The position numbers and the translations under genes were made by a program. The notes beneath the pieces were generated by a model. It was not told the DNA's origin and made no database searches. It saw only the letters and a list, made by a program, of their open reading frames with translations. A DNA stretch of 64,000 nucleotides from Paenibacillus aestuarii (GTDB lineage Bacteria > Bacillota > Bacilli > Paenibacillales > NBRC-103111), in contig NZ_JAQFVF010000043.1 of the NCBI RefSeq assembly GCF_027789125.1, positions 1 to 64,000 of the forward strand, in the 5' to 3' direction. This document shows, piece after piece, positions 1 to 64,000 of the stretch (position 1 is the first letter of the stretch; each line of letters begins with the position of its first letter).

Positions 1-892
1 AATTGGGCAAAACCGGACTAACAGTCGTGCTCGGAGCTTTTGGAGTAGCTAATGCAACCCGTCCTCCTATTCTCACACCATACATAGCCGCTGTAATCCG
101 AAAAAGCCCACTTGCAGCAGGGCTCGGGGCGGGTGAGTGTGCTGTAGTCCGATTTTGCCGAACTACTGCATGGAGATTGGGTGCCAGCGTGCGGAAACCC
201 TGCTCCAATTGGGCAAAACTAGACTGCAGCGTGGGAAAGCGCTGAGGAGGCTGCTCCAATTGGGCAAAACCGGACTAACAGTCGTGCTCGGAGCTTTTGG
301 AGTAGCTAATGCAACCCGTCCTCCTATTCTCACACCATACATAGCCGCTGTAGTCCGAAAAAGCCCACTTGGAGCAGGGCTTGGGGTGGGTGAGTGTCCT
401 GTAGTCCGATTTTGCCGAACTACAGCATGGAGATTGGGTGCCAGGGTGCGGAAACCCTGCTCCAATTGGGCAAAACCGGACTGCAGCGTGGGAAAGTGCT
501 AAGGAGGCTGCTCCAATTGGGCAAAACCGGACTAGAGCGTGGGAAAGTGCGGCGGAGGTTGCTCCAATTGGGCAAAACCGGACTAGAGCGTAGGAAGAGT
601 GCTGAGGAGGCTGCTCCAATTGGACAAAACCGGACTAGAGCGTGGAAAGTGCGGCGAAAGCTGCTCAGGTGGGCGAAACTGGACTAACAGTTGTACTCGG
701 AGCTTTTGGAGTAGCTAATGCAACCCGTCCTCCTTTTCTCACACCTCACATAGCCGCTGTAGTCCGAAAAAGCCCACTTGCAGCAGGGTTCGGGGTGGGT
801 GAGTATGCTGTAGTCCGATTTTGCCGAACTACAGCGCGGAATATGGCTGCCAACGCGCGGAAACACTGCTGTAAGTGGGCAGAATCGGACTC
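1..892. repeat. Array of a 51-bp and 257-bp repeat family in both orientations
   Basis: A core of about 26 bp, CTGCTCCAATTGGGCAAAAC followed by CGGACT, recurs on the plus strand at 200, 251, 457, 508, 559, 611, 661 and, degenerate, 866. Neighbouring copies are 50-52 bp apart. A longer unit starts at 1 and repeats almost exactly at 258 (offset 257); a third diverged copy starts near 667. Inside each long unit the core also appears inverted, for example near 92-120 and 140-168, again at 349-377 and 397-425, and at 758-786 and 808-835. Open frames here shift between copies and lack ribosome binding sites, so I read the stretch as non-coding. The first copy is cut by the window edge. Confidence 0.85.
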
Positions 893-1186
893 GAGAGCGA
901 TCCGCTTCGCTGAAACGCCACTCACCGCATGTTATTATGCGAACAGCGGAACAATCCTTCCGCTAAATTGGTGGAAACTGGCGGATCCGACGCTATAGTG
1001 GAACAAATTTTCAGCTATTCCGTAAGATCCGTCGCAACTCGCGCGTTTTGGAGGTTTAGCGGAAGCGTGGTTCCCCTAAAGGCCGTAAACCGGCGAATCC
1101 GATAGGGATAGCGGAACAATCGATACTCTATCGCCTAAGATCAGCCGCGCATTCGCATTTAGAGCCGCACCAGCCCCGCTCCCAAC
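893..1186. other. Gene-free stretch with a second short inverted repeat
   Basis: No plausible gene is seen here. A short inverted repeat, AGCGGAACAATCCTTCCGCT, lies at 944-963, and the half-site AGCGGAACAAT returns near 1110. The wording is different from the array to its left, so this is probably a second dispersed intergenic repeat family. Confidence 0.45.
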
Positions 1187-1230
1187 AAAAAAACTGCGAC
1201 ACAAGGATAATTCCCTTATGCCGCAGTTTA
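1187..1230 (-). terminator. Rho-independent terminator of pit
   Basis: Read on the minus strand, AAACTGCG and CGCAGTTT form the outer stem, with further pairing inside (AAGG with CCTT), followed by a run of T. It lies just past the pit stop codon. Confidence 0.85.
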
Positions 1231-1236
1231 TACACG

Positions 1237-2238
1237 CTATAAAATCCAATTAAACAACACGGAATAGATGACATACGCCAGCGCGATGCTGATTGGAATC
1301 GTGATAACCCAAGTAATAATCATACGCCCGACCGTTGCCCATTGAACTTCGTGGAATCTTAAGACGCTGCCTGTCCCGATAATCGCAGACGAAATAACAT
1401 GCGTTGTGGACAATGGCTTTCCAAGGTGCGTAGAAAATTGGATGACCAAAGAGGAAGTTAAATCAGCTGCAAAGCCGTTGATCGGTTCGATTTTGACGAT
1501 TTTGCCGGAAACCGTCTTAATGATCCGCCAGCCGCCGATCGACGTGCCGAGACCCATGGCTAGGGCAGCGGCGATTTTCACCCATAGCGGTACGTTCAGA
1601 TCGGTTTGATACCCTGCTGCAACCAGACCGAATACGATAATGCCCATCGCTTTCTGAGCGTCATTACCGCCGTGGGAATAGGAAAGCAAACCAGCTGATA
1701 ATATCTGCAGCGTACGGAACATGCGGTTCAGTTTTGATCTCGAAGTATTGCCTGACCAGATGACGATATATTTGATAAGCACCATGATGACATAACCCAG
1801 TGCGAATGCAATAATCGGCGATAAAATCAAAATAATAATAATTTGCGTAAAGCCGCCCCAATTGACTGAATGGAATCCGGCTCCGGCAATAACAGCACCA
1901 GCGAGTGCGCCGAGCAGTGTGTGTGATGAAGAGGACGGAATCCCTAAATACCAGGTCAGCAAGTTCCAAATGATGGCCGCAATGAGAGTGGCGATGACGA
2001 TTTCAACACCGTTTTCAATTTTCGCCGGGTTAGCGATGGATCCACCTACGGTCTTGGCAACTTCTGAGGAGACGATCGCACCGACGAAATTGAGGACGGC
2101 GGCCATCACGACCGCAATTTTGGGACTGAGTGCTCTAGTTGAAATAGATGTAGCAATTGCATTCGCCGTATCGTGAAATCCATTAATAAAATCAAACAAT
2201 AATGCCAGGGCCACGATGACGATCAGATAGGTTAGCAT
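1237..2238 (-). CDS. pit: PiT-family inorganic phosphate transporter
   Basis: This 333-residue membrane protein should import inorganic phosphate with a cation. The family signature occurs twice, as in the duplicated PiT fold: GFHDTANA around residues 21-28 and GGNDAQKAMG around residue 195. The remainder is about ten hydrophobic helices. The start ATG follows AGGAGGAA at a good distance. It lies downstream of a DUF47 gene on the same strand, the usual DUF47-pit pair, with 148 bp between them, and a strong terminator follows. The length fits the short Bacillus-type PiT proteins. The phosphate assignment is by family; sulfate use by relatives cannot be excluded. Confidence 0.92.
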   Translation of the reverse strand: MLTYLIVIVALALLFDFINGFHDTANAIATSISTRALSPKIAVVMAAVLNFVGAIVSSEVAKTVGGSIANPAKIENGVEIVIATLIAAIIWNLLTWYLGIPSSSSHTLLGALAGAVIAGAGFHSVNWGGFTQIIIILILSPIIAFALGYVIMVLIKYIVIWSGNTSRSKLNRMFRTLQILSAGLLSYSHGGNDAQKAMGIIVFGLVAAGYQTDLNVPLWVKIAAALAMGLGTSIGGWRIIKTVSGKIVKIEPINGFAADLTSSLVIQFSTHLGKPLSTTHVISSAIIGTGSVLRFHEVQWATVGRMIITWVITIPISIALAYVIYSVLFNWIL

Positions 2239-2386
2239 GAGTTCCTCCTAGGAGCCTCCGCGATTTAAGGAAGCTTTCTTCGTGCGCATAGGCTGAAGCT
2301 TAGGCATGGCCCAAACAAGCCCAAACCGATGCCAGCCGCATATGCTGGGTGTTCCGCTATGGAAACGATAAGTATGTAAAACTTTA

Positions 2387-3013
2387 TTATGAGTAACGAA
2401 GGACAACGCTATCCAAGATGTTGGCAACATCTTCGCAAGCATCTGTCGTTTCTTCCAGGCGCTCATAAATTTCTTTCAATTTAAAATCTTCGTACGGATC
2501 TTTGCGAGTGATAAAAATTTGCCGGATACCTTCCCGCATCAAGCGATCGCCTTCATTTTCAAGGCTGTTGATAGCAACGGTATGTTCAGGGATTTGCATA
2601 TATTTTTTTTTCGCCAGCAACTTGAACGAATCGAGCATATGTTGGCAGGAGTCGACGATGACAGCGGAAAAGTCTCTCATGAAATTATCGGTTTGCGTAA
2701 CGTTCAAATAGTCGAAACGTGCAATCGTTGCTTCAATGCCGTCTGTAACGTCATCCACTTTGGACGCCAATTCCATAATATCTTCACGATCCAAAGGGGT
2801 AATAAACACCTTATTAAGGCCTTTGAAAATCTCATGAGTAATCGAGTCGCCTTGGTGCTCCAGATCGTTGATCGCTTTGACATACTCAACCGGTGACTTG
2901 TCACCCATCATGGCTGTGCGAAATAGCTGTGCGGTTTGTAGAGCATTTTCCGCAGAACGGATCAAAAGCTGTAAGAAGTCAATCTCGTTCTTTTTAGTAA
3001 ATAACGTAGTCAT
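2387..3013 (-). CDS. ykaA: DUF47 / PhoU-like accessory protein of the phosphate transporter
   Basis: A 208-residue, all-helical, acidic protein of the DUF47 family, related to PhoU. Members sit next to PiT transporters and are thought to modulate them. PhoU-like repeats with acidic metal-binding residues are visible (LEHQGDSITHE near residue 50, LENEGDRLMREG near residue 150). I chose the ATG at 3013 because GGGAGG lies five bases upstream; an in-frame start 27 codons further up has no such site. pit follows on the same strand and is probably cotranscribed. The symbol ykaA is borrowed from the Bacillus subtilis counterpart. Confidence 0.85.
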   Translation of the reverse strand: MTTLFTKKNEIDFLQLLIRSAENALQTAQLFRTAMMGDKSPVEYVKAINDLEHQGDSITHEIFKGLNKVFITPLDREDIMELASKVDDVTDGIEATIARFDYLNVTQTDNFMRDFSAVIVDSCQHMLDSFKLLAKKKYMQIPEHTVAINSLENEGDRLMREGIRQIFITRKDPYEDFKLKEIYERLEETTDACEDVANILDSVVLRYS

Positions 3014-3177
3014 AAAAACCTCCCAATTGTCTCTATGTACAAATGATTGTCTAATTTTTGTAAATAAACAGACCAATTTGTAGAAAAAACTCACGAAATT
3101 AAAAATATCATATTGTAGGAGACTAAATCAACGAAAAAAGTGTGTACTTTTACAATTCCTCAACATTTCGCAATTTC

Positions 3178-3206
3178 TTGATTTTACAAGCATGAAGATG
3201 TACATT
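3178..3206 (+). promoter_or_regulatory. Possible sigma-A promoter of mtaD
   Basis: TTGATT and TACATT are separated by 17 bp, about 50 bp before the mtaD start. The match is moderate. Confidence 0.4.
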
Positions 3207-3256
3207 TGAAAAGGCGGTCGTTGTTTTTAGAATGAGCATAGAGAGGGTTTTTTAGT

Positions 3257-4552
3257 ATGAAAAAAACATTAATTAAGAATGGAATTTTCATTACATTAAA
3301 TGAATCGAAATCTTGGCTGAAGGGTTTTATGGTCATTGAAGGCTCCCGCATTACATATATTGGCGAACAAGCGCCAGAACCGAATGAGCAATATGATGAA
3401 ATCATCGATGGCTCGCATAAATTGTACATGCCAGGCCTTGTCAACACACATGGCCATGCGGCGATGACGCTGCTTCGCGGTTATGGGGATGACCTTGCCC
3501 TGCAAATCTGGCTCGAAGAGAAAATGTGGCCGATGGAAGCCAAGTTCAGCTCGAACGATGTGAAGTGGGGTTCGTACCTCGCCATCCTGGAAATGATCAA
3601 AGGCGGAACGACGACCATTGTCGATATGTATGATCATATGAATGAAGTCGCGATGGCGATTGAATCTTCCGGTATGCGCGGTGTTCTGACCCGCGGGGTG
3701 ATCGGCTTATGTCCGCCGGAAATTCAGGACGCCAAGTTAAAGGATGCGACGGAGTTCGCCCGCAACTGGCACGGACAAGCGAATGGCCGGATTACGACAA
3801 TGATGTCTCCGCACGCGCCGTATACATGTCCTCCGGACTATATTGAAAAGATTGTCCAAGTGGCTCACGACTTAAACCTGCCGATCCATACGCATATGTC
3901 AGAGACCAGCCGCGAAGTACAAGCGAATGTCGATCAGTACGGCCTTCGTCCAGTAGCTCATCTGGAGAAGATCGGCGTCTTTTCGAGACCTACGCTGGTG
4001 GCGCATGGCGTCCATTTGACCGATGAAGAGATTCAAGTGCTGAAGCAATATGATGTTCGTATTTCCCATAACCCGGGCAGCAACTTGAAGCTCGCCAGCG
4101 GAGTTGCGCGTGTGCCTGAGCTGCTGCGTGCCGGTGTAAAAGTATCGCTTGGTACAGACGGCGCGGCGTCCAACAACAATTTGGACATGTTCGAGGAGAT
4201 GAGACTGGCGGCGCTGATCCACAAAGGCGTATCCGGCGATCCGGTTGCCGTTCCAGCTGCAGAAGCGCTTCTCATGGGCACAAAGATGGGGGCGGAATCG
4301 ATTTGGCTGGAGGATGTAGGTCTGCTGGCTGCAGGCATGAAGGCAGATTTCATCGCCTTGGATATCGATCAGCCCCATTTCTTGCCGAAGACGGATTTCG
4401 TGTCCCATGTGGTGTATTCCGCATCCGCCAAAGATGTGGTCGATGTGTGTGTCGACGGCAACTGGATCGTTCGCAACAACGAATGTTTGACGTTGGATGA
4501 AGAGCAAATCAAGCGTGAGTTCGAGCTCTCTTTTCATCGCTTAATCGGATAA
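3257..4552 (+). CDS. mtaD: Amidohydrolase, 5-methylthioadenosine / S-adenosylhomocysteine deaminase family
   Basis: A 431-residue metal-dependent hydrolase of the amidohydrolase superfamily, related to guanine deaminase TrzA/AtzB enzymes. The metal ligands are visible: NTHGHAAM at residues 63-70, HTHMSE near 212, VAHGVHL near 249 and GTDGAASN near 300. The MtaD group deaminates methylthioadenosine or S-adenosylhomocysteine, which would feed the same pool as the methionine salvage genes 8-16 kb downstream, but it is not linked to them. The substrate could differ, because close relatives act on other adenosine derivatives. tseB follows after 21 bp, so the two probably share a transcript. Confidence 0.8.
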   Translation: MKKTLIKNGIFITLNESKSWLKGFMVIEGSRITYIGEQAPEPNEQYDEIIDGSHKLYMPGLVNTHGHAAMTLLRGYGDDLALQIWLEEKMWPMEAKFSSNDVKWGSYLAILEMIKGGTTTIVDMYDHMNEVAMAIESSGMRGVLTRGVIGLCPPEIQDAKLKDATEFARNWHGQANGRITTMMSPHAPYTCPPDYIEKIVQVAHDLNLPIHTHMSETSREVQANVDQYGLRPVAHLEKIGVFSRPTLVAHGVHLTDEEIQVLKQYDVRISHNPGSNLKLASGVARVPELLRAGVKVSLGTDGAASNNNLDMFEEMRLAALIHKGVSGDPVAVPAAEALLMGTKMGAESIWLEDVGLLAAGMKADFIALDIDQPHFLPKTDFVSHVVYSASAKDVVDVCVDGNWIVRNNECLTLDEEQIKREFELSFHRLIG

Positions 4553-4573
4553 ATGAGAAGGAGAGTGACGCAC

Positions 4574-5062
4574 ATGAATTGGAAGAGAATCGCGGTCTTG
4601 TGTGCGTTCATCATTGTGTCCCTTGGCGTCGTGCTTAGCCGATTTTACTTGAACATCCAGGATCAGCATTGGGCTGATAACAGCCAGGCCGTCGAAACCG
4701 CTTATGAAAAATCGATTCTGACCAAGGCGACGCGGGTCGAGTCGTTCTACGGCGATGAGCCTTACAAGGTGGTCATGGGCGAGGATAAAATCGGTCAGCC
4801 GGTCACGGTGTGGGTATCGGATAAGGAAGTTCACACCGAAATGGCCGCGGAAGCTTTCACAGAAGCGCAAGTGCGAGACGTGATGGCCAAGAAGGGAACT
4901 GGGTACGAGATTGAGCGCGTACTCCCTGGCAAGTTAGGCAATGATTACGTATGGGAAGTGTTCTACAAAAAAGATGAAGGCGCGGGCACGCGTTATTATT
5001 ATGATTATTACCGCTTCAAAGACGGAACTTATATCGATACATTCAGACTCAGCCTGCAATAG
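4574..5062 (+). CDS. tseB: TseB/YpmB-like cell wall elongation regulator (DUF5590)
   Basis: A 162-residue protein with one N-terminal membrane anchor (about residues 7-24) and an outside domain of the DUF5590/YpmB type. Bacillus TseB binds the elongation transpeptidase PBP2A and affects lateral wall growth. The start at 4574 is preferred over an ATG at 4553 because GAAGGAGAG precedes it at the right distance. In B. subtilis ypmB lies close to asnS-dnaD; here five kilobases holding the FtsH-like and hbd-ackA genes separate them, so the old neighbourhood is loosened but still recognisable. Confidence 0.72.
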   Translation: MNWKRIAVLCAFIIVSLGVVLSRFYLNIQDQHWADNSQAVETAYEKSILTKATRVESFYGDEPYKVVMGEDKIGQPVTVWVSDKEVHTEMAAEAFTEAQVRDVMAKKGTGYEIERVLPGKLGNDYVWEVFYKKDEGAGTRYYYDYYRFKDGTYIDTFRLSLQ

Positions 5063-5079
5063 GCTGAGTTTTGTTGTTT
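5047..5079 (+). terminator. Terminator overlapping the tseB stop codon
   Basis: A perfect 9-bp stem, ACTCAGCCT and AGGCTGAGT with a 5-base loop, is followed by a T-rich run. The TAG stop of tseB lies inside the hairpin, so terminator and coding end overlap. Confidence 0.8.
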
Positions 5080-5206
5080 CCACTCATTTCATAGAGCTAT
5101 CTGATATACGGAGTGATATACTCTGTGTGTAGCGAGTTGATGGAATTCGAGATTGTTCGTATGGCATGTTCGACAAAATAGAACAAAGAAAGGGGGACGT
5201 TGTCTG

Positions 5207-5737
5207 ATGAAGCTACGTCTCTTACCTGTTGTCTTGAGCGTTGTAATTTCTGCCGCGGTCTTGTTCGGCGGTTGGTTTACTTATACAAGTTTAGCTATGG
5301 AAAATCCGTTATCATCGATTATTAATCAATCGCAAGGGGTTACGAGCAGTGAAATGAAGCTGGATAGCACCCAAGTGAATATAAAGCTGCAATTGAAGCC
5401 TGATGCGAATTTGCGGGAAATTGTGAATCATATTCAAACCGACGGTGCTTCGATTATTGGAAAGCGCACGGTTCATTTTGATTTGACAGGCACACCTTCT
5501 GCCAAGCTAGATGAGTGGTGGTCCAAAGCATTATTTGATGTCGCGCAAGCGATGGAAACGAAGCATTATGCCGATATTCCGGCAACTCTTCAGAAATATG
5601 CGACTGACATGCCGAATTTGAAAGTCGATAGTGAAATGGACAGCACGTACGTCTATATTCGCATGACAGATGGTGAATCTTCCAAGTTCGAAATGCTCCC
5701 TAGAGTCTCTCAGATAGGAGTGTGGCCGAATGAGTAA
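5207..5737 (+). CDS. Unrecognised membrane-anchored protein coupled to the FtsH-like gene
   Basis: 176 residues with a single N-terminal transmembrane segment (about 7-27) and a hydrophilic, probably extracytoplasmic domain of about 145 residues. I do not recognise the family. The start ATG is placed after AAAGGGGG; an in-frame ATG at 5153 gives an N-terminus that fits no signal and has no good ribosome site. The last 8 bp overlap the start of the next gene, so the two are very likely translated together. Because the next protein lacks the usual extracytoplasmic domain of FtsH, this protein may act as its outside partner; that is inference only. Confidence 0.7.
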   Translation: MKLRLLPVVLSVVISAAVLFGGWFTYTSLAMENPLSSIINQSQGVTSSEMKLDSTQVNIKLQLKPDANLREIVNHIQTDGASIIGKRTVHFDLTGTPSAKLDEWWSKALFDVAQAMETKHYADIPATLQKYATDMPNLKVDSEMDSTYVYIRMTDGESSKFEMLPRVSQIGVWPNE

Positions 5738-7232
5738 AATTTATAAAGAAATCGGCATAGGCTTTGTTCCTGTGCTTCTTATTTTTCTGGCGTTTATTGG
5801 CGTGAATGTAATTCCGTTATTGTTTATCGCTGTAATGGGTATTTCTCTATTCTTTGTGATTCGCAGCCGCGGCAACATCGGCATTTCCGGCGGCGGTGGC
5901 GGCAAGCGGGAAAGTAAGAACCGGACGCCGGCTTATTTGACCTTTGATCAAATCGGCGGTCAGGATCGAGCGAAGCATGAATTGATGGAAGCTTTGGATT
6001 TTCTGATTAAGCATGAACAGATTCAAAAGCTGGGTATTCGTCCGTTGAAAGGTATTTTGCTGACAGGCCCTCCGGGAACAGGTAAAACATTAATGGCGAA
6101 AGCAGCCGCGCATTACACGAATTCGGTTTACCTCGCTGCATCAGGCAGTGAATTCGTCGAGATGTATGTCGGTGTCGGCGCAAGCCGTGTGCGTGATTTG
6201 TTCAAGGAAGCGAGAACGCGTGCCCAAAAAGAAGGCAAAGAGAGCGCGATTATTTTCATCGACGAGATTGATGTCATCGGCGGTAAGCGCGACGGCGGCC
6301 AGCATCGTGAGTACGATCAGACGCTGAACCAACTGCTGACCGAGATGGACGGTATTCATACTGGCGATGCGCCGCGTGTGCTGATCATGGCAGCGACGAA
6401 CCGCAAAGAGATGCTGGACAGCGCCTTGCTGCGTCCAGGCCGTTTTGACCGTCATATTGATGTCGACTTGCCGGATAAAAAAGGCCGTTTGTCCATTCTG
6501 AACATCCACGTGAAAAATAAGCCTTTAGCGGAAAATGTATCGCTGGATCGCATTGCCGAACAAACGTTCGGATTCTCCGGCGCGCAGCTGGAAAGTGTAT
6601 TGAACGAGGCGGCGATCTATGCGCTGCGTGAAGAGAAAGATGCGATTGAGCAGCAGCATTTGGCTTCTGCGATTGATAAAGTGATGATGGGTGAGCGGAC
6701 TGACAAAGAAGCGGCGCAAGGTGAAAAAGAGCGGGTCGCTTACCATGAGCTGGGCCATGCGATTGCCGCAGAGCTCGTCCGTCCAGGTTCCGTACAGCAA
6801 GTAACGGTGAGCCCGCGCGGCAAAGCGCTCGGTTATGTACGCCACAATCCGCCGCAGGAACATTACTTGTACACGAAAGATTACATCGAGCAGCAAATTA
6901 TTATCTCGCTTGGTGGCGCGGCGGCGGAAGAGATTTTTTACGGCGGCCGCAGCACAGGTTCGCGCAACGACTTTGAACAAGCGTTGTCGATGGTGCGCAA
7001 CATGATGGATGCCGGTTTGACTGGACTTGGCATTATCGACCGCGATATGGTGACAAAAGAAGAGTTGATGAAAGAAAACGCGGCAATCCTCGATGAATTA
7101 ATGCGCCGCACGAAAGAACTATTGGAAAAACAGCGCCATGTGTTCGTTCATTCCTTGGACATTCTGATGAAAGAGGAAGTGCTGTCGGGCGATACGTTCC
7201 GGAAGCTGCTGGACGCGCCGCAAGTGGCCTAG
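5730..7232 (+). CDS. FtsH-like AAA+ zinc metalloprotease without extracytoplasmic domain
   Basis: A 500-residue membrane ATPase-protease. Two hydrophobic segments (about 9-25 and 28-46) follow each other almost directly, whereas housekeeping FtsH has some 70-80 outside residues between them. Then come Walker A (GPPGTGKT, near 113), the pore motif FVEMYVGVGASR, Walker B (IIFIDEID), the arginine-finger segment LLRPGRFDR, and an M41 protease with HELGH and the third zinc ligand in GSRNDFEQA. All catalytic residues are present, so it should be an active ATP-driven membrane protease. It is shorter than canonical FtsH (about 640 residues) and most likely a second paralog. It is coupled to the upstream membrane protein and followed by a terminator. 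Confidence 0.88.
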   Translation: MSKIYKEIGIGFVPVLLIFLAFIGVNVIPLLFIAVMGISLFFVIRSRGNIGISGGGGGKRESKNRTPAYLTFDQIGGQDRAKHELMEALDFLIKHEQIQKLGIRPLKGILLTGPPGTGKTLMAKAAAHYTNSVYLAASGSEFVEMYVGVGASRVRDLFKEARTRAQKEGKESAIIFIDEIDVIGGKRDGGQHREYDQTLNQLLTEMDGIHTGDAPRVLIMAATNRKEMLDSALLRPGRFDRHIDVDLPDKKGRLSILNIHVKNKPLAENVSLDRIAEQTFGFSGAQLESVLNEAAIYALREEKDAIEQQHLASAIDKVMMGERTDKEAAQGEKERVAYHELGHAIAAELVRPGSVQQVTVSPRGKALGYVRHNPPQEHYLYTKDYIEQQIIISLGGAAAEEIFYGGRSTGSRNDFEQALSMVRNMMDAGLTGLGIIDRDMVTKEELMKENAAILDELMRRTKELLEKQRHVFVHSLDILMKEEVLSGDTFRKLLDAPQVA

Positions 7233-7252
7233 TGCGCAATCCGTATCCATTC

Positions 7253-7282
7253 CCGTTGACCAATGGTCAACGGTTTTTTTTT
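7253..7282 (+). terminator. Terminator after the FtsH-like gene
   Basis: CCGTTGACC and GGTCAACGG form a perfect 9-bp stem with loop AAT, followed by nine T. Confidence 0.92.
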
Positions 7283-7449
7283 GCGTTTCTAGCATCGGTT
7301 TTGTCGAATTTGTGTCCACGCCCACAAAGGCTATGAATGTTTAGTGTATACTAATGCAAAGAGCTATAAAAACCAGTATATTTAATCATGATAGCAATTG
7401 AGAATACATTGAGAACGTGCAAGTTCAGGTGTGCAAAGGAGATACTGCT

Positions 7450-8322
7450 ATGACATTCAAGACGATAGGTGTCGTCGGCGGCGGCACGATGGGACAAGGC
7501 ATCGCGGAGATGTTGGCGGCTCGCGGGCTAGACGTGCTGATTGCCGAGAAAACAATGGAGAAGGCCGCATATGCCCTTGAAATGATAACCGTAAGCTTAG
7601 ATAAACAGATTGAGCGCTGGGCGATTACCGAAGTAGAGAAGAAGCTCATTCTGAATAAAATTAAAGTGACCGATTCTCTGCAGGAAATGGGCACTTGCGA
7701 TATGGTCATTGAATCGATCAAAGAAGATTTGAATGCGAAAAAGCACGTCTTTTTTCAGCTGAATCAAATTTGTCCGCCATCGGTCATTATAGCCAGCAAT
7801 ACGTCGACGCTTAGCGTCACTGAAATTGCCGCGGTCACGACGAACCCTGGCCGGATTATCGGACTTCATTTCTTGCATCCGGTAGCCAAAATTGACTTAG
7901 TCGAAATTGTCCGTGCGATGAAAACGACAGATGAGACCTATGAGCGTACCCGCAAATTCGTCACAGAGCTAATCCAGAAAAAAAGCATCAAAGTGAACGA
8001 ATCGCCGGGCTATATTACGACAAGGCTGATTTGTACGTTGATAAATGAAGCGCTGCACACGTTGTCGGAAGGTGTGGCTTCAGCAGAAGATATCGATACC
8101 GCGATGCGCATCGGCTACGATTTCCGCTATGGTCCGCTGGAGATGTGCGACCGCTTCGGTCTGGATGCGGTCCAGGCCGCGCTGGAAGGCATGTTCCGTG
8201 AATACGGGGATATCAAATACCGCCCCTCCTATCTGCTCAAGCAGATGGTACGCGCCGGCCATTTGGGCGTTAAAACGGGCGAAGGCTTTTTCCGTTATGA
8301 CAAGGATGGTGACCGGCTGTGA
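7450..8322 (+). CDS. hbd: 3-hydroxyacyl-CoA (3-hydroxybutyryl-CoA) dehydrogenase
   Basis: 290 residues, the usual length for single-domain 3-hydroxybutyryl-CoA dehydrogenases, which interconvert acetoacetyl-CoA and 3-hydroxybutyryl-CoA with NAD(P). The N-terminal Rossmann motif GVVGGGTMGQGIAE is clear. ASNTSTLSVTEIA and the catalytic-His segment GLHFLHPV follow, and the C-terminal dimer domain ends with GVKTGEGFFRY. The start at 7450 has AAAGGAGA upstream; an upstream in-frame ATG is less well placed. Its stop overlaps the GTG of ackA. Substrate chain length cannot be read from the sequence. Confidence 0.87.
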   Translation: MTFKTIGVVGGGTMGQGIAEMLAARGLDVLIAEKTMEKAAYALEMITVSLDKQIERWAITEVEKKLILNKIKVTDSLQEMGTCDMVIESIKEDLNAKKHVFFQLNQICPPSVIIASNTSTLSVTEIAAVTTNPGRIIGLHFLHPVAKIDLVEIVRAMKTTDETYERTRKFVTELIQKKSIKVNESPGYITTRLICTLINEALHTLSEGVASAEDIDTAMRIGYDFRYGPLEMCDRFGLDAVQAALEGMFREYGDIKYRPSYLLKQMVRAGHLGVKTGEGFFRYDKDGDRL

Positions 8323-9518
8323 ATATACTCGTCATTAATGCAGGCAGCTCCTCACTGAAATACCAGTTATTTAATATGGAAAATGATTCGGTGCTGGCAA
8401 AAGGGAAAGTCGAGCGCATCGGCATGGATACCGCCATCGTTACGCATGAACCTGCCGACAAGGCAGAGGCGCGTGAGGTCGGTGAGATTCTGGAGCATAC
8501 GACCGCGATTCGCAAAGTGCTCGAGATGCTGCTGCATGCACAGCACGGCGTGCTTGGCGCGATCGAAGAGATTGACGCCGTCGGCCACCGCGTTGTTCAC
8601 GGAGGCGAGGCGTTCAAGAGCTCCGTCCTCGTCGATGACGAAGTGAAGCGGGAGATCAAGCGCCTCTTCGATCTGGCGCCGCTGCACAACCCGGCGGCGA
8701 TGCTCGGCATCGCGGCGGTGGAAGCGAACATGCCGGGCGTGCCGCAGGCCGTTGTGTTCGACACCGCCTTCCACCAGACGATGCCGGCGCCGGCGTATTT
8801 GTATCCGGTACCAATGGCCTTGTACCGGAAGCACAAAGTGCGCCGTTACGGGTTTCATGGCACGTCGCACAACTACGTCAGCGAACGTGCCGCCGTTTTC
8901 CTCGGCCGCCCGCTGGAGCAGCTGAAGCTCGTGACGTGCCATATCGGCAACGGCGCAAGCTGCGCAGCTATCGTAGGCGGCCGCTCGGTCGATACGAGCA
9001 TGGGCATGACCCCGCTCGAAGGGCTGATGATGGGCACGCGCAGCGGCGATCTCGATCCGGCCATCGTACCTTATGCGATGGGCAAGGAGGATCTGACGCT
9101 GAGCGAGATCAGCTCCATGCTGAACAAGCACAGCGGGCTGCAGGCGATCTCCGGGCTCAGCAGCGATATGCGGGAGATCGTGGAAGCGATGGAAGCGGGC
9201 GATCGCAACGCCAAGCTCGCATTTGACATGTACGAATATCGGATACGTAAATATATCGGGGCATACGCTGCGGCGATGAACGGGCTCGACGCGGTCGTCT
9301 TTACCGCCGGTGTCGGAGAGAATTCGGCGCTGCTGCGCAAAGCCGTGTGCGAGCAGCTGTCGTTCCTCGGCATCGAGTTCGATGAGGAAGCGAACCTCAC
9401 CGGGCGGGGGCTTGAGAAGCGGATCACGAAGCCAGGCTCGAAGGTGGAAGTGCTGGTCATTCCGACCAACGAGGAATGGATGATCGCCCGTGACACTTAC
9501 GCGCTCGTGAAACATTGA
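8319..9518 (+). CDS. ackA: Acetate kinase
   Basis: 399 residues, the full length of the family. Signature segments are NAGSSSLKY near the N-terminus, GHRVVHGGE, FHGTSHNYV, HIGNGASC and the long glycine-rich stretch around MGMTPLEGLMMGTRSGD. The enzyme converts acetyl phosphate and ADP into acetate and ATP. Translation starts at GTG within GTGA, overlapping the stop of hbd, so the two are coupled. There is no pta nearby, and in B. subtilis ackA lies in another neighbourhood. The segment is GC-rich, which opens long false frames on the other strand. Confidence 0.94.
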   Translation: MNILVINAGSSSLKYQLFNMENDSVLAKGKVERIGMDTAIVTHEPADKAEAREVGEILEHTTAIRKVLEMLLHAQHGVLGAIEEIDAVGHRVVHGGEAFKSSVLVDDEVKREIKRLFDLAPLHNPAAMLGIAAVEANMPGVPQAVVFDTAFHQTMPAPAYLYPVPMALYRKHKVRRYGFHGTSHNYVSERAAVFLGRPLEQLKLVTCHIGNGASCAAIVGGRSVDTSMGMTPLEGLMMGTRSGDLDPAIVPYAMGKEDLTLSEISSMLNKHSGLQAISGLSSDMREIVEAMEAGDRNAKLAFDMYEYRIRKYIGAYAAAMNGLDAVVFTAGVGENSALLRKAVCEQLSFLGIEFDEEANLTGRGLEKRITKPGSKVEVLVIPTNEEWMIARDTYALVKH

Positions 9519-9619
9519 ACATCGCATGGAGCAACTGTTTCTTTTGTGGAAATAGTGTACAATAGAGAAGATGTTCATAAACCGGGTTTCCGGTATTTTA
9601 CAGGAGGCATGAAAGAAGT

Positions 9620-10909
9620 ATGAAGTGTACGATCTCAGAAGTTAAACATCACGTTGGCGAATCGGTCACGATTGGCTGCTGGTTAAACAAGAAGCGTTCC
9701 AGCGGAAAGATTCAATTTTTGCAGCTGCGCGACGGTTCCGGATATATACAAGGCGTGGTTGTCAAAAGCGATGTCAGCGAGGAAGCCTGGGAAGCGGCTA
9801 CGAAGCTGACACAAGAAAGCTCGCTTTATGTGACAGGGATTGTCAAAGAAGATACCCGCAGTAAAGGCGGCTTCGAGCTGGAAGTAAACAACGTGCAAAT
9901 CATTCAATTGACGGAAGAATATCCGATCACGCCGAAAGAGCATGGTGTCGACTTCCTGATGGATAACCGCCATCTGTGGATCCGCAGCCCGCGTCAGCGC
10001 GCCGTGCTGGTCATTCGCGCGCAGATCATTCAAGCTGTTCAGCAGTTTTTCAACGAACGCGGCTTCCATCTGGTAGATCCGCCAATTTTGACGCCTTCTT
10101 CTTGCGAAGGTACAACCAATTTGTTCCACACCAAATATTTTGATGAAGACGCCTTCCTGACACAGAGCGGTCAGCTGTACATGGAAGCAGCCGCGATGGC
10201 ATTGGGCAAAGTGTATTCTTTCGGTCCGACGTTCCGTGCCGAGAAATCCAAAACGCGTCGCCACTTGATTGAGTTCTGGATGATCGAGCCGGAGATGGCG
10301 TTCGTCGACCATGAAGAGAATTTGGAAGTGCAGGAGCAGTTTGTTTCCCACATCGTGCAAACGGTTCTGGCGAATTGCAAAGCCGAGCTGGAAACGCTGG
10401 AGCGCGACACGAGCAAGCTGGAGAAAATCACAGGCCGATTTCCGCGGATTACATATGACGATGCTGTTAAATATTTGAAGGATAACGGCCACGAATTCGA
10501 GTGGGGCGAAGATTTTGGCGCGCCGCATGAGACGGCTATTGCATCCCCGTACGAAACGCCGGTATTCATTACGCATTGGCCGACGGAGATTAAAGCGTTC
10601 TACATGAAGCCGGATCCGAACCGTCCTGAAGTTGTGCTTTGTGCGGATATGATCGCTCCAGAAGGCTATGGCGAGATTATCGGCGGCAGTCAGCGGATCG
10701 ACGATCCCGCACTGATGGAGCAGCGCTTCAAGGAGCATGATCTGCCGAACGAGGCGTACCAATGGTACCTCGATTTGCGCAAATACGGCACAGTGCCTCA
10801 CTCCGGCTTCGGACTTGGCCTTGAGCGTACGGTAGCTTGGATTTGCGGCTTGGATCATGTGCGTGAAACCATTCCATTCCCTCGCTTGCTGTACCGCTTG
10901 TATCCGTAA
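9620..10909 (+). CDS. asnS: Asparaginyl-tRNA synthetase
   Basis: 429 residues, class IIb synthetase, attaching asparagine to its tRNA in the cytoplasm. An OB-fold anticodon-binding domain (about 1-105) is followed by the catalytic core with motif 2 around [20 protein letters not shown] and motif 3 [12 protein letters not shown]. Length and the C-terminal ending [11 protein letters not shown] fit Bacillus AsnS rather than the longer AspS. The ATG at 9620 lies 12 bp after AGGAGG; a nearer ATG at 9609 is out of frame. dnaD follows after 42 bp, conserved order with Bacillus. Confidence 0.93.
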
Positions 10910-10951
10910 TAAGGTGGATAGACCGCAGGTATTAAGGGGGGAACGACTCGG

Positions 10952-11632
10952 ATGAGCAAACTGGACATACAACGCAGACAACTGGAATCCGCTCTCCTGA
11001 TCGGCGTGCGAGAGGGGAGCGTGGGCGTCCCGACCCTTCTCTTGAAGCATTACCGTGCGTTATCATTGACCGAAATCGATGTCATGACGATTATTCACTT
11101 GCTTGCTTTTGTGGAAAAGGAAAAGAAAGATTTTCCGACGATTGAGGAAATTCAATCGCGCATGGCGGCTTCGCCAGACCAAGTGATCGCTAGCCTGCAG
11201 AAGCTGCTGCACGATCAGTTCATTGCCATCGACGAGGAAACGGATCTGGCGACAGACATACGGATTGAACGGTACAACTTGTCCTCGTTGTACAGCAAGC
11301 TGGCGCAGCATGTCATTGAGCTTGAGGCAGCCGCGCTTACGGCGCCGCGCGCGCCAGTGGCCAGCGATGCTGCATTCAAGGACATTTTCAGCACCTTCGA
11401 ACAAGAGTTCGCACGGCCGCTTACGCCCATGGAGCTGGAAACGATCAGCGGTTGGCTGGACAAAGACCGTTACCGCGAAGATCTCATTCTTACCGCCTTG
11501 AAAGAGGCTGTTTTCGCCGGTAAAGTATATTTCCGCTACATCGACCGGATTTTGCTCGAATGGAGCCGCAATCGGGTTGCCACCGTGGAACAGGCGAAAG
11601 AATATTCGCAGCGATACCGGCAGTCGAGATAA
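10952..11632 (+). CDS. dnaD: DnaD replication initiation protein
   Basis: 226 residues with a winged-helix N-terminal part (DnaD_N) and the C-terminal DnaB_2 domain, recognised by the YIDRILLEW motif near the end. DnaD acts with DnaB and DnaI in loading the replicative helicase at oriC and in restart. It follows asnS as in Bacillus, but nth, the normal next gene, is absent here and lies at 35 kb. A strong terminator follows. The ATG at 10952 sits behind a GGGGGGAA site. Confidence 0.9.
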   Translation: MSKLDIQRRQLESALLIGVREGSVGVPTLLLKHYRALSLTEIDVMTIIHLLAFVEKEKKDFPTIEEIQSRMAASPDQVIASLQKLLHDQFIAIDEETDLATDIRIERYNLSSLYSKLAQHVIELEAAALTAPRAPVASDAAFKDIFSTFEQEFARPLTPMELETISGWLDKDRYREDLILTALKEAVFAGKVYFRYIDRILLEWSRNRVATVEQAKEYSQRYRQSR

Positions 11633-11640
11633 CGGAATGA

Positions 11641-11679
11641 ACGTCCTGATTTCCCACGTGGAAGTCAGGGCGTTTTTTT
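11641..11679 (+). terminator. Terminator after dnaD
   Basis: ACGTCCTGATTTCC pairs with GGAAGTCAGGGCGT across a short loop and is followed by seven T. Confidence 0.9.
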
Positions 11680-11692
11680 ATAGCGTCAGCAC

Positions 11693-11732
11693 AAAAAAAA
11701 TCAGGCCAACCTCCATTGGGGAGATAGCCTGA
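11693..11732 (-). terminator. Terminator after mtnB
   Basis: On the minus strand TCAGGC and GCCTGA form the outer stem, with CTCC and GGAG pairing inside, followed by eight T. It ends the pro-mtn gene string. Confidence 0.85.
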
Positions 11733-11746
11733 CTTGATTAAGAGCA

Positions 11747-12385
11747 TTAAGCTTTGAACAGCAAATGCGAGCGATACACATACTCAAACAGGAATTCAAA
11801 AGCTTCCAAGTGGCGCTTCGCTTCAAAAGCGTTCGCTCCCCAAGCGTAAATGCCGTGTTTGCGCAGCACAATACCAGGAATACGAGGGACGATTGCGCTT
11901 TCTACCAGCTCGGCGATCCGTGGAATTTCCGCGTAGTTAGGCAAAATCGGGATATCGATGTGGGCTTCTTCCTCCCAGATGTTGAACGCCTTAATCAGTT
12001 CGACGCCATCCACCGGAATGCTGCCGCGTTCCCCATAAAGCTCTGAAACGAGATTGTTAAAAATCGTATGTACGTGAAAAATAGCGCCAGCACCGGTTAA
12101 ACGGTAAATTTCGCTGTGAATCAGCGTTTCTGCAGAAGGCTTGAGACTTGTCGCTTCCGTCGGTTTGCCTTTCTCATTCACGAGCAAAAAGTCTTCCGGC
12201 GTCTGCACGGATTTATCTTTTCCGCTCGAAGTGATGGCAAATGTAAACACATCAGGATCGAATCCGCCTACACGTACGGAAAGATTGCCGCTTGTAGCCG
12301 GGAACCAGCCTCTAGCGGCCAAGTTAGCCTTGATGTCACGCAATTCAGCGAATGCGCGCTGTTTCTCCTCCAATAAAATACTCAT
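11747..12385 (-). CDS. mtnB: Methylthioribulose-1-phosphate dehydratase
   Basis: 212 residues of the class II aldolase/adducin fold. MtnB dehydrates 5-methylthioribulose 1-phosphate in methionine salvage. Zinc-binding residues are visible in FHVHTIF and in the C-terminal RKHGIYAWG segment; ATSGNLSVR is the phosphate-binding turn. Its ATG overlaps the stop of mtnX (ATGA), so it is coupled to it. It is the last gene of the string before the terminator. mtnD, the dioxygenase that normally completes mtnWXBD, is not next to it and not in the window. Confidence 0.92.
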   Translation of the reverse strand: MSILLEEKQRAFAELRDIKANLAARGWFPATSGNLSVRVGGFDPDVFTFAITSSGKDKSVQTPEDFLLVNEKGKPTEATSLKPSAETLIHSEIYRLTGAGAIFHVHTIFNNLVSELYGERGSIPVDGVELIKAFNIWEEEAHIDIPILPNYAEIPRIAELVESAIVPRIPGIVLRKHGIYAWGANAFEAKRHLEAFEFLFEYVYRSHLLFKA

Positions 12386-13044
12386 CGAACCGGTTCAGCC
12401 TCCAATTGCTTCATAATATCAAAAAACGTTTCAAACGGATAATATGCATATCCTTTTTCTTTGCACAGATCAATCAGGTGGCTTCTAGCAAAGATCGTAT
12501 CCACCAGCTTCGCGCCTTCAAAGTCGGAGATGCTGTCACCGATCAGAATGCGCTCATAGCGGTTCGCATCGTAGGAGCGAATGATGCTTGTCTTGCACAT
12601 GCCGCAATCCGCTTGGCAATGCGCGTCGCACTTATTCGGCCAGAGAATTTCGATCGTGCTGCCTTCGAAGGAGCTGGCGTTGCAGAAAATGTTCTCGTTC
12701 GCGATCGGGAACGGCTTCAACAGCGGATAGATGAAGAAATCAATGCCGCCGCTGGTAACGAGCAGCTTAATGCCGTTGTCTTGGCAATAGCTGACAAATT
12801 CGCCGAAGCCGTCGCGGATGATTGCATTTTGAATGGCATAGCTAACGATTTCTTCTTTGCGGGAAGCGGGAAATAGCGCAAACATTGCGCCAACCGTCTC
12901 ACGCAGCGACAATTTTTTATCTACCAGCTGTTGCACCAAATCTTCCCAGCCCGGCGGGTTGAAATGTTTCATAATCGCTACGATGTTGTCGCTCACGGTA
13001 ATCGTGCCGTCGAAATCGCAGAAAATAATTCGTTCCTTCTTCAT
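12382..13044 (-). CDS. mtnX: 2-hydroxy-3-keto-5-methylthiopentenyl-1-phosphate phosphatase
   Basis: 220 residues, HAD superfamily phosphatase. The nucleophile motif CDFDGTIT lies near residue 10 and GDSISDFEGAK near 165. The cysteine cluster around CDAHCQADCGMC is typical of the Bacillus MtnX proteins. The enzyme removes phosphate from the MtnW product. I place the start at 13044, where ATGA overlaps the mtnW stop with GGGGGAT upstream; an ATG 5 codons earlier is also in frame. Confidence 0.92.
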   Translation of the reverse strand: MKKERIIFCDFDGTITVSDNIVAIMKHFNPPGWEDLVQQLVDKKLSLRETVGAMFALFPASRKEEIVSYAIQNAIIRDGFGEFVSYCQDNGIKLLVTSGGIDFFIYPLLKPFPIANENIFCNASSFEGSTIEILWPNKCDAHCQADCGMCKTSIIRSYDANRYERILIGDSISDFEGAKLVDTIFARSHLIDLCKEKGYAYYPFETFFDIMKQLEAEPVR

Positions 13045-14309
13045 TCTTTGATCCCCCAAGTGTCAATAGCTGCTTTCAGTTCTGGATGATTGTTGGCATA
13101 GTCGCGTAGGGTGATCCCTTGCAAGGTTGCGTCAATCGCTTGACGGAACGCTTGTCCGCCGGCGATCGTGCCCAGCGGATGACCGTGAATGCCGCCACCG
13201 GCATTGACAACAACATCGCCGCCAAAGTCACGCAGGATCAGCGGCACGAGCCCTGGATGAATGCCAGCCGATGGCACAGGAAAACTGGCAGCCAGCTTCA
13301 AGTCCGTATCCGATGCGGCGCCGTAGGCATAATCGCGGTGCAAATCATTCGTGAGCAGCACCTGCTTGATCGCCAAGTTTTCTTCTCGCGGCATCACGAC
13401 AGAGCCGTACGGAGAAGGGAACAGCACCAGGTCCGCACCGGCGAGACGCATAAGCTTGCCGAGCAGCACGGAAGCGGAGATGCCGTAATGCGGCGACGGA
13501 TACGTCGCGCCTGCCATAGCGGGATGCGCCATGATCGGAATGTTGATCTCCGGATCTGCGCTAAGCGCTTGCAGGACGTCAAATCCGTAAGCCAGCACGT
13601 TGAACAGCAAAGCGTTCGCTCCCGCACGAATCGCCTTCTTGGCTTGTTCGGCGAGTTGGAACGTCGGGCCGGTCAAGTTGACAGCGTAGAGCAGCTTTTG
13701 ACCGGTTTCTTTTGTCGCTTGCTCAGCGGCTTCAAGACAGACCTCGATGCGTTTCTCCAGCGGCGTCAACGGATTTTCGAATAAAATCTCGTCATCCTTG
13801 ATCAAATCAACGCCGCCGGCAGCCTGCAAGTAAAACTGCTCGCGCAGCGCAGGCAGCTCATAGCCGACGACAGATTTAAAAATACTCATCAATAGCGGAC
13901 GATCATGTACGCCTAACAGGTCGCGCACACCTTGCATGCCGAATTTAGGACCGGCGAAGCCGGCCATAAATCCAGGGGAGAAGTTCAGGTCGATCAGCTT
14001 GATTTTGCCGTCCATGGACAGCTTGCCGAATACCGTCACGAGCAGCGCGGGGATATCCCGGCTGAAATTAACGTCCGGATAGGCGATTTGGATGTCCGCA
14101 TAGCGCTCGGACGGCGGCTGTCCGGGAGCAGGCTCATGGACTTCAACAGCGACCACTTTACCCAAATGCTTCTCCATCTGCGCTTTTTGCGCTTCCGGCA
14201 GCTCCGTCCAGCTGCCAACCGTCAAGCCGACGGCGATGCCGGTCGCTTTTTTATGAAAATCGGCCTTCTCGTCGAAACACCGATATGTAGCTAAGCAATA
14301 TGCGCTCAT
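13041..14309 (-). CDS. mtnW: 2,3-diketo-5-methylthiopentyl-1-phosphate enolase (RuBisCO-like protein)
   Basis: 422 residues of the RuBisCO-like protein family that enolises the diketo intermediate of methionine salvage. The loop with the lysine that is carbamylated in RuBisCO is visible as GGVDLIKDDE, and the phosphate-binding AGGGIHGHP lies near the C-terminus. The start at 14309 is chosen because AGGTGA precedes it; an in-frame ATG 13 codons upstream encodes residues foreign to the family. Only 51 bp separate it from proC on the same strand, with no terminator or SAM riboswitch visible, so it appears to ride on the proline operon. Confidence 0.92.
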   Translation of the reverse strand: MSAYCLATYRCFDEKADFHKKATGIAVGLTVGSWTELPEAQKAQMEKHLGKVVAVEVHEPAPGQPPSERYADIQIAYPDVNFSRDIPALLVTVFGKLSMDGKIKLIDLNFSPGFMAGFAGPKFGMQGVRDLLGVHDRPLLMSIFKSVVGYELPALREQFYLQAAGGVDLIKDDEILFENPLTPLEKRIEVCLEAAEQATKETGQKLLYAVNLTGPTFQLAEQAKKAIRAGANALLFNVLAYGFDVLQALSADPEINIPIMAHPAMAGATYPSPHYGISASVLLGKLMRLAGADLVLFPSPYGSVVMPREENLAIKQVLLTNDLHRDYAYGAASDTDLKLAASFPVPSAGIHPGLVPLILRDFGGDVVVNAGGGIHGHPLGTIAGGQAFRQAIDATLQGITLRDYANNHPELKAAIDTWGIKE

Positions 14310-14360
14310 TGTTCTAATTTCACCTGCTTCAAATAATATGAGCAGCAACCATGAAGATGG

Positions 14361-15221
14361 TTACGCTTGTGTGCTTTGGGCTGCGATTGCATCGCCCATT
14401 TCTTTGGAGCGTTCCCCGGAGCGGGCTACAGCGCGCGAGACGGCTTCGCCGAAGTCGTACTGGTCCAGCACTTGGATGGACGCATGAGTGGCACCATTAG
14501 GCGAAGTGACCTTGCGGCGCAGTTCTGCCGGATCTTCTCCGGTTAACTTGACCATGTTGGCGGCGCCGAGCACCGTTTGCAGCGTCAACTCGCGCGCGGT
14601 TTCCTCTGTAAGCCCGCCTTCAATGCCGGCCTTCGTCATCGCTTCCATGAGATAATACACGTAAGCAGGGCCGCTGCCGGATACACCGGTTAGGATTTCC
14701 ATTTTGTCCTCTTCAATCACGCTTACGATGCCAACGGCTTCAAACATGTCAATAGCAAGCTGCTGGTTGGCAGGCGTGACGGTGGAAGAGAAGCACATGC
14801 CTGTGGCGCCTAAGCCGATCGTGCTGGACGTATTCGGCATCGTACGGACAATTGGCATGCGCGTCGCCAGCAAGCGCTCGATCTTGTCGGTCGTAAGGCC
14901 GGCGATGACGGAGATGAGCAGCTGTTCTTCACGGAAAAGCGGCTTCAAATCTTGGAACGACGTTTCCACATCTTTCGGCTTCATGCAAAGGACGACGACG
15001 TCAGCTTCGCGGATATAAGCTTCCCGGGTCTGCGCATCGTTCGTCGTGTGGACGCCGTACTGCGCGCGGAGCTGTTCCATGCGCTCCTGATTCGCGCGGT
15101 TCATGACATACAGCTGCTGCGGGCTGGCGACCTTGCGTTCGATCAGGCCGCGGAAGATGGCCTCCGCCATCGAGCCTGCGCCGACAAAAGCAATTTTAAC
15201 TTGAGATAATAAATTCGACAT
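14361..15221 (-). CDS. proC: Pyrroline-5-carboxylate reductase
   Basis: 286 residues. It reduces 1-pyrroline-5-carboxylate to proline with NAD(P)H, the last step of proline synthesis. The Rossmann motif FVGAGSMAEAI near residue 12 and the conserved SGSGPAYVYYLMEAM near 180 are diagnostic, as is the C-terminal TSPNGATHASI. AAGGAGGA precedes the ATG. It is the fourth gene of the T-box-controlled order proB-proS-proA-proC, 70 bp after proA. Confidence 0.94.
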   Translation of the reverse strand: MSNLLSQVKIAFVGAGSMAEAIFRGLIERKVASPQQLYVMNRANQERMEQLRAQYGVHTTNDAQTREAYIREADVVVLCMKPKDVETSFQDLKPLFREEQLLISVIAGLTTDKIERLLATRMPIVRTMPNTSSTIGLGATGMCFSSTVTPANQQLAIDMFEAVGIVSVIEEDKMEILTGVSGSGPAYVYYLMEAMTKAGIEGGLTEETARELTLQTVLGAANMVKLTGEDPAELRRKVTSPNGATHASIQVLDQYDFGEAVSRAVARSGERSKEMGDAIAAQSTQA

Positions 15222-15291
15222 GAGTTTTCCTCCTTATGATTGCAATAGCCTGAATAGGGGGCGGCAGATCCGCCGGAATTAACGGGATTCG

Positions 15292-16539
15292 CTATTCGCG
15301 GATTTGGCCGTTTCCATAAATGCGGTATTTGGTTGAAGTCAGCGCTGGCAATCCCATCGGACCGCGAGCGTGCAGCTTCTGCGTGGAAATGCCGATTTCG
15401 GCGCCAAAGCCGAATTCGAAGCCGTCTGTGAAGCGTGTTGACGCGTTATGATAGACCGCTGCGGCATCGACTTCCTGCAGGAATACGCTGGCGTTCTCCG
15501 CATGTTCGGTGACAATGCACTCGGAGTGCATGGTCCCGTACGTCCGGATGTGCGTCAAAGCCTCATCCAAATTTTGCACGATTTTCACATTTAGAATGTA
15601 ATCCCCATATTCCGTGCCCCAATCGCCGGCTTCTGCTTGCTTCATGGAAGGAACTAGCGTCCGTGCGCGTTCATCGCCCCGCAATTCGACGCGGGCTGCT
15701 TCAAAAGCCACGGCCAGCGCGTCTAAATGCTGTTCAGCGAAAGCCTTATGCACCAGCATCGTCTCCATGGAATTGCAAACGGAAGGACGCTGAGCTTTGG
15801 CATTGACCGCGATGCGGATCGCCATGTCGAGCTGTGCACTTTCATCAATAAAAGTATGACATACACCTGCGCCCGTTTCAATGACAGGCACCGAAGCGTT
15901 ATTGACAACATTTTGAATTAGCGAATGGCCGCCTCGTGGAATAAGAACGTCAATCAACCCGTTCAATTTGAGCATTTCATCGACCGACGAGCGGTCCGGA
16001 TTCAATATAAGCTGCAGAGCGTCCATCGGAATCGCCGAGCGGCTGAGGGCGCCATGAAGCACTTCGACAATTTTTTCATTGGAAAATAGAGCTGAAGAGC
16101 CGCCGCGCAAAACGACCGCGTTGCCTGTTTTCAGGCATAAGCCTGCTGCATCGACAGTCACGTTCGGTCTAGCTTCATAAATAATGCCGATGACGCCGAG
16201 CGGGACGCGGATTTTTTGGATATGCAGCCCATTCGGGCGATCGAACGATTCGAGCGTGTCGCCGATTGGATCCGGCAGCTCGGTGATTTGCCGCAAGCCG
16301 TCAGCCATGGCAGCAATACGCCCTTCGTTCAGCGCAAGCCGGTCGAGGAGGGAGGCACTGAGACCATTTTCTTTGCCCCGCTGCAAATCTTTGGCATTCG
16401 CTTCAATAATGGCTGCTTGCTCTGTGATCAGGCTGTCGGCCATCAGCAGTAAAGCAGCGTTTTTTTGCTCGGTGGTCAAGCTGCCCATTTGGCGGGCGGC
16501 TTGTTTGGCGAGCTTGGATTTCTGTACAACTTCACTCAT
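15292..16539 (-). CDS. proA: Gamma-glutamyl phosphate reductase
   Basis: 415 residues of the aldehyde dehydrogenase superfamily. It reduces gamma-glutamyl phosphate to glutamate semialdehyde with NADPH. The catalytic cysteine lies in RPSVCNSMETMLVH near residue 255; EARPNVTVDAAGLC and GRGGS-like RGGSSALFSNEK are family segments. TAGGAGG precedes the ATG. It is 15 bp downstream of proS and so part of the same transcript. Confidence 0.94.
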   Translation of the reverse strand: MSEVVQKSKLAKQAARQMGSLTTEQKNAALLLMADSLITEQAAIIEANAKDLQRGKENGLSASLLDRLALNEGRIAAMADGLRQITELPDPIGDTLESFDRPNGLHIQKIRVPLGVIGIIYEARPNVTVDAAGLCLKTGNAVVLRGGSSALFSNEKIVEVLHGALSRSAIPMDALQLILNPDRSSVDEMLKLNGLIDVLIPRGGHSLIQNVVNNASVPVIETGAGVCHTFIDESAQLDMAIRIAVNAKAQRPSVCNSMETMLVHKAFAEQHLDALAVAFEAARVELRGDERARTLVPSMKQAEAGDWGTEYGDYILNVKIVQNLDEALTHIRTYGTMHSECIVTEHAENASVFLQEVDAAAVYHNASTRFTDGFEFGFGAEIGISTQKLHARGPMGLPALTSTKYRIYGNGQIRE

Positions 16540-16554
16540 GGGAAAACCTCCTAA

Positions 16555-18264
16555 TTAGTCGTTGGTTGAATAAAAGGACTGGCAATGCGCCAGCAACTGC
16601 AGCACATTCAGTTCGTACTGCTTACCGCTGCGGCGTTCTTTGCATTCAATGATCTGCTCGGACGCTTTGCGCCCGACGGTAAGGCGGAGCGGGATGCCGA
16701 GCAGGTCGGCGTCGTGAAACTTCACGCCTGCACGCTCTTCACGGTCGTCCCACAGCACTTCAATGCCTGCACGCGTTAAAGTGTGATAGATGTCCTCGGA
16801 CACGTTCCGCTGCGTGTCATCCTGCATGCTCACCGTGAGCAGATGAACCGCGAACGGGGCGATGGTGTGAGGCCAGACGATGCCTTGCTCGTCGGCATGC
16901 TGCTCGATCACGGCGGCGAGCACGCGGGAGATCCCAATGCCGTAGCAGCCCATGATCATCGGCATGGATGCGCCATGTTCATCGCTGAAGAGCGCGCCCA
17001 GCTTTTCGCTGTATTTGGTACCTAATTTAAATACGTGCCCGACTTCAATGCCTTTGGTAAAAGCAAGCTCATGTCCGCAGCGCGTGCATCGGTCGCCTTC
17101 GGCGGCATTGCGTAAATCGCGATAGGTGAACTCGGGTAAATCCCGGCTGACGTCGACATGAACGAGGTGGTAATCCCGTTCGTTCATTCCGATCACGGCA
17201 TCCGTCATTCCGCGAACTTCTTGGTCGGCGATAATCGGGATGTGGCTTAAGCCGTTTGGTCCAATAAATCCGGGAACGGATTGAAGTTCAGAGGCGATCT
17301 CATCTTCGCTCAGCATCTCCACCTGCGTGGCGCCGATGATCGCCTTCAGCTTGATCTCATTCAGCTCGCGGTGTCCTGGCAATAAAGCCAGCATAGGCCG
17401 TCCGTCCGCTTTTAGCGCAATCGCTTTAATGATTTGCTGCGGAGATACTTGCAAAAATTCGCTCAACTGTTTAATGCTCGTCGTGTTCGGTGTATACACT
17501 TTTTCGGCTGCGGCGAACTGGTTGGCAGCTTTAGCTAGCGGAGGGGCAACGCCGGCCGCCTTTTCGATATTGGCGGCGTACTTGCAAGCCGGGCAGTGCA
17601 CGATAGTATCTTCGCCGATGTCCGCGAGCGCCATAAATTCGTGTGTATCGGTGCCGCCGATCGCGCCTGAATCGGCTTCCACCGCACGGAAGTTCAGCCC
17701 TATTCGCGTGAAAATAGAAGTATAAGCGTCATACATGCGCTGGTAGCTCTCATCAAGTTCTTCTGCGGAACGGTCGAAGGAATAGGCATCCTTCATCAGA
17801 AATTCCCGCCCGCGCAGCAGCCCGAAGCGCGGTCTGCGCTCATCGCGGAACTTCGTCTGAATTTGGTACAAAGTAACCGGCAGTTTTTTGTACGATTGAA
17901 TTTCATCTCTGACAAGTGTGGTGATGACCTCTTCGTGTGTAGCGCCTAAGGCGAATTCGCGCCCGTTGCGGTCTTCGAGCCGCATCAGCTCTGGACCGTA
18001 AACGTCCCAGCGTCCCGATTCCTTCCATAATTCGGAAGGATGCAGGGCAGGCATCAGCAGCTCCTGCGCGCCGGCTGCGTCCATTTCTTGGCGGACGATG
18101 TCCTGGATACGGCGCAGCGCCTTGAAGCCGAGAGGCAAATACGTATAGACGCCGCTGGATAACTGGCGGATCAAGCCCGCGCGAAGCATGAGACGGTGGC
18201 TCAGCGCTTCGGCTTCCGCCGGATTGTCGCGCAGCGTCGGATGAAGCAAATGTTGTTGTCGCAT
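16555..18264 (-). CDS. proS: Prolyl-tRNA synthetase (bacterial type)
   Basis: 569 residues, the length of bacterial ProRS carrying an inserted editing domain between class II motifs 2 and 3 (roughly residues 225-385). Motif 2 is seen as FRDERRPRFGLLRGREFLMK and motif 3 as GCYGIGISRVLAAV; the C-terminal anticodon domain follows. It charges proline onto tRNA-Pro. Its place between proB and proA links proline use with proline synthesis behind one proline-sensing T-box. In B. subtilis proS lies elsewhere. Confidence 0.94.
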   Translation of the reverse strand: MRQQHLLHPTLRDNPAEAEALSHRLMLRAGLIRQLSSGVYTYLPLGFKALRRIQDIVRQEMDAAGAQELLMPALHPSELWKESGRWDVYGPELMRLEDRNGREFALGATHEEVITTLVRDEIQSYKKLPVTLYQIQTKFRDERRPRFGLLRGREFLMKDAYSFDRSAEELDESYQRMYDAYTSIFTRIGLNFRAVEADSGAIGGTDTHEFMALADIGEDTIVHCPACKYAANIEKAAGVAPPLAKAANQFAAAEKVYTPNTTSIKQLSEFLQVSPQQIIKAIALKADGRPMLALLPGHRELNEIKLKAIIGATQVEMLSEDEIASELQSVPGFIGPNGLSHIPIIADQEVRGMTDAVIGMNERDYHLVHVDVSRDLPEFTYRDLRNAAEGDRCTRCGHELAFTKGIEVGHVFKLGTKYSEKLGALFSDEHGASMPMIMGCYGIGISRVLAAVIEQHADEQGIVWPHTIAPFAVHLLTVSMQDDTQRNVSEDIYHTLTRAGIEVLWDDREERAGVKFHDADLLGIPLRLTVGRKASEQIIECKERRSGKQYELNVLQLLAHCQSFYSTND

Positions 18265-18289
18265 GACGATGCGCCTCGCTTTCCGATAT

Positions 18290-19390
18290 TTACGTTAATG
18301 GGACCCATTCGTCCCGGTGAATGACTTCAATGCGGGCGACCTCGACGCGCCTCTGCACCTCATCGGTCGATAAGCCTGCGGCGGCCTGCAGCTGCCAGGC
18401 CGCATAGTTGACGACGCCGCGGCCGAGCAGTGCGCCGTCGCTCGTTGCCACCTCGACGACAGCGCCGGGGTGGAAGTCGCCCTCCACGGCGGTGATGCCG
18501 GCGGGGAGGAGGCTCTTGCCGCCGGAGAGCAGCGCCGCTTTGGCGCCTGCGTCGACGAGGATTCTTCCTTGGGGCAGCGAGTGGAAGCCGACCCATTGCT
18601 TCTTGACCGGCAGATTGTTCAGCGACGTGTCAAAATACGTCCCCTTGCCGCGTCCGTCGACGGCAAGCGGCAGATCATAGGGCTCGAGCACGCGCCCTAT
18701 GAAGACCGGCACGCCCCCGCGCATCGCGATGCGGGCGGCTTCGACCTTGGAGCGCATGCCGCCGGTGCCGACCGCGCTCCCGGACCCGCCAGCGAAGCTG
18801 AACAGCTCGTCGCTGATCGCATCCACGCGCTCGATGCGCTGCGCGTTCGCGTTTTTGCGCGGGTCGTCCGTGTACAGGCCGTCCATATCGGTAATGATGA
18901 TCAATCGGCTCGCTTTCACCAGATTGCCGACCAGCGCCGACAGCGTGTCGTTGTCGCCGAATTTGAGCTCATCCACCGACACCGTGTCGTTCTCGTTGAT
19001 GATCGGCACGACGCCGCGCTGCAGCAGCTCGTCGATCGTCATCAGCGCGTTCTGCACGCGCTTGCGGTTGGAGAAGTCGTACCGGGTCAGTAATATTTGT
19101 GCCACACGGATGCCATGGGTGGCAAAAGCTTCGTGGTACGACTGCATCAGCAGTGCCTGGCCGACCGAAGCGGCGGCCTGCTTCTCGTGCAGCACCTTGG
19201 GCCGCGTCTTGTAGCCCAAGGACGTAAAGCCTGCGGCTACGGCACCGGAGGTGACGAGCAGCACTTGGTAGCCGTCCTCCTGAAGCCGCGACAGCTCGGA
19301 GGCGAAGAACCGTATTTTATCCGGGTTCAAGCCACCCGTTTCTGAAGTTAATGAACTGCTGCCGATTTTGACAACGATTCGCTGAGTCAT
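18290..19390 (-). CDS. proB: Glutamate 5-kinase
   Basis: 366 residues: an amino-acid kinase domain (about 1-260) starting KIGSSSLTSETGG, then a PUA domain (about 275-355). It phosphorylates glutamate as the first step of proline synthesis and is usually inhibited by proline; INENDTVSVDELKFGDND is the conserved substrate loop. AAGGATGG precedes the ATG. It is the first gene after the T-box leader. The C-terminal half is markedly GC-rich. Confidence 0.94.
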   Translation of the reverse strand: MTQRIVVKIGSSSLTSETGGLNPDKIRFFASELSRLQEDGYQVLLVTSGAVAAGFTSLGYKTRPKVLHEKQAAASVGQALLMQSYHEAFATHGIRVAQILLTRYDFSNRKRVQNALMTIDELLQRGVVPIINENDTVSVDELKFGDNDTLSALVGNLVKASRLIIITDMDGLYTDDPRKNANAQRIERVDAISDELFSFAGGSGSAVGTGGMRSKVEAARIAMRGGVPVFIGRVLEPYDLPLAVDGRGKGTYFDTSLNNLPVKKQWVGFHSLPQGRILVDAGAKAALLSGGKSLLPAGITAVEGDFHPGAVVEVATSDGALLGRGVVNYAAWQLQAAAGLSTDEVQRRVEVARIEVIHRDEWVPLT

Positions 19391-19427
19391 CTTGATCCCA
19401 TCCTTTTAATCATCATTATGTAAATGC

Positions 19428-19690
19428 AAAAAAGACTTCCGTCCTCATGACAAATAAGGACGAAAGTCTGACACTTCCGCGGTACCACCTTAGATTGGCG
19501 CACGCTTTATAGGCTGCACCCAACTCTGGAATCCCTATATAACAGCAGGGGACTGTTCAACTCATCGTTGACCGTTCAGGGGCGGGTTCGGAACCGGATC
19601 ACGGTAAGCTCTCACAGCCGATGGAGCTTACTCTCTGCAGCGTGTTGCACACTTCCTACTATTCCCATCATAACGTTGCTATATGGAAGA
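19428..19690 (-). promoter_or_regulatory. T-box leader, proline type, upstream of proB
   Basis: On the minus strand the classic T-box AAGGTGGTACCGCGGAA (19475-19491) is followed by a terminator hairpin, GACTTTCGTCCT...AGGACGGAAGTC (19434-19469), and a T run. Upstream are the stem I landmarks GATGGGAATAGTA, the GA motif CAGAGAGTA, and GAACCCGCC where the specifier lies; CCC and CCG both read proline. Uncharged tRNA-Pro should block termination and switch on proBSAC. The outer limits are approximate. Confidence 0.93.
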
Positions 19691-19730
19691 CGTGGCGTTA
19701 CACCGATCGTTTCCGTTTTTTGTTCTATCT

Positions 19731-19760
19731 AGAATAGCACGCTGTACAAGCCTTTGTAAA
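19731..19760 (-). promoter_or_regulatory. Possible sigma-A promoter of the proline operon leader
   Basis: On the minus strand TTTACA and TATTCT are 18 bp apart, about 40 bp before stem I of the T-box and right after the mtnE stop. Confidence 0.5.
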
Positions 19761-19767
19761 GCGGCTT

Positions 19768-20970
19768 TTATTCAAATAAGCGAAGCTTGCCGATTCGCTG
19801 CACAGCTTCCTCCAAGCGGGCTTCCGTCGAGAGCAGGCCAAGCCGGACATAGCCTTCGCCATGTTCGCCGAACCCGACGCCGGGTGCGACAACGACTTTG
19901 GCTTCCTGCAGGAGCAAATCGGACAGGCTTTGCGACGTATGGCCTTTAGGCACAGGCAGCCAGGAGAAGAACGAGCCTTGCGATGGTTTGGCCTGCCAGC
20001 CGATTTCGTGCAGCGCTGCATAAAGCGCATTGCGGCGGCTTTCGTAGACGCTGCGCAGTTCGTTGACGCAGTCCTGCGGGCCTGTCAGCGCTGTTTGCGC
20101 CGCAACTTGAATGCCGCCGAACAGGGAGCAGTAATAATGATCCTGCATCAGGTTGATCAGGCGGATGACTTCGCGGTTGCCGAGGGCAAAACCGACGCGC
20201 CAGCCGGCCATGTTGTAAGTTTTGGACAGCGTGTAGAACTCCACGCCGACTTCTTTCGCGCCGGGCGTAGAGAGGAAGCTGACAGGCTTCTGGCCGTCAA
20301 AACCGATGGCGCCATACGCGAAATCGCTGGCGACGACAACGTTATTTTTATAGGCGAACTCTACCGTATCCTGGTAAAAAGAAGCGGGCGCCGTCGCGCC
20401 GGTCGGATTGTTCGGATAGTTGATGAACATCAGCTTCGCGCGCTCCAGATCAGCTGGCTCGATCGCGGAATAGTCCGGCAGGAAGGCGTTGTCCGCTTTG
20501 AGCGGCATGAAGGACATCCGCGCACCGGCCAGAGCTACGCCTGACCAATAATCCGGGTAACCCGGGTCGGGAACGAGACAAACGTCGCCTGGGTTGAGCA
20601 AACATTGAGCAATTTCGATCAGCCCTGTTTTGCCGCCAAATAGGATCGCGACCTCCGTCTCCGGATCAAGCTCAACGCCATGATCTTCCTTATAGCGCTG
20701 CGCAATCGCTTCTTTCAAGAAAAGAAAACCGCTGAAAGGCGGGTATTTATGGTACAGCGGGTTGGCAGACGCTTCCTGCATCGCTTTCACAATGTGGGGA
20801 GGCGTCGGACGGTCCGGATTGCCTTGCCCCAGATTGATGACGTCATGGCCTTGGGTGATCTGGGCATTGGCTTTGCCTACAAGCGTCGCAAAAAACTGCG
20901 TAGGCAGACCTTGCATCCGCTCGGCGGGATGTATGGAAAAGGCAGATTGTGTTTGGGGTACGTTAGACAC
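19768..20970 (-). CDS. mtnE: PLP-dependent aminotransferase, likely MtnE of methionine salvage
   Basis: 400 residues, fold type I aminotransferase class I/II. The PLP lysine lies in YTLSKTYNMAGWRVG near residue 235; NYPNNPTGA is the conserved cofactor segment, and NLGQGNPDRPTPPHI near the N-terminus resembles MtnE. MtnE transaminates the keto acid KMTB to methionine, preferably with glutamine. The divergent neighbour mtnU, an omega-amidase-like hydrolase, fits a glutamine donor, which is the main reason for this assignment over a general aminotransferase. Start is GTG, with GGAGTG 12 bp upstream. No terminator of its own is seen before the T-box. Confidence 0.78.
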   Translation of the reverse strand: MSNVPQTQSAFSIHPAERMQGLPTQFFATLVGKANAQITQGHDVINLGQGNPDRPTPPHIVKAMQEASANPLYHKYPPFSGFLFLKEAIAQRYKEDHGVELDPETEVAILFGGKTGLIEIAQCLLNPGDVCLVPDPGYPDYWSGVALAGARMSFMPLKADNAFLPDYSAIEPADLERAKLMFINYPNNPTGATAPASFYQDTVEFAYKNNVVVASDFAYGAIGFDGQKPVSFLSTPGAKEVGVEFYTLSKTYNMAGWRVGFALGNREVIRLINLMQDHYYCSLFGGIQVAAQTALTGPQDCVNELRSVYESRRNALYAALHEIGWQAKPSQGSFFSWLPVPKGHTSQSLSDLLLQEAKVVVAPGVGFGEHGEGYVRLGLLSTEARLEEAVQRIGKLRLFE

Positions 20971-21130
20971 GATTTAATTCACACTCCGTAGGTCGGGATT
21001 GGCATAATAACACTAATGTACCACGATTGCCCTGTGGTGTATAGTAAGATTGTTCCCATCTTGCCGGGAATATCCGATTCGACTAATATAGAAAAAAAAG
21101 ATCAGCGATGAGGCTGAAAGGGGCATTCAG

Positions 21131-21931
21131 ATGGAGGAAACACAGCTATTGCATGTTGCATTGATTCAAATGGACATTGCCATCGGGGAACCCGATACCA
21201 ACTATACGCATTTGGAAAAGCTTCTGGGCGAAGCGGTTTCCGCTGAAGTGAAGCCGGATGTCATCGTTTTCCCGGAAATGTGGAACACCGGTTACGCGCT
21301 GACCGAGATCCACGAGCTGGCCGATCGGGAAGGCGAGCGCACGAGAGCTTTTTTAAGCGAATTTGCCCGCAACCATCAAGTGAACCTCATTGGCGGTTCC
21401 ATTGCCGATAAGCGCGGGGATCGCGTGCTTAATACGATTTATGCTTTTGACCGCCAAGGCGCGGAAATCGCCGAATATTCCAAGATTCATCTGTTCCGCC
21501 TGATGGATGAAGAGAAATACTTGCACAGCGGCGAACAGCTTGGCCGCTTTGAGCTGGAAGGCGTGCCGGCGGGCGCGATGATCTGCTATGACATCCGCTT
21601 TCCGGAGCTTGCGCGCAAGCTTGCCCTAGATGGCGCGCGCATTTTGTTTGTGCCGGCCGAGTGGCCGCATCCGCGTTTGCATCATTGGCGTACATTGCTC
21701 ATGGCCAGAGCCATAGAGAATCAAATGTACGTAGTCTCCTGCAATCGCGTCGGCACGAGCGGAACGACGAACTTCTTCGGCCACTCCATGGTCATCGACC
21801 CGTGGGGCGAGGTGTTGGTCGAGGGCGACGAGAACGAAGCGATTTTGCGGGCGACGATCGATTTGAGCGAAGTTGTGCGTGTGCGTGGTAAAATCCCTGT
21901 TTTCGAAGACCGCCGTCCGCAATTGTATTAG
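21131..21931 (+). CDS. mtnU: Nitrilase-family amidase, likely 2-oxoglutaramate amidase MtnU
   Basis: 266 residues, carbon-nitrogen hydrolase superfamily. The Glu-Lys-Cys triad is visible: E in VFPEMWNTGY near residue 49, K in EYSKIHLF near 118, C in MICYDIRFPE near 152. The MtnU/YkrU group hydrolyses alpha-ketoglutaramate, the by-product of glutamine transaminases such as MtnE, to 2-oxoglutarate and ammonia. It diverges from mtnE with 160 bp between, consistent with paired function. GAAAGGGG precedes the ATG. Confidence 0.82.
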   Translation: MEETQLLHVALIQMDIAIGEPDTNYTHLEKLLGEAVSAEVKPDVIVFPEMWNTGYALTEIHELADREGERTRAFLSEFARNHQVNLIGGSIADKRGDRVLNTIYAFDRQGAEIAEYSKIHLFRLMDEEKYLHSGEQLGRFELEGVPAGAMICYDIRFPELARKLALDGARILFVPAEWPHPRLHHWRTLLMARAIENQMYVVSCNRVGTSGTTNFFGHSMVIDPWGEVLVEGDENEAILRATIDLSEVVRVRGKIPVFEDRRPQLY

Positions 21932-21949
21932 AATGAGGGCGAACATCAT

Positions 21950-21978
21950 TTGATTTTTTTCGCGTTTTTTTGTACACT
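21950..21978 (+). promoter_or_regulatory. Likely sigma-A promoter of glyS
   Basis: TTGATT and TACACT with 17-bp spacing, just upstream of the T-box leader. Confidence 0.6.
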
Positions 21979-21994
21979 TAGAGCAATTGGATAA

Positions 21995-22220
21995 CAATGG
22001 CGGCAGTGATGGATGAATAGTACTCGAAGCGCCTTCATGTTCAGCGAGCTGGGGTCGGTGCAAGCCCAGAGATGAAGTTCGGGGAAAAGGCAATCCGGAG
22101 CCGTGTCGATAAAGGGGATGCGCGAGTGTTTAGGCGCGTGTCAACTAGGGTGGAACCGCGGGTGCGTAAGGCTCTCGTCCCTAGGCATATTTAGATGCCT
22201 TTGGATGATGAGCCTTTTTT
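21995..22220 (+). promoter_or_regulatory. T-box leader, glycine type, upstream of glyS
   Basis: T-box AGGGTGGAACCGCGGG at 22147-22162, preceded by stem I with GGATGAATAGTA, GA motif CAGCGAG and the specifier stretch GGGGAAAAGGCAAT, in which GGC reads glycine. A terminator (AGGCTC...GAGCCT, inner stem AGGCAT/ATGCCT, then TTTTTT, 22168-22220) follows. Uncharged tRNA-Gly should allow read-through into glyS. Confidence 0.94.
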
Positions 22221-22291
22221 GTATGCTCATCTTCACAACGGTGTCGCTGGTCGAAGGACCCATTTTTCAACAGATGAAGGAGAGTATGAAC

Positions 22292-23674
22292 ATGAGCGTA
22301 ACTATGGATCAAGTCGTCGCACTGGCGAAGCACAGAGGTTTTGTATTTCCAGGTTCCGAGGTTTATGGCGGTCTGGCCAACACTTGGGACTACGGTCCGC
22401 TCGGCGTTGAGCTGAAGAACAATATCAAACGGGCATGGTGGAAAAAATTCATTCAAGAATCCCCGTACAACGTAGGCTTGGACGCCGCGATTCTGATGAA
22501 TCCGCAAGCTTGGGTCGCATCCGGCCACGTGGGCAACTTCAATGACCCGATGATCGACTGCAAACAGTGTAAAGCACGCCACCGTGCTGACAAACTGATC
22601 GAGAACAAACTGGCTGAAAAAGATATCGAAATTATCGTCGACGGCATGACGTTCGATCAGATGGCGGCGCTCATCAAGGAGCACAACATCGTATGTCCGG
22701 ATTGCGGCAGCAACGATTTCACGGACATCCGCCAATTCAACTTGATGTTCAAAACGTTCCAAGGCGTAACGGAGTCGAGCGCTAACGTTGTTTATCTGCG
22801 TCCGGAAACGGCGCAAGGTATTTTCGTGAACTTTAAAAACGTGCAGCGCACGATGCGTAAAAAATTGCCATTTGGTATCGGCCAAATTGGTAAAAGTTTC
22901 CGTAACGAGATCACGCCGGGCAACTTTACGTTCCGTACACGTGAATTCGAGCAAATGGAGCTTGAATTTTTCTGCAAGCCGGGCGAAGACATGAAATGGT
23001 TCGAGTACTGGAGAAGCTTCTGCCATAACTGGCTGCTGTCCTTGGGCGCGAAGGAAGAAAATCTCCGCCTGCGCGATCACAACGAGGATGAGCTGTCCCA
23101 CTATAGTAACGCAACGACGGATATCGAGTACAAATTCCCATTCGGCTGGGGCGAGCTGTGGGGTATTGCCGATCGTACGGATTTTGACTTGAAGCAGCAC
23201 ATGGAGCATTCCGGCGAAGACTTCAACTATATCGATCAAGAAACGAATGAGCGTTACATCCCTTACTGCATCGAGCCGTCCCTCGGCGCTGACCGTGTAA
23301 CTTTGGCGCTGCTCATCGATGCATTCGAGGAGCAGCAGCTCGAAGGTGATGACAGCCGCACGGTGCTGCATTTCCACCCTGCGCTTGCGCCTATCAAAGC
23401 GGCGGTGTTCCCGCTGTCGAAGAAGCTGGCGGAAGGCGCGCAAGCAGTGTTCGCCGATTTGGCGAAGCACTTCATGGTAGACTATGACGATGCCGGTTCG
23501 ATCGGCAAAAGATACCGCCGCCACGATGAGATCGGCACACCGTTCTGCATCACATACGATTTTGAATCGGAAACAGATGGCCAAGTGACTGTTCGTGACC
23601 GTGACACGATGGAGCAAACGCGCATGCCGATCAGCGAGCTGAAAGCGTTCATCGAAAGCAAGCTGCAATTTTAA
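22292..23674 (+). CDS. glyS: Glycyl-tRNA synthetase, single-chain (alpha2) type
   Basis: 460 residues, class II synthetase of the dimeric type also found in archaea and eukaryotes, not the GlyQ/GlyS heterotetramer of B. subtilis. Typical segments are [20 protein letters not shown] at the N-terminus, [34 protein letters not shown] and the C-terminal anticodon domain. CPDCGSNDF and DCKQCKARH suggest a zinc site. I start at 22292 because AAGGAG lies nine bases upstream; an open frame continuing upstream runs through the T-box leader and is not real. The glycine T-box supports the assignment. Confidence 0.95.
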
Positions 23675-23677
23675 TGC

Positions 23678-23727
23678 AAAAATCCCCTGTAGCGGGCTCG
23701 TGAGAGCTCGTGCAGGGGATTTTTTTA
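23678..23727. terminator. Bidirectional terminator between glyS and the cysteine dioxygenase gene
   Basis: AAAAATCCCCTG pairs with CAGGGGATTTTT, giving A- and T-runs on both sides; an inner GAGCTC element lies in the loop. The stop codon of the minus-strand gene overlaps its right edge. Confidence 0.88.
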
Positions 23728-24216
23728 TATGACATAATCGAGCACGTCAGTATAGGGAAGATATCGGTTCGTATTCCTCAGCGGTGGAGAATAGACATGC
23801 AGGGAAATCGCACGCTCGGGAAACGGGTTGCTGAGCTGATGGATTTGGTCAGCAGGGGCCACGAACAGCTGCCCGGCTTGAATGAAATCATCCTTTTGCG
23901 GTTTCGGATACCCGTGCTCATCCAGCACATGCGTCGTATTCACCAGCGACCCTTCAGCCAGATAGGCGCAGCCGATGGACGCGCCATGGTTATGAATCGC
24001 CGTCGACCGGTTCGCTGGAATGTGAATCACAATCACTTCAATCTGATCGTTGCCATAGATCACATTACGACCATAAGGCAGGTGCGCAGGCTCCGTTTTA
24101 TACGCTGGCACATGCTGCAGATTAGGTCCCAGCGCAGTCAGCGCAGCTTTTAGATCTTCCAGGGTAGGTTGCTGCAACTTGCAGAATGTCTGCTCAATTG
24201 CTTTTAGGAATGTCAT
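23725..24216 (-). CDS. cdo: Cysteine dioxygenase (cupin)
   Basis: 163 residues, cupin fold. Iron ligands are seen in IHNHGAS near residue 96 (two His) and a third in DQIHQLSN near 140; NRSTAIHNHG and CAYLAEGSL fit bacterial cysteine dioxygenases such as B. subtilis YubC. The enzyme oxidises cysteine to cysteine sulfinate. TAGGAGGCGG precedes the ATG. A 3-mercaptopropionate dioxygenase activity cannot be excluded. It stands alone between a shared terminator and the SDR gene. Confidence 0.82.
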   Translation of the reverse strand: MTFLKAIEQTFCKLQQPTLEDLKAALTALGPNLQHVPAYKTEPAHLPYGRNVIYGNDQIEVIVIHIPANRSTAIHNHGASIGCAYLAEGSLVNTTHVLDEHGYPKPQKDDFIQAGQLFVAPADQIHQLSNPFPERAISLHVYSPPLRNTNRYLPYTDVLDYVI

Positions 24217-24356
24217 GATGTCCGCCTCCTAGAGGCTAATGCCTCGGTTTTCTTATCAATTTTTATTAGGGATTTGATAAGATTTTCTGATATATCGTAT
24301 GCAGTAGGAGGCGAAGCGGTTTGTGCAATTAAGAAAAAAATGGAAGTAACTTCAGC

Positions 24357-25241
24357 TTACACGACTCGAAAAGGGGGGATTTGTCTGCCGTCAATATCCG
24401 TAAAACCATATTCGGCCGCCAGGTTGCCGACCTCGAGCAGCAAGCCCGCTTTGTTGTGAACGACCGGATCTGCAGCTAACGCGGCTACGGCACGGCCGAT
24501 GTACGCCACCGACTCGGTAGGATGAAGCTCTTCTACCTTCATGAAATCCGGGTCGTCCGGCTCCAGTCCGTAATGTTGGTTGACAGCTTCCGTACGCATC
24601 CAGCCCGGCGCAAGCGCCAGTACGGTCACGCCTATGCCGCCCGTTTGGAGATTCGCCGCCATGCCGCGCGTCATGATGGCAACAGCCCTTTTGACCGTGT
24701 CGTAGAAGACGTTCACGGGATAATTGCCGCCAATGTCCGGGTAGACGCCGGTATTGATGATCAGTCCATTTTTTTGTTCGAGAAAAAATTTGCTCATGGC
24801 CAAGCGGCTTGAAAGCATTTGCGCACGCAGCCCGGCCTGAAACATATTGTCCCACCGTTTCATCGGCTGCTCCCAAAACGGGGCGAGAAAATCAACGTCA
24901 TCGTAATTTTCATATCCTCCCCAAGCGTTGTTCACGACGATGTCGAGCATTCCTTGCTCCTCTTTAATCCGCGCGTACAAGGAGGCTACGTCGGCATCGA
25001 CTGTGTGGTCGCAGCGCACCGCGATCCCGATGCCGCCGCGTCTCGTCACGGCTTCCGCGGTATCTTCGATGGTACCCGTCACATCGCTTCTGCTGGCGCT
25101 TTGTCTGGTGCTGCGCCCTGTGACGTACACCGTAGCCCCGGCCTCGCCAAGCACTTGGGCGATTCCGCGCCCGCCACCTCTGCTGGAGCCGGTAACGAGT
25201 GCTATTTTCCCTTTCAAGTTAGGAATTGTCCATTGTTTCAT
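24357..25241 (-). CDS. Short-chain dehydrogenase/reductase
   Basis: 294 residues. The NAD(P) site is seen at the N-terminus (VTGSSRGGGRGIAQ), NNAWGGY replaces the usual NNAG, and the active-site region around VNVFYDTVKRAV has a Tyr-x3-Lys arrangement. The glycine-rich turn has an extra Gly compared with the classic TGxxxGxG. Substrate is unknown. The start at 25241 has TTGGAGG upstream; an ATG four codons earlier is possible. The adjacent WYL regulator upstream on the same strand might control it. Confidence 0.85.
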   Translation of the reverse strand: MKQWTIPNLKGKIALVTGSSRGGGRGIAQVLGEAGATVYVTGRSTRQSASRSDVTGTIEDTAEAVTRRGGIGIAVRCDHTVDADVASLYARIKEEQGMLDIVVNNAWGGYENYDDVDFLAPFWEQPMKRWDNMFQAGLRAQMLSSRLAMSKFFLEQKNGLIINTGVYPDIGGNYPVNVFYDTVKRAVAIMTRGMAANLQTGGIGVTVLALAPGWMRTEAVNQHYGLEPDDPDFMKVEELHPTESVAYIGRAVAALAADPVVHNKAGLLLEVGNLAAEYGFTDIDGRQIPPFRVV

Positions 25242-25320
25242 AAGCGCCTCCAATTCATATCGTTCATCTATTTAGGTTAGCCTAAAATAGTTTAGGAATC
25301 CCTATACCGCTAATGATACA

Positions 25321-25348
25321 GAAAAACCATGACAGATTCTGTCATGGT
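25321..25348 (-). terminator. Terminator or palindrome after the WYL regulator gene
   Basis: ACCATGACAGA and TCTGTCATGGT form a perfect 11-bp inverted repeat with one central base. On the minus strand it is followed by TTTTTCT, as expected for a terminator. Confidence 0.65.
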
Positions 25349-25518
25349 ATTTGAAAGAGGTTATGTACTTGCCATCACTTTGTCCTGGCAGCCCGTGCTC
25401 ACACCACGATGATCCCGTTTGCTCAGAAAGGTGAGCTCCTGAGTCAAGGGGATCCTGCACAGAAGAAGGCGACCAAGGAAGAGTGCTCCTGAGCCTAAGG
25501 GATAGTGGCCAGAAACCT

Positions 25519-26469
25519 TTATCCGCCGTAAGCTTTGGCCATGGCTTGAACTTGCTCGCGAATCCAAGTCACCATTGCTTCCGGCTCTTCGACGATGGCG
25601 TTGCCCCCGAAGCTTAAAAAGTATTGAGAGAAGTGGCCCATGTTCTCTTCATGCATTTCGTCAAGCAGGATTGCGCTGCCATCGGGCTGCTTTTGCAATG
25701 AGCCGCTCATCCCTTGTCCGCGTTCATACATCTGTACGCCTTCCGGCGTCAGTCTAACGCGCAGTGTCACCCTGCTGCCGTCAGCAGGAGCTTTGCGGAG
25801 CCACTCTGTAATCGTCATACTCTTGATCTCGCGTACCGGATGACTGTCTTCTGCAGGAGCTAAGGCGAGAATTCGGTCGCAGCGGAACAAAAGATTTTTC
25901 TCCCTCTCGAAACAGTAGGCCGGCATATACCAATAGCCCTGATTGGCGTAAAGGCCAATAGGCTGAATCACTCTTGGCCTGGCTCCATTTTTTGAAGCAT
26001 AGTCGATGTTTAGTGCCTTGCCTTCCAGTGCAGCTTCCATAATTTGCTGCAAATACGGGGAGCTCGTGGTCCGATATGGCGTCCAAAATACAACGCGATC
26101 CTTCATGGCATCTATTTTAGCTTTGGCATCCGCAGGGAGGTAGTGATAAAACTTGTTCAGCGCCGAAGCTGTTTCCGCTTCAAAAGGAAGCGCACGATAG
26201 TACTGCAGAGACTGAAAAGCAAAAAACATCGCCACAGCCTCTTGCTCGGAAAATAAAATAGGCGGCAGCATGCGTTTCTTGAGCACCCGGTAACCGCCGT
26301 GCGGGCCGAACTCTGTATAGAGCGGCATGCCCATTTCGGACAACTCTTGCAGGTCGCGATGCATCGTTCTTTCGGAAACGCCGAATTCATCGGCCATTTC
26401 CTTCAAGGTAAACTGCATGCGCTCGTTGACGGTCAGCATCAACTGAATCAGTCTCTGCGTCTTGTTCAC
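25519..26469 (-). CDS. HTH-WYL domain transcriptional regulator (YafY-like)
   Basis: 316 residues. An N-terminal helix-turn-helix of DeoR type (about 1-60; EMADEFGVSERTMHRDLQEL) is followed by a WYL domain (about 135-215) and a C-terminal extension. WYL proteins sense ligands, often nucleic-acid related, and act as repressors or activators. The WYL trio is altered here: the motif region reads IQPIGLYANQGYWYMPAY. Lies 277 bp upstream of the SDR gene on the same strand and just 15 bp downstream of the lysR stop codon's gene end is the next unit on its other side. Confidence 0.85.
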   Translation of the reverse strand: MNKTQRLIQLMLTVNERMQFTLKEMADEFGVSERTMHRDLQELSEMGMPLYTEFGPHGGYRVLKKRMLPPILFSEQEAVAMFFAFQSLQYYRALPFEAETASALNKFYHYLPADAKAKIDAMKDRVVFWTPYRTTSSPYLQQIMEAALEGKALNIDYASKNGARPRVIQPIGLYANQGYWYMPAYCFEREKNLLFRCDRILALAPAEDSHPVREIKSMTITEWLRKAPADGSRVTLRVRLTPEGVQMYERGQGMSGSLQKQPDGSAILLDEMHEENMGHFSQYFLSFGGNAIVEEPEAMVTWIREQVQAMAKAYGG

Positions 26470-26484
26470 CTGAAGCAGCCTCCT

Positions 26485-27378
26485 TTAGACGATTCCGCTC
26501 ATCACTGTTTTCATGGTGGAGATGAAGGCTTCAGCCGCTTTGGATATATATCTCCCTTTTTTGTAGGCGATCACGAGCGTCCGCACAGGCCGCCCTTCCA
26601 AAGGCACATGAACAGGCGCAAGCTCGCTGTAGCTTCGCCGGGATATCAGATAAGGAACGAAGGCGATGCCCATTCCGGCGGCTACCAGCGATTGCACCGT
26701 CTCCATGTTGCTGGATTCAAATACGATGTTAGGCGTAAAGCCTGCACTCTGGCACAAGTCCCGCGTCAGGGTGCGGAAGCCTTGACCCTTTTTTAATGCG
26801 ATGAACGATTCATTTGCCAGCTGTTCGATGCGGATCGGCTGCGCCGAGTCTGCAAGGGGATGCTTCGGCGGGACAGCGAGCACGATCTCTTCCTCCAGCA
26901 GCGTTTCGTAGATCAATGAGTCTTCGCGCAGCGGAAGCGAAAGGAGACTGATGTCCGTCTGCCCGTTGCTTGTCAGCGTCTCGAGATTCGCCGATGTTTC
27001 TTCGACAAGCGAAATTTCAATTTCCGGATAAGCCGCTTGAAAGGCCGGCACGACGAACGGAAGGATCGTAGATCCTGTAATCTGCATGCTGCCGACGACG
27101 AGGCGTCCTTTTTTCATTTGCGAGATGTCTTCCATCTCTTTTTTTAACTGCTCGACCATGTCGAGAATTTTTTGCGATTTTTCCACGAACAGCGATCCCG
27201 CATGCGTAAGCTCGACCGAATTCGTGCTCCGCTGGAAGAGCAGCACGCCGATCTCTTTCTCCAGCTTGGACAATTGCTGGCTGAGCGAAGGCTGAGCGAT
27301 ATGAAGCTTCTCGGCTGCACGTGAAAAGTTGCGTTCCACGGCGATTTGAATGGCATATTGTAGTTGGCGCAATTCCAT
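26485..27378 (-). CDS. LysR-family transcriptional regulator divergent from leuCD
   Basis: 297 residues, normal LysR length. The winged HTH occupies about residues 1-60 (FSRAAEKLHIAQPSLSQQL), then a linker helix and a periplasmic-binding-like sensor domain. It is divergent from leuC with 163 bp between the start codons, the usual layout for a LysR regulator and its target. The effector is unknown; a leucine-pathway intermediate is a natural guess. TGAGGAGTTATCA lies ahead of the ATG. Confidence 0.9.
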   Translation of the reverse strand: MELRQLQYAIQIAVERNFSRAAEKLHIAQPSLSQQLSKLEKEIGVLLFQRSTNSVELTHAGSLFVEKSQKILDMVEQLKKEMEDISQMKKGRLVVGSMQITGSTILPFVVPAFQAAYPEIEISLVEETSANLETLTSNGQTDISLLSLPLREDSLIYETLLEEEIVLAVPPKHPLADSAQPIRIEQLANESFIALKKGQGFRTLTRDLCQSAGFTPNIVFESSNMETVQSLVAAGMGIAFVPYLISRRSYSELAPVHVPLEGRPVRTLVIAYKKGRYISKAAEAFISTMKTVMSGIV

Positions 27379-27439
27379 AATTGATAACTCCTCGTACGTA
27401 TTCGTCGCTTTTATTATTGTTTTTACCTATCAACTCTAT

Positions 27440-27452
27440 AGATATTATATCT
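27440..27452. promoter_or_regulatory. Possible LysR operator between lysR and leuC
   Basis: A perfect palindrome AGATATTATATCT, set in a slightly longer dyad, lies in the shared upstream region. LysR sites are AT-rich dyads of the T-N11-A form, so this is a fair candidate. Confidence 0.4.
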
Positions 27453-27541
27453 TGGAACTATGACGAAATCCATGCTAGTATACGTTATGAGGGTAATACA
27501 TTTATCAATGTAGAGCGGATAATGATAAGAGGTGACTGGAA

Positions 27542-28963
27542 ATGAGTAAAAAAACGATGTTTGAAAAGATTTGGGAAAATCACGTCATTCACCAGGAAGC
27601 TGGCAAGCCTAGCGTCATTTATATTGACTTGCACCTGGTGCACGAAGTAACCTCGCCGCAGGCGTTTGAAGGTCTCCGCATGTCGGGACGCAAAGTCCGC
27701 AGACCGGACCTGACGTATGCAACGATGGATCACAACGTTCCGACGAAGGATCGCTACAACATCACAGATCCGATCTCCAAACAGCAAATTGATACACTTT
27801 CGCAAAACTGCCGTGATTTCGGCGTTACTTTATTTGATCTTGACAGCATTGATCAAGGCGTCGTACACGTTATGGGACCTGAGCTTGGACTTACACACCC
27901 GGGCAAAACGATCGTTTGCGGCGATAGCCACACGTCCACGCACGGCGCGTTCGGCGCGCTCGCTTTCGGTATCGGAACGAGTGAAGTTGAGCACGTCTTG
28001 GCGACACAAACTTTGCAGCAATCCAAAGCCAAAACTTTGGAAGTGCGCGTGAACGGCAGCTTGAAGCCGGGCGTTACGGCGAAGGACTTGATTCTGGGCG
28101 TAATCGCCAAATACGGCACGGATTTCGCGACGGGCTACGTTATCGAATATACAGGCGAAGCGATTCGCGGTCTTTCGATGGAAGAGCGTATGACTGTATG
28201 TAATATGTCCATCGAAGCTGGTGCTAGAGCAGGTCTGATCGCACCGGATGAGACGACATTCAACTATCTGCGCGGACGTGAATATGTGCCGCAAGGCGCA
28301 GCGTTCGATGCTGCTGTAGATCAATGGAAGCATTATGTTACCGACGAAGGCGCGGTTTATGACTGGACCGTTGACTTTGATGCCGATTCCTTGATTCCGC
28401 AAGTGACTTGGGGCACAAGCCCAGGAATGGGAACGAACGTGAACGCATTGGTTCCGGATCCGCAAAGCTTCGCTACTGAGAACGAACGCAAAGCGGCTGA
28501 GAAGGCGCTTGAATATATGGGCTTAACGCCTGGAACGCCAATGACGGAGCTGAACGTGGACTATGTCTTTATCGGCTCTTGTACAAATGGACGTATCGAG
28601 GATCTTCGCGCAGCAGCACAAATCGCGCAAGGATACAAAGTGGATCCTTCCGTAACGGCGATCGTCGTACCGGGATCCGGACGCGTTAAAATTCAAGCCG
28701 AAAAAGAAGGCTTGGACAAAATTTTCTCCGAAGCAGGATTTGAATGGCGCGATGCGGGATGCAGCATGTGTCTGGCGATGAATCCGGACGTTCTGCAACC
28801 GGGACAGCGTTGTGCATCAACGTCGAACCGTAACTTTGAAGGCCGTCAAGGCCGTGGCGGGCGTACGCACCTGGTATCGCCGGCAATGGCAGCTGCTGCC
28901 GCAATCAGAGGACGTTTCGTCGATGTGCGCGACTGGGAAATCAAAGCGTACCAACAAGCTTAA
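27542..28963 (+). CDS. leuC: 3-isopropylmalate dehydratase, large subunit
   Basis: 473 residues of the aconitase family. LeuCD isomerises 2- to 3-isopropylmalate in leucine synthesis. Substrate and cluster motifs are present: [32 protein letters not shown] with the first cluster cysteine, and [11 protein letters not shown] with the other two for a [4Fe-4S] cluster. AAGAGGTGA precedes the ATG. leuD follows after 49 bp. leuA and leuB are not in the window, unlike the B. subtilis ilv-leu operon. Confidence 0.95.
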
Positions 28964-29012
28964 TTTGCATGAGGGAAAGCTGAGCTTACCTTAGTTAAAG
29001 GAGAATGTGAAT

Positions 29013-29618
29013 ATGGAAGCTTTTAAACAACATACAGGCCTTGTCGGTCCTGTTGACCGTGTGAACGTAGATACAGATGCAATTATCCCTAAACAATTTT
29101 TGAAGCGCATTGAACGCTCAGGTTTCGGCCAGTTCCTATTCTTCGAGTGGAGATGGGACGAAGCGGGCAACGTCATTGAGAGCTTTCCGCTGAATCAGGA
29201 GCGCTTTCAAGGAGCATCCGTGCTAATCTCCAGAGCCAACTTCGGCTGCGGATCATCCCGTGAGCACGCGCCTTGGGCGATTCAAGATTTCGGTTTCCGC
29301 GTCATCGTCGCACCGTCCTATGCGGACATTTTCTACAACAACTGCTTCAAAAACGGCATTTTGCCGATCAAGCTTTCTGAAGAGCAAGTGGAAGATTTGT
29401 TCCAGCGTACAGCAAAGCATGATGGCTACAAGCTGCATGTTGACTTGGAGACCAACAAGCTGACGGACGATTACGGCCTCAGCATTGAATTCGCGCTGGA
29501 TGAGCACCGCCGCCAGTTCCTGCTGCAAGGCTTGGATGACATCGGCTTAACACTTCAGCATGCGGACAAAATTTCCGCATACGAAGAGTTGCATAAACAG
29601 CGTCTGGCTTATAAATAA
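29013..29618 (+). CDS. leuD: 3-isopropylmalate dehydratase, small subunit
   Basis: 201 residues, the swivelling domain partner of LeuC. NVDTDAIIPKQFLKRIERSG at the N-terminus and GCGSSREHAPWAI near residue 75 are signatures. The ATG at 29013 is nine bases after AAAGGAG; a GTG two codons earlier is too close to that site. It ends the short leuCD operon, with two terminators in tandem. Confidence 0.95.
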   Translation: MEAFKQHTGLVGPVDRVNVDTDAIIPKQFLKRIERSGFGQFLFFEWRWDEAGNVIESFPLNQERFQGASVLISRANFGCGSSREHAPWAIQDFGFRVIVAPSYADIFYNNCFKNGILPIKLSEEQVEDLFQRTAKHDGYKLHVDLETNKLTDDYGLSIEFALDEHRRQFLLQGLDDIGLTLQHADKISAYEELHKQRLAYK

Positions 29619-29653
29619 TTAGCCTCCTGCGAGCGCCAGGTAAGGTTTCATAC

Positions 29654-29694
29654 AGCAAATAGCGGAAGAGATTCTTCCGCTATTTGCTTTTTTG
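29654..29694 (+). terminator. Terminator after leuD
   Basis: AGCAAATAGCGGAAG pairs fully with CTTCCGCTATTTGCT and is followed by TTTTTT. Confidence 0.93.
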
Positions 29695-29706
29695 TGCGTT
29701 TTCAAG

Positions 29707-29731
29707 GGGAGGAGAGCCTCCTCTTTTTTTC
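29707..29731 (+). terminator. Second, tandem terminator after leuD
   Basis: GAGGAG and CTCCTC flank a 3-base loop and are followed by seven T. Confidence 0.75.
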
Positions 29732-29804
29732 TAGTCATCTTGCAACTTTTGGCAGTTTTCCGCGTCTAACTTTTTACTAGATTGTCGTAAGAACGGAGGT
29801 TGTG

Positions 29805-29834
29805 CTGTCAGATCAATGGTGATTTTGCTATAAT
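29805..29834 (+). promoter_or_regulatory. Likely extended -10 promoter of the amidase gene
   Basis: TGCTATAAT is a perfect extended -10 element; CTGTCA 18 bp upstream is a weak -35. Confidence 0.55.
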
Positions 29835-29910
29835 AATAGAGCTGCTGCTAGAAGACGAAACCATGGGTGCGATTATGAAAATTACAATCCGACTTACATA
29901 GAGGTGAATA

Positions 29911-31401
29911 ATGAAACTGCGTGCAAAATTACCCGCTATTTTTTTAATTCTCATCGTTTTCATCCTAACCATGCCTGCCTATGCGTTTGGAGCTGAAGCT
30001 GCCAAACCGGCCATCAAGCTTTTTATGAATGAAAAGCAACTGGTCGTAAGCGAGGTAGCTCCGACTATTGTCAATGGCAACACCATCGTACCTGTAAGGA
30101 TTATTGCCGAGGAAATCGGCGCCAAGGTAGGGTGGGACGGAGCCACTCGCAAGGTGACAATTGCCAAAGGCGATATGAACTTACAGCTGACGATTGACAG
30201 CACGACGGCGATCATCAAGGGCAAGAAGCAGACGATGGAAGTCGCTCCTGTCATTATGAACGGCAATACGATGCTGCCGCTGCGTTTTGTTGGCGAACAG
30301 CTGGGCATTGAGTTCAATTGGGACGCTATCACGTCTTCCGTACATATGTTCAAAAAGGACGATTCGGCATCCGTTCCTGTAACAGCAACACCTGACGGCG
30401 AAGGTGACGATAAGAACGAAGGGACTCCACCCGCAGTAGTGCCGGACCAACCGGCACCGGGCCAATCAACTTCAGGTCAAACCGCGACGAATCAGCCGCC
30501 GACTACGGGGACGAAGCCTTCGGTACAGGCGAGCCTCATCACGTCCATCGAGCTGACGGATAAAGAATTAATCGTCAAATCAAAGGACGGAACCTTGCAG
30601 CCAGCAGTAATGAAACTAAGCAATCCGACACGGATCGTTTTTGATTTTCCGAATATGGCGCTGGATGACTCTTTCCAGAAGATGCTTGTGAAGAACGCCG
30701 GTGAGATGCCTTCTAAACATCCGCTCGTTCAGAAAGTAAGATTTTCCAATTATTCCGATAGTCCTGCTACGGTACGAGTGATTCTGGATCTCAAAGACGG
30801 CGGTGCGGATTACCGCGTACAGCCCGTTAAGACGCCTAATCAATGGAATGCCGTCATTGAAGAACGCCGTTTGACCGTCGTAATCGACGCCGGACACGGC
30901 GATCAAGATCCGGGGGCGCTGTCCATTACCGGCAGGCATGAGAAGGATTTTACCCTGTCTACAGCGAAGAAAGTACAGCAGCTTCTCTCTCAGGACAAGC
31001 GTATTAACGTGTTGATGACCCGCTCGGATGACACATTTATTCCGCTGGACGACCGTGTGGCGTTTGCGAATAACCAGCAGGCGGACCTGTTCCTATCTAT
31101 TCACGGCAACAGCGCCAAAGCGACGATCTCCGGCACGGAAACGTACTATTACAGACCGGAAAGCTTGGATTTTGCGAAAGTCGTTCATAAATATGTAACG
31201 GCTGCAACCGGTTTTCCAGACCGCAAAGTACGTGTAGCCGACTATCGGGTCATTAATAAAACGACGATGCCGGCCGTGTTGGTCGAAGTCGGATATTTGT
31301 CCAACGCTAATGACGAAGCCGCCATGTATAAGGATGATTTTCAAAGTCAGGTAGCCGCATCCCTTGTAGCAGCAATCAAAGAATACTTGAATCTCAAATA
31401 G
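29911..31401 (+). CDS. Secreted N-acetylmuramoyl-L-alanine amidase with AMIN domain
   Basis: 496 residues. A signal peptide ends near AYAFGAEA (residue 30). A copper-amine-oxidase-N-like domain with two halves (NGNTIVPVR and NGNTMLPLR, about 35-145) follows, then a low-complexity Thr/Pro/Gln linker (about 150-205), an AMIN domain (about 210-315) and Amidase_3 (about 325-494). The zinc-site motifs VVIDAGHGDQDPGA, the His in FLSIHGNSA and the Glu in AVLVEVGYLSN are intact. It should cleave the bond between muramic acid and the stem peptide in the wall. It leads a cluster with the GerMN lipoprotein and the SLH protein, all in the same direction. Confidence 0.92.
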   Translation: MKLRAKLPAIFLILIVFILTMPAYAFGAEAAKPAIKLFMNEKQLVVSEVAPTIVNGNTIVPVRIIAEEIGAKVGWDGATRKVTIAKGDMNLQLTIDSTTAIIKGKKQTMEVAPVIMNGNTMLPLRFVGEQLGIEFNWDAITSSVHMFKKDDSASVPVTATPDGEGDDKNEGTPPAVVPDQPAPGQSTSGQTATNQPPTTGTKPSVQASLITSIELTDKELIVKSKDGTLQPAVMKLSNPTRIVFDFPNMALDDSFQKMLVKNAGEMPSKHPLVQKVRFSNYSDSPATVRVILDLKDGGADYRVQPVKTPNQWNAVIEERRLTVVIDAGHGDQDPGALSITGRHEKDFTLSTAKKVQQLLSQDKRINVLMTRSDDTFIPLDDRVAFANNQQADLFLSIHGNSAKATISGTETYYYRPESLDFAKVVHKYVTAATGFPDRKVRVADYRVINKTTMPAVLVEVGYLSNANDEAAMYKDDFQSQVAASLVAAIKEYLNLK

Positions 31402-31453
31402 CTTCGCGGATGAAACCTGCTTTCCGTCGGGAAGCCCTTAAGGAGTGAATCAG

Positions 31454-32047
31454 ATGTCTCAAACAAGCCGCCTGGTGCAAGGGGCGCTTCTCGTAGGTGC
31501 CCTCACCTTAACATTAACTGCATGCGGGCAGAAACAGCTGCTGGTTGGAGGCGCTGCCCCTCAGTCTACAAGTCAAGCTACTTCGCCGGCCGTTCAAACT
31601 CCGCAACCGACGCCGACAGCTACGCCACAGCCTACGCAGGAGCCACTGCACCAGAAGAAGGTAAAAGCGTACTACAGCGATCCGGACGAGATGAAGCTGG
31701 TCGAGAAGGAAGTTACCGTCAGTTACAAGCAGGACAGCGGCATGTATGAAGCTGCTTTTAACGCGCTGAAATCGAGCAATGATGCGAACGCCGTATCGCT
31801 GTTCGACGATATGGCGTTTACGAGCGTGAAGCTGGATGCAGCCAAAGGCGAACTGCATGTGGATATGAAGTTCGGTCCGAAGACGCAATTAGGAGCGCCA
31901 GGCGAGGATCTTTTTCTACAGGCTTTGAAGAAAACCGCATTCCAGTTTCCAGAAGTCAAAACGCTTTATGTGCTGAAGGATGGCAAACAAGTGGAGAGCT
32001 TGATGGGCCATCTCGAATTGCCTTATCCAATTAAGCGTCCTAATTAA
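31454..32047 (+). CDS. GerMN-domain lipoprotein
   Basis: 197 residues. A lipobox LTLTACG gives an acylated cysteine near residue 24, followed by a Pro/Thr/Gln-rich spacer (about 35-70) and one GerMN domain (about 75-190). GerM in B. subtilis, with two such domains, is needed in sporulation for the SpoIIQ-SpoIIIAH complex; single-domain proteins like this one are less understood. I start at the ATG at 31454, nine bases after AAGGAG, instead of an in-frame GTG inside that site. It follows the amidase by 52 bp. Confidence 0.85.
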   Translation: MSQTSRLVQGALLVGALTLTLTACGQKQLLVGGAAPQSTSQATSPAVQTPQPTPTATPQPTQEPLHQKKVKAYYSDPDEMKLVEKEVTVSYKQDSGMYEAAFNALKSSNDANAVSLFDDMAFTSVKLDAAKGELHVDMKFGPKTQLGAPGEDLFLQALKKTAFQFPEVKTLYVLKDGKQVESLMGHLELPYPIKRPN

Positions 32048-32076
32048 AGGATCAAGCAGAGGAGTCCAATGAATCA

Positions 32077-34803
32077 ATGAAAAATAGGAAATTAGCAAGC
32101 GCAATTGTAAGCTCATTAATCGTGACAAGCTTGGCGGGAACGCCTGCTTTGGCAGCTTCTACTACGTCAACAACATCCAATACAAGCTCCGATGCAGTGA
32201 AGCTTTCTTTCCCGGATGTCACATCGGATTATTGGGGAATTCGCCATATTTCCAAGCTGGCCCTTGAAGGCATTATTCAAGGTTATGAAGACGGGGCATA
32301 CCGTCCGGAAAATTCCGTTTCCCAGCAGGACGTGCTGATTATGGCGGTCCGTATGATGGGGCTGCAGAGCCAAGTGGACAGCCTGACAGCTGCTACTGTA
32401 TTCCCTGATTTCATGCAGGTGGATTCCTACGCCCGTAATTATGTAGCCGTTGCACTGCAGAAGGGCCTGATCTCCAATGAAGAGGAGAAAGCAAGAGCCC
32501 AGAACGAAACGTCCAAGGATAGCTGGGGACAGCGCAAAGCAAGCCGTGAATGGGTCGCCGAAGTTGTCATTCGTGCTATTGGCAAAGCGTCCTTGGCGCA
32601 GAGCATGAGCTCTTCGCCAAGCGCATTCAACGACAACAGCGCGATCAGCTTTTCGACGCTTGGGTATGTGAATGCGGCGGTTGCGCTTAACATCGTCAAC
32701 GGCTTTGAAGATGGCTCTTTCCAACCGAAAGGCGCCGTCACACGTGCGCAAATGGCCGCTTTCTTAAGCCGCTCGCAGAAAGAGCTGGATACGCTGCCTG
32801 CACGCGCAAAGAAAGGCTACGTGACAGGTTTGACAACAGGCAGTATCGCCATTATGGATGATGAAGGTAACACGAGTACATACAAGCTAGCTTCGAACAC
32901 GACGTTCTACGGCTTGAAAAATGATACACCGATTGATCCCAAAACGATCCAAGAGACTTATCAGGTTTCACTTGTGCAAGTCAACGGAACTGCGTATTAC
33001 GTTGAAGTTTTGAACGATGAGCTGCAAATGGATATTTACCAAGGCAAGCTTTTGAACTTAAATATGAATGCGCTGAAGGCGACGCTGGACAATTACGAAG
33101 TCTACGACTTGGCGCCGGATGCTACAGTCACGGATGCGGATGGACATGGCCTCAGCTTGGGCGCGCTAGTTGCCGGCAGTACGCTAGAACTGCGGAAGAG
33201 CAAACTGGTGCAGGGCGACAAAATTACATCAGTGATCGTCAAGCAAGTTCCGGTCAACAAGACGGCATCGGGTACGATTCAGACACTGAATAAAGACACG
33301 CTGCAGCTAACGGTATTGGACAGCACTTCTGGTCAAGCGGAAACGTATGGCTTCTCCAGTAAGCTGGTGGCGACGTTATCTGATAACACGCTCGTCGATC
33401 TGCAATCTTTACATGTTGGCGATACGATCGACTATACGGTGCAGAACAGTGAAATTGTCAAAATTGTCGTGAAGAAACAAGCGGAAGTCGGCGTCTCGGT
33501 AGAAGGCACCTTGAAGGACATCAGCAGCGACAAAACGTATCTGACTATTAGCAAAACGCAAGATGCACAGCTGGGTGCTTATTTGATCGGAGATAACGTG
33601 AAGATCAACATAACCGGCCTGACGAACGCCAGTCTTTACGATATTGCTCCTGGAGACCAATTGAAGCTGGATATCCTCAACAATAAAGTAACGCAAATTA
33701 CAGTTGTAAACCGCTCGATCGAGAACTTATATTTTGCTAAAATTATTTCTTATGATCAAACGAACAAAATTTTGACGGTAACTGATAATTCCGGGCTACC
33801 GCACGCGTATCAATTGACAGATACAATGACCATCATGTATGCCGGCACGAAATTGCCTTTCAGCAGCTTTGCCGTGACGTTTATACCTGGGAAGTATGTA
33901 GACCTGTTGGTTTCCAAAAATAATGTCACACAGATCCAAATGTCGCAGCAGCTGGATGGCGTGCTGACGCAGCTGAACTTGACGACAAGCGATCTGACGT
34001 TGAAAACAGACAGCGGACAAAGCTTGAGCTTTAAGCTGACTTTCTCGCCAACGGTGGACCTGGCCAACAGAACGGGCAGCACGCTGTCCGACTTGTCGAT
34101 CGGCGATAAAATCAGCCTGATGTTGAGCTACGATCAATCCATCGTCACGAAAATCGTCACAAGCAAAACCGAGATGTTCAAAACCGTCCTGGCGAGTGTG
34201 AACAGCAATCAGTTAACTGTATCCGATTCAGCGAATAAGACGTATGTCGTCAGTTTGGACGGCGTGCCAATCGTGAGAGCCGATCAAAATACGGGAGCGA
34301 TTTCCGATTTCGTAACCGATGAATACGTGCTGCTTTCCTTCAAAGGTTCGTCAGCCACTCGCGCTGAGATCGTGAACACGGTGCGTGGGAAAGTTACAGC
34401 CGTTGATACGGCGAGCAACAGTTTGACTGTGCAAGATTATAGCGGCAATAGCCAAGTCATTGCGCTAGGCGGCAACTATGCGGTCACGATGAATGGCGGC
34501 GCGGCACTAAGCTTCAATTCGATTAAAGTCGGCGATCGCATTCAAGTGATGAAAGATGCGAGCAGCCGCATGCTGGTACAAGTCGCTACTTCGGCCAAAC
34601 GTGAATTTGTCAGCTACAACAACATCGTGAACCAGATGAATTTCAAAGCTGTAAGCTCCGGCGATAAGACGGCGTTTAATCTGTATTCGCGCGCGTACTA
34701 TCATAAAGGCGCTGATGTTCTAACCGCTTCGTCGTTCCAAGCTGGCGACCAAGTGATGGTATATGTGTTGGATGATAAAATTGTCGAGCTGGATAAGCAA
34801 TAA
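32077..34803 (+). CDS. Large secreted SLH-domain protein with nine degenerate repeats
   Basis: 908 residues. A signal peptide ends near ALAAS (residue 28). Three SLH domains (about 45-235; FPDVTSDYWG, then GYEDGAYRPE and GFEDGSFQPKGAVTRAQMAA) should bind the secondary wall polymer. From about 247 to the end come nine repeats of roughly 73 residues, each ending in a pattern like GDxIxV followed by a beta strand (for example VGDTIDYTV, PGDQLKLDI, IGDKISLML, VGDRIQVM). There is no C-terminal anchor. It may be an S-layer or surface-exposed scaffold. The middle SLH domain is unusual, with an inserted charged stretch. It is 29 bp after the GerMN gene. Confidence 0.88.
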   Translation: MKNRKLASAIVSSLIVTSLAGTPALAASTTSTTSNTSSDAVKLSFPDVTSDYWGIRHISKLALEGIIQGYEDGAYRPENSVSQQDVLIMAVRMMGLQSQVDSLTAATVFPDFMQVDSYARNYVAVALQKGLISNEEEKARAQNETSKDSWGQRKASREWVAEVVIRAIGKASLAQSMSSSPSAFNDNSAISFSTLGYVNAAVALNIVNGFEDGSFQPKGAVTRAQMAAFLSRSQKELDTLPARAKKGYVTGLTTGSIAIMDDEGNTSTYKLASNTTFYGLKNDTPIDPKTIQETYQVSLVQVNGTAYYVEVLNDELQMDIYQGKLLNLNMNALKATLDNYEVYDLAPDATVTDADGHGLSLGALVAGSTLELRKSKLVQGDKITSVIVKQVPVNKTASGTIQTLNKDTLQLTVLDSTSGQAETYGFSSKLVATLSDNTLVDLQSLHVGDTIDYTVQNSEIVKIVVKKQAEVGVSVEGTLKDISSDKTYLTISKTQDAQLGAYLIGDNVKINITGLTNASLYDIAPGDQLKLDILNNKVTQITVVNRSIENLYFAKIISYDQTNKILTVTDNSGLPHAYQLTDTMTIMYAGTKLPFSSFAVTFIPGKYVDLLVSKNNVTQIQMSQQLDGVLTQLNLTTSDLTLKTDSGQSLSFKLTFSPTVDLANRTGSTLSDLSIGDKISLMLSYDQSIVTKIVTSKTEMFKTVLASVNSNQLTVSDSANKTYVVSLDGVPIVRADQNTGAISDFVTDEYVLLSFKGSSATRAEIVNTVRGKVTAVDTASNSLTVQDYSGNSQVIALGGNYAVTMNGGAALSFNSIKVGDRIQVMKDASSRMLVQVATSAKREFVSYNNIVNQMNFKAVSSGDKTAFNLYSRAYYHKGADVLTASSFQAGDQVMVYVLDDKIVELDKQ

Positions 34804-34823
34804 GTTGAACTAATTTCAAGGTG

Positions 34824-34871
34824 ATCCGTCTGTTATGTAGGAACGCTGTTCCTTATGCAGACGGATTTTTT
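34824..34871 (+). terminator. Terminator after the SLH protein gene
   Basis: ATCCGTCTG pairs with CAGACGGAT, with GGAAC/GTTCC inside the loop, followed by a T run. Confidence 0.9.
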
Positions 34872-34994
34872 GTCATAGTTAATAAAAATTCGCTCAACTT
34901 TTAAAAAATGTTCGCATTTAACTGCTGATAAGCATTGATTCTGCCTGCACAATTCGCTAAACTGAAGAATATTACGCCTCAAGGAAGAACTGAG

Positions 34995-35666
34995 ATGACA
35001 CAGAAGCTGGTAAGGCATGTTTTAGATACGATTGGTGAGCTGTTTCCGGATGCGCATTGCGAGCTGCACCACAGCAACCCGTTTGAGCTGACTATTGCCG
35101 TGCTGCTTTCAGCACAGTGTACAGATGAAACAGTCAATAAAGTGACGCATACGTTGTTTCAAAAGTATAAGCGGCCAGAAGATTACTTAGCCGTTCCGCT
35201 TGAGGAGTTAGAGCAAGATATTCGCCGGATCGGCTTGTTCCGCAACAAGGCCAGCAACATTCAGAAGCTATGTCAGCTGCTGCTGGACAAGTATGACGGT
35301 CAAATCCCGGAAAAACACGAGCAACTAGTTGAACTGCCTGGCGTCGGTCGGAAAACGGCGAATGTCGTTGTTTCGAATGCGTTTGGCGTGCCTGCGATTG
35401 CTGTAGACACGCATGTGGAGCGCGTCTCCAAGAGACTCGGTCTTGCCGGTCAGGAAGACTCTGTACTTGAAGTTGAGAAGAAGCTGATGAAGAAAGTGCC
35501 GCGTGATGAATGGACACAGACGCATCATCGTTTAATTTTTTTCGGACGGTACCACTGCAAAGCGCAAAATCCGGCATGCGACGTTTGTCCCTTATTGGAT
35601 AAATGCCGTGAAGGCAAACAACGTATGAAACCAAGTAAACGTAGAAAAACTAGTACCAACAATTGA
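34995..35666 (+). CDS. nth: Endonuclease III
   Basis: 223 residues, base-excision repair glycosylase with AP lyase activity. The helix-hairpin-helix LPGVGRKTANVV carries the catalytic lysine, VDTHVERVSKRL the catalytic aspartate, and the C-terminal CKAQNPACDVCPLLDKC gives the four cysteines of the [4Fe-4S] cluster (spacing 6-2-5). I use the ATG at 34995, after AAGGAAG; a frame 20 codons longer has no ribosome site. In B. subtilis nth follows dnaD directly; here it is 23 kb from dnaD. Confidence 0.94.
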   Translation: MTQKLVRHVLDTIGELFPDAHCELHHSNPFELTIAVLLSAQCTDETVNKVTHTLFQKYKRPEDYLAVPLEELEQDIRRIGLFRNKASNIQKLCQLLLDKYDGQIPEKHEQLVELPGVGRKTANVVVSNAFGVPAIAVDTHVERVSKRLGLAGQEDSVLEVEKKLMKKVPRDEWTQTHHRLIFFGRYHCKAQNPACDVCPLLDKCREGKQRMKPSKRRKTSTNN

Positions 35667-35691
35667 TATGCAAACAAAGGATGGGATGGAA

Positions 35692-35967
35692 ATGAAATGC
35701 ATCGCCGTATACACAAGCAGTTTTGAAATGTTCTCTGATATCTATGAGCAAGTGATTAAGACTCCTTTGAAAGAGAACGAAGAGAAAGTCATCGAAGGCA
35801 TTACGGTCAGCGAATCCGGTGAGGTTCCGCAAAACTACATAGACAAAATGAAAACGAAGCCTGAAGTTGTCGTGATGAAAGTAAAAGATTCCGATATTAC
35901 GATTTTGCAACATCGTGATGTATTCGAAATTTTCTTACCGGAAAACGAAAAAGTAGTCATGTCCTAA
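35692..35967 (+). CDS. Small protein of unknown function next to nth
   Basis: 91 residues, soluble, with a predicted alpha/beta pattern and no known motif. MKCIAVYTSSFEMFSDIYEQ at the start resembles a small ferredoxin-like or regulatory fold, but I cannot name it. The ATG at 35692 lies nine bases after AAAGGA; two in-frame ATGs upstream fit less well. It begins 25 bp after nth and ends in a terminator, so it is probably in one operon with nth. Confidence 0.75.
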   Translation: MKCIAVYTSSFEMFSDIYEQVIKTPLKENEEKVIEGITVSESGEVPQNYIDKMKTKPEVVVMKVKDSDITILQHRDVFEIFLPENEKVVMS

Positions 35968-35990
35968 ATCTCCCTCAGGGAGATTTTTTT
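35967..35990 (+). terminator. Terminator after the nth operon
   Basis: AATCTCCCT and GGGAGATT form a compact stem followed by TTTTT. Confidence 0.88.
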
Positions 35991-35991
35991 C

Positions 35992-36000
35992 TGTTATAAT
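35992..36000 (+). promoter_or_regulatory. Possible extended -10 promoter of dynA
   Basis: TGTTATAAT is a perfect extended -10 element but no -35 is seen; it is 42 bp upstream of the start codon. Confidence 0.4.
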
Positions 36001-36041
36001 GTTAGGTTGTAGAGGGCAAGTTCAGCTGGGGGAGATTGACG

Positions 36042-39000
36042 ATGAATCAAATGGTTGAAACGAAAATGACAGCGATGTCGGCTGCAATGAAGCAAATGCA
36101 TGGCATCCTCCGTCAAACCGGCGATGAGGAAAATGCGGCGAAAATGGAGCAGCTGCTTGAAAAAATAAGCTTGGATCGCATGAACATTGCTTTTTGCGGA
36201 CATTTTTCCGCAGGCAAGTCGACTTTGATTAATCAGCTATGCGGACATCCGCTGCTGCCATCAAGTCCGATTCCGACAAGTGCGAATATCGTAAGCATTC
36301 GCAATGGGGAGCCTGGGGCGCATGTGAAGCTGAAAGATAGCGAGGCGATGCAGACGATCGCCCTTGAGCAGCTGGAAGCTTATGCGGTCAATGGGACCGA
36401 TATTGAATCGGTGGAAATTACGTATCCGATACCGTTTCTTGGCGGGCACGCCGCGCTGCTGGATACACCGGGGATCGATTCGACGGACGATGCGCATCAT
36501 CAGTCGACCGAGTCTGCGCTGCATTTGGCGGATGTGGTTTTCTATGTCATGGACTATAACCATGTGCAGTCGGAAGTGAATTTGGCATTCACGAAGAAGA
36601 TGAAAGAGTGGGGCAAACCGCTTTATCTGATTGTCAACATGATTGATAAGCATAAAGAATGGGAACTGTCCTTTACGCAATATCAAGAAGGCACGAAGCA
36701 GGCATTTCTAAGCTGGGGTATTGAGCCTGATGGGCTGCTCTATGTGACGATGAAGGAGCCGAACCATGCCCATAACGAATTCGCGAAGCTGAAGTGGCTC
36801 CTGGGCGCGCTGATCGAGCGCGGAGAGGCGCTGCAAAGCGTAAGCCTCGACGCCTCAGCGCGCTATTTGGCGACGGAGCACGGAGGCTGGCTGGCGGAGC
36901 AGCATGAGCCGCAGAAGGCGGAGCTCATGGAGCAAATCCGCCAGGAGGGCGACGTGCAGGAGGCGCAGGAGCTGGCGGCGGCCAAGCAGCGCGAGCTCGC
37001 GGCCTTGCGCGAGCTGCCGGAGACGCTGACGGCAGCACTGCGCAAAGATATTGGCGGCATCATCGAGAACGCCAATATTACGCCAGCCTTGACCCGGGAT
37101 CAGGCTCACACGTATTTGGAGAGCCGCAAGCCAGGGTTCAAGGTCGGATTGTTCGCGCGTGCGGAGAAGACGCAAGCGGAGATCGCGAAACGGCTGCAAG
37201 CGTTTCGTGACGATCTGGCCGAGCAGGTGGAAGCCCAGCTCGATTGGCATTTGCGGGATGCGCTGAAGAAGAGCGCGCAGCAGCAAGGGCTGCACGATGC
37301 CGAGCTGCTGAGTCAGATCGAGGCATTGAAGGTCGACGTGACGCCGGACTGGCTCGCCGCGCAAGTGCTTGCGGGAGCCGTATTCGGCGGCGAATACACG
37401 CTCAACTACATGAAGCAGGTTGCGGCAGAACTCAAGCAGCTGTACCGCAGACAGGCGTTTGCGGTCATTGATCTGGTCGCAGACGCTGTGCGCGAGCGCT
37501 CTATACAAGCGATCTCTGCGCTTGAGGAAGAGCTGGCGGGGCTGAACGATCGGCTTAGCGCTTACCGCGAGCTGCAGCGGCTCGAAGACAAAGAAGCCGC
37601 TGCCCAAGCTGCCCTGCTGCAAATGGCGGACTGGCCGAAGCCGTCCTTGCCGGCCATGCCGGATCTGCAGCAGTTCACAGCGCAGGACGCCGCGCTGTTT
37701 GCGGCGGCTCTTGGGCTGGCCGGCGGTAACGCGGCGGCCGATGCTGCTTCAAGGCTGCACGTGACAGCCATGGATACGATTTTACAAGCCGCTGCCAATG
37801 CGGCCAACGCTGCGAGCGCGCAGGCGGCAGCTGGTACGGCCGCTCCCGCTGGCGACACTGCAGCAGCGGCAACGGCGGCGCCTTCCGCGTTCTCCTCGGG
37901 TGAACACGGGAAGCGCATGGAGCGCAAGGCCGCCTCGCTCGAGGCGGCGGCGGCTCTCATCGACGGATTGCCGTCGATGAAGTCGATCGCGCGCTCCATG
38001 CAGGGCAAAGCGGAACGTCTGCGAGACCGGACGTTTACGATTGCGCTGTTCGGCGCCTTCAGCGCCGGCAAATCGTCGTTCGCCAATGCACTCATTGGCG
38101 AACGGATTTTGCCGGTGTCGCCGAACCCGACGACGGCGGCGATCAATAAGATCATGCCGCCGCAAGACGGCTGGCCGCACGGCACAGCCAAGGTGAAGAT
38201 GAAGTCCGCGGATGCGATCCGCCAGGACGTCTTCTATTCCTTGGAGCTGCTGGGCCTTGCGGCAGATGATATGGCGACTGCGCTCAAGCGCATCAGCGCG
38301 CTGTCGCCGGCGGGCGTGACGCCTAAAGGCAAGCCCCACTATTCCTTCCTCAAAGCGGTGGAGAAGGGCTGGTCCTTGGCTGAATCGCATCTAGGCCAAG
38401 AGTTGAAAATTACGAAAGACGAATTCCCCGGTTATGTGGCGGATGAGTCCAAATCTTGTTTTGTTGAATTTATTGAATTGTATTATTCGAATCCGCTCAC
38501 GGAGCAGGGCATTATCTTCGTCGATACGCCGGGCGCAGATTCCATCAATGCGCGTCATACGGGCGTAGCGTTTAATTATATCAAGAACGCAGATGCGATC
38601 TTGTTCGTCACTTATTACAACCACGCCTTCTCCCAAGCGGACCGCGAGTTCCTGCTCCAGCTCGGCCGGGTGAAGGACAGCTTTGAGATGGATAAAATGT
38701 TTTTCATCGTCAACGCGGCGGACTTGGCTTCCAGTACGGAGGAGCTGGAGGGCGTCGTGAAGCATGTGGAGACGAATCTGCTTGCGCACGGCATCCGCAA
38801 TCCGCGGATTTATCCGATCTCCAGTTATTTGGCGGCTGAAGGCAAAATTAAAAACAGTGCAGCGCTGATCGAACAGTCGGGTATCCGGCCGTTTGAGCAC
38901 GATTTTGTAAACTTTACGTTTAATGAACTGAGCGACGTGGCGATCCATGCGGCTAACCTGGAGCTGGGGCGAGCGGTGCAGCTAATGCAGCAATGGGTCA

Positions 39001-39785
39001 CCAGCGCCCAGTCCGGGGAGGAGCAGCGGAAGCAGCGTATTGCCGGCTTGCAATCTGCGGAAGCTGAGGCCGTGACACTGCTTCAGAATACCGAGTACGG
39101 GACCGAGCTTAAAGAGATGAAGAAGGAAATCCAAGAGCTTCTTTACTATGTCAAACAGCGGACGATGTTCCGTTTTGGCGAGCTCTATAATTACGCCTTC
39201 AACCCTTCGACATTCCGCGAGGAAGCGCGCGATCCGAAACAGGCGCTGCAAGGCGCTTGGGCGGAGCTTCTGCGCATGATCGCTTTTGACCTGTCGCAGG
39301 AAGTGCTGGCGACGACGCTGCGCGTCGAGAACAAAATGAATCAGCTCAGCAAAAGCCGTGTAAGCCGATGGGATGAACAGCTCGGCGAGCTGATCGACGG
39401 ATTCGAGAGCGGCGGCTATGAGGAGCGCAAGTTCAATACGCCTGAAGTCGCGGTGAATGTGCAGGTGCAAGACGTCACCATTAAGCTGCTGCAAAGCTAC
39501 TTCAAGAACGCGAAGCAGTTCTTTGAAGGCGACGGCAAGAGCAAGCTGCGTGCGGAGCTCGAAAGCCGGATGAATGCGCCTGTCGCTGCGCTGATGGAAG
39601 AGCAAACGAAGGAGCTTGAGCTCGCTTATGCCGATCAGTTGGAAGTGTCGCTGGGCAGCTTGAAGGAACTGATGCTTCAGCAGCTTCATGAGCATGTCAG
39701 CGGCATGCGGGATGCACTGGAAATGAAGATTGATTTGACCGAACTCATCTCCAAACAGCATCAATTAAAAGCATTTATGGATTGA
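36042..39785 (+). CDS. dynA: Double bacterial dynamin-like protein
   Basis: 1247 residues with two dynamin modules in one chain, as in B. subtilis DynA (1193 residues), which tethers membranes and helps repair them. Module 1 has P-loop GHFSAGKST near residue 58, LLDTPGIDST near 145 and NMIDKHKEW near 200. Module 2 has GAFSAGKSSF near 670, FVDTPGADS near 830 and VNAADLASS near 890. Both P-loops are intact. Between the modules lies an Ala-rich, low-complexity linker (about residues 545-630). ATG at 36042 follows GCTGGGGGA. It stands alone, with its own promoter and terminator. Confidence 0.92.
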   Translation: MNQMVETKMTAMSAAMKQMHGILRQTGDEENAAKMEQLLEKISLDRMNIAFCGHFSAGKSTLINQLCGHPLLPSSPIPTSANIVSIRNGEPGAHVKLKDSEAMQTIALEQLEAYAVNGTDIESVEITYPIPFLGGHAALLDTPGIDSTDDAHHQSTESALHLADVVFYVMDYNHVQSEVNLAFTKKMKEWGKPLYLIVNMIDKHKEWELSFTQYQEGTKQAFLSWGIEPDGLLYVTMKEPNHAHNEFAKLKWLLGALIERGEALQSVSLDASARYLATEHGGWLAEQHEPQKAELMEQIRQEGDVQEAQELAAAKQRELAALRELPETLTAALRKDIGGIIENANITPALTRDQAHTYLESRKPGFKVGLFARAEKTQAEIAKRLQAFRDDLAEQVEAQLDWHLRDALKKSAQQQGLHDAELLSQIEALKVDVTPDWLAAQVLAGAVFGGEYTLNYMKQVAAELKQLYRRQAFAVIDLVADAVRERSIQAISALEEELAGLNDRLSAYRELQRLEDKEAAAQAALLQMADWPKPSLPAMPDLQQFTAQDAALFAAALGLAGGNAAADAASRLHVTAMDTILQAAANAANAASAQAAAGTAAPAGDTAAAATAAPSAFSSGEHGKRMERKAASLEAAAALIDGLPSMKSIARSMQGKAERLRDRTFTIALFGAFSAGKSSFANALIGERILPVSPNPTTAAINKIMPPQDGWPHGTAKVKMKSADAIRQDVFYSLELLGLAADDMATALKRISALSPAGVTPKGKPHYSFLKAVEKGWSLAESHLGQELKITKDEFPGYVADESKSCFVEFIELYYSNPLTEQGIIFVDTPGADSINARHTGVAFNYIKNADAILFVTYYNHAFSQADREFLLQLGRVKDSFEMDKMFFIVNAADLASSTEELEGVVKHVETNLLAHGIRNPRIYPISSYLAAEGKIKNSAALIEQSGIRPFEHDFVNFTFNELSDVAIHAANLELGRAVQLMQQWVTSAQSGEEQRKQRIAGLQSAEAEAVTLLQNTEYGTELKEMKKEIQELLYYVKQRTMFRFGELYNYAFNPSTFREEARDPKQALQGAWAELLRMIAFDLSQEVLATTLRVENKMNQLSKSRVSRWDEQLGELIDGFESGGYEERKFNTPEVAVNVQVQDVTIKLLQSYFKNAKQFFEGDGKSKLRAELESRMNAPVAALMEEQTKELELAYADQLEVSLGSLKELMLQQLHEHVSGMRDALEMKIDLTELISKQHQLKAFMD

Positions 39786-39794
39786 CAAATCGTA

Positions 39795-39836
39795 AGAAGC
39801 CGAATTCGTGAGATTTCACGAGATCGGCTTCTTTTT
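39795..39836 (+). terminator. Terminator after dynA
   Basis: AGAAGCCGA and TCGGCTTCT pair, with CGTGA/TCACG inside, then TTTT. Confidence 0.88.
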
Positions 39837-39845
39837 GTGCCATCA

Positions 39846-39859
39846 TGTAAAGGCTTACA
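39846..39859. promoter_or_regulatory. cre-like site (CcpA operator candidate)
   Basis: TGTAAAGGCTTACA matches the ideal TGTAARCGYTTACA in 13 of 14 positions. It lies about 200 bp upstream of the ABC exporter pair. Confidence 0.4.
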
Positions 39860-39997
39860 TTGGCGGTTATCTGGATGATTTCCAAGAATAGGGTGGATTC
39901 CTGCTTGATTTTGTGAAATTATGGTCATTTAAGCGTTTAAATCCTCTTATTCTCTCTTTGCCCCATTATAGGGATGGTGTTAATATTCATAAAGGTT

Positions 39998-40011
39998 TTA
40001 AAACGCTTTCT
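39998..40011. promoter_or_regulatory. Second cre-like site upstream of the ABC exporter
   Basis: TTAAAACGCTTTCT fits the general cre rule TGNAANCGNWNNCW with one mismatch, 45 bp before the start codon. Confidence 0.3.
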
Positions 40012-40055
40012 TAGGCTTTTCCAATTTTTCCTTCTTGAGGAGGGGGCTTCTACAG

Positions 40056-41888
40056 GTGGATGTCTTCAGGCAATTGAAACAGTTTTATTGGCCAGAGAAA
40101 AAATTGTTATTCGTTTCAATCTTTTGCTTGGCGGTGGCCACTGGACTCGGCCTCGTGTATCCGAACTTGCTTCGGTATTTGATCGATGACGTCATTAGCA
40201 AAAAGAATTTCGGGCTCGTGCCGAAGCTGTCATTATTCGTTGTCGGTGTCGTCAGTCTCAAAGGTATGTTTCAGTTTTTTCATGGTCTAAGCGGAGGACG
40301 CCTAGGCAATCGTGTGGCCTTTCACATGCGAAACGCACTCTATGAAAAGCTGCAGTACTTATCTTTTCAGTACTATGATCAAGCGCGTACAGGGGATCTA
40401 ATGTCACGTTTGACAGCGGATTTGGAACAAATTCGCCAATTTATTGGCTTTGGCTTTGCCCAACTGTTGAACGTCATGTTTATGCTGATTTTCGGGACGG
40501 CCATGATGTTCTCGATTAACTGGAAGCTTGCGCTGCTTACGATGATTTCCATGCCATTCCTGGCGTACACAGCGATCCGCTTCGAAGGCAAAATTCATCC
40601 GGCGTTCCGCCAAGTACGGCAATCGCTCAGCACGATGACGACGGCTGTTCAGGAAAATATTACCGGGGTGCGCACCGTCAAATCATTCGCCCGCGAACCG
40701 CATGAAGTTGACAAATTCTCGCTGCGCAACGAAACGTATCGTTCCATGAATATTCAAACGTCCAGCATCTGGGCGAAATATTTTCCCATTATGGAGATTT
40801 TGGCGAACCTCAGCGTCATCATCCTGCTGGGTGCCGGCGGCTACATGGTAATTAACAATACCATTACGCTCGGCGAGCTTGTCGCTTGCTTCAGTTTGAT
40901 CTGGTACATTATCAGCCCGATGTGGGGACTTGGCTTCCATATCAACAACTTTACGAATACAAAGGCTTCCGGTGAGAAAATTTTGGATGTGCTGCACCAA
41001 TATCTGCATGTCAAAGATCAGCCGAATGCTGCAGCCTTGAACGACTCTGAAGTGAAGGGACATGTCCGCTTTGAAAATGTCACCTTTGCATATCCGGAAA
41101 AGCAACCGGCTCTGTATAATTTCTCCGTCGATGCGCCTCCAGGCTCGGTGATCGGTCTGCTCGGCAGCACGGGTTCGGGTAAATCCACCGTGATTTCCCT
41201 GCTGATGCGGGCTTACAATGTCAAGGATGGCAAAATTACCTTAGACGGCAAAGATGTCCGCTCCCTGCAAGTGAAAAGCGTCCGCGATCAGATTGCGACA
41301 GTGTTTCAAGAAACATTCCTATTTTCATCCACGATCCGCAATAACATCGCTTATGGACAGAAGGATGCGACCATGGAGGAGATTGTCCGCGCCGCGAAAT
41401 TTGCCAAAGCGCATGACTTCATCATGGAGCTGCCTGAAGGCTACGACACGGTCGTCGGGGAACGCGGATTGGGTCTTTCCGGCGGGCAAAAGCAGCGGAT
41501 TTCCATCGCTCGCGCCTTGCTGAAAGATCCGAAGATTCTCATTCTCGATGACGCGACAAGCGCTGTCGATATGGAGACCGAGCACGAGATTCAAGCCGGC
41601 TTCGGTGAAGTGATGAAAGGGCGCACGACGTTTATTATTGCGCACCGGATTTCCTCGTTGAAGCATGCCGATGAGATTATTGTGCTTGATGAAGGCCGGG
41701 TCGTGCAGCGGGGCACCCATGAAGAGCTGCTTCAGCAGGAAGGGCTGTACCGCCAGACGTATAATATTCAATATGCCGACCAGCCGCGCGAGCAGTCTGG
41801 CGCGGGCGAGGCTGCGGCAGCTGCCTATGAACCGGCATTGAAAGCTGACAAACACGTATCTTCTCTGGAAAGAAGGTTAGCGCATTGA
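40056..41888 (+). CDS. ABC exporter half-transporter, first subunit (degenerate catalytic site)
   Basis: 610 residues: six-helix membrane domain (about 15-310) and a nucleotide-binding domain (about 340-575) with Walker A GSTGSGKST, signature LSGGQKQR, Walker B ILILDDATSA and the switch His in IIAHR. The residue after the Walker B aspartate is Asp, not the catalytic Glu, which is typical of one half of heterodimeric exporters such as B. subtilis BmrC/BmrD. GTG start at 40056 after AGGAGGGGG. It overlaps the next gene (TTGA), so both are made together. Drug or lipid export is likely, substrate unknown. Confidence 0.88.
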   Translation: MDVFRQLKQFYWPEKKLLFVSIFCLAVATGLGLVYPNLLRYLIDDVISKKNFGLVPKLSLFVVGVVSLKGMFQFFHGLSGGRLGNRVAFHMRNALYEKLQYLSFQYYDQARTGDLMSRLTADLEQIRQFIGFGFAQLLNVMFMLIFGTAMMFSINWKLALLTMISMPFLAYTAIRFEGKIHPAFRQVRQSLSTMTTAVQENITGVRTVKSFAREPHEVDKFSLRNETYRSMNIQTSSIWAKYFPIMEILANLSVIILLGAGGYMVINNTITLGELVACFSLIWYIISPMWGLGFHINNFTNTKASGEKILDVLHQYLHVKDQPNAAALNDSEVKGHVRFENVTFAYPEKQPALYNFSVDAPPGSVIGLLGSTGSGKSTVISLLMRAYNVKDGKITLDGKDVRSLQVKSVRDQIATVFQETFLFSSTIRNNIAYGQKDATMEEIVRAAKFAKAHDFIMELPEGYDTVVGERGLGLSGGQKQRISIARALLKDPKILILDDATSAVDMETEHEIQAGFGEVMKGRTTFIIAHRISSLKHADEIIVLDEGRVVQRGTHEELLQQEGLYRQTYNIQYADQPREQSGAGEAAAAAYEPALKADKHVSSLERRLAH

Positions 41889-43732
41889 ACACGCACGCCA
41901 AGCAAGCCAATCCGGCTGAGAATCCGGCTGAATCGCAGGCTGGACAGCGCTTTGTCTATCAGGACGATGAGCTTATCGATAAACCGTTTGACTGGAATCA
42001 ATTAAGACGATTGTTTACGTACATGAAGCCTTACCGGAAACAGATGCTGCCGATTATTATCATCATGATGTTCGTCGGGGCGATTACGAAATTAACCGTT
42101 CCGCTGCTGATTCGCGTCGCCATTGACGATGCCATTACGCCGAAAAATAATAAACTGCTGTTTGCGATCGTCGGCATCATGCTCGGGGTCTATATTATCC
42201 AATGGCTTGCGAATACGTTTCGGATCAAATATACGAATATCGTGGGGCAGCGCGTCATTTACGATCTGCGCCACGATCTATTCAGCCATATTCAAAAGCT
42301 GAGCTTCCGCTTTTTTGACACGCGCCCGGCGGGTTCCGTCCTGGTGCGCGTCACCAACTATGTCAATTCGCTGCAAGATTTGTTTACGAACGGCGTCGTC
42401 AACCTGCTCATCGACTGTGTGCAGCTTTGCGGCATCATGATCATTTTGCTCAGTTTTAACTTCAAATTGGGCGCCGCCATTATTATTACCGTGCCGCTCA
42501 TGTTTCTGATATCGACGAAGCTGCGCCTGCGCATCCGCCGTGCCTGGCAGGACGTGACGATCAAGCAATCCCGCTTGAATTCCCACTTGAATGAGTGTAT
42601 TCAAGGGATTCGCGTGACGCAAGCGTACACGCAAGAGAAGGAAAACATCCGCTTTTTCAATCATATGAACATGGGCAATCGGCTGTCCTGGAACCGCGCC
42701 TCCATGCTGAATCAGAGCTTTGGGCCGCTGATTGAGATCACCGGGGCTATCGGATATTGCATCCTGTTCTGGTATGGTGCGCATCTGATCCAAACGGAAG
42801 AGATTACGATCGGCTTGTTGGTTGCTTTTGCTACATATATCGGCTATTTCTGGGAGCCCATTACCCGCTTGGGCCAAATGTATTCGCAGCTTCTCGTGGC
42901 GATGGCTTCATCGGAACGTATCTTTGAGTATTTGGACGAAAAGCCTACCGTGGCGGAGCTGCCTGCTGCCAAGGAATTGCCTTCGATCACCGGTCATGTG
43001 AAGTTTGAGAATCTTGTCTTTGAATATGAGCCGGGAAGACCTGCGCTCAAAGGGATCAACATCGAGGCTGAGGCCGGTCAATCGATCGCGCTCGTCGGAC
43101 ATACAGGCTCAGGCAAAAGTACGATTATGAACCTGCTCTGCCGGTTTTACGATCCGGTGGAAGGCCGTGTGCTTATCGACGGAACGGATATTCGCGAAGT
43201 GACGATCCAAAGCCTTCGCTCCCAAGTCGGCATCGTCCTTCAGGATACGTTTATCTTCTCCGGGACGATTCGCGATAACATCCGCTTCGGCCGTCTGGAC
43301 GCCACGGATGAAGAGGTCGAGATGGCCGCAAAAGCGGTGCATGCGCATGACTTCATCCTCGGTCTGCCGCAAGGCTATGACACCGAGGTTCAGGAACGCG
43401 GAAACGTGCTGTCGATGGGGCAGCGGCAACTGATTTCGTTCGCCCGCGCCCTGCTTGCCGATCCGCGCATCCTGATTCTGGATGAAGCTACGGCAAGCAT
43501 TGATACCGAGACAGAGCTCAAAATTCAGGAAGCGCTGAAGACGCTGCTCGCCGGCCGTACTTCCTTCATCGTCGCGCATAGGCTGTCGACGATTCGCGGC
43601 GCAGATAAAATTATCGTGCTCGACCACGGCCGTGTGATGGAAAGCGGCAATCACGAGGAACTGATGCGCGAGCAAAAAATCTACTACGGGCTTATTCAAG
43701 CCCAGTACAAATTTTTGAAAGAAGTGGGCTAA
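41885..43732 (+). CDS. ABC exporter half-transporter, second subunit
   Basis: 615 residues with the same layout: an N-terminal cytosolic stretch of about 45 residues, membrane domain (about 45-340), then nucleotide-binding domain with Walker A GHTGSGKST, signature LSMGQRQL, Walker B ILILDEATAS with the catalytic Glu, and IVAHR. The signature motif deviates (LSMGQ for LSGGQ). With the first subunit it should make one full and one weak ATP site. TTG start inside TTGA, overlapping the stop of the first subunit. Confidence 0.9.
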   Translation: MNTHAKQANPAENPAESQAGQRFVYQDDELIDKPFDWNQLRRLFTYMKPYRKQMLPIIIIMMFVGAITKLTVPLLIRVAIDDAITPKNNKLLFAIVGIMLGVYIIQWLANTFRIKYTNIVGQRVIYDLRHDLFSHIQKLSFRFFDTRPAGSVLVRVTNYVNSLQDLFTNGVVNLLIDCVQLCGIMIILLSFNFKLGAAIIITVPLMFLISTKLRLRIRRAWQDVTIKQSRLNSHLNECIQGIRVTQAYTQEKENIRFFNHMNMGNRLSWNRASMLNQSFGPLIEITGAIGYCILFWYGAHLIQTEEITIGLLVAFATYIGYFWEPITRLGQMYSQLLVAMASSERIFEYLDEKPTVAELPAAKELPSITGHVKFENLVFEYEPGRPALKGINIEAEAGQSIALVGHTGSGKSTIMNLLCRFYDPVEGRVLIDGTDIREVTIQSLRSQVGIVLQDTFIFSGTIRDNIRFGRLDATDEEVEMAAKAVHAHDFILGLPQGYDTEVQERGNVLSMGQRQLISFARALLADPRILILDEATASIDTETELKIQEALKTLLAGRTSFIVAHRLSTIRGADKIIVLDHGRVMESGNHEELMREQKIYYGLIQAQYKFLKEVG

Positions 43733-43748
43733 AAGCACGTTTGCCAGG

Positions 43749-43782
43749 CTGCTTGACTGCGAATGCGGTCAGGCAGTTTTTT
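43749..43782 (+). terminator. Terminator after the ABC exporter pair
   Basis: CTGCTTGAC and GTCAGGCAG pair (one G-T), loop TGCGAATGCG, followed by TTTTTT. Confidence 0.85.
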
Positions 43783-43934
43783 ATTTTGGCAGCGTCTGTT
43801 GATATTGGGGATGACTGATTTTATAATGGTAACAAACGTGTGTTCGGGTTGTGAAATGCTCGAAGTTTGCAAATTCATTGCAGAAGCTATACTCTAATAG
43901 TGAATTATGCCATTATTTGCAGGAGGGGACTCAC

Positions 43935-44750
43935 TTGCGATCATCTCGATTCCTCTGGGGCGCTGTCGGACTTACGGCCTCGATCTCTACTCTCGTCTTT
44001 ATTGTCGGTTTTGCTTATGCGGCCAATCAAATTTGGTTTCCGAGAGCTTCCGGCGAATTTGTCGCAGCGACCCCTGCGCCTAAACAAGAAACAGTGATTG
44101 ACGTGAAAAACAAGCTGAACATCGTGGCCATCGGCGATTCATTGACGGCTGGCACAGGGGATAACACCGGTAAAGGCTATGTCGGCCGCGTCCGCGAGAA
44201 GCTGGAACAGCAGAGAGGCAAGCCTGTTTTTGTCCTCAACAATTTAGCGATTCCCGGTTACAAAAGCGATCAGCTGCTCAGCGATTTAGCCTTGAAAAAA
44301 ACGCAAGACGCGCTCGCCGGAGCGGATATTATTCTCCTGACGATCGGCGGCAACGATATTTTCGCAGGCGGCGAAGACATTTTTACAGGGGAGAATCAGA
44401 CGGAATTTAATCCGGAAGGCGCGCTGAAGCGGATTGATCCGGCTTTGAAGCGCATGGATCAGGTGTTTCAAGCGATTAATCAGGCGAATCCTAATGCTAC
44501 TGTGATGTATATCGGCCTCTATCATCCGTTCCTGGATCTAGATCCGCAGCGTGAAGGTTCGCTGATCGTGCAGCGCTGGAATAACAGTGTGTTTGAAATG
44601 GCGAATCGTTATCCGCATATGGTTGTGGTGCCTACTTATGACTTGTTTGAACAAAATTTGATCAAGTATTTGTCCTCAGCCGACCATTTTCACCCGAATG
44701 GTGACGGTTATGAGCGTATAGCTGATCGAATCGTGCAAATTTTAAAGTAG
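43935..44750 (+). CDS. Membrane-anchored SGNH/GDSL hydrolase
   Basis: 271 residues. One N-terminal membrane segment (about 8-30) and an extracytoplasmic esterase domain. The four SGNH blocks are visible: IGDSLTAGTG (Ser), a Gly in the second block, IGGNDIF (Asn) and DHFHPNGDGY (Asp and His). Relatives include B. subtilis YpmR and lysophospholipase-like enzymes; the substrate is unknown. I start at TTG 43935, six bases after AGGAGGGG; a longer frame has no such site. The ABC transporter genes follow after 13 bp. Confidence 0.85.
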   Translation: MRSSRFLWGAVGLTASISTLVFIVGFAYAANQIWFPRASGEFVAATPAPKQETVIDVKNKLNIVAIGDSLTAGTGDNTGKGYVGRVREKLEQQRGKPVFVLNNLAIPGYKSDQLLSDLALKKTQDALAGADIILLTIGGNDIFAGGEDIFTGENQTEFNPEGALKRIDPALKRMDQVFQAINQANPNATVMYIGLYHPFLDLDPQREGSLIVQRWNNSVFEMANRYPHMVVVPTYDLFEQNLIKYLSSADHFHPNGDGYERIADRIVQILK

Positions 44751-44763
44751 AGGAGGCGTCAAG

Positions 44764-45723
44764 ATGACAGCTTCAGCGGATTCCCCAAGAACAACGGTAT
44801 TGTCCGTTACAAATGTAAAAAAGCGCATTAAGAACAAAGAGATTATTAAAGGCATCTCATTTGACGTATACGCCGGCGAAATCTTCGGTTTTCTCGGACC
44901 TAACGGCTCCGGCAAAACGACGACGATCCGCATGCTCGTCGATTTGATCCGCCCGACGGAAGGGTCGATTCAGATCTGCGGCTTTGACGTTCATGAGCAG
45001 CACGATCAGGCGATGCGGCATGTCGGCTGCATTGTGGAAAATCCCGAACTTTACTCGTATTTGACCGGTTGGGAGAACCTCGAACACTTCGCCAACATGC
45101 TGCCGGATGTCGATGCGCAGCGCATTGCGGAAGTCGTGGAGATCGTCTCGATGGATGCGCGGATTCATGATAAAGTGAGGACTTATTCCCTCGGAATGCG
45201 TCAGCGATTGGGCATAGCCCAAGCGCTTTTGGGTCGTCCCAGCCTGCTCATTCTGGACGAGCCGACGAACGGACTTGATCCCCAGGGGATCAAAGAAATG
45301 CGGGAGTTCATTCAACGCTTGGCCGCAGGCGGTCTCAGCTTATTCGTGTCCAGCCATTTGCTCAGCGAAATTCAGCAGATGTGCGATCGTGTGGCGATCA
45401 TCAGCCATGGCGAAGTCATTCAAGTCGGCGCGGTCGATGAGCTTGTCGCGCAAGGAGGGCAGGTCGTTTGGTCCTTGGCCCCGGCCGCGCAAGCGGAGGA
45501 GCTGCTGGGCGCAGCGTCAGCGGTGACCGCTCTGGAGCGGTTGGACGATGTTCACATCGTGGCGGATGGGGCGTATTTTCAGGCGCAAATGAACCAAGAA
45601 CATGTGCCGCTAGTCACAAAACAATTAATTGATGCAGGAATTCGCCTATATGCTGTTGAAATCAAAAATCCGACGCTCGAAGATTTGTTCTTGAGCCTGA
45701 CAGAGGGTGAACGAATTGGGTAG
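44764..45723 (+). CDS. ABC transporter ATP-binding protein
   Basis: 319 residues. Walker A GPNGSGKTTT near residue 48, signature YSLGMRQRLGIAQALLG, Walker B LLILDEPTNGLDP and a C-terminal extension (about 235-319) typical of ABC-2 type drug/peptide or lantibiotic-immunity transporters. GAGGAGG precedes the ATG. The next gene, a membrane permease, overlaps its end, so the two form one transporter. Confidence 0.92.
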   Translation: MTASADSPRTTVLSVTNVKKRIKNKEIIKGISFDVYAGEIFGFLGPNGSGKTTTIRMLVDLIRPTEGSIQICGFDVHEQHDQAMRHVGCIVENPELYSYLTGWENLEHFANMLPDVDAQRIAEVVEIVSMDARIHDKVRTYSLGMRQRLGIAQALLGRPSLLILDEPTNGLDPQGIKEMREFIQRLAAGGLSLFVSSHLLSEIQQMCDRVAIISHGEVIQVGAVDELVAQGGQVVWSLAPAAQAEELLGAASAVTALERLDDVHIVADGAYFQAQMNQEHVPLVTKQLIDAGIRLYAVEIKNPTLEDLFLSLTEGERIG

Positions 45724-46708
45724 TATGTATGCGCTCGTCCGCAACGAATGCATCAAGATGATTAAGAAAAAGCGATTTTATGTCATCCTGCTTATTCTGC
45801 TGGCCCTCATCCCTATGTTTACATATGCCCAGCTGCGGGTGGCGCAGCAGGCGCAAAAGCAGTTTGGCACGACGGATTGGAAGACGGATCAGCGGCAAAA
45901 AATTGCCGACTGGGAGAAGCGCTTAAGTTCGGCGCGTACGCCCGACGAATGGAAGCAGCAGCTGCGCGTACGCATCCAGATCGCCAACTATTATTTGGAC
46001 AAAGGGGTTGACCCGAGCTCGCCGAATGCGGTAACCTTTACCCGCGAGTTCGTTAAAAATGCCGTCGGATTATTCATTCCGCTCATCATTATGGTCATTT
46101 CCGCTGATATCGTATCATCAGAGCATTCTACGGGGACTATTAAATTATTGTTGACAAGACCGGTTAGGCGTTGGAAAATCCTATTGAGTAAATTAATTAC
46201 CGTTGTGTTCTTCACCTCGCTAACCGTATTGTCCACCGGCGTGCTGTGTTACTTGATTTCCGGGCTTGTTTTCGGTTATAACGGATGGACGATGCCAGTA
46301 TTTACCGGGATCCAATTATCGGGCTCAGACGTCGATTTCAGTCTTGTCCGCGCAGTGGATCAATGGTTCTTCCTGCTGATGGAGATGGGGCTTGTCTGGT
46401 TCTCGGCGATCGTCGTAGCGCTGATGTCCTTGATGCTGTCCGTGCTGATCCGCTCCACGGCTGCAGGCATGGGCGTTATGCTGGCGGTATTAATCTCTGG
46501 CACCATTCTCTCGAACATGGTATCCTCCTGGGAGACAGCGAAATATTTATTCATGGTGAATCTGGACCTGACGAATTATTTAACAGGCGGCGTGCCGCCG
46601 ATTCAAGGAATGAATTTAACTTTTTCTTTAAGCGTATTGAGCATCTGGGCGATCGCTTCGCTCATCGTCTCGTTTACGGTGTTTACACGCAAAGATATTT
46701 TGAATTAA
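45716..46708 (+). CDS. ABC-2 type permease
   Basis: About 330 residues with six membrane segments and a large outside loop after the first (about residues 35-105), typical of ABC-2 permeases. SSEHSTGTIKLLLTRPVRR is the coupling segment of this family. The start is uncertain: TTG 45716 has a GAGGGTGA site upstream; GTG 45707 and ATG 45725 are alternatives. It overlaps the ATPase gene and ends 29 bp before parE with no terminator, so it may read through into parE-parC. Confidence 0.85.
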   Translation: MGSMYALVRNECIKMIKKKRFYVILLILLALIPMFTYAQLRVAQQAQKQFGTTDWKTDQRQKIADWEKRLSSARTPDEWKQQLRVRIQIANYYLDKGVDPSSPNAVTFTREFVKNAVGLFIPLIIMVISADIVSSEHSTGTIKLLLTRPVRRWKILLSKLITVVFFTSLTVLSTGVLCYLISGLVFGYNGWTMPVFTGIQLSGSDVDFSLVRAVDQWFFLLMEMGLVWFSAIVVALMSLMLSVLIRSTAAGMGVMLAVLISGTILSNMVSSWETAKYLFMVNLDLTNYLTGGVPPIQGMNLTFSLSVLSIWAIASLIVSFTVFTRKDILN

Positions 46709-46737
46709 TGGTTGTTTAGATAAAAAGGAGGGCTTCG

Positions 46738-48711
46738 ATGACCGAGCAGCTAGAAGTATTCACAAATGTTAACGCGACGGCGTCGGAATATAGTGCTGAT
46801 GATATTCAGGTACTGGAAGGACTCGCTGCGGTGCGCAAAAGGCCGGGGATGTATATCGGCAGCACAAGCACATCGGGTTTGCACCACCTGATTTGGGAAA
46901 TCGTCGACAACGCGGTTGACGAACATCTGGCCAAGTTTTGCACGAAAATCAATGTGACGATTCATAAGGATAATTCCATCACAGTGCAGGATAACGGACG
47001 GGGAATTCCGACCGGCTTGCATAAGACAGGGATTCCAACGCCGCAGGTCGTTTTTACGATTCTCCATGCAGGAGGTAAGTTCGGCGGAGCCGGTTATAAG
47101 AAATCCGGCGGATTGCACGGTGTAGGCGCTTCCGTAACGAACGCCCTTTCGGAGTGGCTGGAAGTTGAAATTTATCGCGATAGCAAAATCCACAAAATGC
47201 GGTTCGAATACTGGGTGGATGATGCAGGGGTTGAGCATGTCGGCGAGCCTGTAACCGGGCTTGAAGTTATCGGCAATACGAACCGTACGGGTACTAAAGT
47301 TACGTTTAAACCGGATAAGCGCGTATTCCAAGGGGGAACAACGATCAACTATGACACGCTCTCCGAGCGTTTGCAGGAAATCGCCTTCTTGAATTCCGGC
47401 CTGCAGGTCAACTTGAAGGATGAACGTACGGACAAGCAAGAGTCCTTCCAGTATGAAGGCGGCGCCAGCCAATTCGTTGCTTTCCTGAATGAAGAGAAGA
47501 CCGTGCTGCATCCGGTCATCCACTTTGAAGCGGAGCGGGACGAGATCGAAGTCGAAGTCGCGCTGCAGTATAACGACGGCTATACCGAGACGATCGCCTC
47601 GTTCGTGAACTCCATCCCGACGCGCGGCGGCGGCACGCATGAGACAGGCTTCAAGACGGCGTATACGCGCGTGATGAATGAATATGCCCGCAAGGGGGGC
47701 ATTCTCAAAGAAAAAGATAAAAATTTGGATGGCACCGACTTGCGTGAAGGTATGATGGCGGTCATCAACATTAAGATGGGCGAGGTCGAATTCGTCGGCC
47801 AGACGAAAGACCAGCTCGGCAGCGCGATTGCCCGCAGTGCCGTTGACGCCGTGGTTTCAGACAAAATGTCCGTATTCCTGGAAGAGAATCCGCAAGTCGC
47901 GCAAATGATGCTGAAAAAGGCGGTACAGGCTTCCAAAGCGCGTGAAGCTGCGCGCAAAGCCCGCGAAGAAATCCGCAGCGGCAAGAAGGGCAAGAGCGAG
48001 AGCTCGAACCTAGGTGGCAAGCTGACACCTGCCCAGTCCAAAGATTATGAGCGCAATGAGCTGTTCATCGTTGAAGGGGACTCGGCCGGCGGTTCAGCGA
48101 AGCAGGGCCGCGATTCGAAGTATCAAGCGATTCTCCCGCTCAAAGGGAAGCCGATGAATCCGGAAAAAGCGAAGCTGCTCGACATTATGAAAAATGATGA
48201 GTACAAGGCCATCATCGCCGCAATTGGTGCAGGCGTGGGCTCAGAATTCGAGTCGGATGAAGCCAATTACGGCAAAATTATTATTATGACGGATGCGGAT
48301 ACAGATGGCGCTCACATCCAGGTACTGCTGCTGACGTTCTTCTACCGCTACATGAAGCCGTTGATCGATGCGGGAAAAGTGTATATCGCCCAGCCACCGC
48401 TGTACAAGGTGACCAAAAAAGGCGGCAAAAACGCAGGGCTGCGCTACGCCTGGACCGACGATCAGCTGCAGGTGATCATGAAAGAATTCGGTAAAAATAG
48501 CGAGCTCCAGCGGTACAAAGGACTTGGCGAGATGAATCCTGAGCAGTTGTGGGAAACGACCATGAATCCGGAAAGCCGCACACTGCTGCAAGTGCAGATT
48601 GAAGATGCGGCTAAAGCGGAGCGCCGGGTAACGACATTGATGGGCGACAAGGTAGATCCGCGCAAACGCTGGATTATCGAGAATGTCGACTTTACCGAAT
48701 ACGAAGAGTAG
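46738..48711 (+). CDS. parE: DNA topoisomerase IV subunit B
   Basis: 657 residues, GyrB/ParE type II topoisomerase ATPase subunit. GHKL ATPase motifs IVDNAVDEHLA, NGRGIPTG and HGVGASVTNALSEW lie in the first 150 residues; the Toprim metal-binding motif EGDSAGGSAKQGRD lies near 440 and YKGLGEMNPEQLWETTMNP near 590. I call it ParE not GyrB because it is directly followed by a ParC-like gene, far from dnaA/recF. AAGGAGG precedes the ATG. Confidence 0.92.
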   Translation: MTEQLEVFTNVNATASEYSADDIQVLEGLAAVRKRPGMYIGSTSTSGLHHLIWEIVDNAVDEHLAKFCTKINVTIHKDNSITVQDNGRGIPTGLHKTGIPTPQVVFTILHAGGKFGGAGYKKSGGLHGVGASVTNALSEWLEVEIYRDSKIHKMRFEYWVDDAGVEHVGEPVTGLEVIGNTNRTGTKVTFKPDKRVFQGGTTINYDTLSERLQEIAFLNSGLQVNLKDERTDKQESFQYEGGASQFVAFLNEEKTVLHPVIHFEAERDEIEVEVALQYNDGYTETIASFVNSIPTRGGGTHETGFKTAYTRVMNEYARKGGILKEKDKNLDGTDLREGMMAVINIKMGEVEFVGQTKDQLGSAIARSAVDAVVSDKMSVFLEENPQVAQMMLKKAVQASKAREAARKAREEIRSGKKGKSESSNLGGKLTPAQSKDYERNELFIVEGDSAGGSAKQGRDSKYQAILPLKGKPMNPEKAKLLDIMKNDEYKAIIAAIGAGVGSEFESDEANYGKIIIMTDADTDGAHIQVLLLTFFYRYMKPLIDAGKVYIAQPPLYKVTKKGGKNAGLRYAWTDDQLQVIMKEFGKNSELQRYKGLGEMNPEQLWETTMNPESRTLLQVQIEDAAKAERRVTTLMGDKVDPRKRWIIENVDFTEYEE

Positions 48712-48735
48712 ACCAAAAAGAGTGGTGACTGAAAG

Positions 48736-51177
48736 TTGAGCATGTTGGAGAATTTTTTACCCGCTTATCTGGAGGAGGTCGTAGGCGATCGCTTCGGCCG
48801 TTATTCCAAATATATTATTCAGGACCGTGCCATTCCTGACGTTCGCGATGGGCTGAAACCGGTGCAGCGCCGGATTTTGTACGCGATGTACGATGCCGGC
48901 AATACGCCGGATAAACCATACCGCAAATCGGCGAAAACGGTTGGTGACGTGATGGGGAACTACCATCCGCACGGCGATTCCTCGATTTACGAAGGCATGG
49001 TGCGCATGGCGCAGCCGTGGAAAATGGCGCATACGCTGATCGACGGCCACGGGAACTGGGGATCGATCGATGACGATCCGGCCGCGGCGATGCGTTACAC
49101 CGAGGCGCGGCTGTCCGAAATCGCCATGGAGCTTCTGCGCGATATTGAGAAGCGCACCGTACTGTTCAAAGATAACTTCGACAATACAACCAAGGAGCCT
49201 GTCGTGCTTCCGGCGCGTTATCCGAACTTACTGGTCAATGGTGTGAGCGGCATCTCCTCAGGCTTTGCGACGGAAATTCCGACGCATAACTTGCGCGAGA
49301 TCATTGATGCTTGCGTCGCAATGATCGACAAGCCTGACATCACGGTCGAAGAGCTGATGGCGATTGTCAAAGGCCCGGATTTTCCGACCGGCGGTATTAT
49401 CATGGGCGAGGAGGGAATTCGCGAAGCATATCGCACGGGCAAAGGCCGAATCTATGTACGTTCCCGGACGGCGATCGAAGATTTGCGTGGCGGCAAGCAG
49501 CAAATCGTCATTACCGAAATTCCGTATCAAGTCGTGAAGTCGCGTCTTGTAACCGCCATGGAGAACATCCGCCTGGAGAAAAAGGTGGAAGGTATCGCCG
49601 AAGTTCGCGACGAGAGCGGTCGCAACGGATTGCGTATCGTCGTGGAGCTAAAGAAGGATGCAGATGCACAGGGGATTTTGGCATATTTGCTAAAAAAGAC
49701 CGATTTACAGGTGACCTACAACTTCAACATGGTGGCCATCGTCAATAAAGCGCCACGCCAGCTGGGCATTCGAGAGATGCTGGAGGCGTATATCGAGCAT
49801 CAGAAGGAAGTGGTCACGCACCGCTCCCAATATGAGCTGGAAAAAGCGGAAGACCGCGCGCACGTCCTGGAAGGACTCGTGAAGGCGCTGAACATTCTGG
49901 ATGACGTCATTGCGACAATTAAGGCGTCCAAGAACCGCCAAGATGCGCAAAACAACCTCGTGGCGAAGTTTGGCTTCTCCGAGCGGCAAGCGGATGCGAT
50001 TCTCGTGCTCCAACTTTACCGTTTGACGAATCTCGAAATTACGTCGCTGGAAAAAGAACTGAAAGAGGTCGAGAAAACGATCGCGCATTTACGTGGCATC
50101 CTAGGCAGCTTGAAGAAACTGCTCGGCGTCATTAAAGACGAAATCGGCGATATTCGTAAAAAGTACGGAATAGACCGGCGGTCAGAGATTCAAGGCGAGG
50201 TTGAAGAGCTGAAAGTGAACCTGGAAGTCATGGTTACGCCTGAGGACGTTCTCGTGACACTGTCCAATGAGGGCTACTTGAAACGGACGAGCAAACTGTC
50301 GTTCACCCGTTCTGGTGGCGAATTAGACAGCACAGGGCTCAAGGAAGGCGATTACGTGCGCTTCCTGTTGGATGTCAATACGATTGAAAGCCTGCTCATC
50401 TTCACGCAAAAAGGCCAGTACTTTTTGCTGCCTGTCCATCAGGTGCCTGAGTACAAATGGAAAGAGAATGGGACGGCAATCGTCAACGTTATACCGATTT
50501 CCAAGGAAGACCGCATCATCAGCGTCATTCCGGTCAAAGGCTTCGATGAGCCGGGGAAATCGCTGGTGTTTGTCACCCGCAAAGGCCAGGTGAAGCGGAC
50601 AGAGCTGAAAGAGTATATGACGAACCGCTCAAGCGGAATCGTAGCGTGCAAGCTGAGCGAGCAGGACGAAGTGCTGCAGGTTATTTTGAGCGATAATACG
50701 AAAGAAATTTTGCTGGTGACGAAGCTCGGGATGAGCATCCGCTTCCGTGAAGAGGAAGTGAACGCGATGGGCCGGGCAGCTGCCGGCGTCCGCGGCATCC
50801 AACTCAAAGATGACGATGAGGTGATCGCAGCGGAGTGGATCTATGGCGATGAAGGCGAAGTTCTCGTCATTTCGGATCTCGGCTATGCGAAGCGTTCGCT
50901 CGTGGTCGATTATCCGATTCAGGGCCGCGGCGGTAAAGGCATTCTGACATTTGAGTTCAAAGAAGGCAAGCGCGTGAGACCGAACGGATCAGGGTTGATC
51001 GGCACCTTTATTGTGAAGATGGATTATACGGTAGTAGCCATTATGAGCAATGGTGAAAAAATTCGCTTCTCTACAGAGACGGCGCCGCTCGAAGACCGCA
51101 AATCCCAAGGCAAGCAAGTCGTATCTGCTACGAAGACGGAAACGATTCTCAACGTGCTGCGATTCCCTCAATCGTAA
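48736..51177 (+). CDS. parC: DNA topoisomerase IV subunit A
   Basis: 813 residues. The catalytic tyrosine lies in [11 protein letters not shown] near residue 120, the quinolone region in [17 protein letters not shown] near 80, and six beta-pinwheel blades make up the C-terminal part (about 490-810). With ParE it decatenates daughter chromosomes. The start may be TTG 48736 or ATG 48742, two codons apart; both follow GTGGTGA. Length is close to that of Bacillus ParC. It begins 24 bp after parE. Its last 10 bp overlap a small gene on the opposite strand. Confidence 0.93.
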
Positions 51178-51335
51178 CTGACGGTAGGCGGATCCAGCTT
51201 CTCCATAAGTTGAAAAGCAATCTCCAATAAGACCCACAGGGGCATCGGTTCGTCCAATCGATCCAGCCACTGTGGGTCTTTGATTATGCCCGACTGCAGC
51301 GCTTTTTGGCCTAGCTCTATTTTCCAAGCTTCCAC
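51168..51335 (-). CDS. Small 55-residue protein, antisense to the end of parC
   Basis: A frame of 55 codons beginning GTG with GAGGAGTGA nine bases upstream and ending TGA inside the last codons of parC. The peptide ([10 protein letters not shown]..., then [20 protein letters not shown] and [10 protein letters not shown]) is amphipathic with helix-forming stretches and sensible composition. I do not recognise it. It overlaps parC convergently by 10 bp. A GACCCACAG/CTGTGGGTC inverted repeat (51230-51278) lies within it, possibly acting as parC terminator. Confidence 0.6.
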
Positions 51336-51522
51336 CTTAAGTCACTCCTCTGTGTTTAATCTACAAGCCCGATTGTGCAGTATATGTCGCAGTGCGCCCA
51401 AATGTTAATCGTGACTTCGCCAACACCATGATGTTACACATTTCCAAGGCAATCCATAGGAATCGACAGCACAATTGGTGGAAAATGTCAAGTCTTGTCT
51501 GAAAGTATTAATGCCGTTAATC

Positions 51523-51551
51523 TTTAAACCTCTTATAGGGCATGATATACT
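51523..51551 (+). promoter_or_regulatory. Likely promoter of the marR gene
   Basis: TGATATACT is an extended -10, with TTTAAA as a weak -35 at 17 bp. It lies 30 bp ahead of the marR start. Confidence 0.55.
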
Positions 51552-51580
51552 AGAAATAGGAGTAATTTGGAAGAGAGTTG

Positions 51581-51991
51581 ATGATCATGTATTCCGATGA
51601 ATTCGGAAAGTTATGGCAGAGGCTGTCCAAAGAATTAAAGTCGCAAATGGAATCCGGTCTGGCCCCCACCTTAACGGAAGGACAACTTGGCGTACTAGAG
51701 CTGCTTAACTTGAACGATCGTATGAAGCCCTCCGACTTAATCGAACACTTGTCAACAACACCGGCGGCGGTTACGACGCTGCTGGACCGCATGGAGAAGA
51801 ATGAATTGATCGTGCGGGAGAGGGATGAGAAAGACCGCCGTATCGTTTGGGTAAATGTGACCGACAAAGGAAAAGCGGAACGCGAGCGGGGCATCGTTGT
51901 CCGTGAACAATTGTTGGATACGTACCTCAGTCGCGTTTCCGCTCATAATCAGAAACTGCTTATTTATTTATTGGGGAAGGTCGCGAATTAA
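51581..51991 (+). CDS. MarR-family transcriptional regulator
   Basis: 136 residues, winged helix-turn-helix of the MarR family (LTEGQLGVLELL, then KPSDLIEHLSTTPAAVTTLLDRMEKN and the wing ERDEKDRRIVWVNVT). Such proteins are dimers that respond to small phenolics or oxidants. Start at ATG 51581 with GGAAGAGAG upstream; ATG 51587 is also possible. It is a single gene, so the target may be its own promoter or a distant gene. Confidence 0.88.
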   Translation: MIMYSDEFGKLWQRLSKELKSQMESGLAPTLTEGQLGVLELLNLNDRMKPSDLIEHLSTTPAAVTTLLDRMEKNELIVRERDEKDRRIVWVNVTDKGKAERERGIVVREQLLDTYLSRVSAHNQKLLIYLLGKVAN

Positions 51992-52037
51992 TTCGGACCT
52001 GATCCCGTGCTGTGCAGTAAGATTGCAGGGCTGCAAG

Positions 52038-52751
52038 TTAGTAGTTGTCGCTTGCAAACAAGAACCACGGGTGCTGCTCCGGCGGCACCGAACGAAAGCG
52101 CAGCTCCTCCTTGAGCGTCGGATGCTCGAAGGCCAGTTCCGTCGACCAGAGGGCTAGCTGCTGGCCGGGCTTGTTGACCGTGCTTCCGTAGCGCTGGTCG
52201 CCGTATAACGGGCAGCCCGTCGCCGCCAGCTGGACGCGGATTTGATGCGGCCGCCCGGTGTGCAGCTTGATCTTGATCAAGCTGAAGCCGTCGGCGCTGC
52301 CGAGCGTTTGATAGTCCAACACGGCCTCTTTGGCGTCCGGCTGGCCTTGTTTGACCACGCTGACGGTATTCGTCCGCGTGTCTTTGCGAAGAAAGTGCCG
52401 CAGCGTCGCTGCAGGCTGCGGCGGCTTGCCGTGAACGACAGCAACATACGTCTTGTCGAACTGTCTTGTCCGCACCGCGTCCGACAAACGGGACGCGGCT
52501 TTTGACGTTTTGGCGAACACCATCACGCCGCCAACAGGACGGTCCAGCCGGTGCACAAGCCCGAGGTAGACGTTCCCTGGTTTGTGGTGCCGGTGCTTGA
52601 GATCCGCTTTCAGCACGCTGAGCAGATCCGGGTCGCGCGACTCGTCCTCCTGCGTCGGCATGTTGACGGGCTTGACCACCACGAGAATATGGTTGTCTTC
52701 ATACAGAATCGGAATGCTTGCTGCTTCCGAGACATCCTTAGGTCCTGCCAC
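52038..52751 (-). CDS. RluA-family RNA pseudouridine synthase
   Basis: 237 residues. The catalytic aspartate lies in VHRLDRPVGGVMVF near residue 70; GRPHQIRVQLAATG and a YGD motif complete the family signature. No N-terminal S4 domain is present, so it is the short RluA/YhcT-type form. Target RNA is unknown. The GTG at 52751 is seven bases after GGGAGG; another GTG two codons earlier overlaps the stop of the upstream methyltransferase. The two genes are clearly translated together. Confidence 0.88.
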   Translation of the reverse strand: MAGPKDVSEAASIPILYEDNHILVVVKPVNMPTQEDESRDPDLLSVLKADLKHRHHKPGNVYLGLVHRLDRPVGGVMVFAKTSKAASRLSDAVRTRQFDKTYVAVVHGKPPQPAATLRHFLRKDTRTNTVSVVKQGQPDAKEAVLDYQTLGSADGFSLIKIKLHTGRPHQIRVQLAATGCPLYGDQRYGSTVNKPGQQLALWSTELAFEHPTLKEELRFRSVPPEQHPWFLFASDNY

Positions 52752-52753
52752 CG

Positions 52754-53620
52754 TCACGCCTCCCAGCGGCCGAGAATGCCGCAAGGCAGCATCAAGCCGG
52801 AATGGGTGATCGGCAGCCCGATTTCACCGCTGGAGATGGTGCCGCCGTGCTTGGCCTTCATCGCCATGGACAGGATGTTGTGCAGAACCGTTGACGAAAT
52901 GCCGGTCGTGTAGGAGTTAATGAGCAGGAACAACGGATTATCCGTCAAAATGGACATGCAGGTCTGGATGAACGGGTAGAGGTCGTCCTCCAGCTTCCAG
53001 GTTTCGCCATTAGGTCCGCGCCCGTAAGATGGCGGATCCATGATAATCGCGTCGTATTTGACACCGCGGCGCTGTTCCCGCTGGACGAATTTAAATACAT
53101 CGTCGGTGATGAAGCGGACCGGACGGCTGCCAAGCCCGGACAGGTGCAGGTTCTCCTTCGCCCACTGGACGACGCCTTTAGAGGCATCCACGTGGCATAC
53201 TTCGGCGCCAGCATATGCGCAAGCGAGCGATGCGCCTCCTGTATAGGCGAACAGATTCAACACTTTGATCGGGCGGCCGGCGTTTTGGATTTTTTCAATC
53301 ATCCATTTCCAGTTCACCGCTTGCTCGGGAAATAATCCGGTATGCTTGAAGCCGGTCGGCTTGATGTAGAACGTCAGCTTCTCGTCATAGGTGATCGTCC
53401 AGCGCTCAGGCAGCTCGGTGCGGTACTGCCACTGGCCGCCGCCGCTGGAGCTGCGGTGATAGTGCGCGTCTGCGGTCCGCCAAGGCTGCGTTTCTTTCTC
53501 CAGCGGCCAAATAATTTGTGGGTCGGGTCTGCGGAGCACGTAAGTGCCCCAGCGCTCCAGCTTTTCGCCGCCGCCTGTATCGAGAAGTTCATAATCGAGC
53601 CAATTTTTTGCATAAAACAT
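52754..53620 (-). CDS. SAM-dependent methyltransferase, RlmI/RlmK-like
   Basis: 288 residues. Rossmann-type methyltransferase domain with VLNLFAYTGGASL (SAM site) near residue 120, DASKGVVQWAKENL and the catalytic IIMDPPSYGRG near 190, as in 23S rRNA m5C methyltransferases. The start at 53620 is eight bases after AAGGATGG; an ATG four codons earlier lacks this spacing. It is coupled to the pseudouridine synthase, so both are likely RNA-modifying enzymes of one operon. Confidence 0.85.
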   Translation of the reverse strand: MFYAKNWLDYELLDTGGGEKLERWGTYVLRRPDPQIIWPLEKETQPWRTADAHYHRSSSGGGQWQYRTELPERWTITYDEKLTFYIKPTGFKHTGLFPEQAVNWKWMIEKIQNAGRPIKVLNLFAYTGGASLACAYAGAEVCHVDASKGVVQWAKENLHLSGLGSRPVRFITDDVFKFVQREQRRGVKYDAIIMDPPSYGRGPNGETWKLEDDLYPFIQTCMSILTDNPLFLLINSYTTGISSTVLHNILSMAMKAKHGGTISSGEIGLPITHSGLMLPCGILGRWEA

Positions 53621-54123
53621 GCTATAATCCATCCTTCAACTTATTTACTTCTGAACTTCAATGCGCCATTGATGTGCTGTAGGTTCAGATCCTGATTAAA
53701 TATCCATTGTACACCATTTATTGACCTAAATCGATATTTTCAACCAAAATGCTTGGGAGAATCAGCTGATGTTTGAAAAAAACGAGTTGTGTAGTTGATA
53801 TGGGCAGCGATGACGGTGGCGATGGCCGCAGCGCTCTCCTAAGCTCTCGCTAATGCCGTGTCTGATACGCTGCGGTTACCGAATGCTACACGCACACTGT
53901 GGTTCTTTTTCCGCATCATCTGCATATACTTGAGATTTCGGAAGGCTGCTTTGCGTGGTCGTACATATAAGCGCGATAGCTAGTATTTTAAAGTTGTATG
54001 AAGTTTCATGAATTTCCTGTTTTTATTCTTCTTACTTAAAGGAATTCTTTGTCTGTTTGTAGTATTTGTTGTAAGAGGAGTGCGTAAGCATTTCGCTTTG
54101 AAGAATAGCTGAATAGGGGGGAT
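53621..54123. other. 503-bp gene-free region between the methyltransferase gene and glgB
   Basis: The region is gene-free. No convincing gene, repeat or riboswitch could be identified. It must hold the promoters for the two divergent units. A short dyad ATGAA-GT-TTCAT lies at 53998-54009, and an AT-rich stretch precedes glgB. Confidence 0.5.
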
Positions 54124-56133
54124 ATGGTGAAGAGCAGCGTGATTCCCAGCTCAGAGGATTTATTTTTGCTTCATGAAGGCTCCCTGCACCACAGCTATAA
54201 GCTTTTAGGGGCGCATGTTTGTAAAATTCCGGGTCAGGCAGGAGTGCGATTTGCCGTATGGGCGCCGAATGCCAGACAGGTTCATGTCGTCGGCGATTTC
54301 AACGGCTGGAAGTCCGGGAGTCATGTCATGGAACGCATCAGCACGTTAGGTGTCTGGTTGCTGCTAATTCCGGAAGCCCGCGCAGGCGACTTTTACAAGT
54401 ATGAAATTCATACTGAATCCGGACGCATTCTTTTGAAAGCTGATCCTTATGCCTTTTATTCTGAGCTCCGTCCTGGTACGGCTTCACGGGTCTATGACCT
54501 CGAAGGCTACGATTGGCAGGATCAATCGTGGCAGCAGCGCAAGCAGGAAGATGGCGCTATTTACAACAAGCCCTTGTCGATTTATGAAGTGCACCTCGGC
54601 ACATGGCGGAAGAAAGACAGGCACAGCGAAGAACTGTATACATACGAGCAGCTCGCTGATGAATTGATCGATTACGCCATCGAAATGGGCTACACCCATC
54701 TTGAGGTAATGCCGCTGGCTGAGCATCCGTTTGACCGTTCCTGGGGCTATCAAGCGACAGGCTATTATTCAGTGACCAGCCGCCATGGGACACCTACGGA
54801 TTTCATGCGCTTCGTGGACCGCGCTCACCAGCGTGGACTCGGCGTCATTATGGATTGGGTACCTGGCCACTTTTGCAAGGACGATCACGGACTGCGGCAG
54901 TTTGACGGCAAGGCGCTCTATGAATACCAGGATCCGCGCAAAGCGGAGAAGGTGGAGTGGGGCACGCTGACGTTCGACTTCGGCAGACCGGAAGTACAGA
55001 GCTTTTTAATCTCCAATGCAGTTTTCTGGATGGACATGTACCACATTGATGGAATCCGCGTGGATGCTGTCGCCAGCATGCTTCATCTGAACTTCGGCCG
55101 CTGGAACGAAGCACCGATCCGCAACCAATTCGGAGGTCTCGACAATCCGGAAGCCGTAGCTTTTTTACGCAAATTGAATCAAGTTATTTTCTCCTATTAC
55201 CCGCACGCACTGATGATGGCTGAAGACTCCACAGATTGGCCGTTGGTAACAGCTCCCGTCCATGACGGAGGCCTTGGTTTTAATTACAAATGGAACATGG
55301 GCTGGATGAACGACATGCTCCGCTATATGAAATTAGATCCGATCCATCGAAGATATCATCACAAGCTCATTACATTTTCCTTCATGTATACATTCTCTGA
55401 AAATTATATTTTGCCGCTCTCGCACGATGAAGTTGTTCACGGCAAGCGGTCGCTTCTTCATAAGATGCCCGGCGACTATTGGCAGAAATTTGCCAACTTG
55501 CGCGCCTTATACGGGTATATGTCGGGTCACCCCGGGAAAAAGCTGCTTTTCATGGGCAGTGAATTCGGTCAATTTGATGAATGGAAAGATATGGAAGAAT
55601 TGGATTGGTTCCTGCTTGAGAAATATGACATGCATCGCAAGATGCATCAATATGTGAAGCAGCTTAATCACTTCTATCTACAGGAACCGGCTCTCTGGGA
55701 GCTGGATCACCACCCCGACGGGTTCGAGTGGATCAATCCGCATGATGAAACCCAAAGCGTCGTTACATTTATGCGCAAAGGCAAGAAGCCTGAGGATGAC
55801 TTGATTCTGATCTGCAACTTTACACCTGTCGTCCATCCGGATTATCGAATCGGTGTTCCGCGACCTGGCAAATACAAGGAAGTATTTAACAGCGATTCCA
55901 CCGAATTCGGCGGATCCGGCCAAGGTAACCCGGTACCCCGTTCAAGTGATCCAAAGCCATGGCACCGAATGCCTTATAGTCTGGCTCTCTGTATCCCGCC
56001 GCTTGCGGCTGTATATATCAAATGCATCGAAGTGTTTCAATCAGAGCTTGAGGATGATAAAGGGGGAAATCAGCTATGCGCAGCAAAGAATGTGTTGCCA
56101 TGCTCCTCGCTGGAGGAGAAGGACGAAGATTAG
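54124..56133 (+). CDS. glgB: 1,4-alpha-glucan branching enzyme
   Basis: 669 residues. An N-terminal CBM48 (about 25-115; [20 protein letters not shown]) precedes a GH13 catalytic domain with [19 protein letters not shown] (nucleophile Asp), MMAEDST (acid Glu) and [12 protein letters not shown]. It makes alpha-1,6 branches in glycogen. The C-terminal beta domain ends near [10 protein letters not shown]; then about 38 further residues run 58 bp into glgC in another frame, a tail unlike other GlgB proteins and perhaps due to a lost stop. First gene of glgB-glgC-glgD-glgA. Confidence 0.92.
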
Positions 56134-57224
56134 GCGTACTGACGAACAATTTGGCCAAACCAGCCGTACATTTCGGTGGGAAATACCGGATTATCGATTT
56201 TACGCTTAGTAATTGTACGAATTCTGGCATCGATACAGTCGGGGTGCTTACACAATATCAGCCACTTGTTTTGAATTCCTATATCGGAATTGGAAGCTCC
56301 TGGGACTTGGACCGCAAATATGGCGGCGTGACGGTACTTCCTCCTTTCATGAAGCAAAAAGGTGGCGACTGGTACAAAGGCACAGCGGATGCGATTTTCC
56401 AAAATATCGGATTTATCGAGCAGTATGACCCTGAATATGTGTTGGTTATCTCCGGTGACCACATCTATAAAATGGATTACGACAAAATGCTGAATTTCCA
56501 TAAGCAGAAGCAAGCGGACGCCACGATTGCCGTCATTGAAGTGAAATGGGAGGAAACGAGCCGCTTCGGCATCATGAGCGTTGACGAAGAGCAAGCGATT
56601 ACGGAATTTGCCGAGAAGCCGAAGGCGGCGAACAGCAATTTGGCTTCGATGGGCATCTATATTTTCAACTGGAGCGCGCTGAAGCAGTATTTGATGAACG
56701 ACGATCAGAATGCGAGTTCCAGCAAAGATTTCGGCAAGGACATTATTCCAACCATGCTGGCCGATCAGGCTCGGATGTACGCTTATCCGTTCGATGGCTA
56801 CTGGAAAGACGTCGGTACGATCGACAGTCTGTGGGAAGCGAATATGGATTTGCTCGACGACGGCAATGAGCTGAACCTGAACGACAAGAACTGGCGCGTC
56901 TACTCGCAGTCGCCATATCAGCCTGCGCAATACGTTGCGCCTACGGCGAATGTGAAACGCTCACTCGTCAACGAGGGCTGCGCGATTTTCGGCGATGTTG
57001 ACCATTCCGTATTGTTCTACGGTGTGCAGATTGGGGAGGGCAGCGTCATTCGCGACTCCGTGATCATGCCGAACGTCAAGATTGGCAACAATGTCACCAT
57101 TCATAAAGCGATCATCGGTGAAAATACGGTCGTTGAAGATGGTGCTGTTGTTGACGGCAATGGGGAAATTGTTTTGATAGGCGGCAATGAACGGGTTATC
57201 GCGACTGCAAATCAGAAAGGATGA
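56076..57224 (+). CDS. glgC: Glucose-1-phosphate adenylyltransferase, catalytic subunit
   Basis: 382 residues. Nucleotide-binding loop [11 protein letters not shown] at residues 10-20, substrate motifs [21 protein letters not shown] and [11 protein letters not shown], and FAEKP; a C-terminal left-handed beta helix follows. It produces ADP-glucose for glycogen. Its GDH-containing active site distinguishes it from the next gene. AAAGGGGGAAA precedes the ATG inside glgB, so it is translated from the overlap. Confidence 0.94.
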
Positions 57225-57230
57225 GTTCAA

Positions 57231-58340
57231 ATGAAGCATGTGATGGGTGTCATCAATTTAGTGAATGAACCAGATGATTTGGAGGAGTTAACTTATTTCC
57301 GCTGCCCGGCCTCGGTTCCTTATGGCGGCCGCTACCGGTTGATCGATTTTTCGTTATCCAACATGGTTAATTCGGGGATTGATAACGTAGCTGTGTTTAC
57401 GCAGCACAAATATCGTTCCCTAATGGATCACTTAGGATCAGGCAAAGAATGGGACTTGGACCGCAAGCGCGGGGGGTTGTTCGTCCTTCCGTCCGTGCTG
57501 GATGAGCCTACGGGCATTTCCCGCGGAGACTTATACCAGTTCTACAGCCATCGCGATTATTTTTACCGTGGCAAAGAAGAGCTCGTCATTATTTCCCGCA
57601 GCCATATGGTGTGCAATATCGATCTGGAAGATGCTGTGCGCTATCATGAGGATACGCAAGCCGATATTACGGTTATTTACAAAGAGACCGACGAAGATAT
57701 CCACGGCAAATTCCGCCGTCTGGCAGTCAAAGAGAACGGCCAAGTGACCTTGATGGAAGATCACACCGGCCGGCTGCGCACGAATAACGTGTCCATGGAA
57801 ATGTACATCATGAGCAAAGCGCTGCTGCTGGACATGGTGGAGTCCTGCCTGGCCCAAGGCTATGACCATCTCGTGCGTGACGGCATTATGAAAAACATCG
57901 ATAAGCTGAGTGTCTTCGGCTACAAGTTCAAAGGCTATCTCGGCGTCATTAATTCGATCCAAGGTTATTACAAACACAGCATGCAGCTGTTGAATCCGTC
58001 CGTATGGCGGGAACTGTTCTTCCAGAAGAAGCTGATCTATACGAAAGTGAAGGATGAGCCGCCTGCCAAATATTTGGAAAGCGCCGCAGTGAAAAATACG
58101 CTGATCGCCAACGGCTGCACCATTGAAGGCCGAGTGGAGAACAGTATTCTATTCCGGGGCGTCAAAATCCGCAAAGGCGCTTATGTGAAGAACAGCATTA
58201 TTTTGCAAAACTGCGAGATCGAAGAGAACGTCATTATCGAAAATGCAATTCTGGATAAAGACGTCTTTATTAGCCGGGGACGCGTTCTGACCGGAGACAA
58301 CAAGGCTCCATTCATCGCTGCGAAGACAAAAGTGATTTAA
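57231..58340 (+). CDS. glgD: Glucose-1-phosphate adenylyltransferase, GlgD subunit
   Basis: 369 residues, a diverged copy of GlgC. The N-terminal glycine loop is lost (MGVINLVNEPDD) and the GDH motif is replaced (SRSHMVCNID), so it is probably not catalytic by itself but modulates GlgC in a hetero-oligomer, as known in B. subtilis and Geobacillus. YRLIDFSLSNMVNSGI and the C-terminal hexapeptide repeats are intact. Six bases separate it from glgC. Confidence 0.93.
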   Translation: MKHVMGVINLVNEPDDLEELTYFRCPASVPYGGRYRLIDFSLSNMVNSGIDNVAVFTQHKYRSLMDHLGSGKEWDLDRKRGGLFVLPSVLDEPTGISRGDLYQFYSHRDYFYRGKEELVIISRSHMVCNIDLEDAVRYHEDTQADITVIYKETDEDIHGKFRRLAVKENGQVTLMEDHTGRLRTNNVSMEMYIMSKALLLDMVESCLAQGYDHLVRDGIMKNIDKLSVFGYKFKGYLGVINSIQGYYKHSMQLLNPSVWRELFFQKKLIYTKVKDEPPAKYLESAAVKNTLIANGCTIEGRVENSILFRGVKIRKGAYVKNSIILQNCEIEENVIIENAILDKDVFISRGRVLTGDNKAPFIAAKTKVI

Positions 58341-58451
58341 GGAAGATTTTTAGCTTCGCTATAAAATAAATGAGGACGGGGAAGCCGGCTGAAGCTGGTG
58401 CAGGATCGCGCCGTACGGCCTGGTTTCCGGTTCTCCAATAGGAGTGGAATC

Positions 58452-59885
58452 ATGAGAGTCTTGTTTGTGGCTTCCGAAGCGGTGCCTTTTGCTAAAACGG
58501 GTGGATTGGCCGATGTGATCGGCTCCCTCCCGAAAGAGTTAACCCGCCAAGGGCTTGATGTGAGAGTCATGCTGCCGAAATATGGGAGTATTGCGGACGT
58601 GTATCGGGATGCGATGACAGCCGTCGCCACGTTCGAAATCTATGTAGGTTGGAGAAAGCAGTTCACCGGCATCGAAGTTTTGCAGCATGAAGGCGTGACG
58701 TACTATTTCGTGGACAACGAATACTATTTCCGCCGTTCAGGGCTTTACGGCTATGACGACGAGGCGGAGCGCTTTGCATTCTTCTGTCGGGGCGTGATTG
58801 AATCGCTGCCGATCATCGAGTTTCAGCCGGATATCATCCACTGTCATGATTGGCAAGCCGGAATGATCCCTGTGCTGTTGAAAGCCCACTACAGCCATCT
58901 GCCTTTCTTTAGCGGCATCAAGACGATCACAACGATCCACAATCTCAAATATCAAGGCGTATTCAGTCAGCAGCTGATGAAGGATTTGTTCGGCCTTAGC
59001 GATGACCATTTCACAGGGACTGCGCTGGAGCTGCATGGCGGCGCCAGCTTCCTGAAAGGCGGATTGCTGTACGCCGATAGGATCACGACGGTGAGCCAAA
59101 CCTACGCAGAGGAAATTCAAACGCCTTATTTCGGCGAACATTTGGACAGCCTCCTGCGGCACCGCAGAGACCAGTTGATCGGCATTGTCAACGGGATCGA
59201 TTATGAAGTGTTCGATCCGATGGGCGATACACATCTGGTCATGAACTATCGCGATTCGCTGCCCAAGAAGCAGCAGAATAAGCTGGCTCTACAGGAGCAG
59301 CTGGGCTTGCCGGTGCGCAGCGATGTGCCGATGATCGCATTGGTGACGCGCCTGGTTCAACAAAAAGGGCTGGATCTGATCCAGCATGTGCTCCCCGAGA
59401 TTTTAGCGCTCGATATTCAGTTGGTCATCTTGGGAACCGGAGATCGCGTCTATGAGCAAATGTTTCGCGATGCCGCCTACTCGCATCCGGATAAAGTAGC
59501 GGCTCAGATCATGTTCAATGAAGGACTGGCCCATCAAATGTATGCGGCATCCGATTTGTTCTTGATGCCTTCGCAATTCGAGCCATGCGGCATCGGTCAG
59601 CTTATTGCGCTGCGTTATCGGTCCGTGCCGATTGTTAGGGAAACCGGCGGTCTCAAAGATACGGTTCAGCCGTACAATGAGTTTGCCGGCGAAGGAACCG
59701 GATTCACGTTCAGCAACTATAACGCCCATGATATGCTGCATACGATCAGACGGGCGGTGGACTTTTACCAGAACGACCGCGAAGCTTGGCTGCGTATTCA
59801 GCAGAACATGAAGAAGTGCGATTACAGCTGGAAGAAGTCGGCTCAGCAATATGTGAATGTGTATAAAGAGCTGAAAAAAGCATAG
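58452..59885 (+). CDS. glgA: Glycogen synthase (ADP-glucose)
   Basis: 477 residues, GT5 glycosyltransferase. The ADP-glucose loop KTGGLADVIG at about residues 15-24, HDWQAGMIPVLLK, and the C-terminal MPSQFEPCGIGQLIALRY with RETGGLKDTV are typical. It extends alpha-1,4-glucan chains. The start is ATG 58452 after AGGAGTGG; the open frame starts 18 codons earlier without a ribosome site. Unlike B. subtilis, no glgP follows; a terminator ends the operon. Confidence 0.94.
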   Translation: MRVLFVASEAVPFAKTGGLADVIGSLPKELTRQGLDVRVMLPKYGSIADVYRDAMTAVATFEIYVGWRKQFTGIEVLQHEGVTYYFVDNEYYFRRSGLYGYDDEAERFAFFCRGVIESLPIIEFQPDIIHCHDWQAGMIPVLLKAHYSHLPFFSGIKTITTIHNLKYQGVFSQQLMKDLFGLSDDHFTGTALELHGGASFLKGGLLYADRITTVSQTYAEEIQTPYFGEHLDSLLRHRRDQLIGIVNGIDYEVFDPMGDTHLVMNYRDSLPKKQQNKLALQEQLGLPVRSDVPMIALVTRLVQQKGLDLIQHVLPEILALDIQLVILGTGDRVYEQMFRDAAYSHPDKVAAQIMFNEGLAHQMYAASDLFLMPSQFEPCGIGQLIALRYRSVPIVRETGGLKDTVQPYNEFAGEGTGFTFSNYNAHDMLHTIRRAVDFYQNDREAWLRIQQNMKKCDYSWKKSAQQYVNVYKELKKA

Positions 59886-59900
59886 ATTGCTAGAAATTGG

Positions 59901-59932
59901 GACTGTAGACTTATTTATCTGCAGTCTTTTTT
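59901..59932 (+). terminator. Terminator after glgA
   Basis: GACTGTAGA and TCTGCAGTC pair (one mismatch), loop CTTATTTA, followed by TTTTTT. Confidence 0.85.
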
Positions 59933-60025
59933 CCTATTTGCGCTAATAAATCCAGACTAAAGTACCGATAACAAAACATATAGGGAAGACAGGAACAAAA
60001 TTTAGAGAGAAAGGATCTGTATGTT

Positions 60026-60217
60026 TTGAAACGGACGCTTTGTTTGACCGATGTGGACTTGTACAATTGCATTCTTTTTCATACACCTGTTGAAGTCTGG
60101 TTCGATGGGGAGCTGGAGGATTCCGGATCGTTCATAGAAGCGTACACGGATGAGATTATTAAAGTAGGCGGCGTTTATTATATGCGCAAATTATGCCAAA
60201 TTAATCGTATTGCATAA
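60026..60217 (+). CDS. Small protein of unknown function
   Basis: 63 residues, no membrane segment. It contains the acidic middle VWFDGELEDSGSFIEAYTDE and ends with a basic tail. Function not recognised. TTG start at 60026, with GAGAAAGGA 11 bases upstream; an ATG at 60021 is out of frame. Codon use is like that of its neighbours. It lies between glgA and the broken small gene and seems to be expressed alone. Confidence 0.6.
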   Translation: MKRTLCLTDVDLYNCILFHTPVEVWFDGELEDSGSFIEAYTDEIIKVGGVYYMRKLCQINRIA

Positions 60218-60251
60218 TCATGAATAGACCCGCAAGTGTATGGGGGCGAAC

Positions 60252-60411
60252 GTGAATAAGGCTGCTCTTTGTCATCCTGGATGATGAAGAGCAGCTATTT
60301 GGCGTTTGGGAGGAAGGCTCCCCTGCAATTGTATTTTATCGGACGATGCACGGGTCTTTGGCCCGATGGAATCGCAAGACAGCCGCCGACATGCAAATTT
60401 TTGAGATTTAG
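60252..60411 (+). pseudogene. Small open frame (about 50 codons) with no normal in-frame start; frameshifted gene or unusual start
   Basis: From 60262 to the TAG at 60409-60411 one frame reads a protein-like sequence (LLFVILDDEEQLFGVWEEGS, later FYRTMHGSLARWNRKTAAD). Upstream of it the frame is closed by TGA at 60253. A GTG at 60252, five bases after GGGGG, is in another frame and runs AAT AAG G then CTG CTC; dropping one G would join it to the frame. Alternatively ATA at 60256, with correct spacing from GGGGG, is the start. A strong hairpin (60261-60295) covers this region. Function unknown. Confidence 0.45.
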
Positions 60412-60412
60412 G

Positions 60413-60418
60413 TATAAT
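60413..60418 (+). promoter_or_regulatory. Perfect -10 element ahead of cls
   Basis: TATAAT lies 35 bp before the cls start codon and right after the small frame; the -35 is not clear. Confidence 0.4.
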
Positions 60419-60452
60419 ATGCATATGAACTTTTATGATCTGGGGCGCTTAT

Positions 60453-61910
60453 ATGGGATGGATGACTAATCTTTTTTCTTTTTTATTTATCATCAACTTT
60501 ATCCTGGCTTTGACGGTTGTTTTCTTAGAGCGGCGCAATGTGGCGGCCACATGGTCGTGGCTCATGGTGCTGCTCTTCATTCCGATCCTCGGCTTCGTGC
60601 TGTATGTCATCTTTGGCCAGAATCTGAGCCGCAGGAAGCTGTATAAATGGAATAAGCGCATGCTGGAGCGTGTCAAGCAGATCGCCGCGGACCAGCGCCA
60701 GCGGTTAACGGACGGGACGATGCCGTATCTTGATCCGATGGTTAGCCAATATCGTGATCTCATCTACATGAATGTGTCAACGAACGATTCATTTTTGACG
60801 CAGGATAATGATGTTCAAATTTTTACTGATGGCGTATCTAAGTTTGATAATCTGATCGCCAATATTGAGCAGGCCGAGTCTCACATTCATATCCAATATT
60901 ATATCGTCAAAAATGATGACCTGGGCCGGCGCGTGATGGCAGCATTGACGCGCAAAGCAAGACAAGGGGTGCGAGTCCGATTTTTATATGACGATATCGG
61001 CTCCCGTTCGCTGAAGGACGCTTTCTTTAGGGAGTTCCTGCATGAGGGCGGGGAGATCGCGGCGTTCTTTCCTTCACGCATCCCGTACTTGAATTATCGC
61101 GTCAATTACCGCAATCACCGCAAATTGGTCATTATTGACGGTAAAATCGGTTATATGGGCGGTTTTAACATCGGCAACGAGTATTTGGGCCTGGATCCGC
61201 GATTCGGCTTCTGGCGGGATACGCATCTGCGCTTAACCGGGAGCGTGATTCGCTCGCTGCAATCCAGGTTCATTCTCGACTGGAATTTGGCTTCCTCCAG
61301 TCCGGTGGATATTGAATCGGGCATCTATTTCCCTGAATGGACGGAGCATGATGTCAGGGGGCAGGTGCCAATGCAAATCGTAGCCAGCGGCCCGAATGAA
61401 ACGTGGCCGCATTTTGTCTTTACGTTTCTGAAAATGATTCATACGGCAAAAAAACGGATTTTGCTGCAAACGCCGTATTTCATTCCCGAGGAAAGCATGC
61501 TGAACGCCTTACGCATCGCTGCGCTGTCCGGCATTGATGTGCGCATCATGATTCCGCAGAAGGCCGATCATTTATTCGTGCACTGGGCTTCGCTGTATTA
61601 TGTAGGTGAGCTCCTCCAGGCCGGCGTGAAGTGCTATTTATACGATTATGGCTTCCTGCATGCCAAAACGATTGTCGTTGACGGACAGATGGCTTCCGTC
61701 GGCACGGCGAACTTCGATATTCGCAGCCTGCGGCTTAATTTCGAGACGAATGCCATCATCTATCATGCGGAAACGGCGAAGAAGCTGGAAAACATTTTCT
61801 GGAGAGATATGGAAGGTTGCTTGGAGTTGACGATGGAGGCATATGATGAGCGCTCGTTGCGGATTCGATTTCTAGAATCGATCTCCAAGCTGATCTCGCC
61901 AATTTTGTAG
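60453..61910 (+). CDS. cls: Cardiolipin synthase
   Basis: 485 residues. Two N-terminal membrane helices (about 3-22 and 33-52), then two phospholipase D domains with HKD motifs: NHRKLVIIDGKIGYMGGFNI near residue 220 and FLHAKTIVVDGQMASVGTAN near 400. It joins two phosphatidylglycerol molecules to cardiolipin at the membrane. The start at 60453 is chosen over 60435 because CTGGGG lies seven bases upstream; an ATG three codons later is also possible. Confidence 0.92.
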   Translation: MGWMTNLFSFLFIINFILALTVVFLERRNVAATWSWLMVLLFIPILGFVLYVIFGQNLSRRKLYKWNKRMLERVKQIAADQRQRLTDGTMPYLDPMVSQYRDLIYMNVSTNDSFLTQDNDVQIFTDGVSKFDNLIANIEQAESHIHIQYYIVKNDDLGRRVMAALTRKARQGVRVRFLYDDIGSRSLKDAFFREFLHEGGEIAAFFPSRIPYLNYRVNYRNHRKLVIIDGKIGYMGGFNIGNEYLGLDPRFGFWRDTHLRLTGSVIRSLQSRFILDWNLASSSPVDIESGIYFPEWTEHDVRGQVPMQIVASGPNETWPHFVFTFLKMIHTAKKRILLQTPYFIPEESMLNALRIAALSGIDVRIMIPQKADHLFVHWASLYYVGELLQAGVKCYLYDYGFLHAKTIVVDGQMASVGTANFDIRSLRLNFETNAIIYHAETAKKLENIFWRDMEGCLELTMEAYDERSLRIRFLESISKLISPIL

Positions 61911-62000
61911 CGCTGGTTTAGGAAAATTTAAGAAACGGATAAGGCGTTGTTTAGATTTGCTGGTTATCCTAGAGGAAAAAGGACGAGGGGAGAAACCGCG

Positions 62001-62501
62001 GTGACAACGTTATCCATGAAACAGAAGAAATGGCTGCTTGTGCTGCATCTCATTTTCTCAGCTATCATGCTGGGAACTAGCGTGGTCGTATTAATTTTGA
62101 GCATTACAGCGGCGACCGTGCATGAGCCTGGCGTTTTGCTCGCCTGCTATACGAGTATGCATGTGCTATCCGAAACTTCGCTGCGGGCATCGACGATTGG
62201 CACGATCGTAACCGGTATTCTTTTATCGGTTTGGACGCACTGGGGGCTGCTGAAGTACTACTGGATTATCGTCAAAGAGGCGCTGACCGCGGTGACGATC
62301 GTACTGGGGCCGATCGGAATCTATATGTGGACGCTGCGCGGCATTGCCCTCATCGATTCACCGAATCAAGGCGCTTACGTTGCCAACAGCTTATATCTGT
62401 TCGCCGGCATCGGCCTGCAGATCGCTTCGCTTGTGGCCATGTTTGCGATTTCGGTTTTCAAGCCTTGGGGGAAGCGGGGGCGTTTGCCGAAGAGTGCATA
62501 A
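62001..62501 (+). CDS. Four-helix membrane protein, possibly DUF2269-like
   Basis: 166 residues with four hydrophobic segments (about 12-38, 58-80, 85-107, 130-155). A histidine in LVLHLIFSA near the first helix and the overall pattern recall DUF2269 proteins, whose function is unknown. Start at GTG 62001, eight bases after GAGGGGAG; the frame extends 18 codons upstream without a site. It ends at a hairpin shared with the next, convergent gene. Confidence 0.75.
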   Translation: MTTLSMKQKKWLLVLHLIFSAIMLGTSVVVLILSITAATVHEPGVLLACYTSMHVLSETSLRASTIGTIVTGILLSVWTHWGLLKYYWIIVKEALTAVTIVLGPIGIYMWTLRGIALIDSPNQGAYVANSLYLFAGIGLQIASLVAMFAISVFKPWGKRGRLPKSA

Positions 62502-62530
62502 AAAGAGGGGCGCTGTCTAAGCGTCCCTCT
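62501..62530 (-). terminator. Terminator between the membrane protein gene and the 62-residue gene
   Basis: AGAGGGACGC pairs with GCGCCCCTCT on the minus strand (one mismatch) and is followed by TTTTT. On the plus strand it overlaps the end of the upstream gene. Confidence 0.75.
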
Positions 62531-62537
62531 GGTACAT

Positions 62538-62726
62538 TCAATAAATATTAGAAAGAATGACGGCAATATCGCGATCTGAGAAGTCGAAGCGGCCATCCAA
62601 GGATTTCTTAAATGTGTGCCCTCTGGATTCTATGTAACGGCACAATCGCAGGAGTGCACTCGGTTCCAAGCCGAGCATACGGGAAAGTTCATCCAGTTGA
62701 TTCGGATTCGATACGATTTCTAGCAT
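62538..62726 (-). CDS. Small 62-residue protein of unknown function
   Basis: 62 residues with an all-helical prediction. The segment LDELSRMLGLEPSALLRLCR suggests a helix-turn-helix-like arrangement, and the tail FDFSDRDIAVILSNIY is conserved-looking. Function unknown. Start at ATG 62726, 11 bases after GATGGAGGG; a longer frame continues upstream with non-protein-like composition. Confidence 0.6.
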   Translation of the reverse strand: MLEIVSNPNQLDELSRMLGLEPSALLRLCRYIESRGHTFKKSLDGRFDFSDRDIAVILSNIY

Positions 62727-62905
62727 GCAGTCGTGTACCCTCCATCTATAAATGATAGCGCAACTTGCTTTAGTCTTATCGTAATCTATCCGGGCTGTTA
62801 GTTGTTGTCGAATTGTCGGGTTAACACAAAGTTCAAAAATAGGGTCGGTGGCATATGCAGGATCGCAATGCGCGGGAACATCGGCGAACATGTTTCGCTA
62901 AAGAC

Positions 62906-62946
62906 ATGAAAAGGCAATAACGGAACAAGTTCCGTTGCTTTTTCAT
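62906..62946. terminator. Long hairpin with T-runs on both strands
   Basis: ATGAAAAGGC and GCTTTTTCAT form the outer stem, AACGGAAC and GTTCCGTT the inner stem, with a 3-base bulge and a 2-base loop. It could end transcription in either direction, but no gene ends here. Confidence 0.4.
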
Positions 62947-62994
62947 AGGGCGGGGCCGCTGCGGGAGTGTTGAATGGGTGCGTGCGTGTAAGGT

Positions 62995-63190
62995 GCTGCA
63001 GTCCGCTTTTGCCCAATTGGAGAGTGGCTGACTTGTAGTGAGCATGCGCAGGTCGATTTTACCCAATTAGAGCGGGGTGAAGGGTAGTGTCGAGGAGAAA
63101 ATGTGTCTGTAAGTGGGGAATTTCGGACTAGAGACGCCTAAGCTGCCGAGATGAGCTCTGTAAGCCGGCATAATCCAACTAGAGCAACTT
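62995..63190. repeat. Degenerate copies of the left-end repeat family
   Basis: The inverted core is seen near 63000-63025 (AGTCCGCTTTTGCCCAATTG) and near 63050-63072 (GTCGATTTTACCCAATTAGA). Plus-strand relatives lie near 63108-63140 (GTAAGTGGGGAATTTCGGAC) and 63160-63185. The same family fills 1-892. Confidence 0.7.
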
Positions 63191-63230
63191 GTGTTGTGGC
63201 TCGAATTGAGGCGGCAAAAGCACTCGCCAC

Positions 63231-63277
63231 AAAAAATGAAGGTGTCCCACAGCCAATATTTTGGCTTGTGGGACACC
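63231..63277 (-). terminator. Terminator after the VOC protein gene
   Basis: On the minus strand GGTGTCCCACAAGCCAA pairs with TTGGCTGTGGGACACC and is followed by a T-rich run (TTCATTTTTT). Confidence 0.9.
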
Positions 63278-63297
63278 CTCTTGCTATTTATATACAA

Positions 63298-63726
63298 TTA
63301 CCAAGCCATCTCGCCGTTGTCATGATTGATTTGCCATTGGATACCGAACTTGTCCGTTACAGAGCCATACAGCTTGCTCCAGAACGTTTCTTGCAATTCC
63401 ATGATGACATTGCCGCCTTCTTTAAGCTTGTGGAAAATGGCTTTCAACGATTCGATGTCCGAATCGACAATGGACAGGGTAAAGTTGTTTCCTTGAACAA
63501 ATGGCATGCCGGGGAACGAGTCGGAGAACATCACAAGGTTGCCTTGAATGTTCAGACGCGTGTGCATAATGAGCGATTTGGCTTCTTCAGGCATCGGATA
63601 ATTCGGATCGGATGGGCCTTCGCCGTACGTCATCATCTTCGGTGCGTCTGTACCAAACACTTGGGCGTAATACTCCACCGCTTCTCGGCAATTTCCATTA
63701 AAATTGAGGTACACATTGACAGCCAT
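63298..63726 (-). CDS. VOC-superfamily protein, PhnB-like
   Basis: 142 residues, glyoxalase/bleomycin-resistance fold. NVYLNFNGNCREAVEYYAQV at the N-terminus, NIQGNLVMFSD in the middle and DKFGIQWQIN at the C-terminus match the PhnB-like subgroup, whose substrates are mostly unknown. Start at ATG 63726, nine bases after GAGGAG; an in-frame GTG three codons earlier is closer to that site. A strong terminator follows it. The DinB gene lies upstream on the same strand. Confidence 0.87.
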   Translation of the reverse strand: MAVNVYLNFNGNCREAVEYYAQVFGTDAPKMMTYGEGPSDPNYPMPEEAKSLIMHTRLNIQGNLVMFSDSFPGMPFVQGNNFTLSIVDSDIESLKAIFHKLKEGGNVIMELQETFWSKLYGSVTDKFGIQWQINHDNGEMAW

Positions 63727-63832
63727 TAACTCCACTCCTCAAATTTGAATTGTCATCATGAACGATGATCCTCAATTATTTTATCATAGAACTAGATATA
63801 TACAAAATTTGGAACAATAGCTCGCGATTCTA

Positions 63833-64000
63833 TTAATCTTCCGTTCCTAGCACATCTGTATTGACCGGAATATAGCCCATTTGACGAGCCATTGCCGTAA
63901 TATGTCCTTTATGATGAAACTCATGCGTGACTGTGTGCAATAGCAATTTCCGCGCCGTGAGGCTGACGCTATCGCCGTTCTCTCGCCACGGAATCCGCTT
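63833..64000 (-). CDS. DinB-family protein, C-terminal part (cut by the window edge)
   Basis: The last 55 codons of a gene on the minus strand. HTVTHEFHHKGHITAMARQM followed by GYIPVNTDV is the conserved C-terminal helix of the DinB/YfiT-like four-helix bundle, with its metal-binding histidines (HEFHHKGH). The N-terminal part lies beyond the window. DinB proteins are putative thiol-dependent transferases. It is 106 bp upstream of the VOC gene and in the same direction. Confidence 0.8.
   Translation of the reverse strand, partial: KRIPWRENGDSVSLTARKLLLHTVTHEFHHKGHITAMARQMGYIPVNTDVLGTED

Follow-up and report, generated by a model that had tools for sequence, protein, structure and literature searches.

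Does the recycling of methylthioribose in Paenibacillus aestuarii respond to the charging of tRNA-Pro instead of to SAM? The question arises from a minus-strand gene run in the window (the whole 64,000-nt stretch of DNA analysed), in which a T-box leader is followed by proB, proS, proA and proC and, across a 51-bp gap, by the salvage genes mtnW, mtnX and mtnB. The mtnWXB genes are probably the distal members of a proline-responsive T-box(Pro)-proB-proS-proA-proC-mtnWXB operon that arose through one cassette insertion.

Gene order of the locus

All features described here are on the minus strand unless stated. At the head of the run, a SigA-type promoter-like site (TTTACA-18-TATTCT, 19731..19760) lies 7 nt past the mtnE stop; its region reaches 11.3 bits in the promoter scan, and 6 such consensus matches occur in the region, where chance alone would give 5.0. 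The T-box leader (RF00230) occupies 19453..19680, with a proline specifier read by pattern (GAA-CCC-G) and a terminator of 16 pairs and -22.8 kcal/mol at 19433..19469. Four proline genes follow, each over a curated family cut-off: proB (glutamate 5-kinase, 18290..19390, TIGR01027), proS (prolyl-tRNA synthetase, 16555..18264, NF006625 and TIGR00409), proA (glutamate-5-semialdehyde dehydrogenase, 15292..16539, NF001221 and TIGR00407) and proC (pyrroline-5-carboxylate reductase, TIGR00112). The best match of proC is ProI (NF005813), below the cut-off of that family. As the first-pass annotation had it, proC spans 14361..15221 and is separated from mtnW (13041..14309, ATG start) by 51 bp (14310..14360).

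The mtnW gene encodes 2,3-diketo-5-methylthiopentyl-1-phosphate enolase (TIGR03332 and NF007095 over cut-off), and its product matches the solved enolase 2oek with E 3.5e-139. It is followed by the phosphatase gene mtnX (12382..13044, NF007103 over cut-off, TIGR03333 not) and the dehydratase gene mtnB (11747..12385, TIGR03328 over cut-off, NF005244 narrowly missed at 278.6 versus 281). The coupling of these genes through ATGA, as originally described, consists of 4-nt overlaps at 13041..13044 (mtnW/mtnX) and 12382..12385 (mtnX/mtnB). A terminator of -21.4 kcal/mol lies 3' of mtnB (11690..11740, approximate limits). On the other side, 5' of the T-box, are an mtnE-like aminotransferase gene (19768..20970; transaminase family NF005977 over cut-off, PF00155), whose name derives from synteny with mtn loci of the outgroup, and a divergent mtnU-like carbon-nitrogen hydrolase gene on the plus strand (21131..21931, PF00795), which passes no NCBIfam cut-off and is likewise named by synteny.

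Only part of the salvage pathway is concerned. The rest of it is represented elsewhere in the genome by mtnK-mtnA (on C44) and by an acireductone dioxygenase family gene, mtnD, beside metH (on C20). Given the enolase family cut-offs, the 2oek match and the co-absence of mtnK, a new function for MtnW is not favoured; of the order genomes that lack mtnW, 20 of 34 were searched, and 18 of the 20 have no mtnK over its cut-off.

The junction between proC and mtnW

A ribosome-binding site (AGGTGA) lies in the gap, as does a weak hairpin starting at the end of proC. The earlier claim that no terminator is present there calls for some qualification: the consensus scan lists none, but the hairpin has 11 pairs with one bulge (-11.9 kcal/mol), and an interrupted run of U follows some way behind it. 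Across the compared genomes, terminator-like hairpins of -8 kcal/mol or lower occur between proC and mtnW in 5 of 81 loci, after mtnB in 71 of 81 and in all 77 T-box leaders. The distance from proC to mtnW is 0 to 60 bp in most loci, with a maximum of 220 and none above 300 among 112 distinct loci; other spacings exceed 700 in 18 of 105 loci (mtnE-proB) and in 49 of 74 (mtnB-dnaD).

The first-pass annotation made its reading conditional on no promoter hiding in the gap; no SigA-type site stands out there or in the end of proC. The scores of the promoter scan are approximate; the region upstream of the T-box and synonymous shuffles served as controls. The window's proC end and gap score at best 4.1 bits (z -1.8), towards the low end of the range. 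Over all loci this region has a mean z of -0.15 against the shuffles, which equals background, with z above 2 in 4 of 81; a score of at least 9 bits is reached in 5 of 81, versus all 77 regions upstream of the T-box. Synonymous constraint is not marked over the final 100 codons of proC in three clades (highest z 0.94, 1.92 and 1.7 in 10-codon windows, every fifth printed). In the clade where proC and mtnW overlap, the last proC window has z 2.22; the top conservation windows elsewhere have z 3.6 to 3.9. Low constraint in these codons and promoter scores at background led to the rejection of an element hidden in the end of proC.

These data bear on the possibility that mtnWXB have a SAM-independent promoter of their own in proC or the gap, with the hairpin at the proC end stopping most read-through, so that the linkage would be old and the expression constitutive. 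The window's hairpin fits such an arrangement, as does one group of six genomes (L057/L150, L073/L152, L158, L161, L162 and L163) in which a hairpin and a promoter-like sequence (TTTACC-17-TATAAT-like) precede mtnW, L057 and L073 being P. thermotolerans and P. alkalitolerans; in L019, L020 and L022 the promoter-like score before mtnW exceeds 9 bits. Decoupling can thus evolve. In the window itself, however, the promoter-like score is low and the U stretch is interrupted, the nearest relative (L001) is without the hairpin, and 22 of the 80 named genomes have overlapping proC and mtnW genes, all of which makes a separate promoter unlikely here. Cotranscription of proC and mtnWXB is the best reading of the junction, as we infer from its sequence.

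The T-box leader and the search for SAM control

A proline T-box had been proposed at the head of the run, and the leader agrees: it matches RF00230 over the full model length (1-219) with 80.6 bits and E 1.8e-16, and carries a proline specifier. The gathering score of 93 is missed, and the leader is therefore T-box-like by the strict test and a T-box by its parts. The sequence GGTGGTACCGCG, which we take to be the T-box segment pairing with the tRNA acceptor end, occurs in the window as well as 76 of the 80 named loci. Among 109 leaders the specifier reads CCC in 71, CCT in 25 and CCA in 6, with 7 unread by the pattern (102 of 109 proline codons), and a further 44 order leaders read CCC in 29 and CCT in 15; the pattern itself demands CC, and therefore no other amino acid could have been returned.

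Transcription is predicted to start at the SigA-type promoter just past mtnE and to end in the leader when no uncharged tRNA-Pro is bound. Read-through past the leader would carry polymerases through proC into mtnWXB, and the methylthioribose recycling enzymes would therefore rise with proline shortage and no longer answer to SAM. Both steps, antitermination by tRNA-Pro and the dependence of the salvage genes on its charging, are predictions from the layout of leader and genes.

A second possibility is that mtnWXB are cotranscribed with proBSAC behind a leader that does not act as a tRNA-Pro switch in this species, and that expression ignores proline. The score under the Rfam cut-off would allow for this; so would the tRNA complement, in which tRNA-Pro(UGG), in 5 copies, is the only tRNA-Pro found by two patterns and ARAGORN, so that a CCC specifier would face U34. 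Some relatives also keep the gene order where no T-box was found before proB (L148, L172, L173, L179, L182 and L042; proC-mtnW retained). Yet the model is matched at full length, 12 of the 24 T-box matches in the source genome fall below the same cut-off, the readable specifiers vary among proline codons only, within a pattern that requires CC, and a terminator accompanies every leader; a defective switch is accordingly very improbable. Some lineages seem nevertheless to have decoupled mtnWXB or to be without the T-box.

The absence of an S-box for the mtn genes, noted in the first-pass annotation, is upheld by a search of positions 9000-24000 of the window at E up to 5, and none was found in the 80 named loci or in the 40 and 44 order loci. 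Neither mtnK-mtnA nor mtnD of the source genome has a riboswitch match, and an S-box near the locus or at the other salvage genes of the genome was rejected. The two S-boxes of this genome precede metA and a 177-aa open reading frame. Together with 77 in the 50 genomes searched (of the 80 named), 79 S-box matches were obtained, and the downstream gene was read for 32: metA in 15 (by tblastn), a MetN-like ABC gene in 10 and a Nudix-like gene in 6 (both by eye), and the 177-aa frame in 1, with a salvage gene behind none of the 32. That mtnWXB still respond to methionine or SAM through an unrecognised element is the least probable reading: the searches covered known RNA families, and in one clade the first codons of mtnW show mildly raised conservation (z 1.4 to 2.3), but the gap is short in most loci, the end of proC lacks a constraint signal and the 32 S-boxes read in the order all precede other genes.

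Origin of the arrangement and relation to known systems

The order of proC and mtnW is uniform within the order. Every sampled order genome that has mtnW, 85 of 85 (40, 44 and the window), carries proC directly 5' of it, as do 80 of 80 named loci, among them that of P. alginolyticus (L012); these sets overlap (L057, for example, is L150) and the loci are related, so the counts are not independent. Outside the order, proC is in this position in 0 of 40 Bacilli, chosen to span families from 149 class genomes with mtnW, five of whose loci are cut by contig ends (L191, L209, L210, L212 and L219). In these 40 loci, mtnE is the next gene 5' of mtnW in 21, mtnD follows mtnB in 35, and the 700 nt 5' of mtnW contain an S-box in 28 and none in 12. 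In a tree made by a quick method from 51 of the 112 distinct pro-linked proteins, with L159 on a long branch, all 51 fall on one side of a single branch (SH-aLRT 95).

In the window, mtnE stands just 5' of the T-box, placing the proline cassette between mtnE and mtnW. The mtn genes had been described as appended to a proline operon; because of the position of mtnE, they most likely were not, and it was the proline cassette that came in, separating mtnE from mtnWXB. The best fit is a single event near the base of the order, in which a T-box-proBAC cassette entered the mtnE-mtnW gap, at the place held by the S-box in many other Bacilli. An adaptive link, in which one tRNA-Pro sensor ties methylthioribose recycling to proline limitation across the order as a cross-pathway regulon maintained since near the order base in replacement of SAM sensing, is regarded as unlikely.

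The locus looks like regulatory rewiring by insertion, a T-box cassette for one amino acid lying at the site that in many Bacilli carries the SAM riboswitch of a different pathway, in a gene order fixed in every examined order genome with mtnW. It lets one ask directly whether being part of an operon is by itself enough to preserve non-cognate control in the long term, with the seemingly decoupled natural lineages as controls, and it cautions against predicting SAM control of Paenibacillus mtn genes from B. subtilis. No description of the arrangement was found in the open literature searched.

Three known systems invite comparison. In other Bacilli, mtnWXBD loci behind an S-box (SAM-I) encode the same enzymes, often with mtnE next upstream; here no S-box was found, proline genes stand between mtnE and mtnW, and mtnD is elsewhere. 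In B. subtilis, proB-proA and the ProI reductase are under tRNA-Pro-responsive T-box control (PMC9245794), an arrangement that the T-box, proB-proA and the ProI-like proC of the present locus resemble. There, however, proBA and proI form separate T-box units, with no salvage genes named in the passages on them, whereas here one leader heads proB-proS-proA-proC-mtnWXB. In Lactobacillales, a T-box(Met) regulon has expanded over methionine genes, and the tRNA matches the pathway (PMC3766115); in the present locus, by contrast, a putative tRNA-Pro sensor heads methionine-salvage genes.

T-box leader and gene order in the window

On the minus strand, the leader at 19453-19680 matches the Rfam T-box model with 80.6 bits, below the gathering score of 93, at an E-value of 1.8e-16 across the whole model. 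We take it as a real T-box because 12 of the 24 T-box matches of the genome also lie below the cut-off. Its specifier loop reads GAA-CCC-G, and the proline T-box that the first-pass annotation placed at the head of the operon is retained as a sub-threshold match with a CCC specifier. Among 109 leaders, the specifier is CCC in 71, CCT in 25 and CCA in 6, with 7 unread, and among 44 further loci of the window's order it is CCC in 29 and CCT in 15; the two sets share species, and the pattern requires CC and repeats a reading of loops already inspected, such that other amino acids are not returnable. Switches from one proline codon to another suggest that recognition of tRNA-Pro is under selection. 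T-box specifiers are generally followed by a purine. In the CCCG form, either CCC or CCG could be the frame, both proline. The only tRNA-Pro detected in the genome is tRNA-Pro(UGG), in 5 copies, so a CCC specifier would require wobble or a modified U34.

Upstream lies an mtnE-like aminotransferase (19768-20970, minus), named, like the mtnU-like hydrolase divergent from it, from broad family membership and synteny. A SigA-type promoter-like site (19760-19731, minus) matches the consensus; with 6 such sites seen versus 5.0 expected by chance, this site alone is not above chance. The promoter scan gives 11.3 bits upstream of the T-box. Since the site begins only 7 nt past the mtnE stop, mtnE transcripts may extend into the leader. 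The leader carries a strong terminator (19469-19433, minus), found by the consensus and hairpin scans, and is followed on the same strand by proB, proS, proA, proC, a gap of 51 bp as first described, mtnW, mtnX and mtnB. Two ATGA overlaps join mtnW, mtnX and mtnB, in agreement with the coupling noted earlier for mtnX and mtnB, and the hairpin scan places a terminator 3' of mtnB.

The proS gene (16555-18264) sits between proB and proA in the window's clade and a few other loci; the proB-proA gap exceeds 300 in 25 of 109 loci. With proS inside the operon, the T-box would govern not only the biosynthesis genes but also the synthetase that charges its cognate tRNA. A second T-box match in the window (21997-22185, plus; 65.8 bits, below gathering) precedes a gene that, by reading alone, resembles glycyl-tRNA synthetase.

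Conservation and probable cotranscription of the proC-mtnW junction

In all 80 named loci, the best 80 of 418 mtnW loci from a search of relatives, proC lies directly 5' of mtnW, with a spacing of -4 to 214 and an overlap of 1 or 4 nt in 22. Their titles are Paenibacillus in 78 (2 of them MAGs), Paenibacillaceae bacterium in one and a Bacilli MAG in one. An even sample of 119 genomes from the window's order, which we take to be Paenibacillales in GTDB, contains mtnW in 85, with proC upstream in each; besides the window, these 85 comprise 40 loci from 8 coded families and 44 others. The split mtnW of locus L177 (genome G142), in two pieces in different frames, appears to be a pseudogene or a sequencing error.

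A T-box precedes proB in 77 of the 80 named loci (76 by motif, L060 by Rfam). The Rfam search finds none before proB in L042; L055 lacks the motif, and L182, the same contig, has no Rfam match before proB; L059 ends at a contig end. The motif is present in 32 of the first 40 order loci and in 44/44 of the further ones. Within the first 40, L148, L172, L173, L179 and L182 have no T-box before proB at E up to 0.001 (the L172 match adjoins glyS), L180 is rearranged, with proB not found and rRNA genes farther upstream, and L159 and L163 are truncated. The mtnE-proB spacing is 15 nt in L042 and about 32 nt in L148, both lacking a detected T-box, and mtnE-proBAC-mtnWXB may form a single operon there.

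Overlaps, short gaps, background promoter scores and no marked synonymous constraint together argue for cotranscription of proC and mtnW. Among 112 loci distinct by MtnW sequence, the proC-mtnW gap never exceeds 220 bp, and gaps above 700 bp occur at mtnE-proB in 18 of 105 and at mtnB-dnaD in 49 of 74; these loci are related, so the counts are not independent. Over the final 252 nt of proC and the adjoining gap, the best promoter-like site in 81 loci remains at background (mean z -0.15; window score 4.1). Scores of at least 9 bits are found there in 5/81 (L019, L020, L022, L057, L073) and upstream of the T-box in 77/77. The last 100 proC codons carry no marked synonymous constraint (highest printed z 1.9); the overlap clade reaches z 2.2 in the last proC window.

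Terminator-like hairpins of -8 kcal/mol or lower occur between proC and mtnW in 5/81 loci (the window, L010, L011, L057, L073), after mtnB in 71/81 and in T-box leaders in 77/77. The earlier statement that no terminator precedes mtnW needs qualification for an 11-pair hairpin of -11.9 kcal/mol at the proC end, which the consensus scan does not list and which the nearest relative, L001, lacks; the U stretch that follows it at some distance is interrupted. Partial termination may occur at this hairpin. One coded family includes six genomes (L057/L150, L073/L152, L158, L161, L162, L163; paired handles denote one genome in two samples) whose gap before mtnW shows, as judged by eye, both a hairpin and a promoter-like sequence with TATAAT, in most cases TTTACC-17-TATAAT. 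There mtnWXB is probably independent of the proline operon through secondary decoupling.

S-boxes, outgroups and probable origin of the arrangement

The S-box (SAM-I riboswitch) model, built on 25 S-boxes from the order, gives no match in the window, as anticipated, nor in the 80 named, 40 order and 44 further order loci. Rfam returns no SAM-I match in 10 order loci; for 10 outgroup loci it returns 15, spread over 9 of them. The class sample comprises 299 genomes, 167 with mtnW, 149 of these outside the order; 40 of the 149 were analysed. Within the stretches examined, pro genes occur at 0/40 of these mtnW loci, mtnE lies immediately upstream of mtnW in 21, mtnD is 3' of mtnB in 35, and an S-box lies within 700 nt 5' of mtnW on the same strand in 28. 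It falls between mtnE and mtnW in 16 of the 21 loci having mtnE upstream. The 12 loci without an S-box include L187 and L188; in a quick tree of 91 MtnW proteins, these two fall with the order and a further 15 rows into a starred 68-row part. In this tree, the 51 rows from loci with proC upstream fall on one side of a single branch (SH-aLRT 95). The pattern would be explained by a pro cassette inserted once between mtnE and mtnW, rather than by mtn genes appended to a proline operon as first proposed. The S-box could have been lost either before this insertion or by it.

Elsewhere in the genome, mtnK-mtnA lies on contig C44 and mtnD next to metH on C20, and neither locus has a riboswitch match, S-box model included. 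In 18 of 20 mtnW-less order genomes searched (of 34), mtnK over the cut-off is also missing, which argues that MtnW belongs to the salvage pathway. None of the 32 S-boxes read in the order precedes a salvage gene. Six (L108, L109, L113, L117, L131, L132), with the S-box near position 1500-1610, have Nudix-like genes downstream, judged by eye from translations; we know of no such S-box target. The second S-box of the genome, L082 (G000:C71:26325-26457), lies 5' of a 177-aa ORF of unknown function.

Proposed regulation and known systems

In the most probable mechanism, the leader's antiterminator would be stabilised by uncharged tRNA-Pro. Polymerase would then continue through proBSAC into mtnWXB, and the levels of MtnB, MtnW and MtnX would track proline need and leak-through, not SAM. 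The proline-salvage link may be useful or may be a relic: the long retention of proC-mtnW favours selection on cotranscription, and the T-boxes missing and promoters gained in certain lineages favour a relic that is tolerated. The open papers searched yielded no description of the linkage of mtnWXB to a proline operon; subscription papers and RegPrecise, outside the search, may hold one. Of the known systems, one report places a SAM riboswitch on a metA operon of P. riograndensis (PMC5670726), and another describes tRNA-Pro T-box control of proBA and proI in B. subtilis (PMC9245794).
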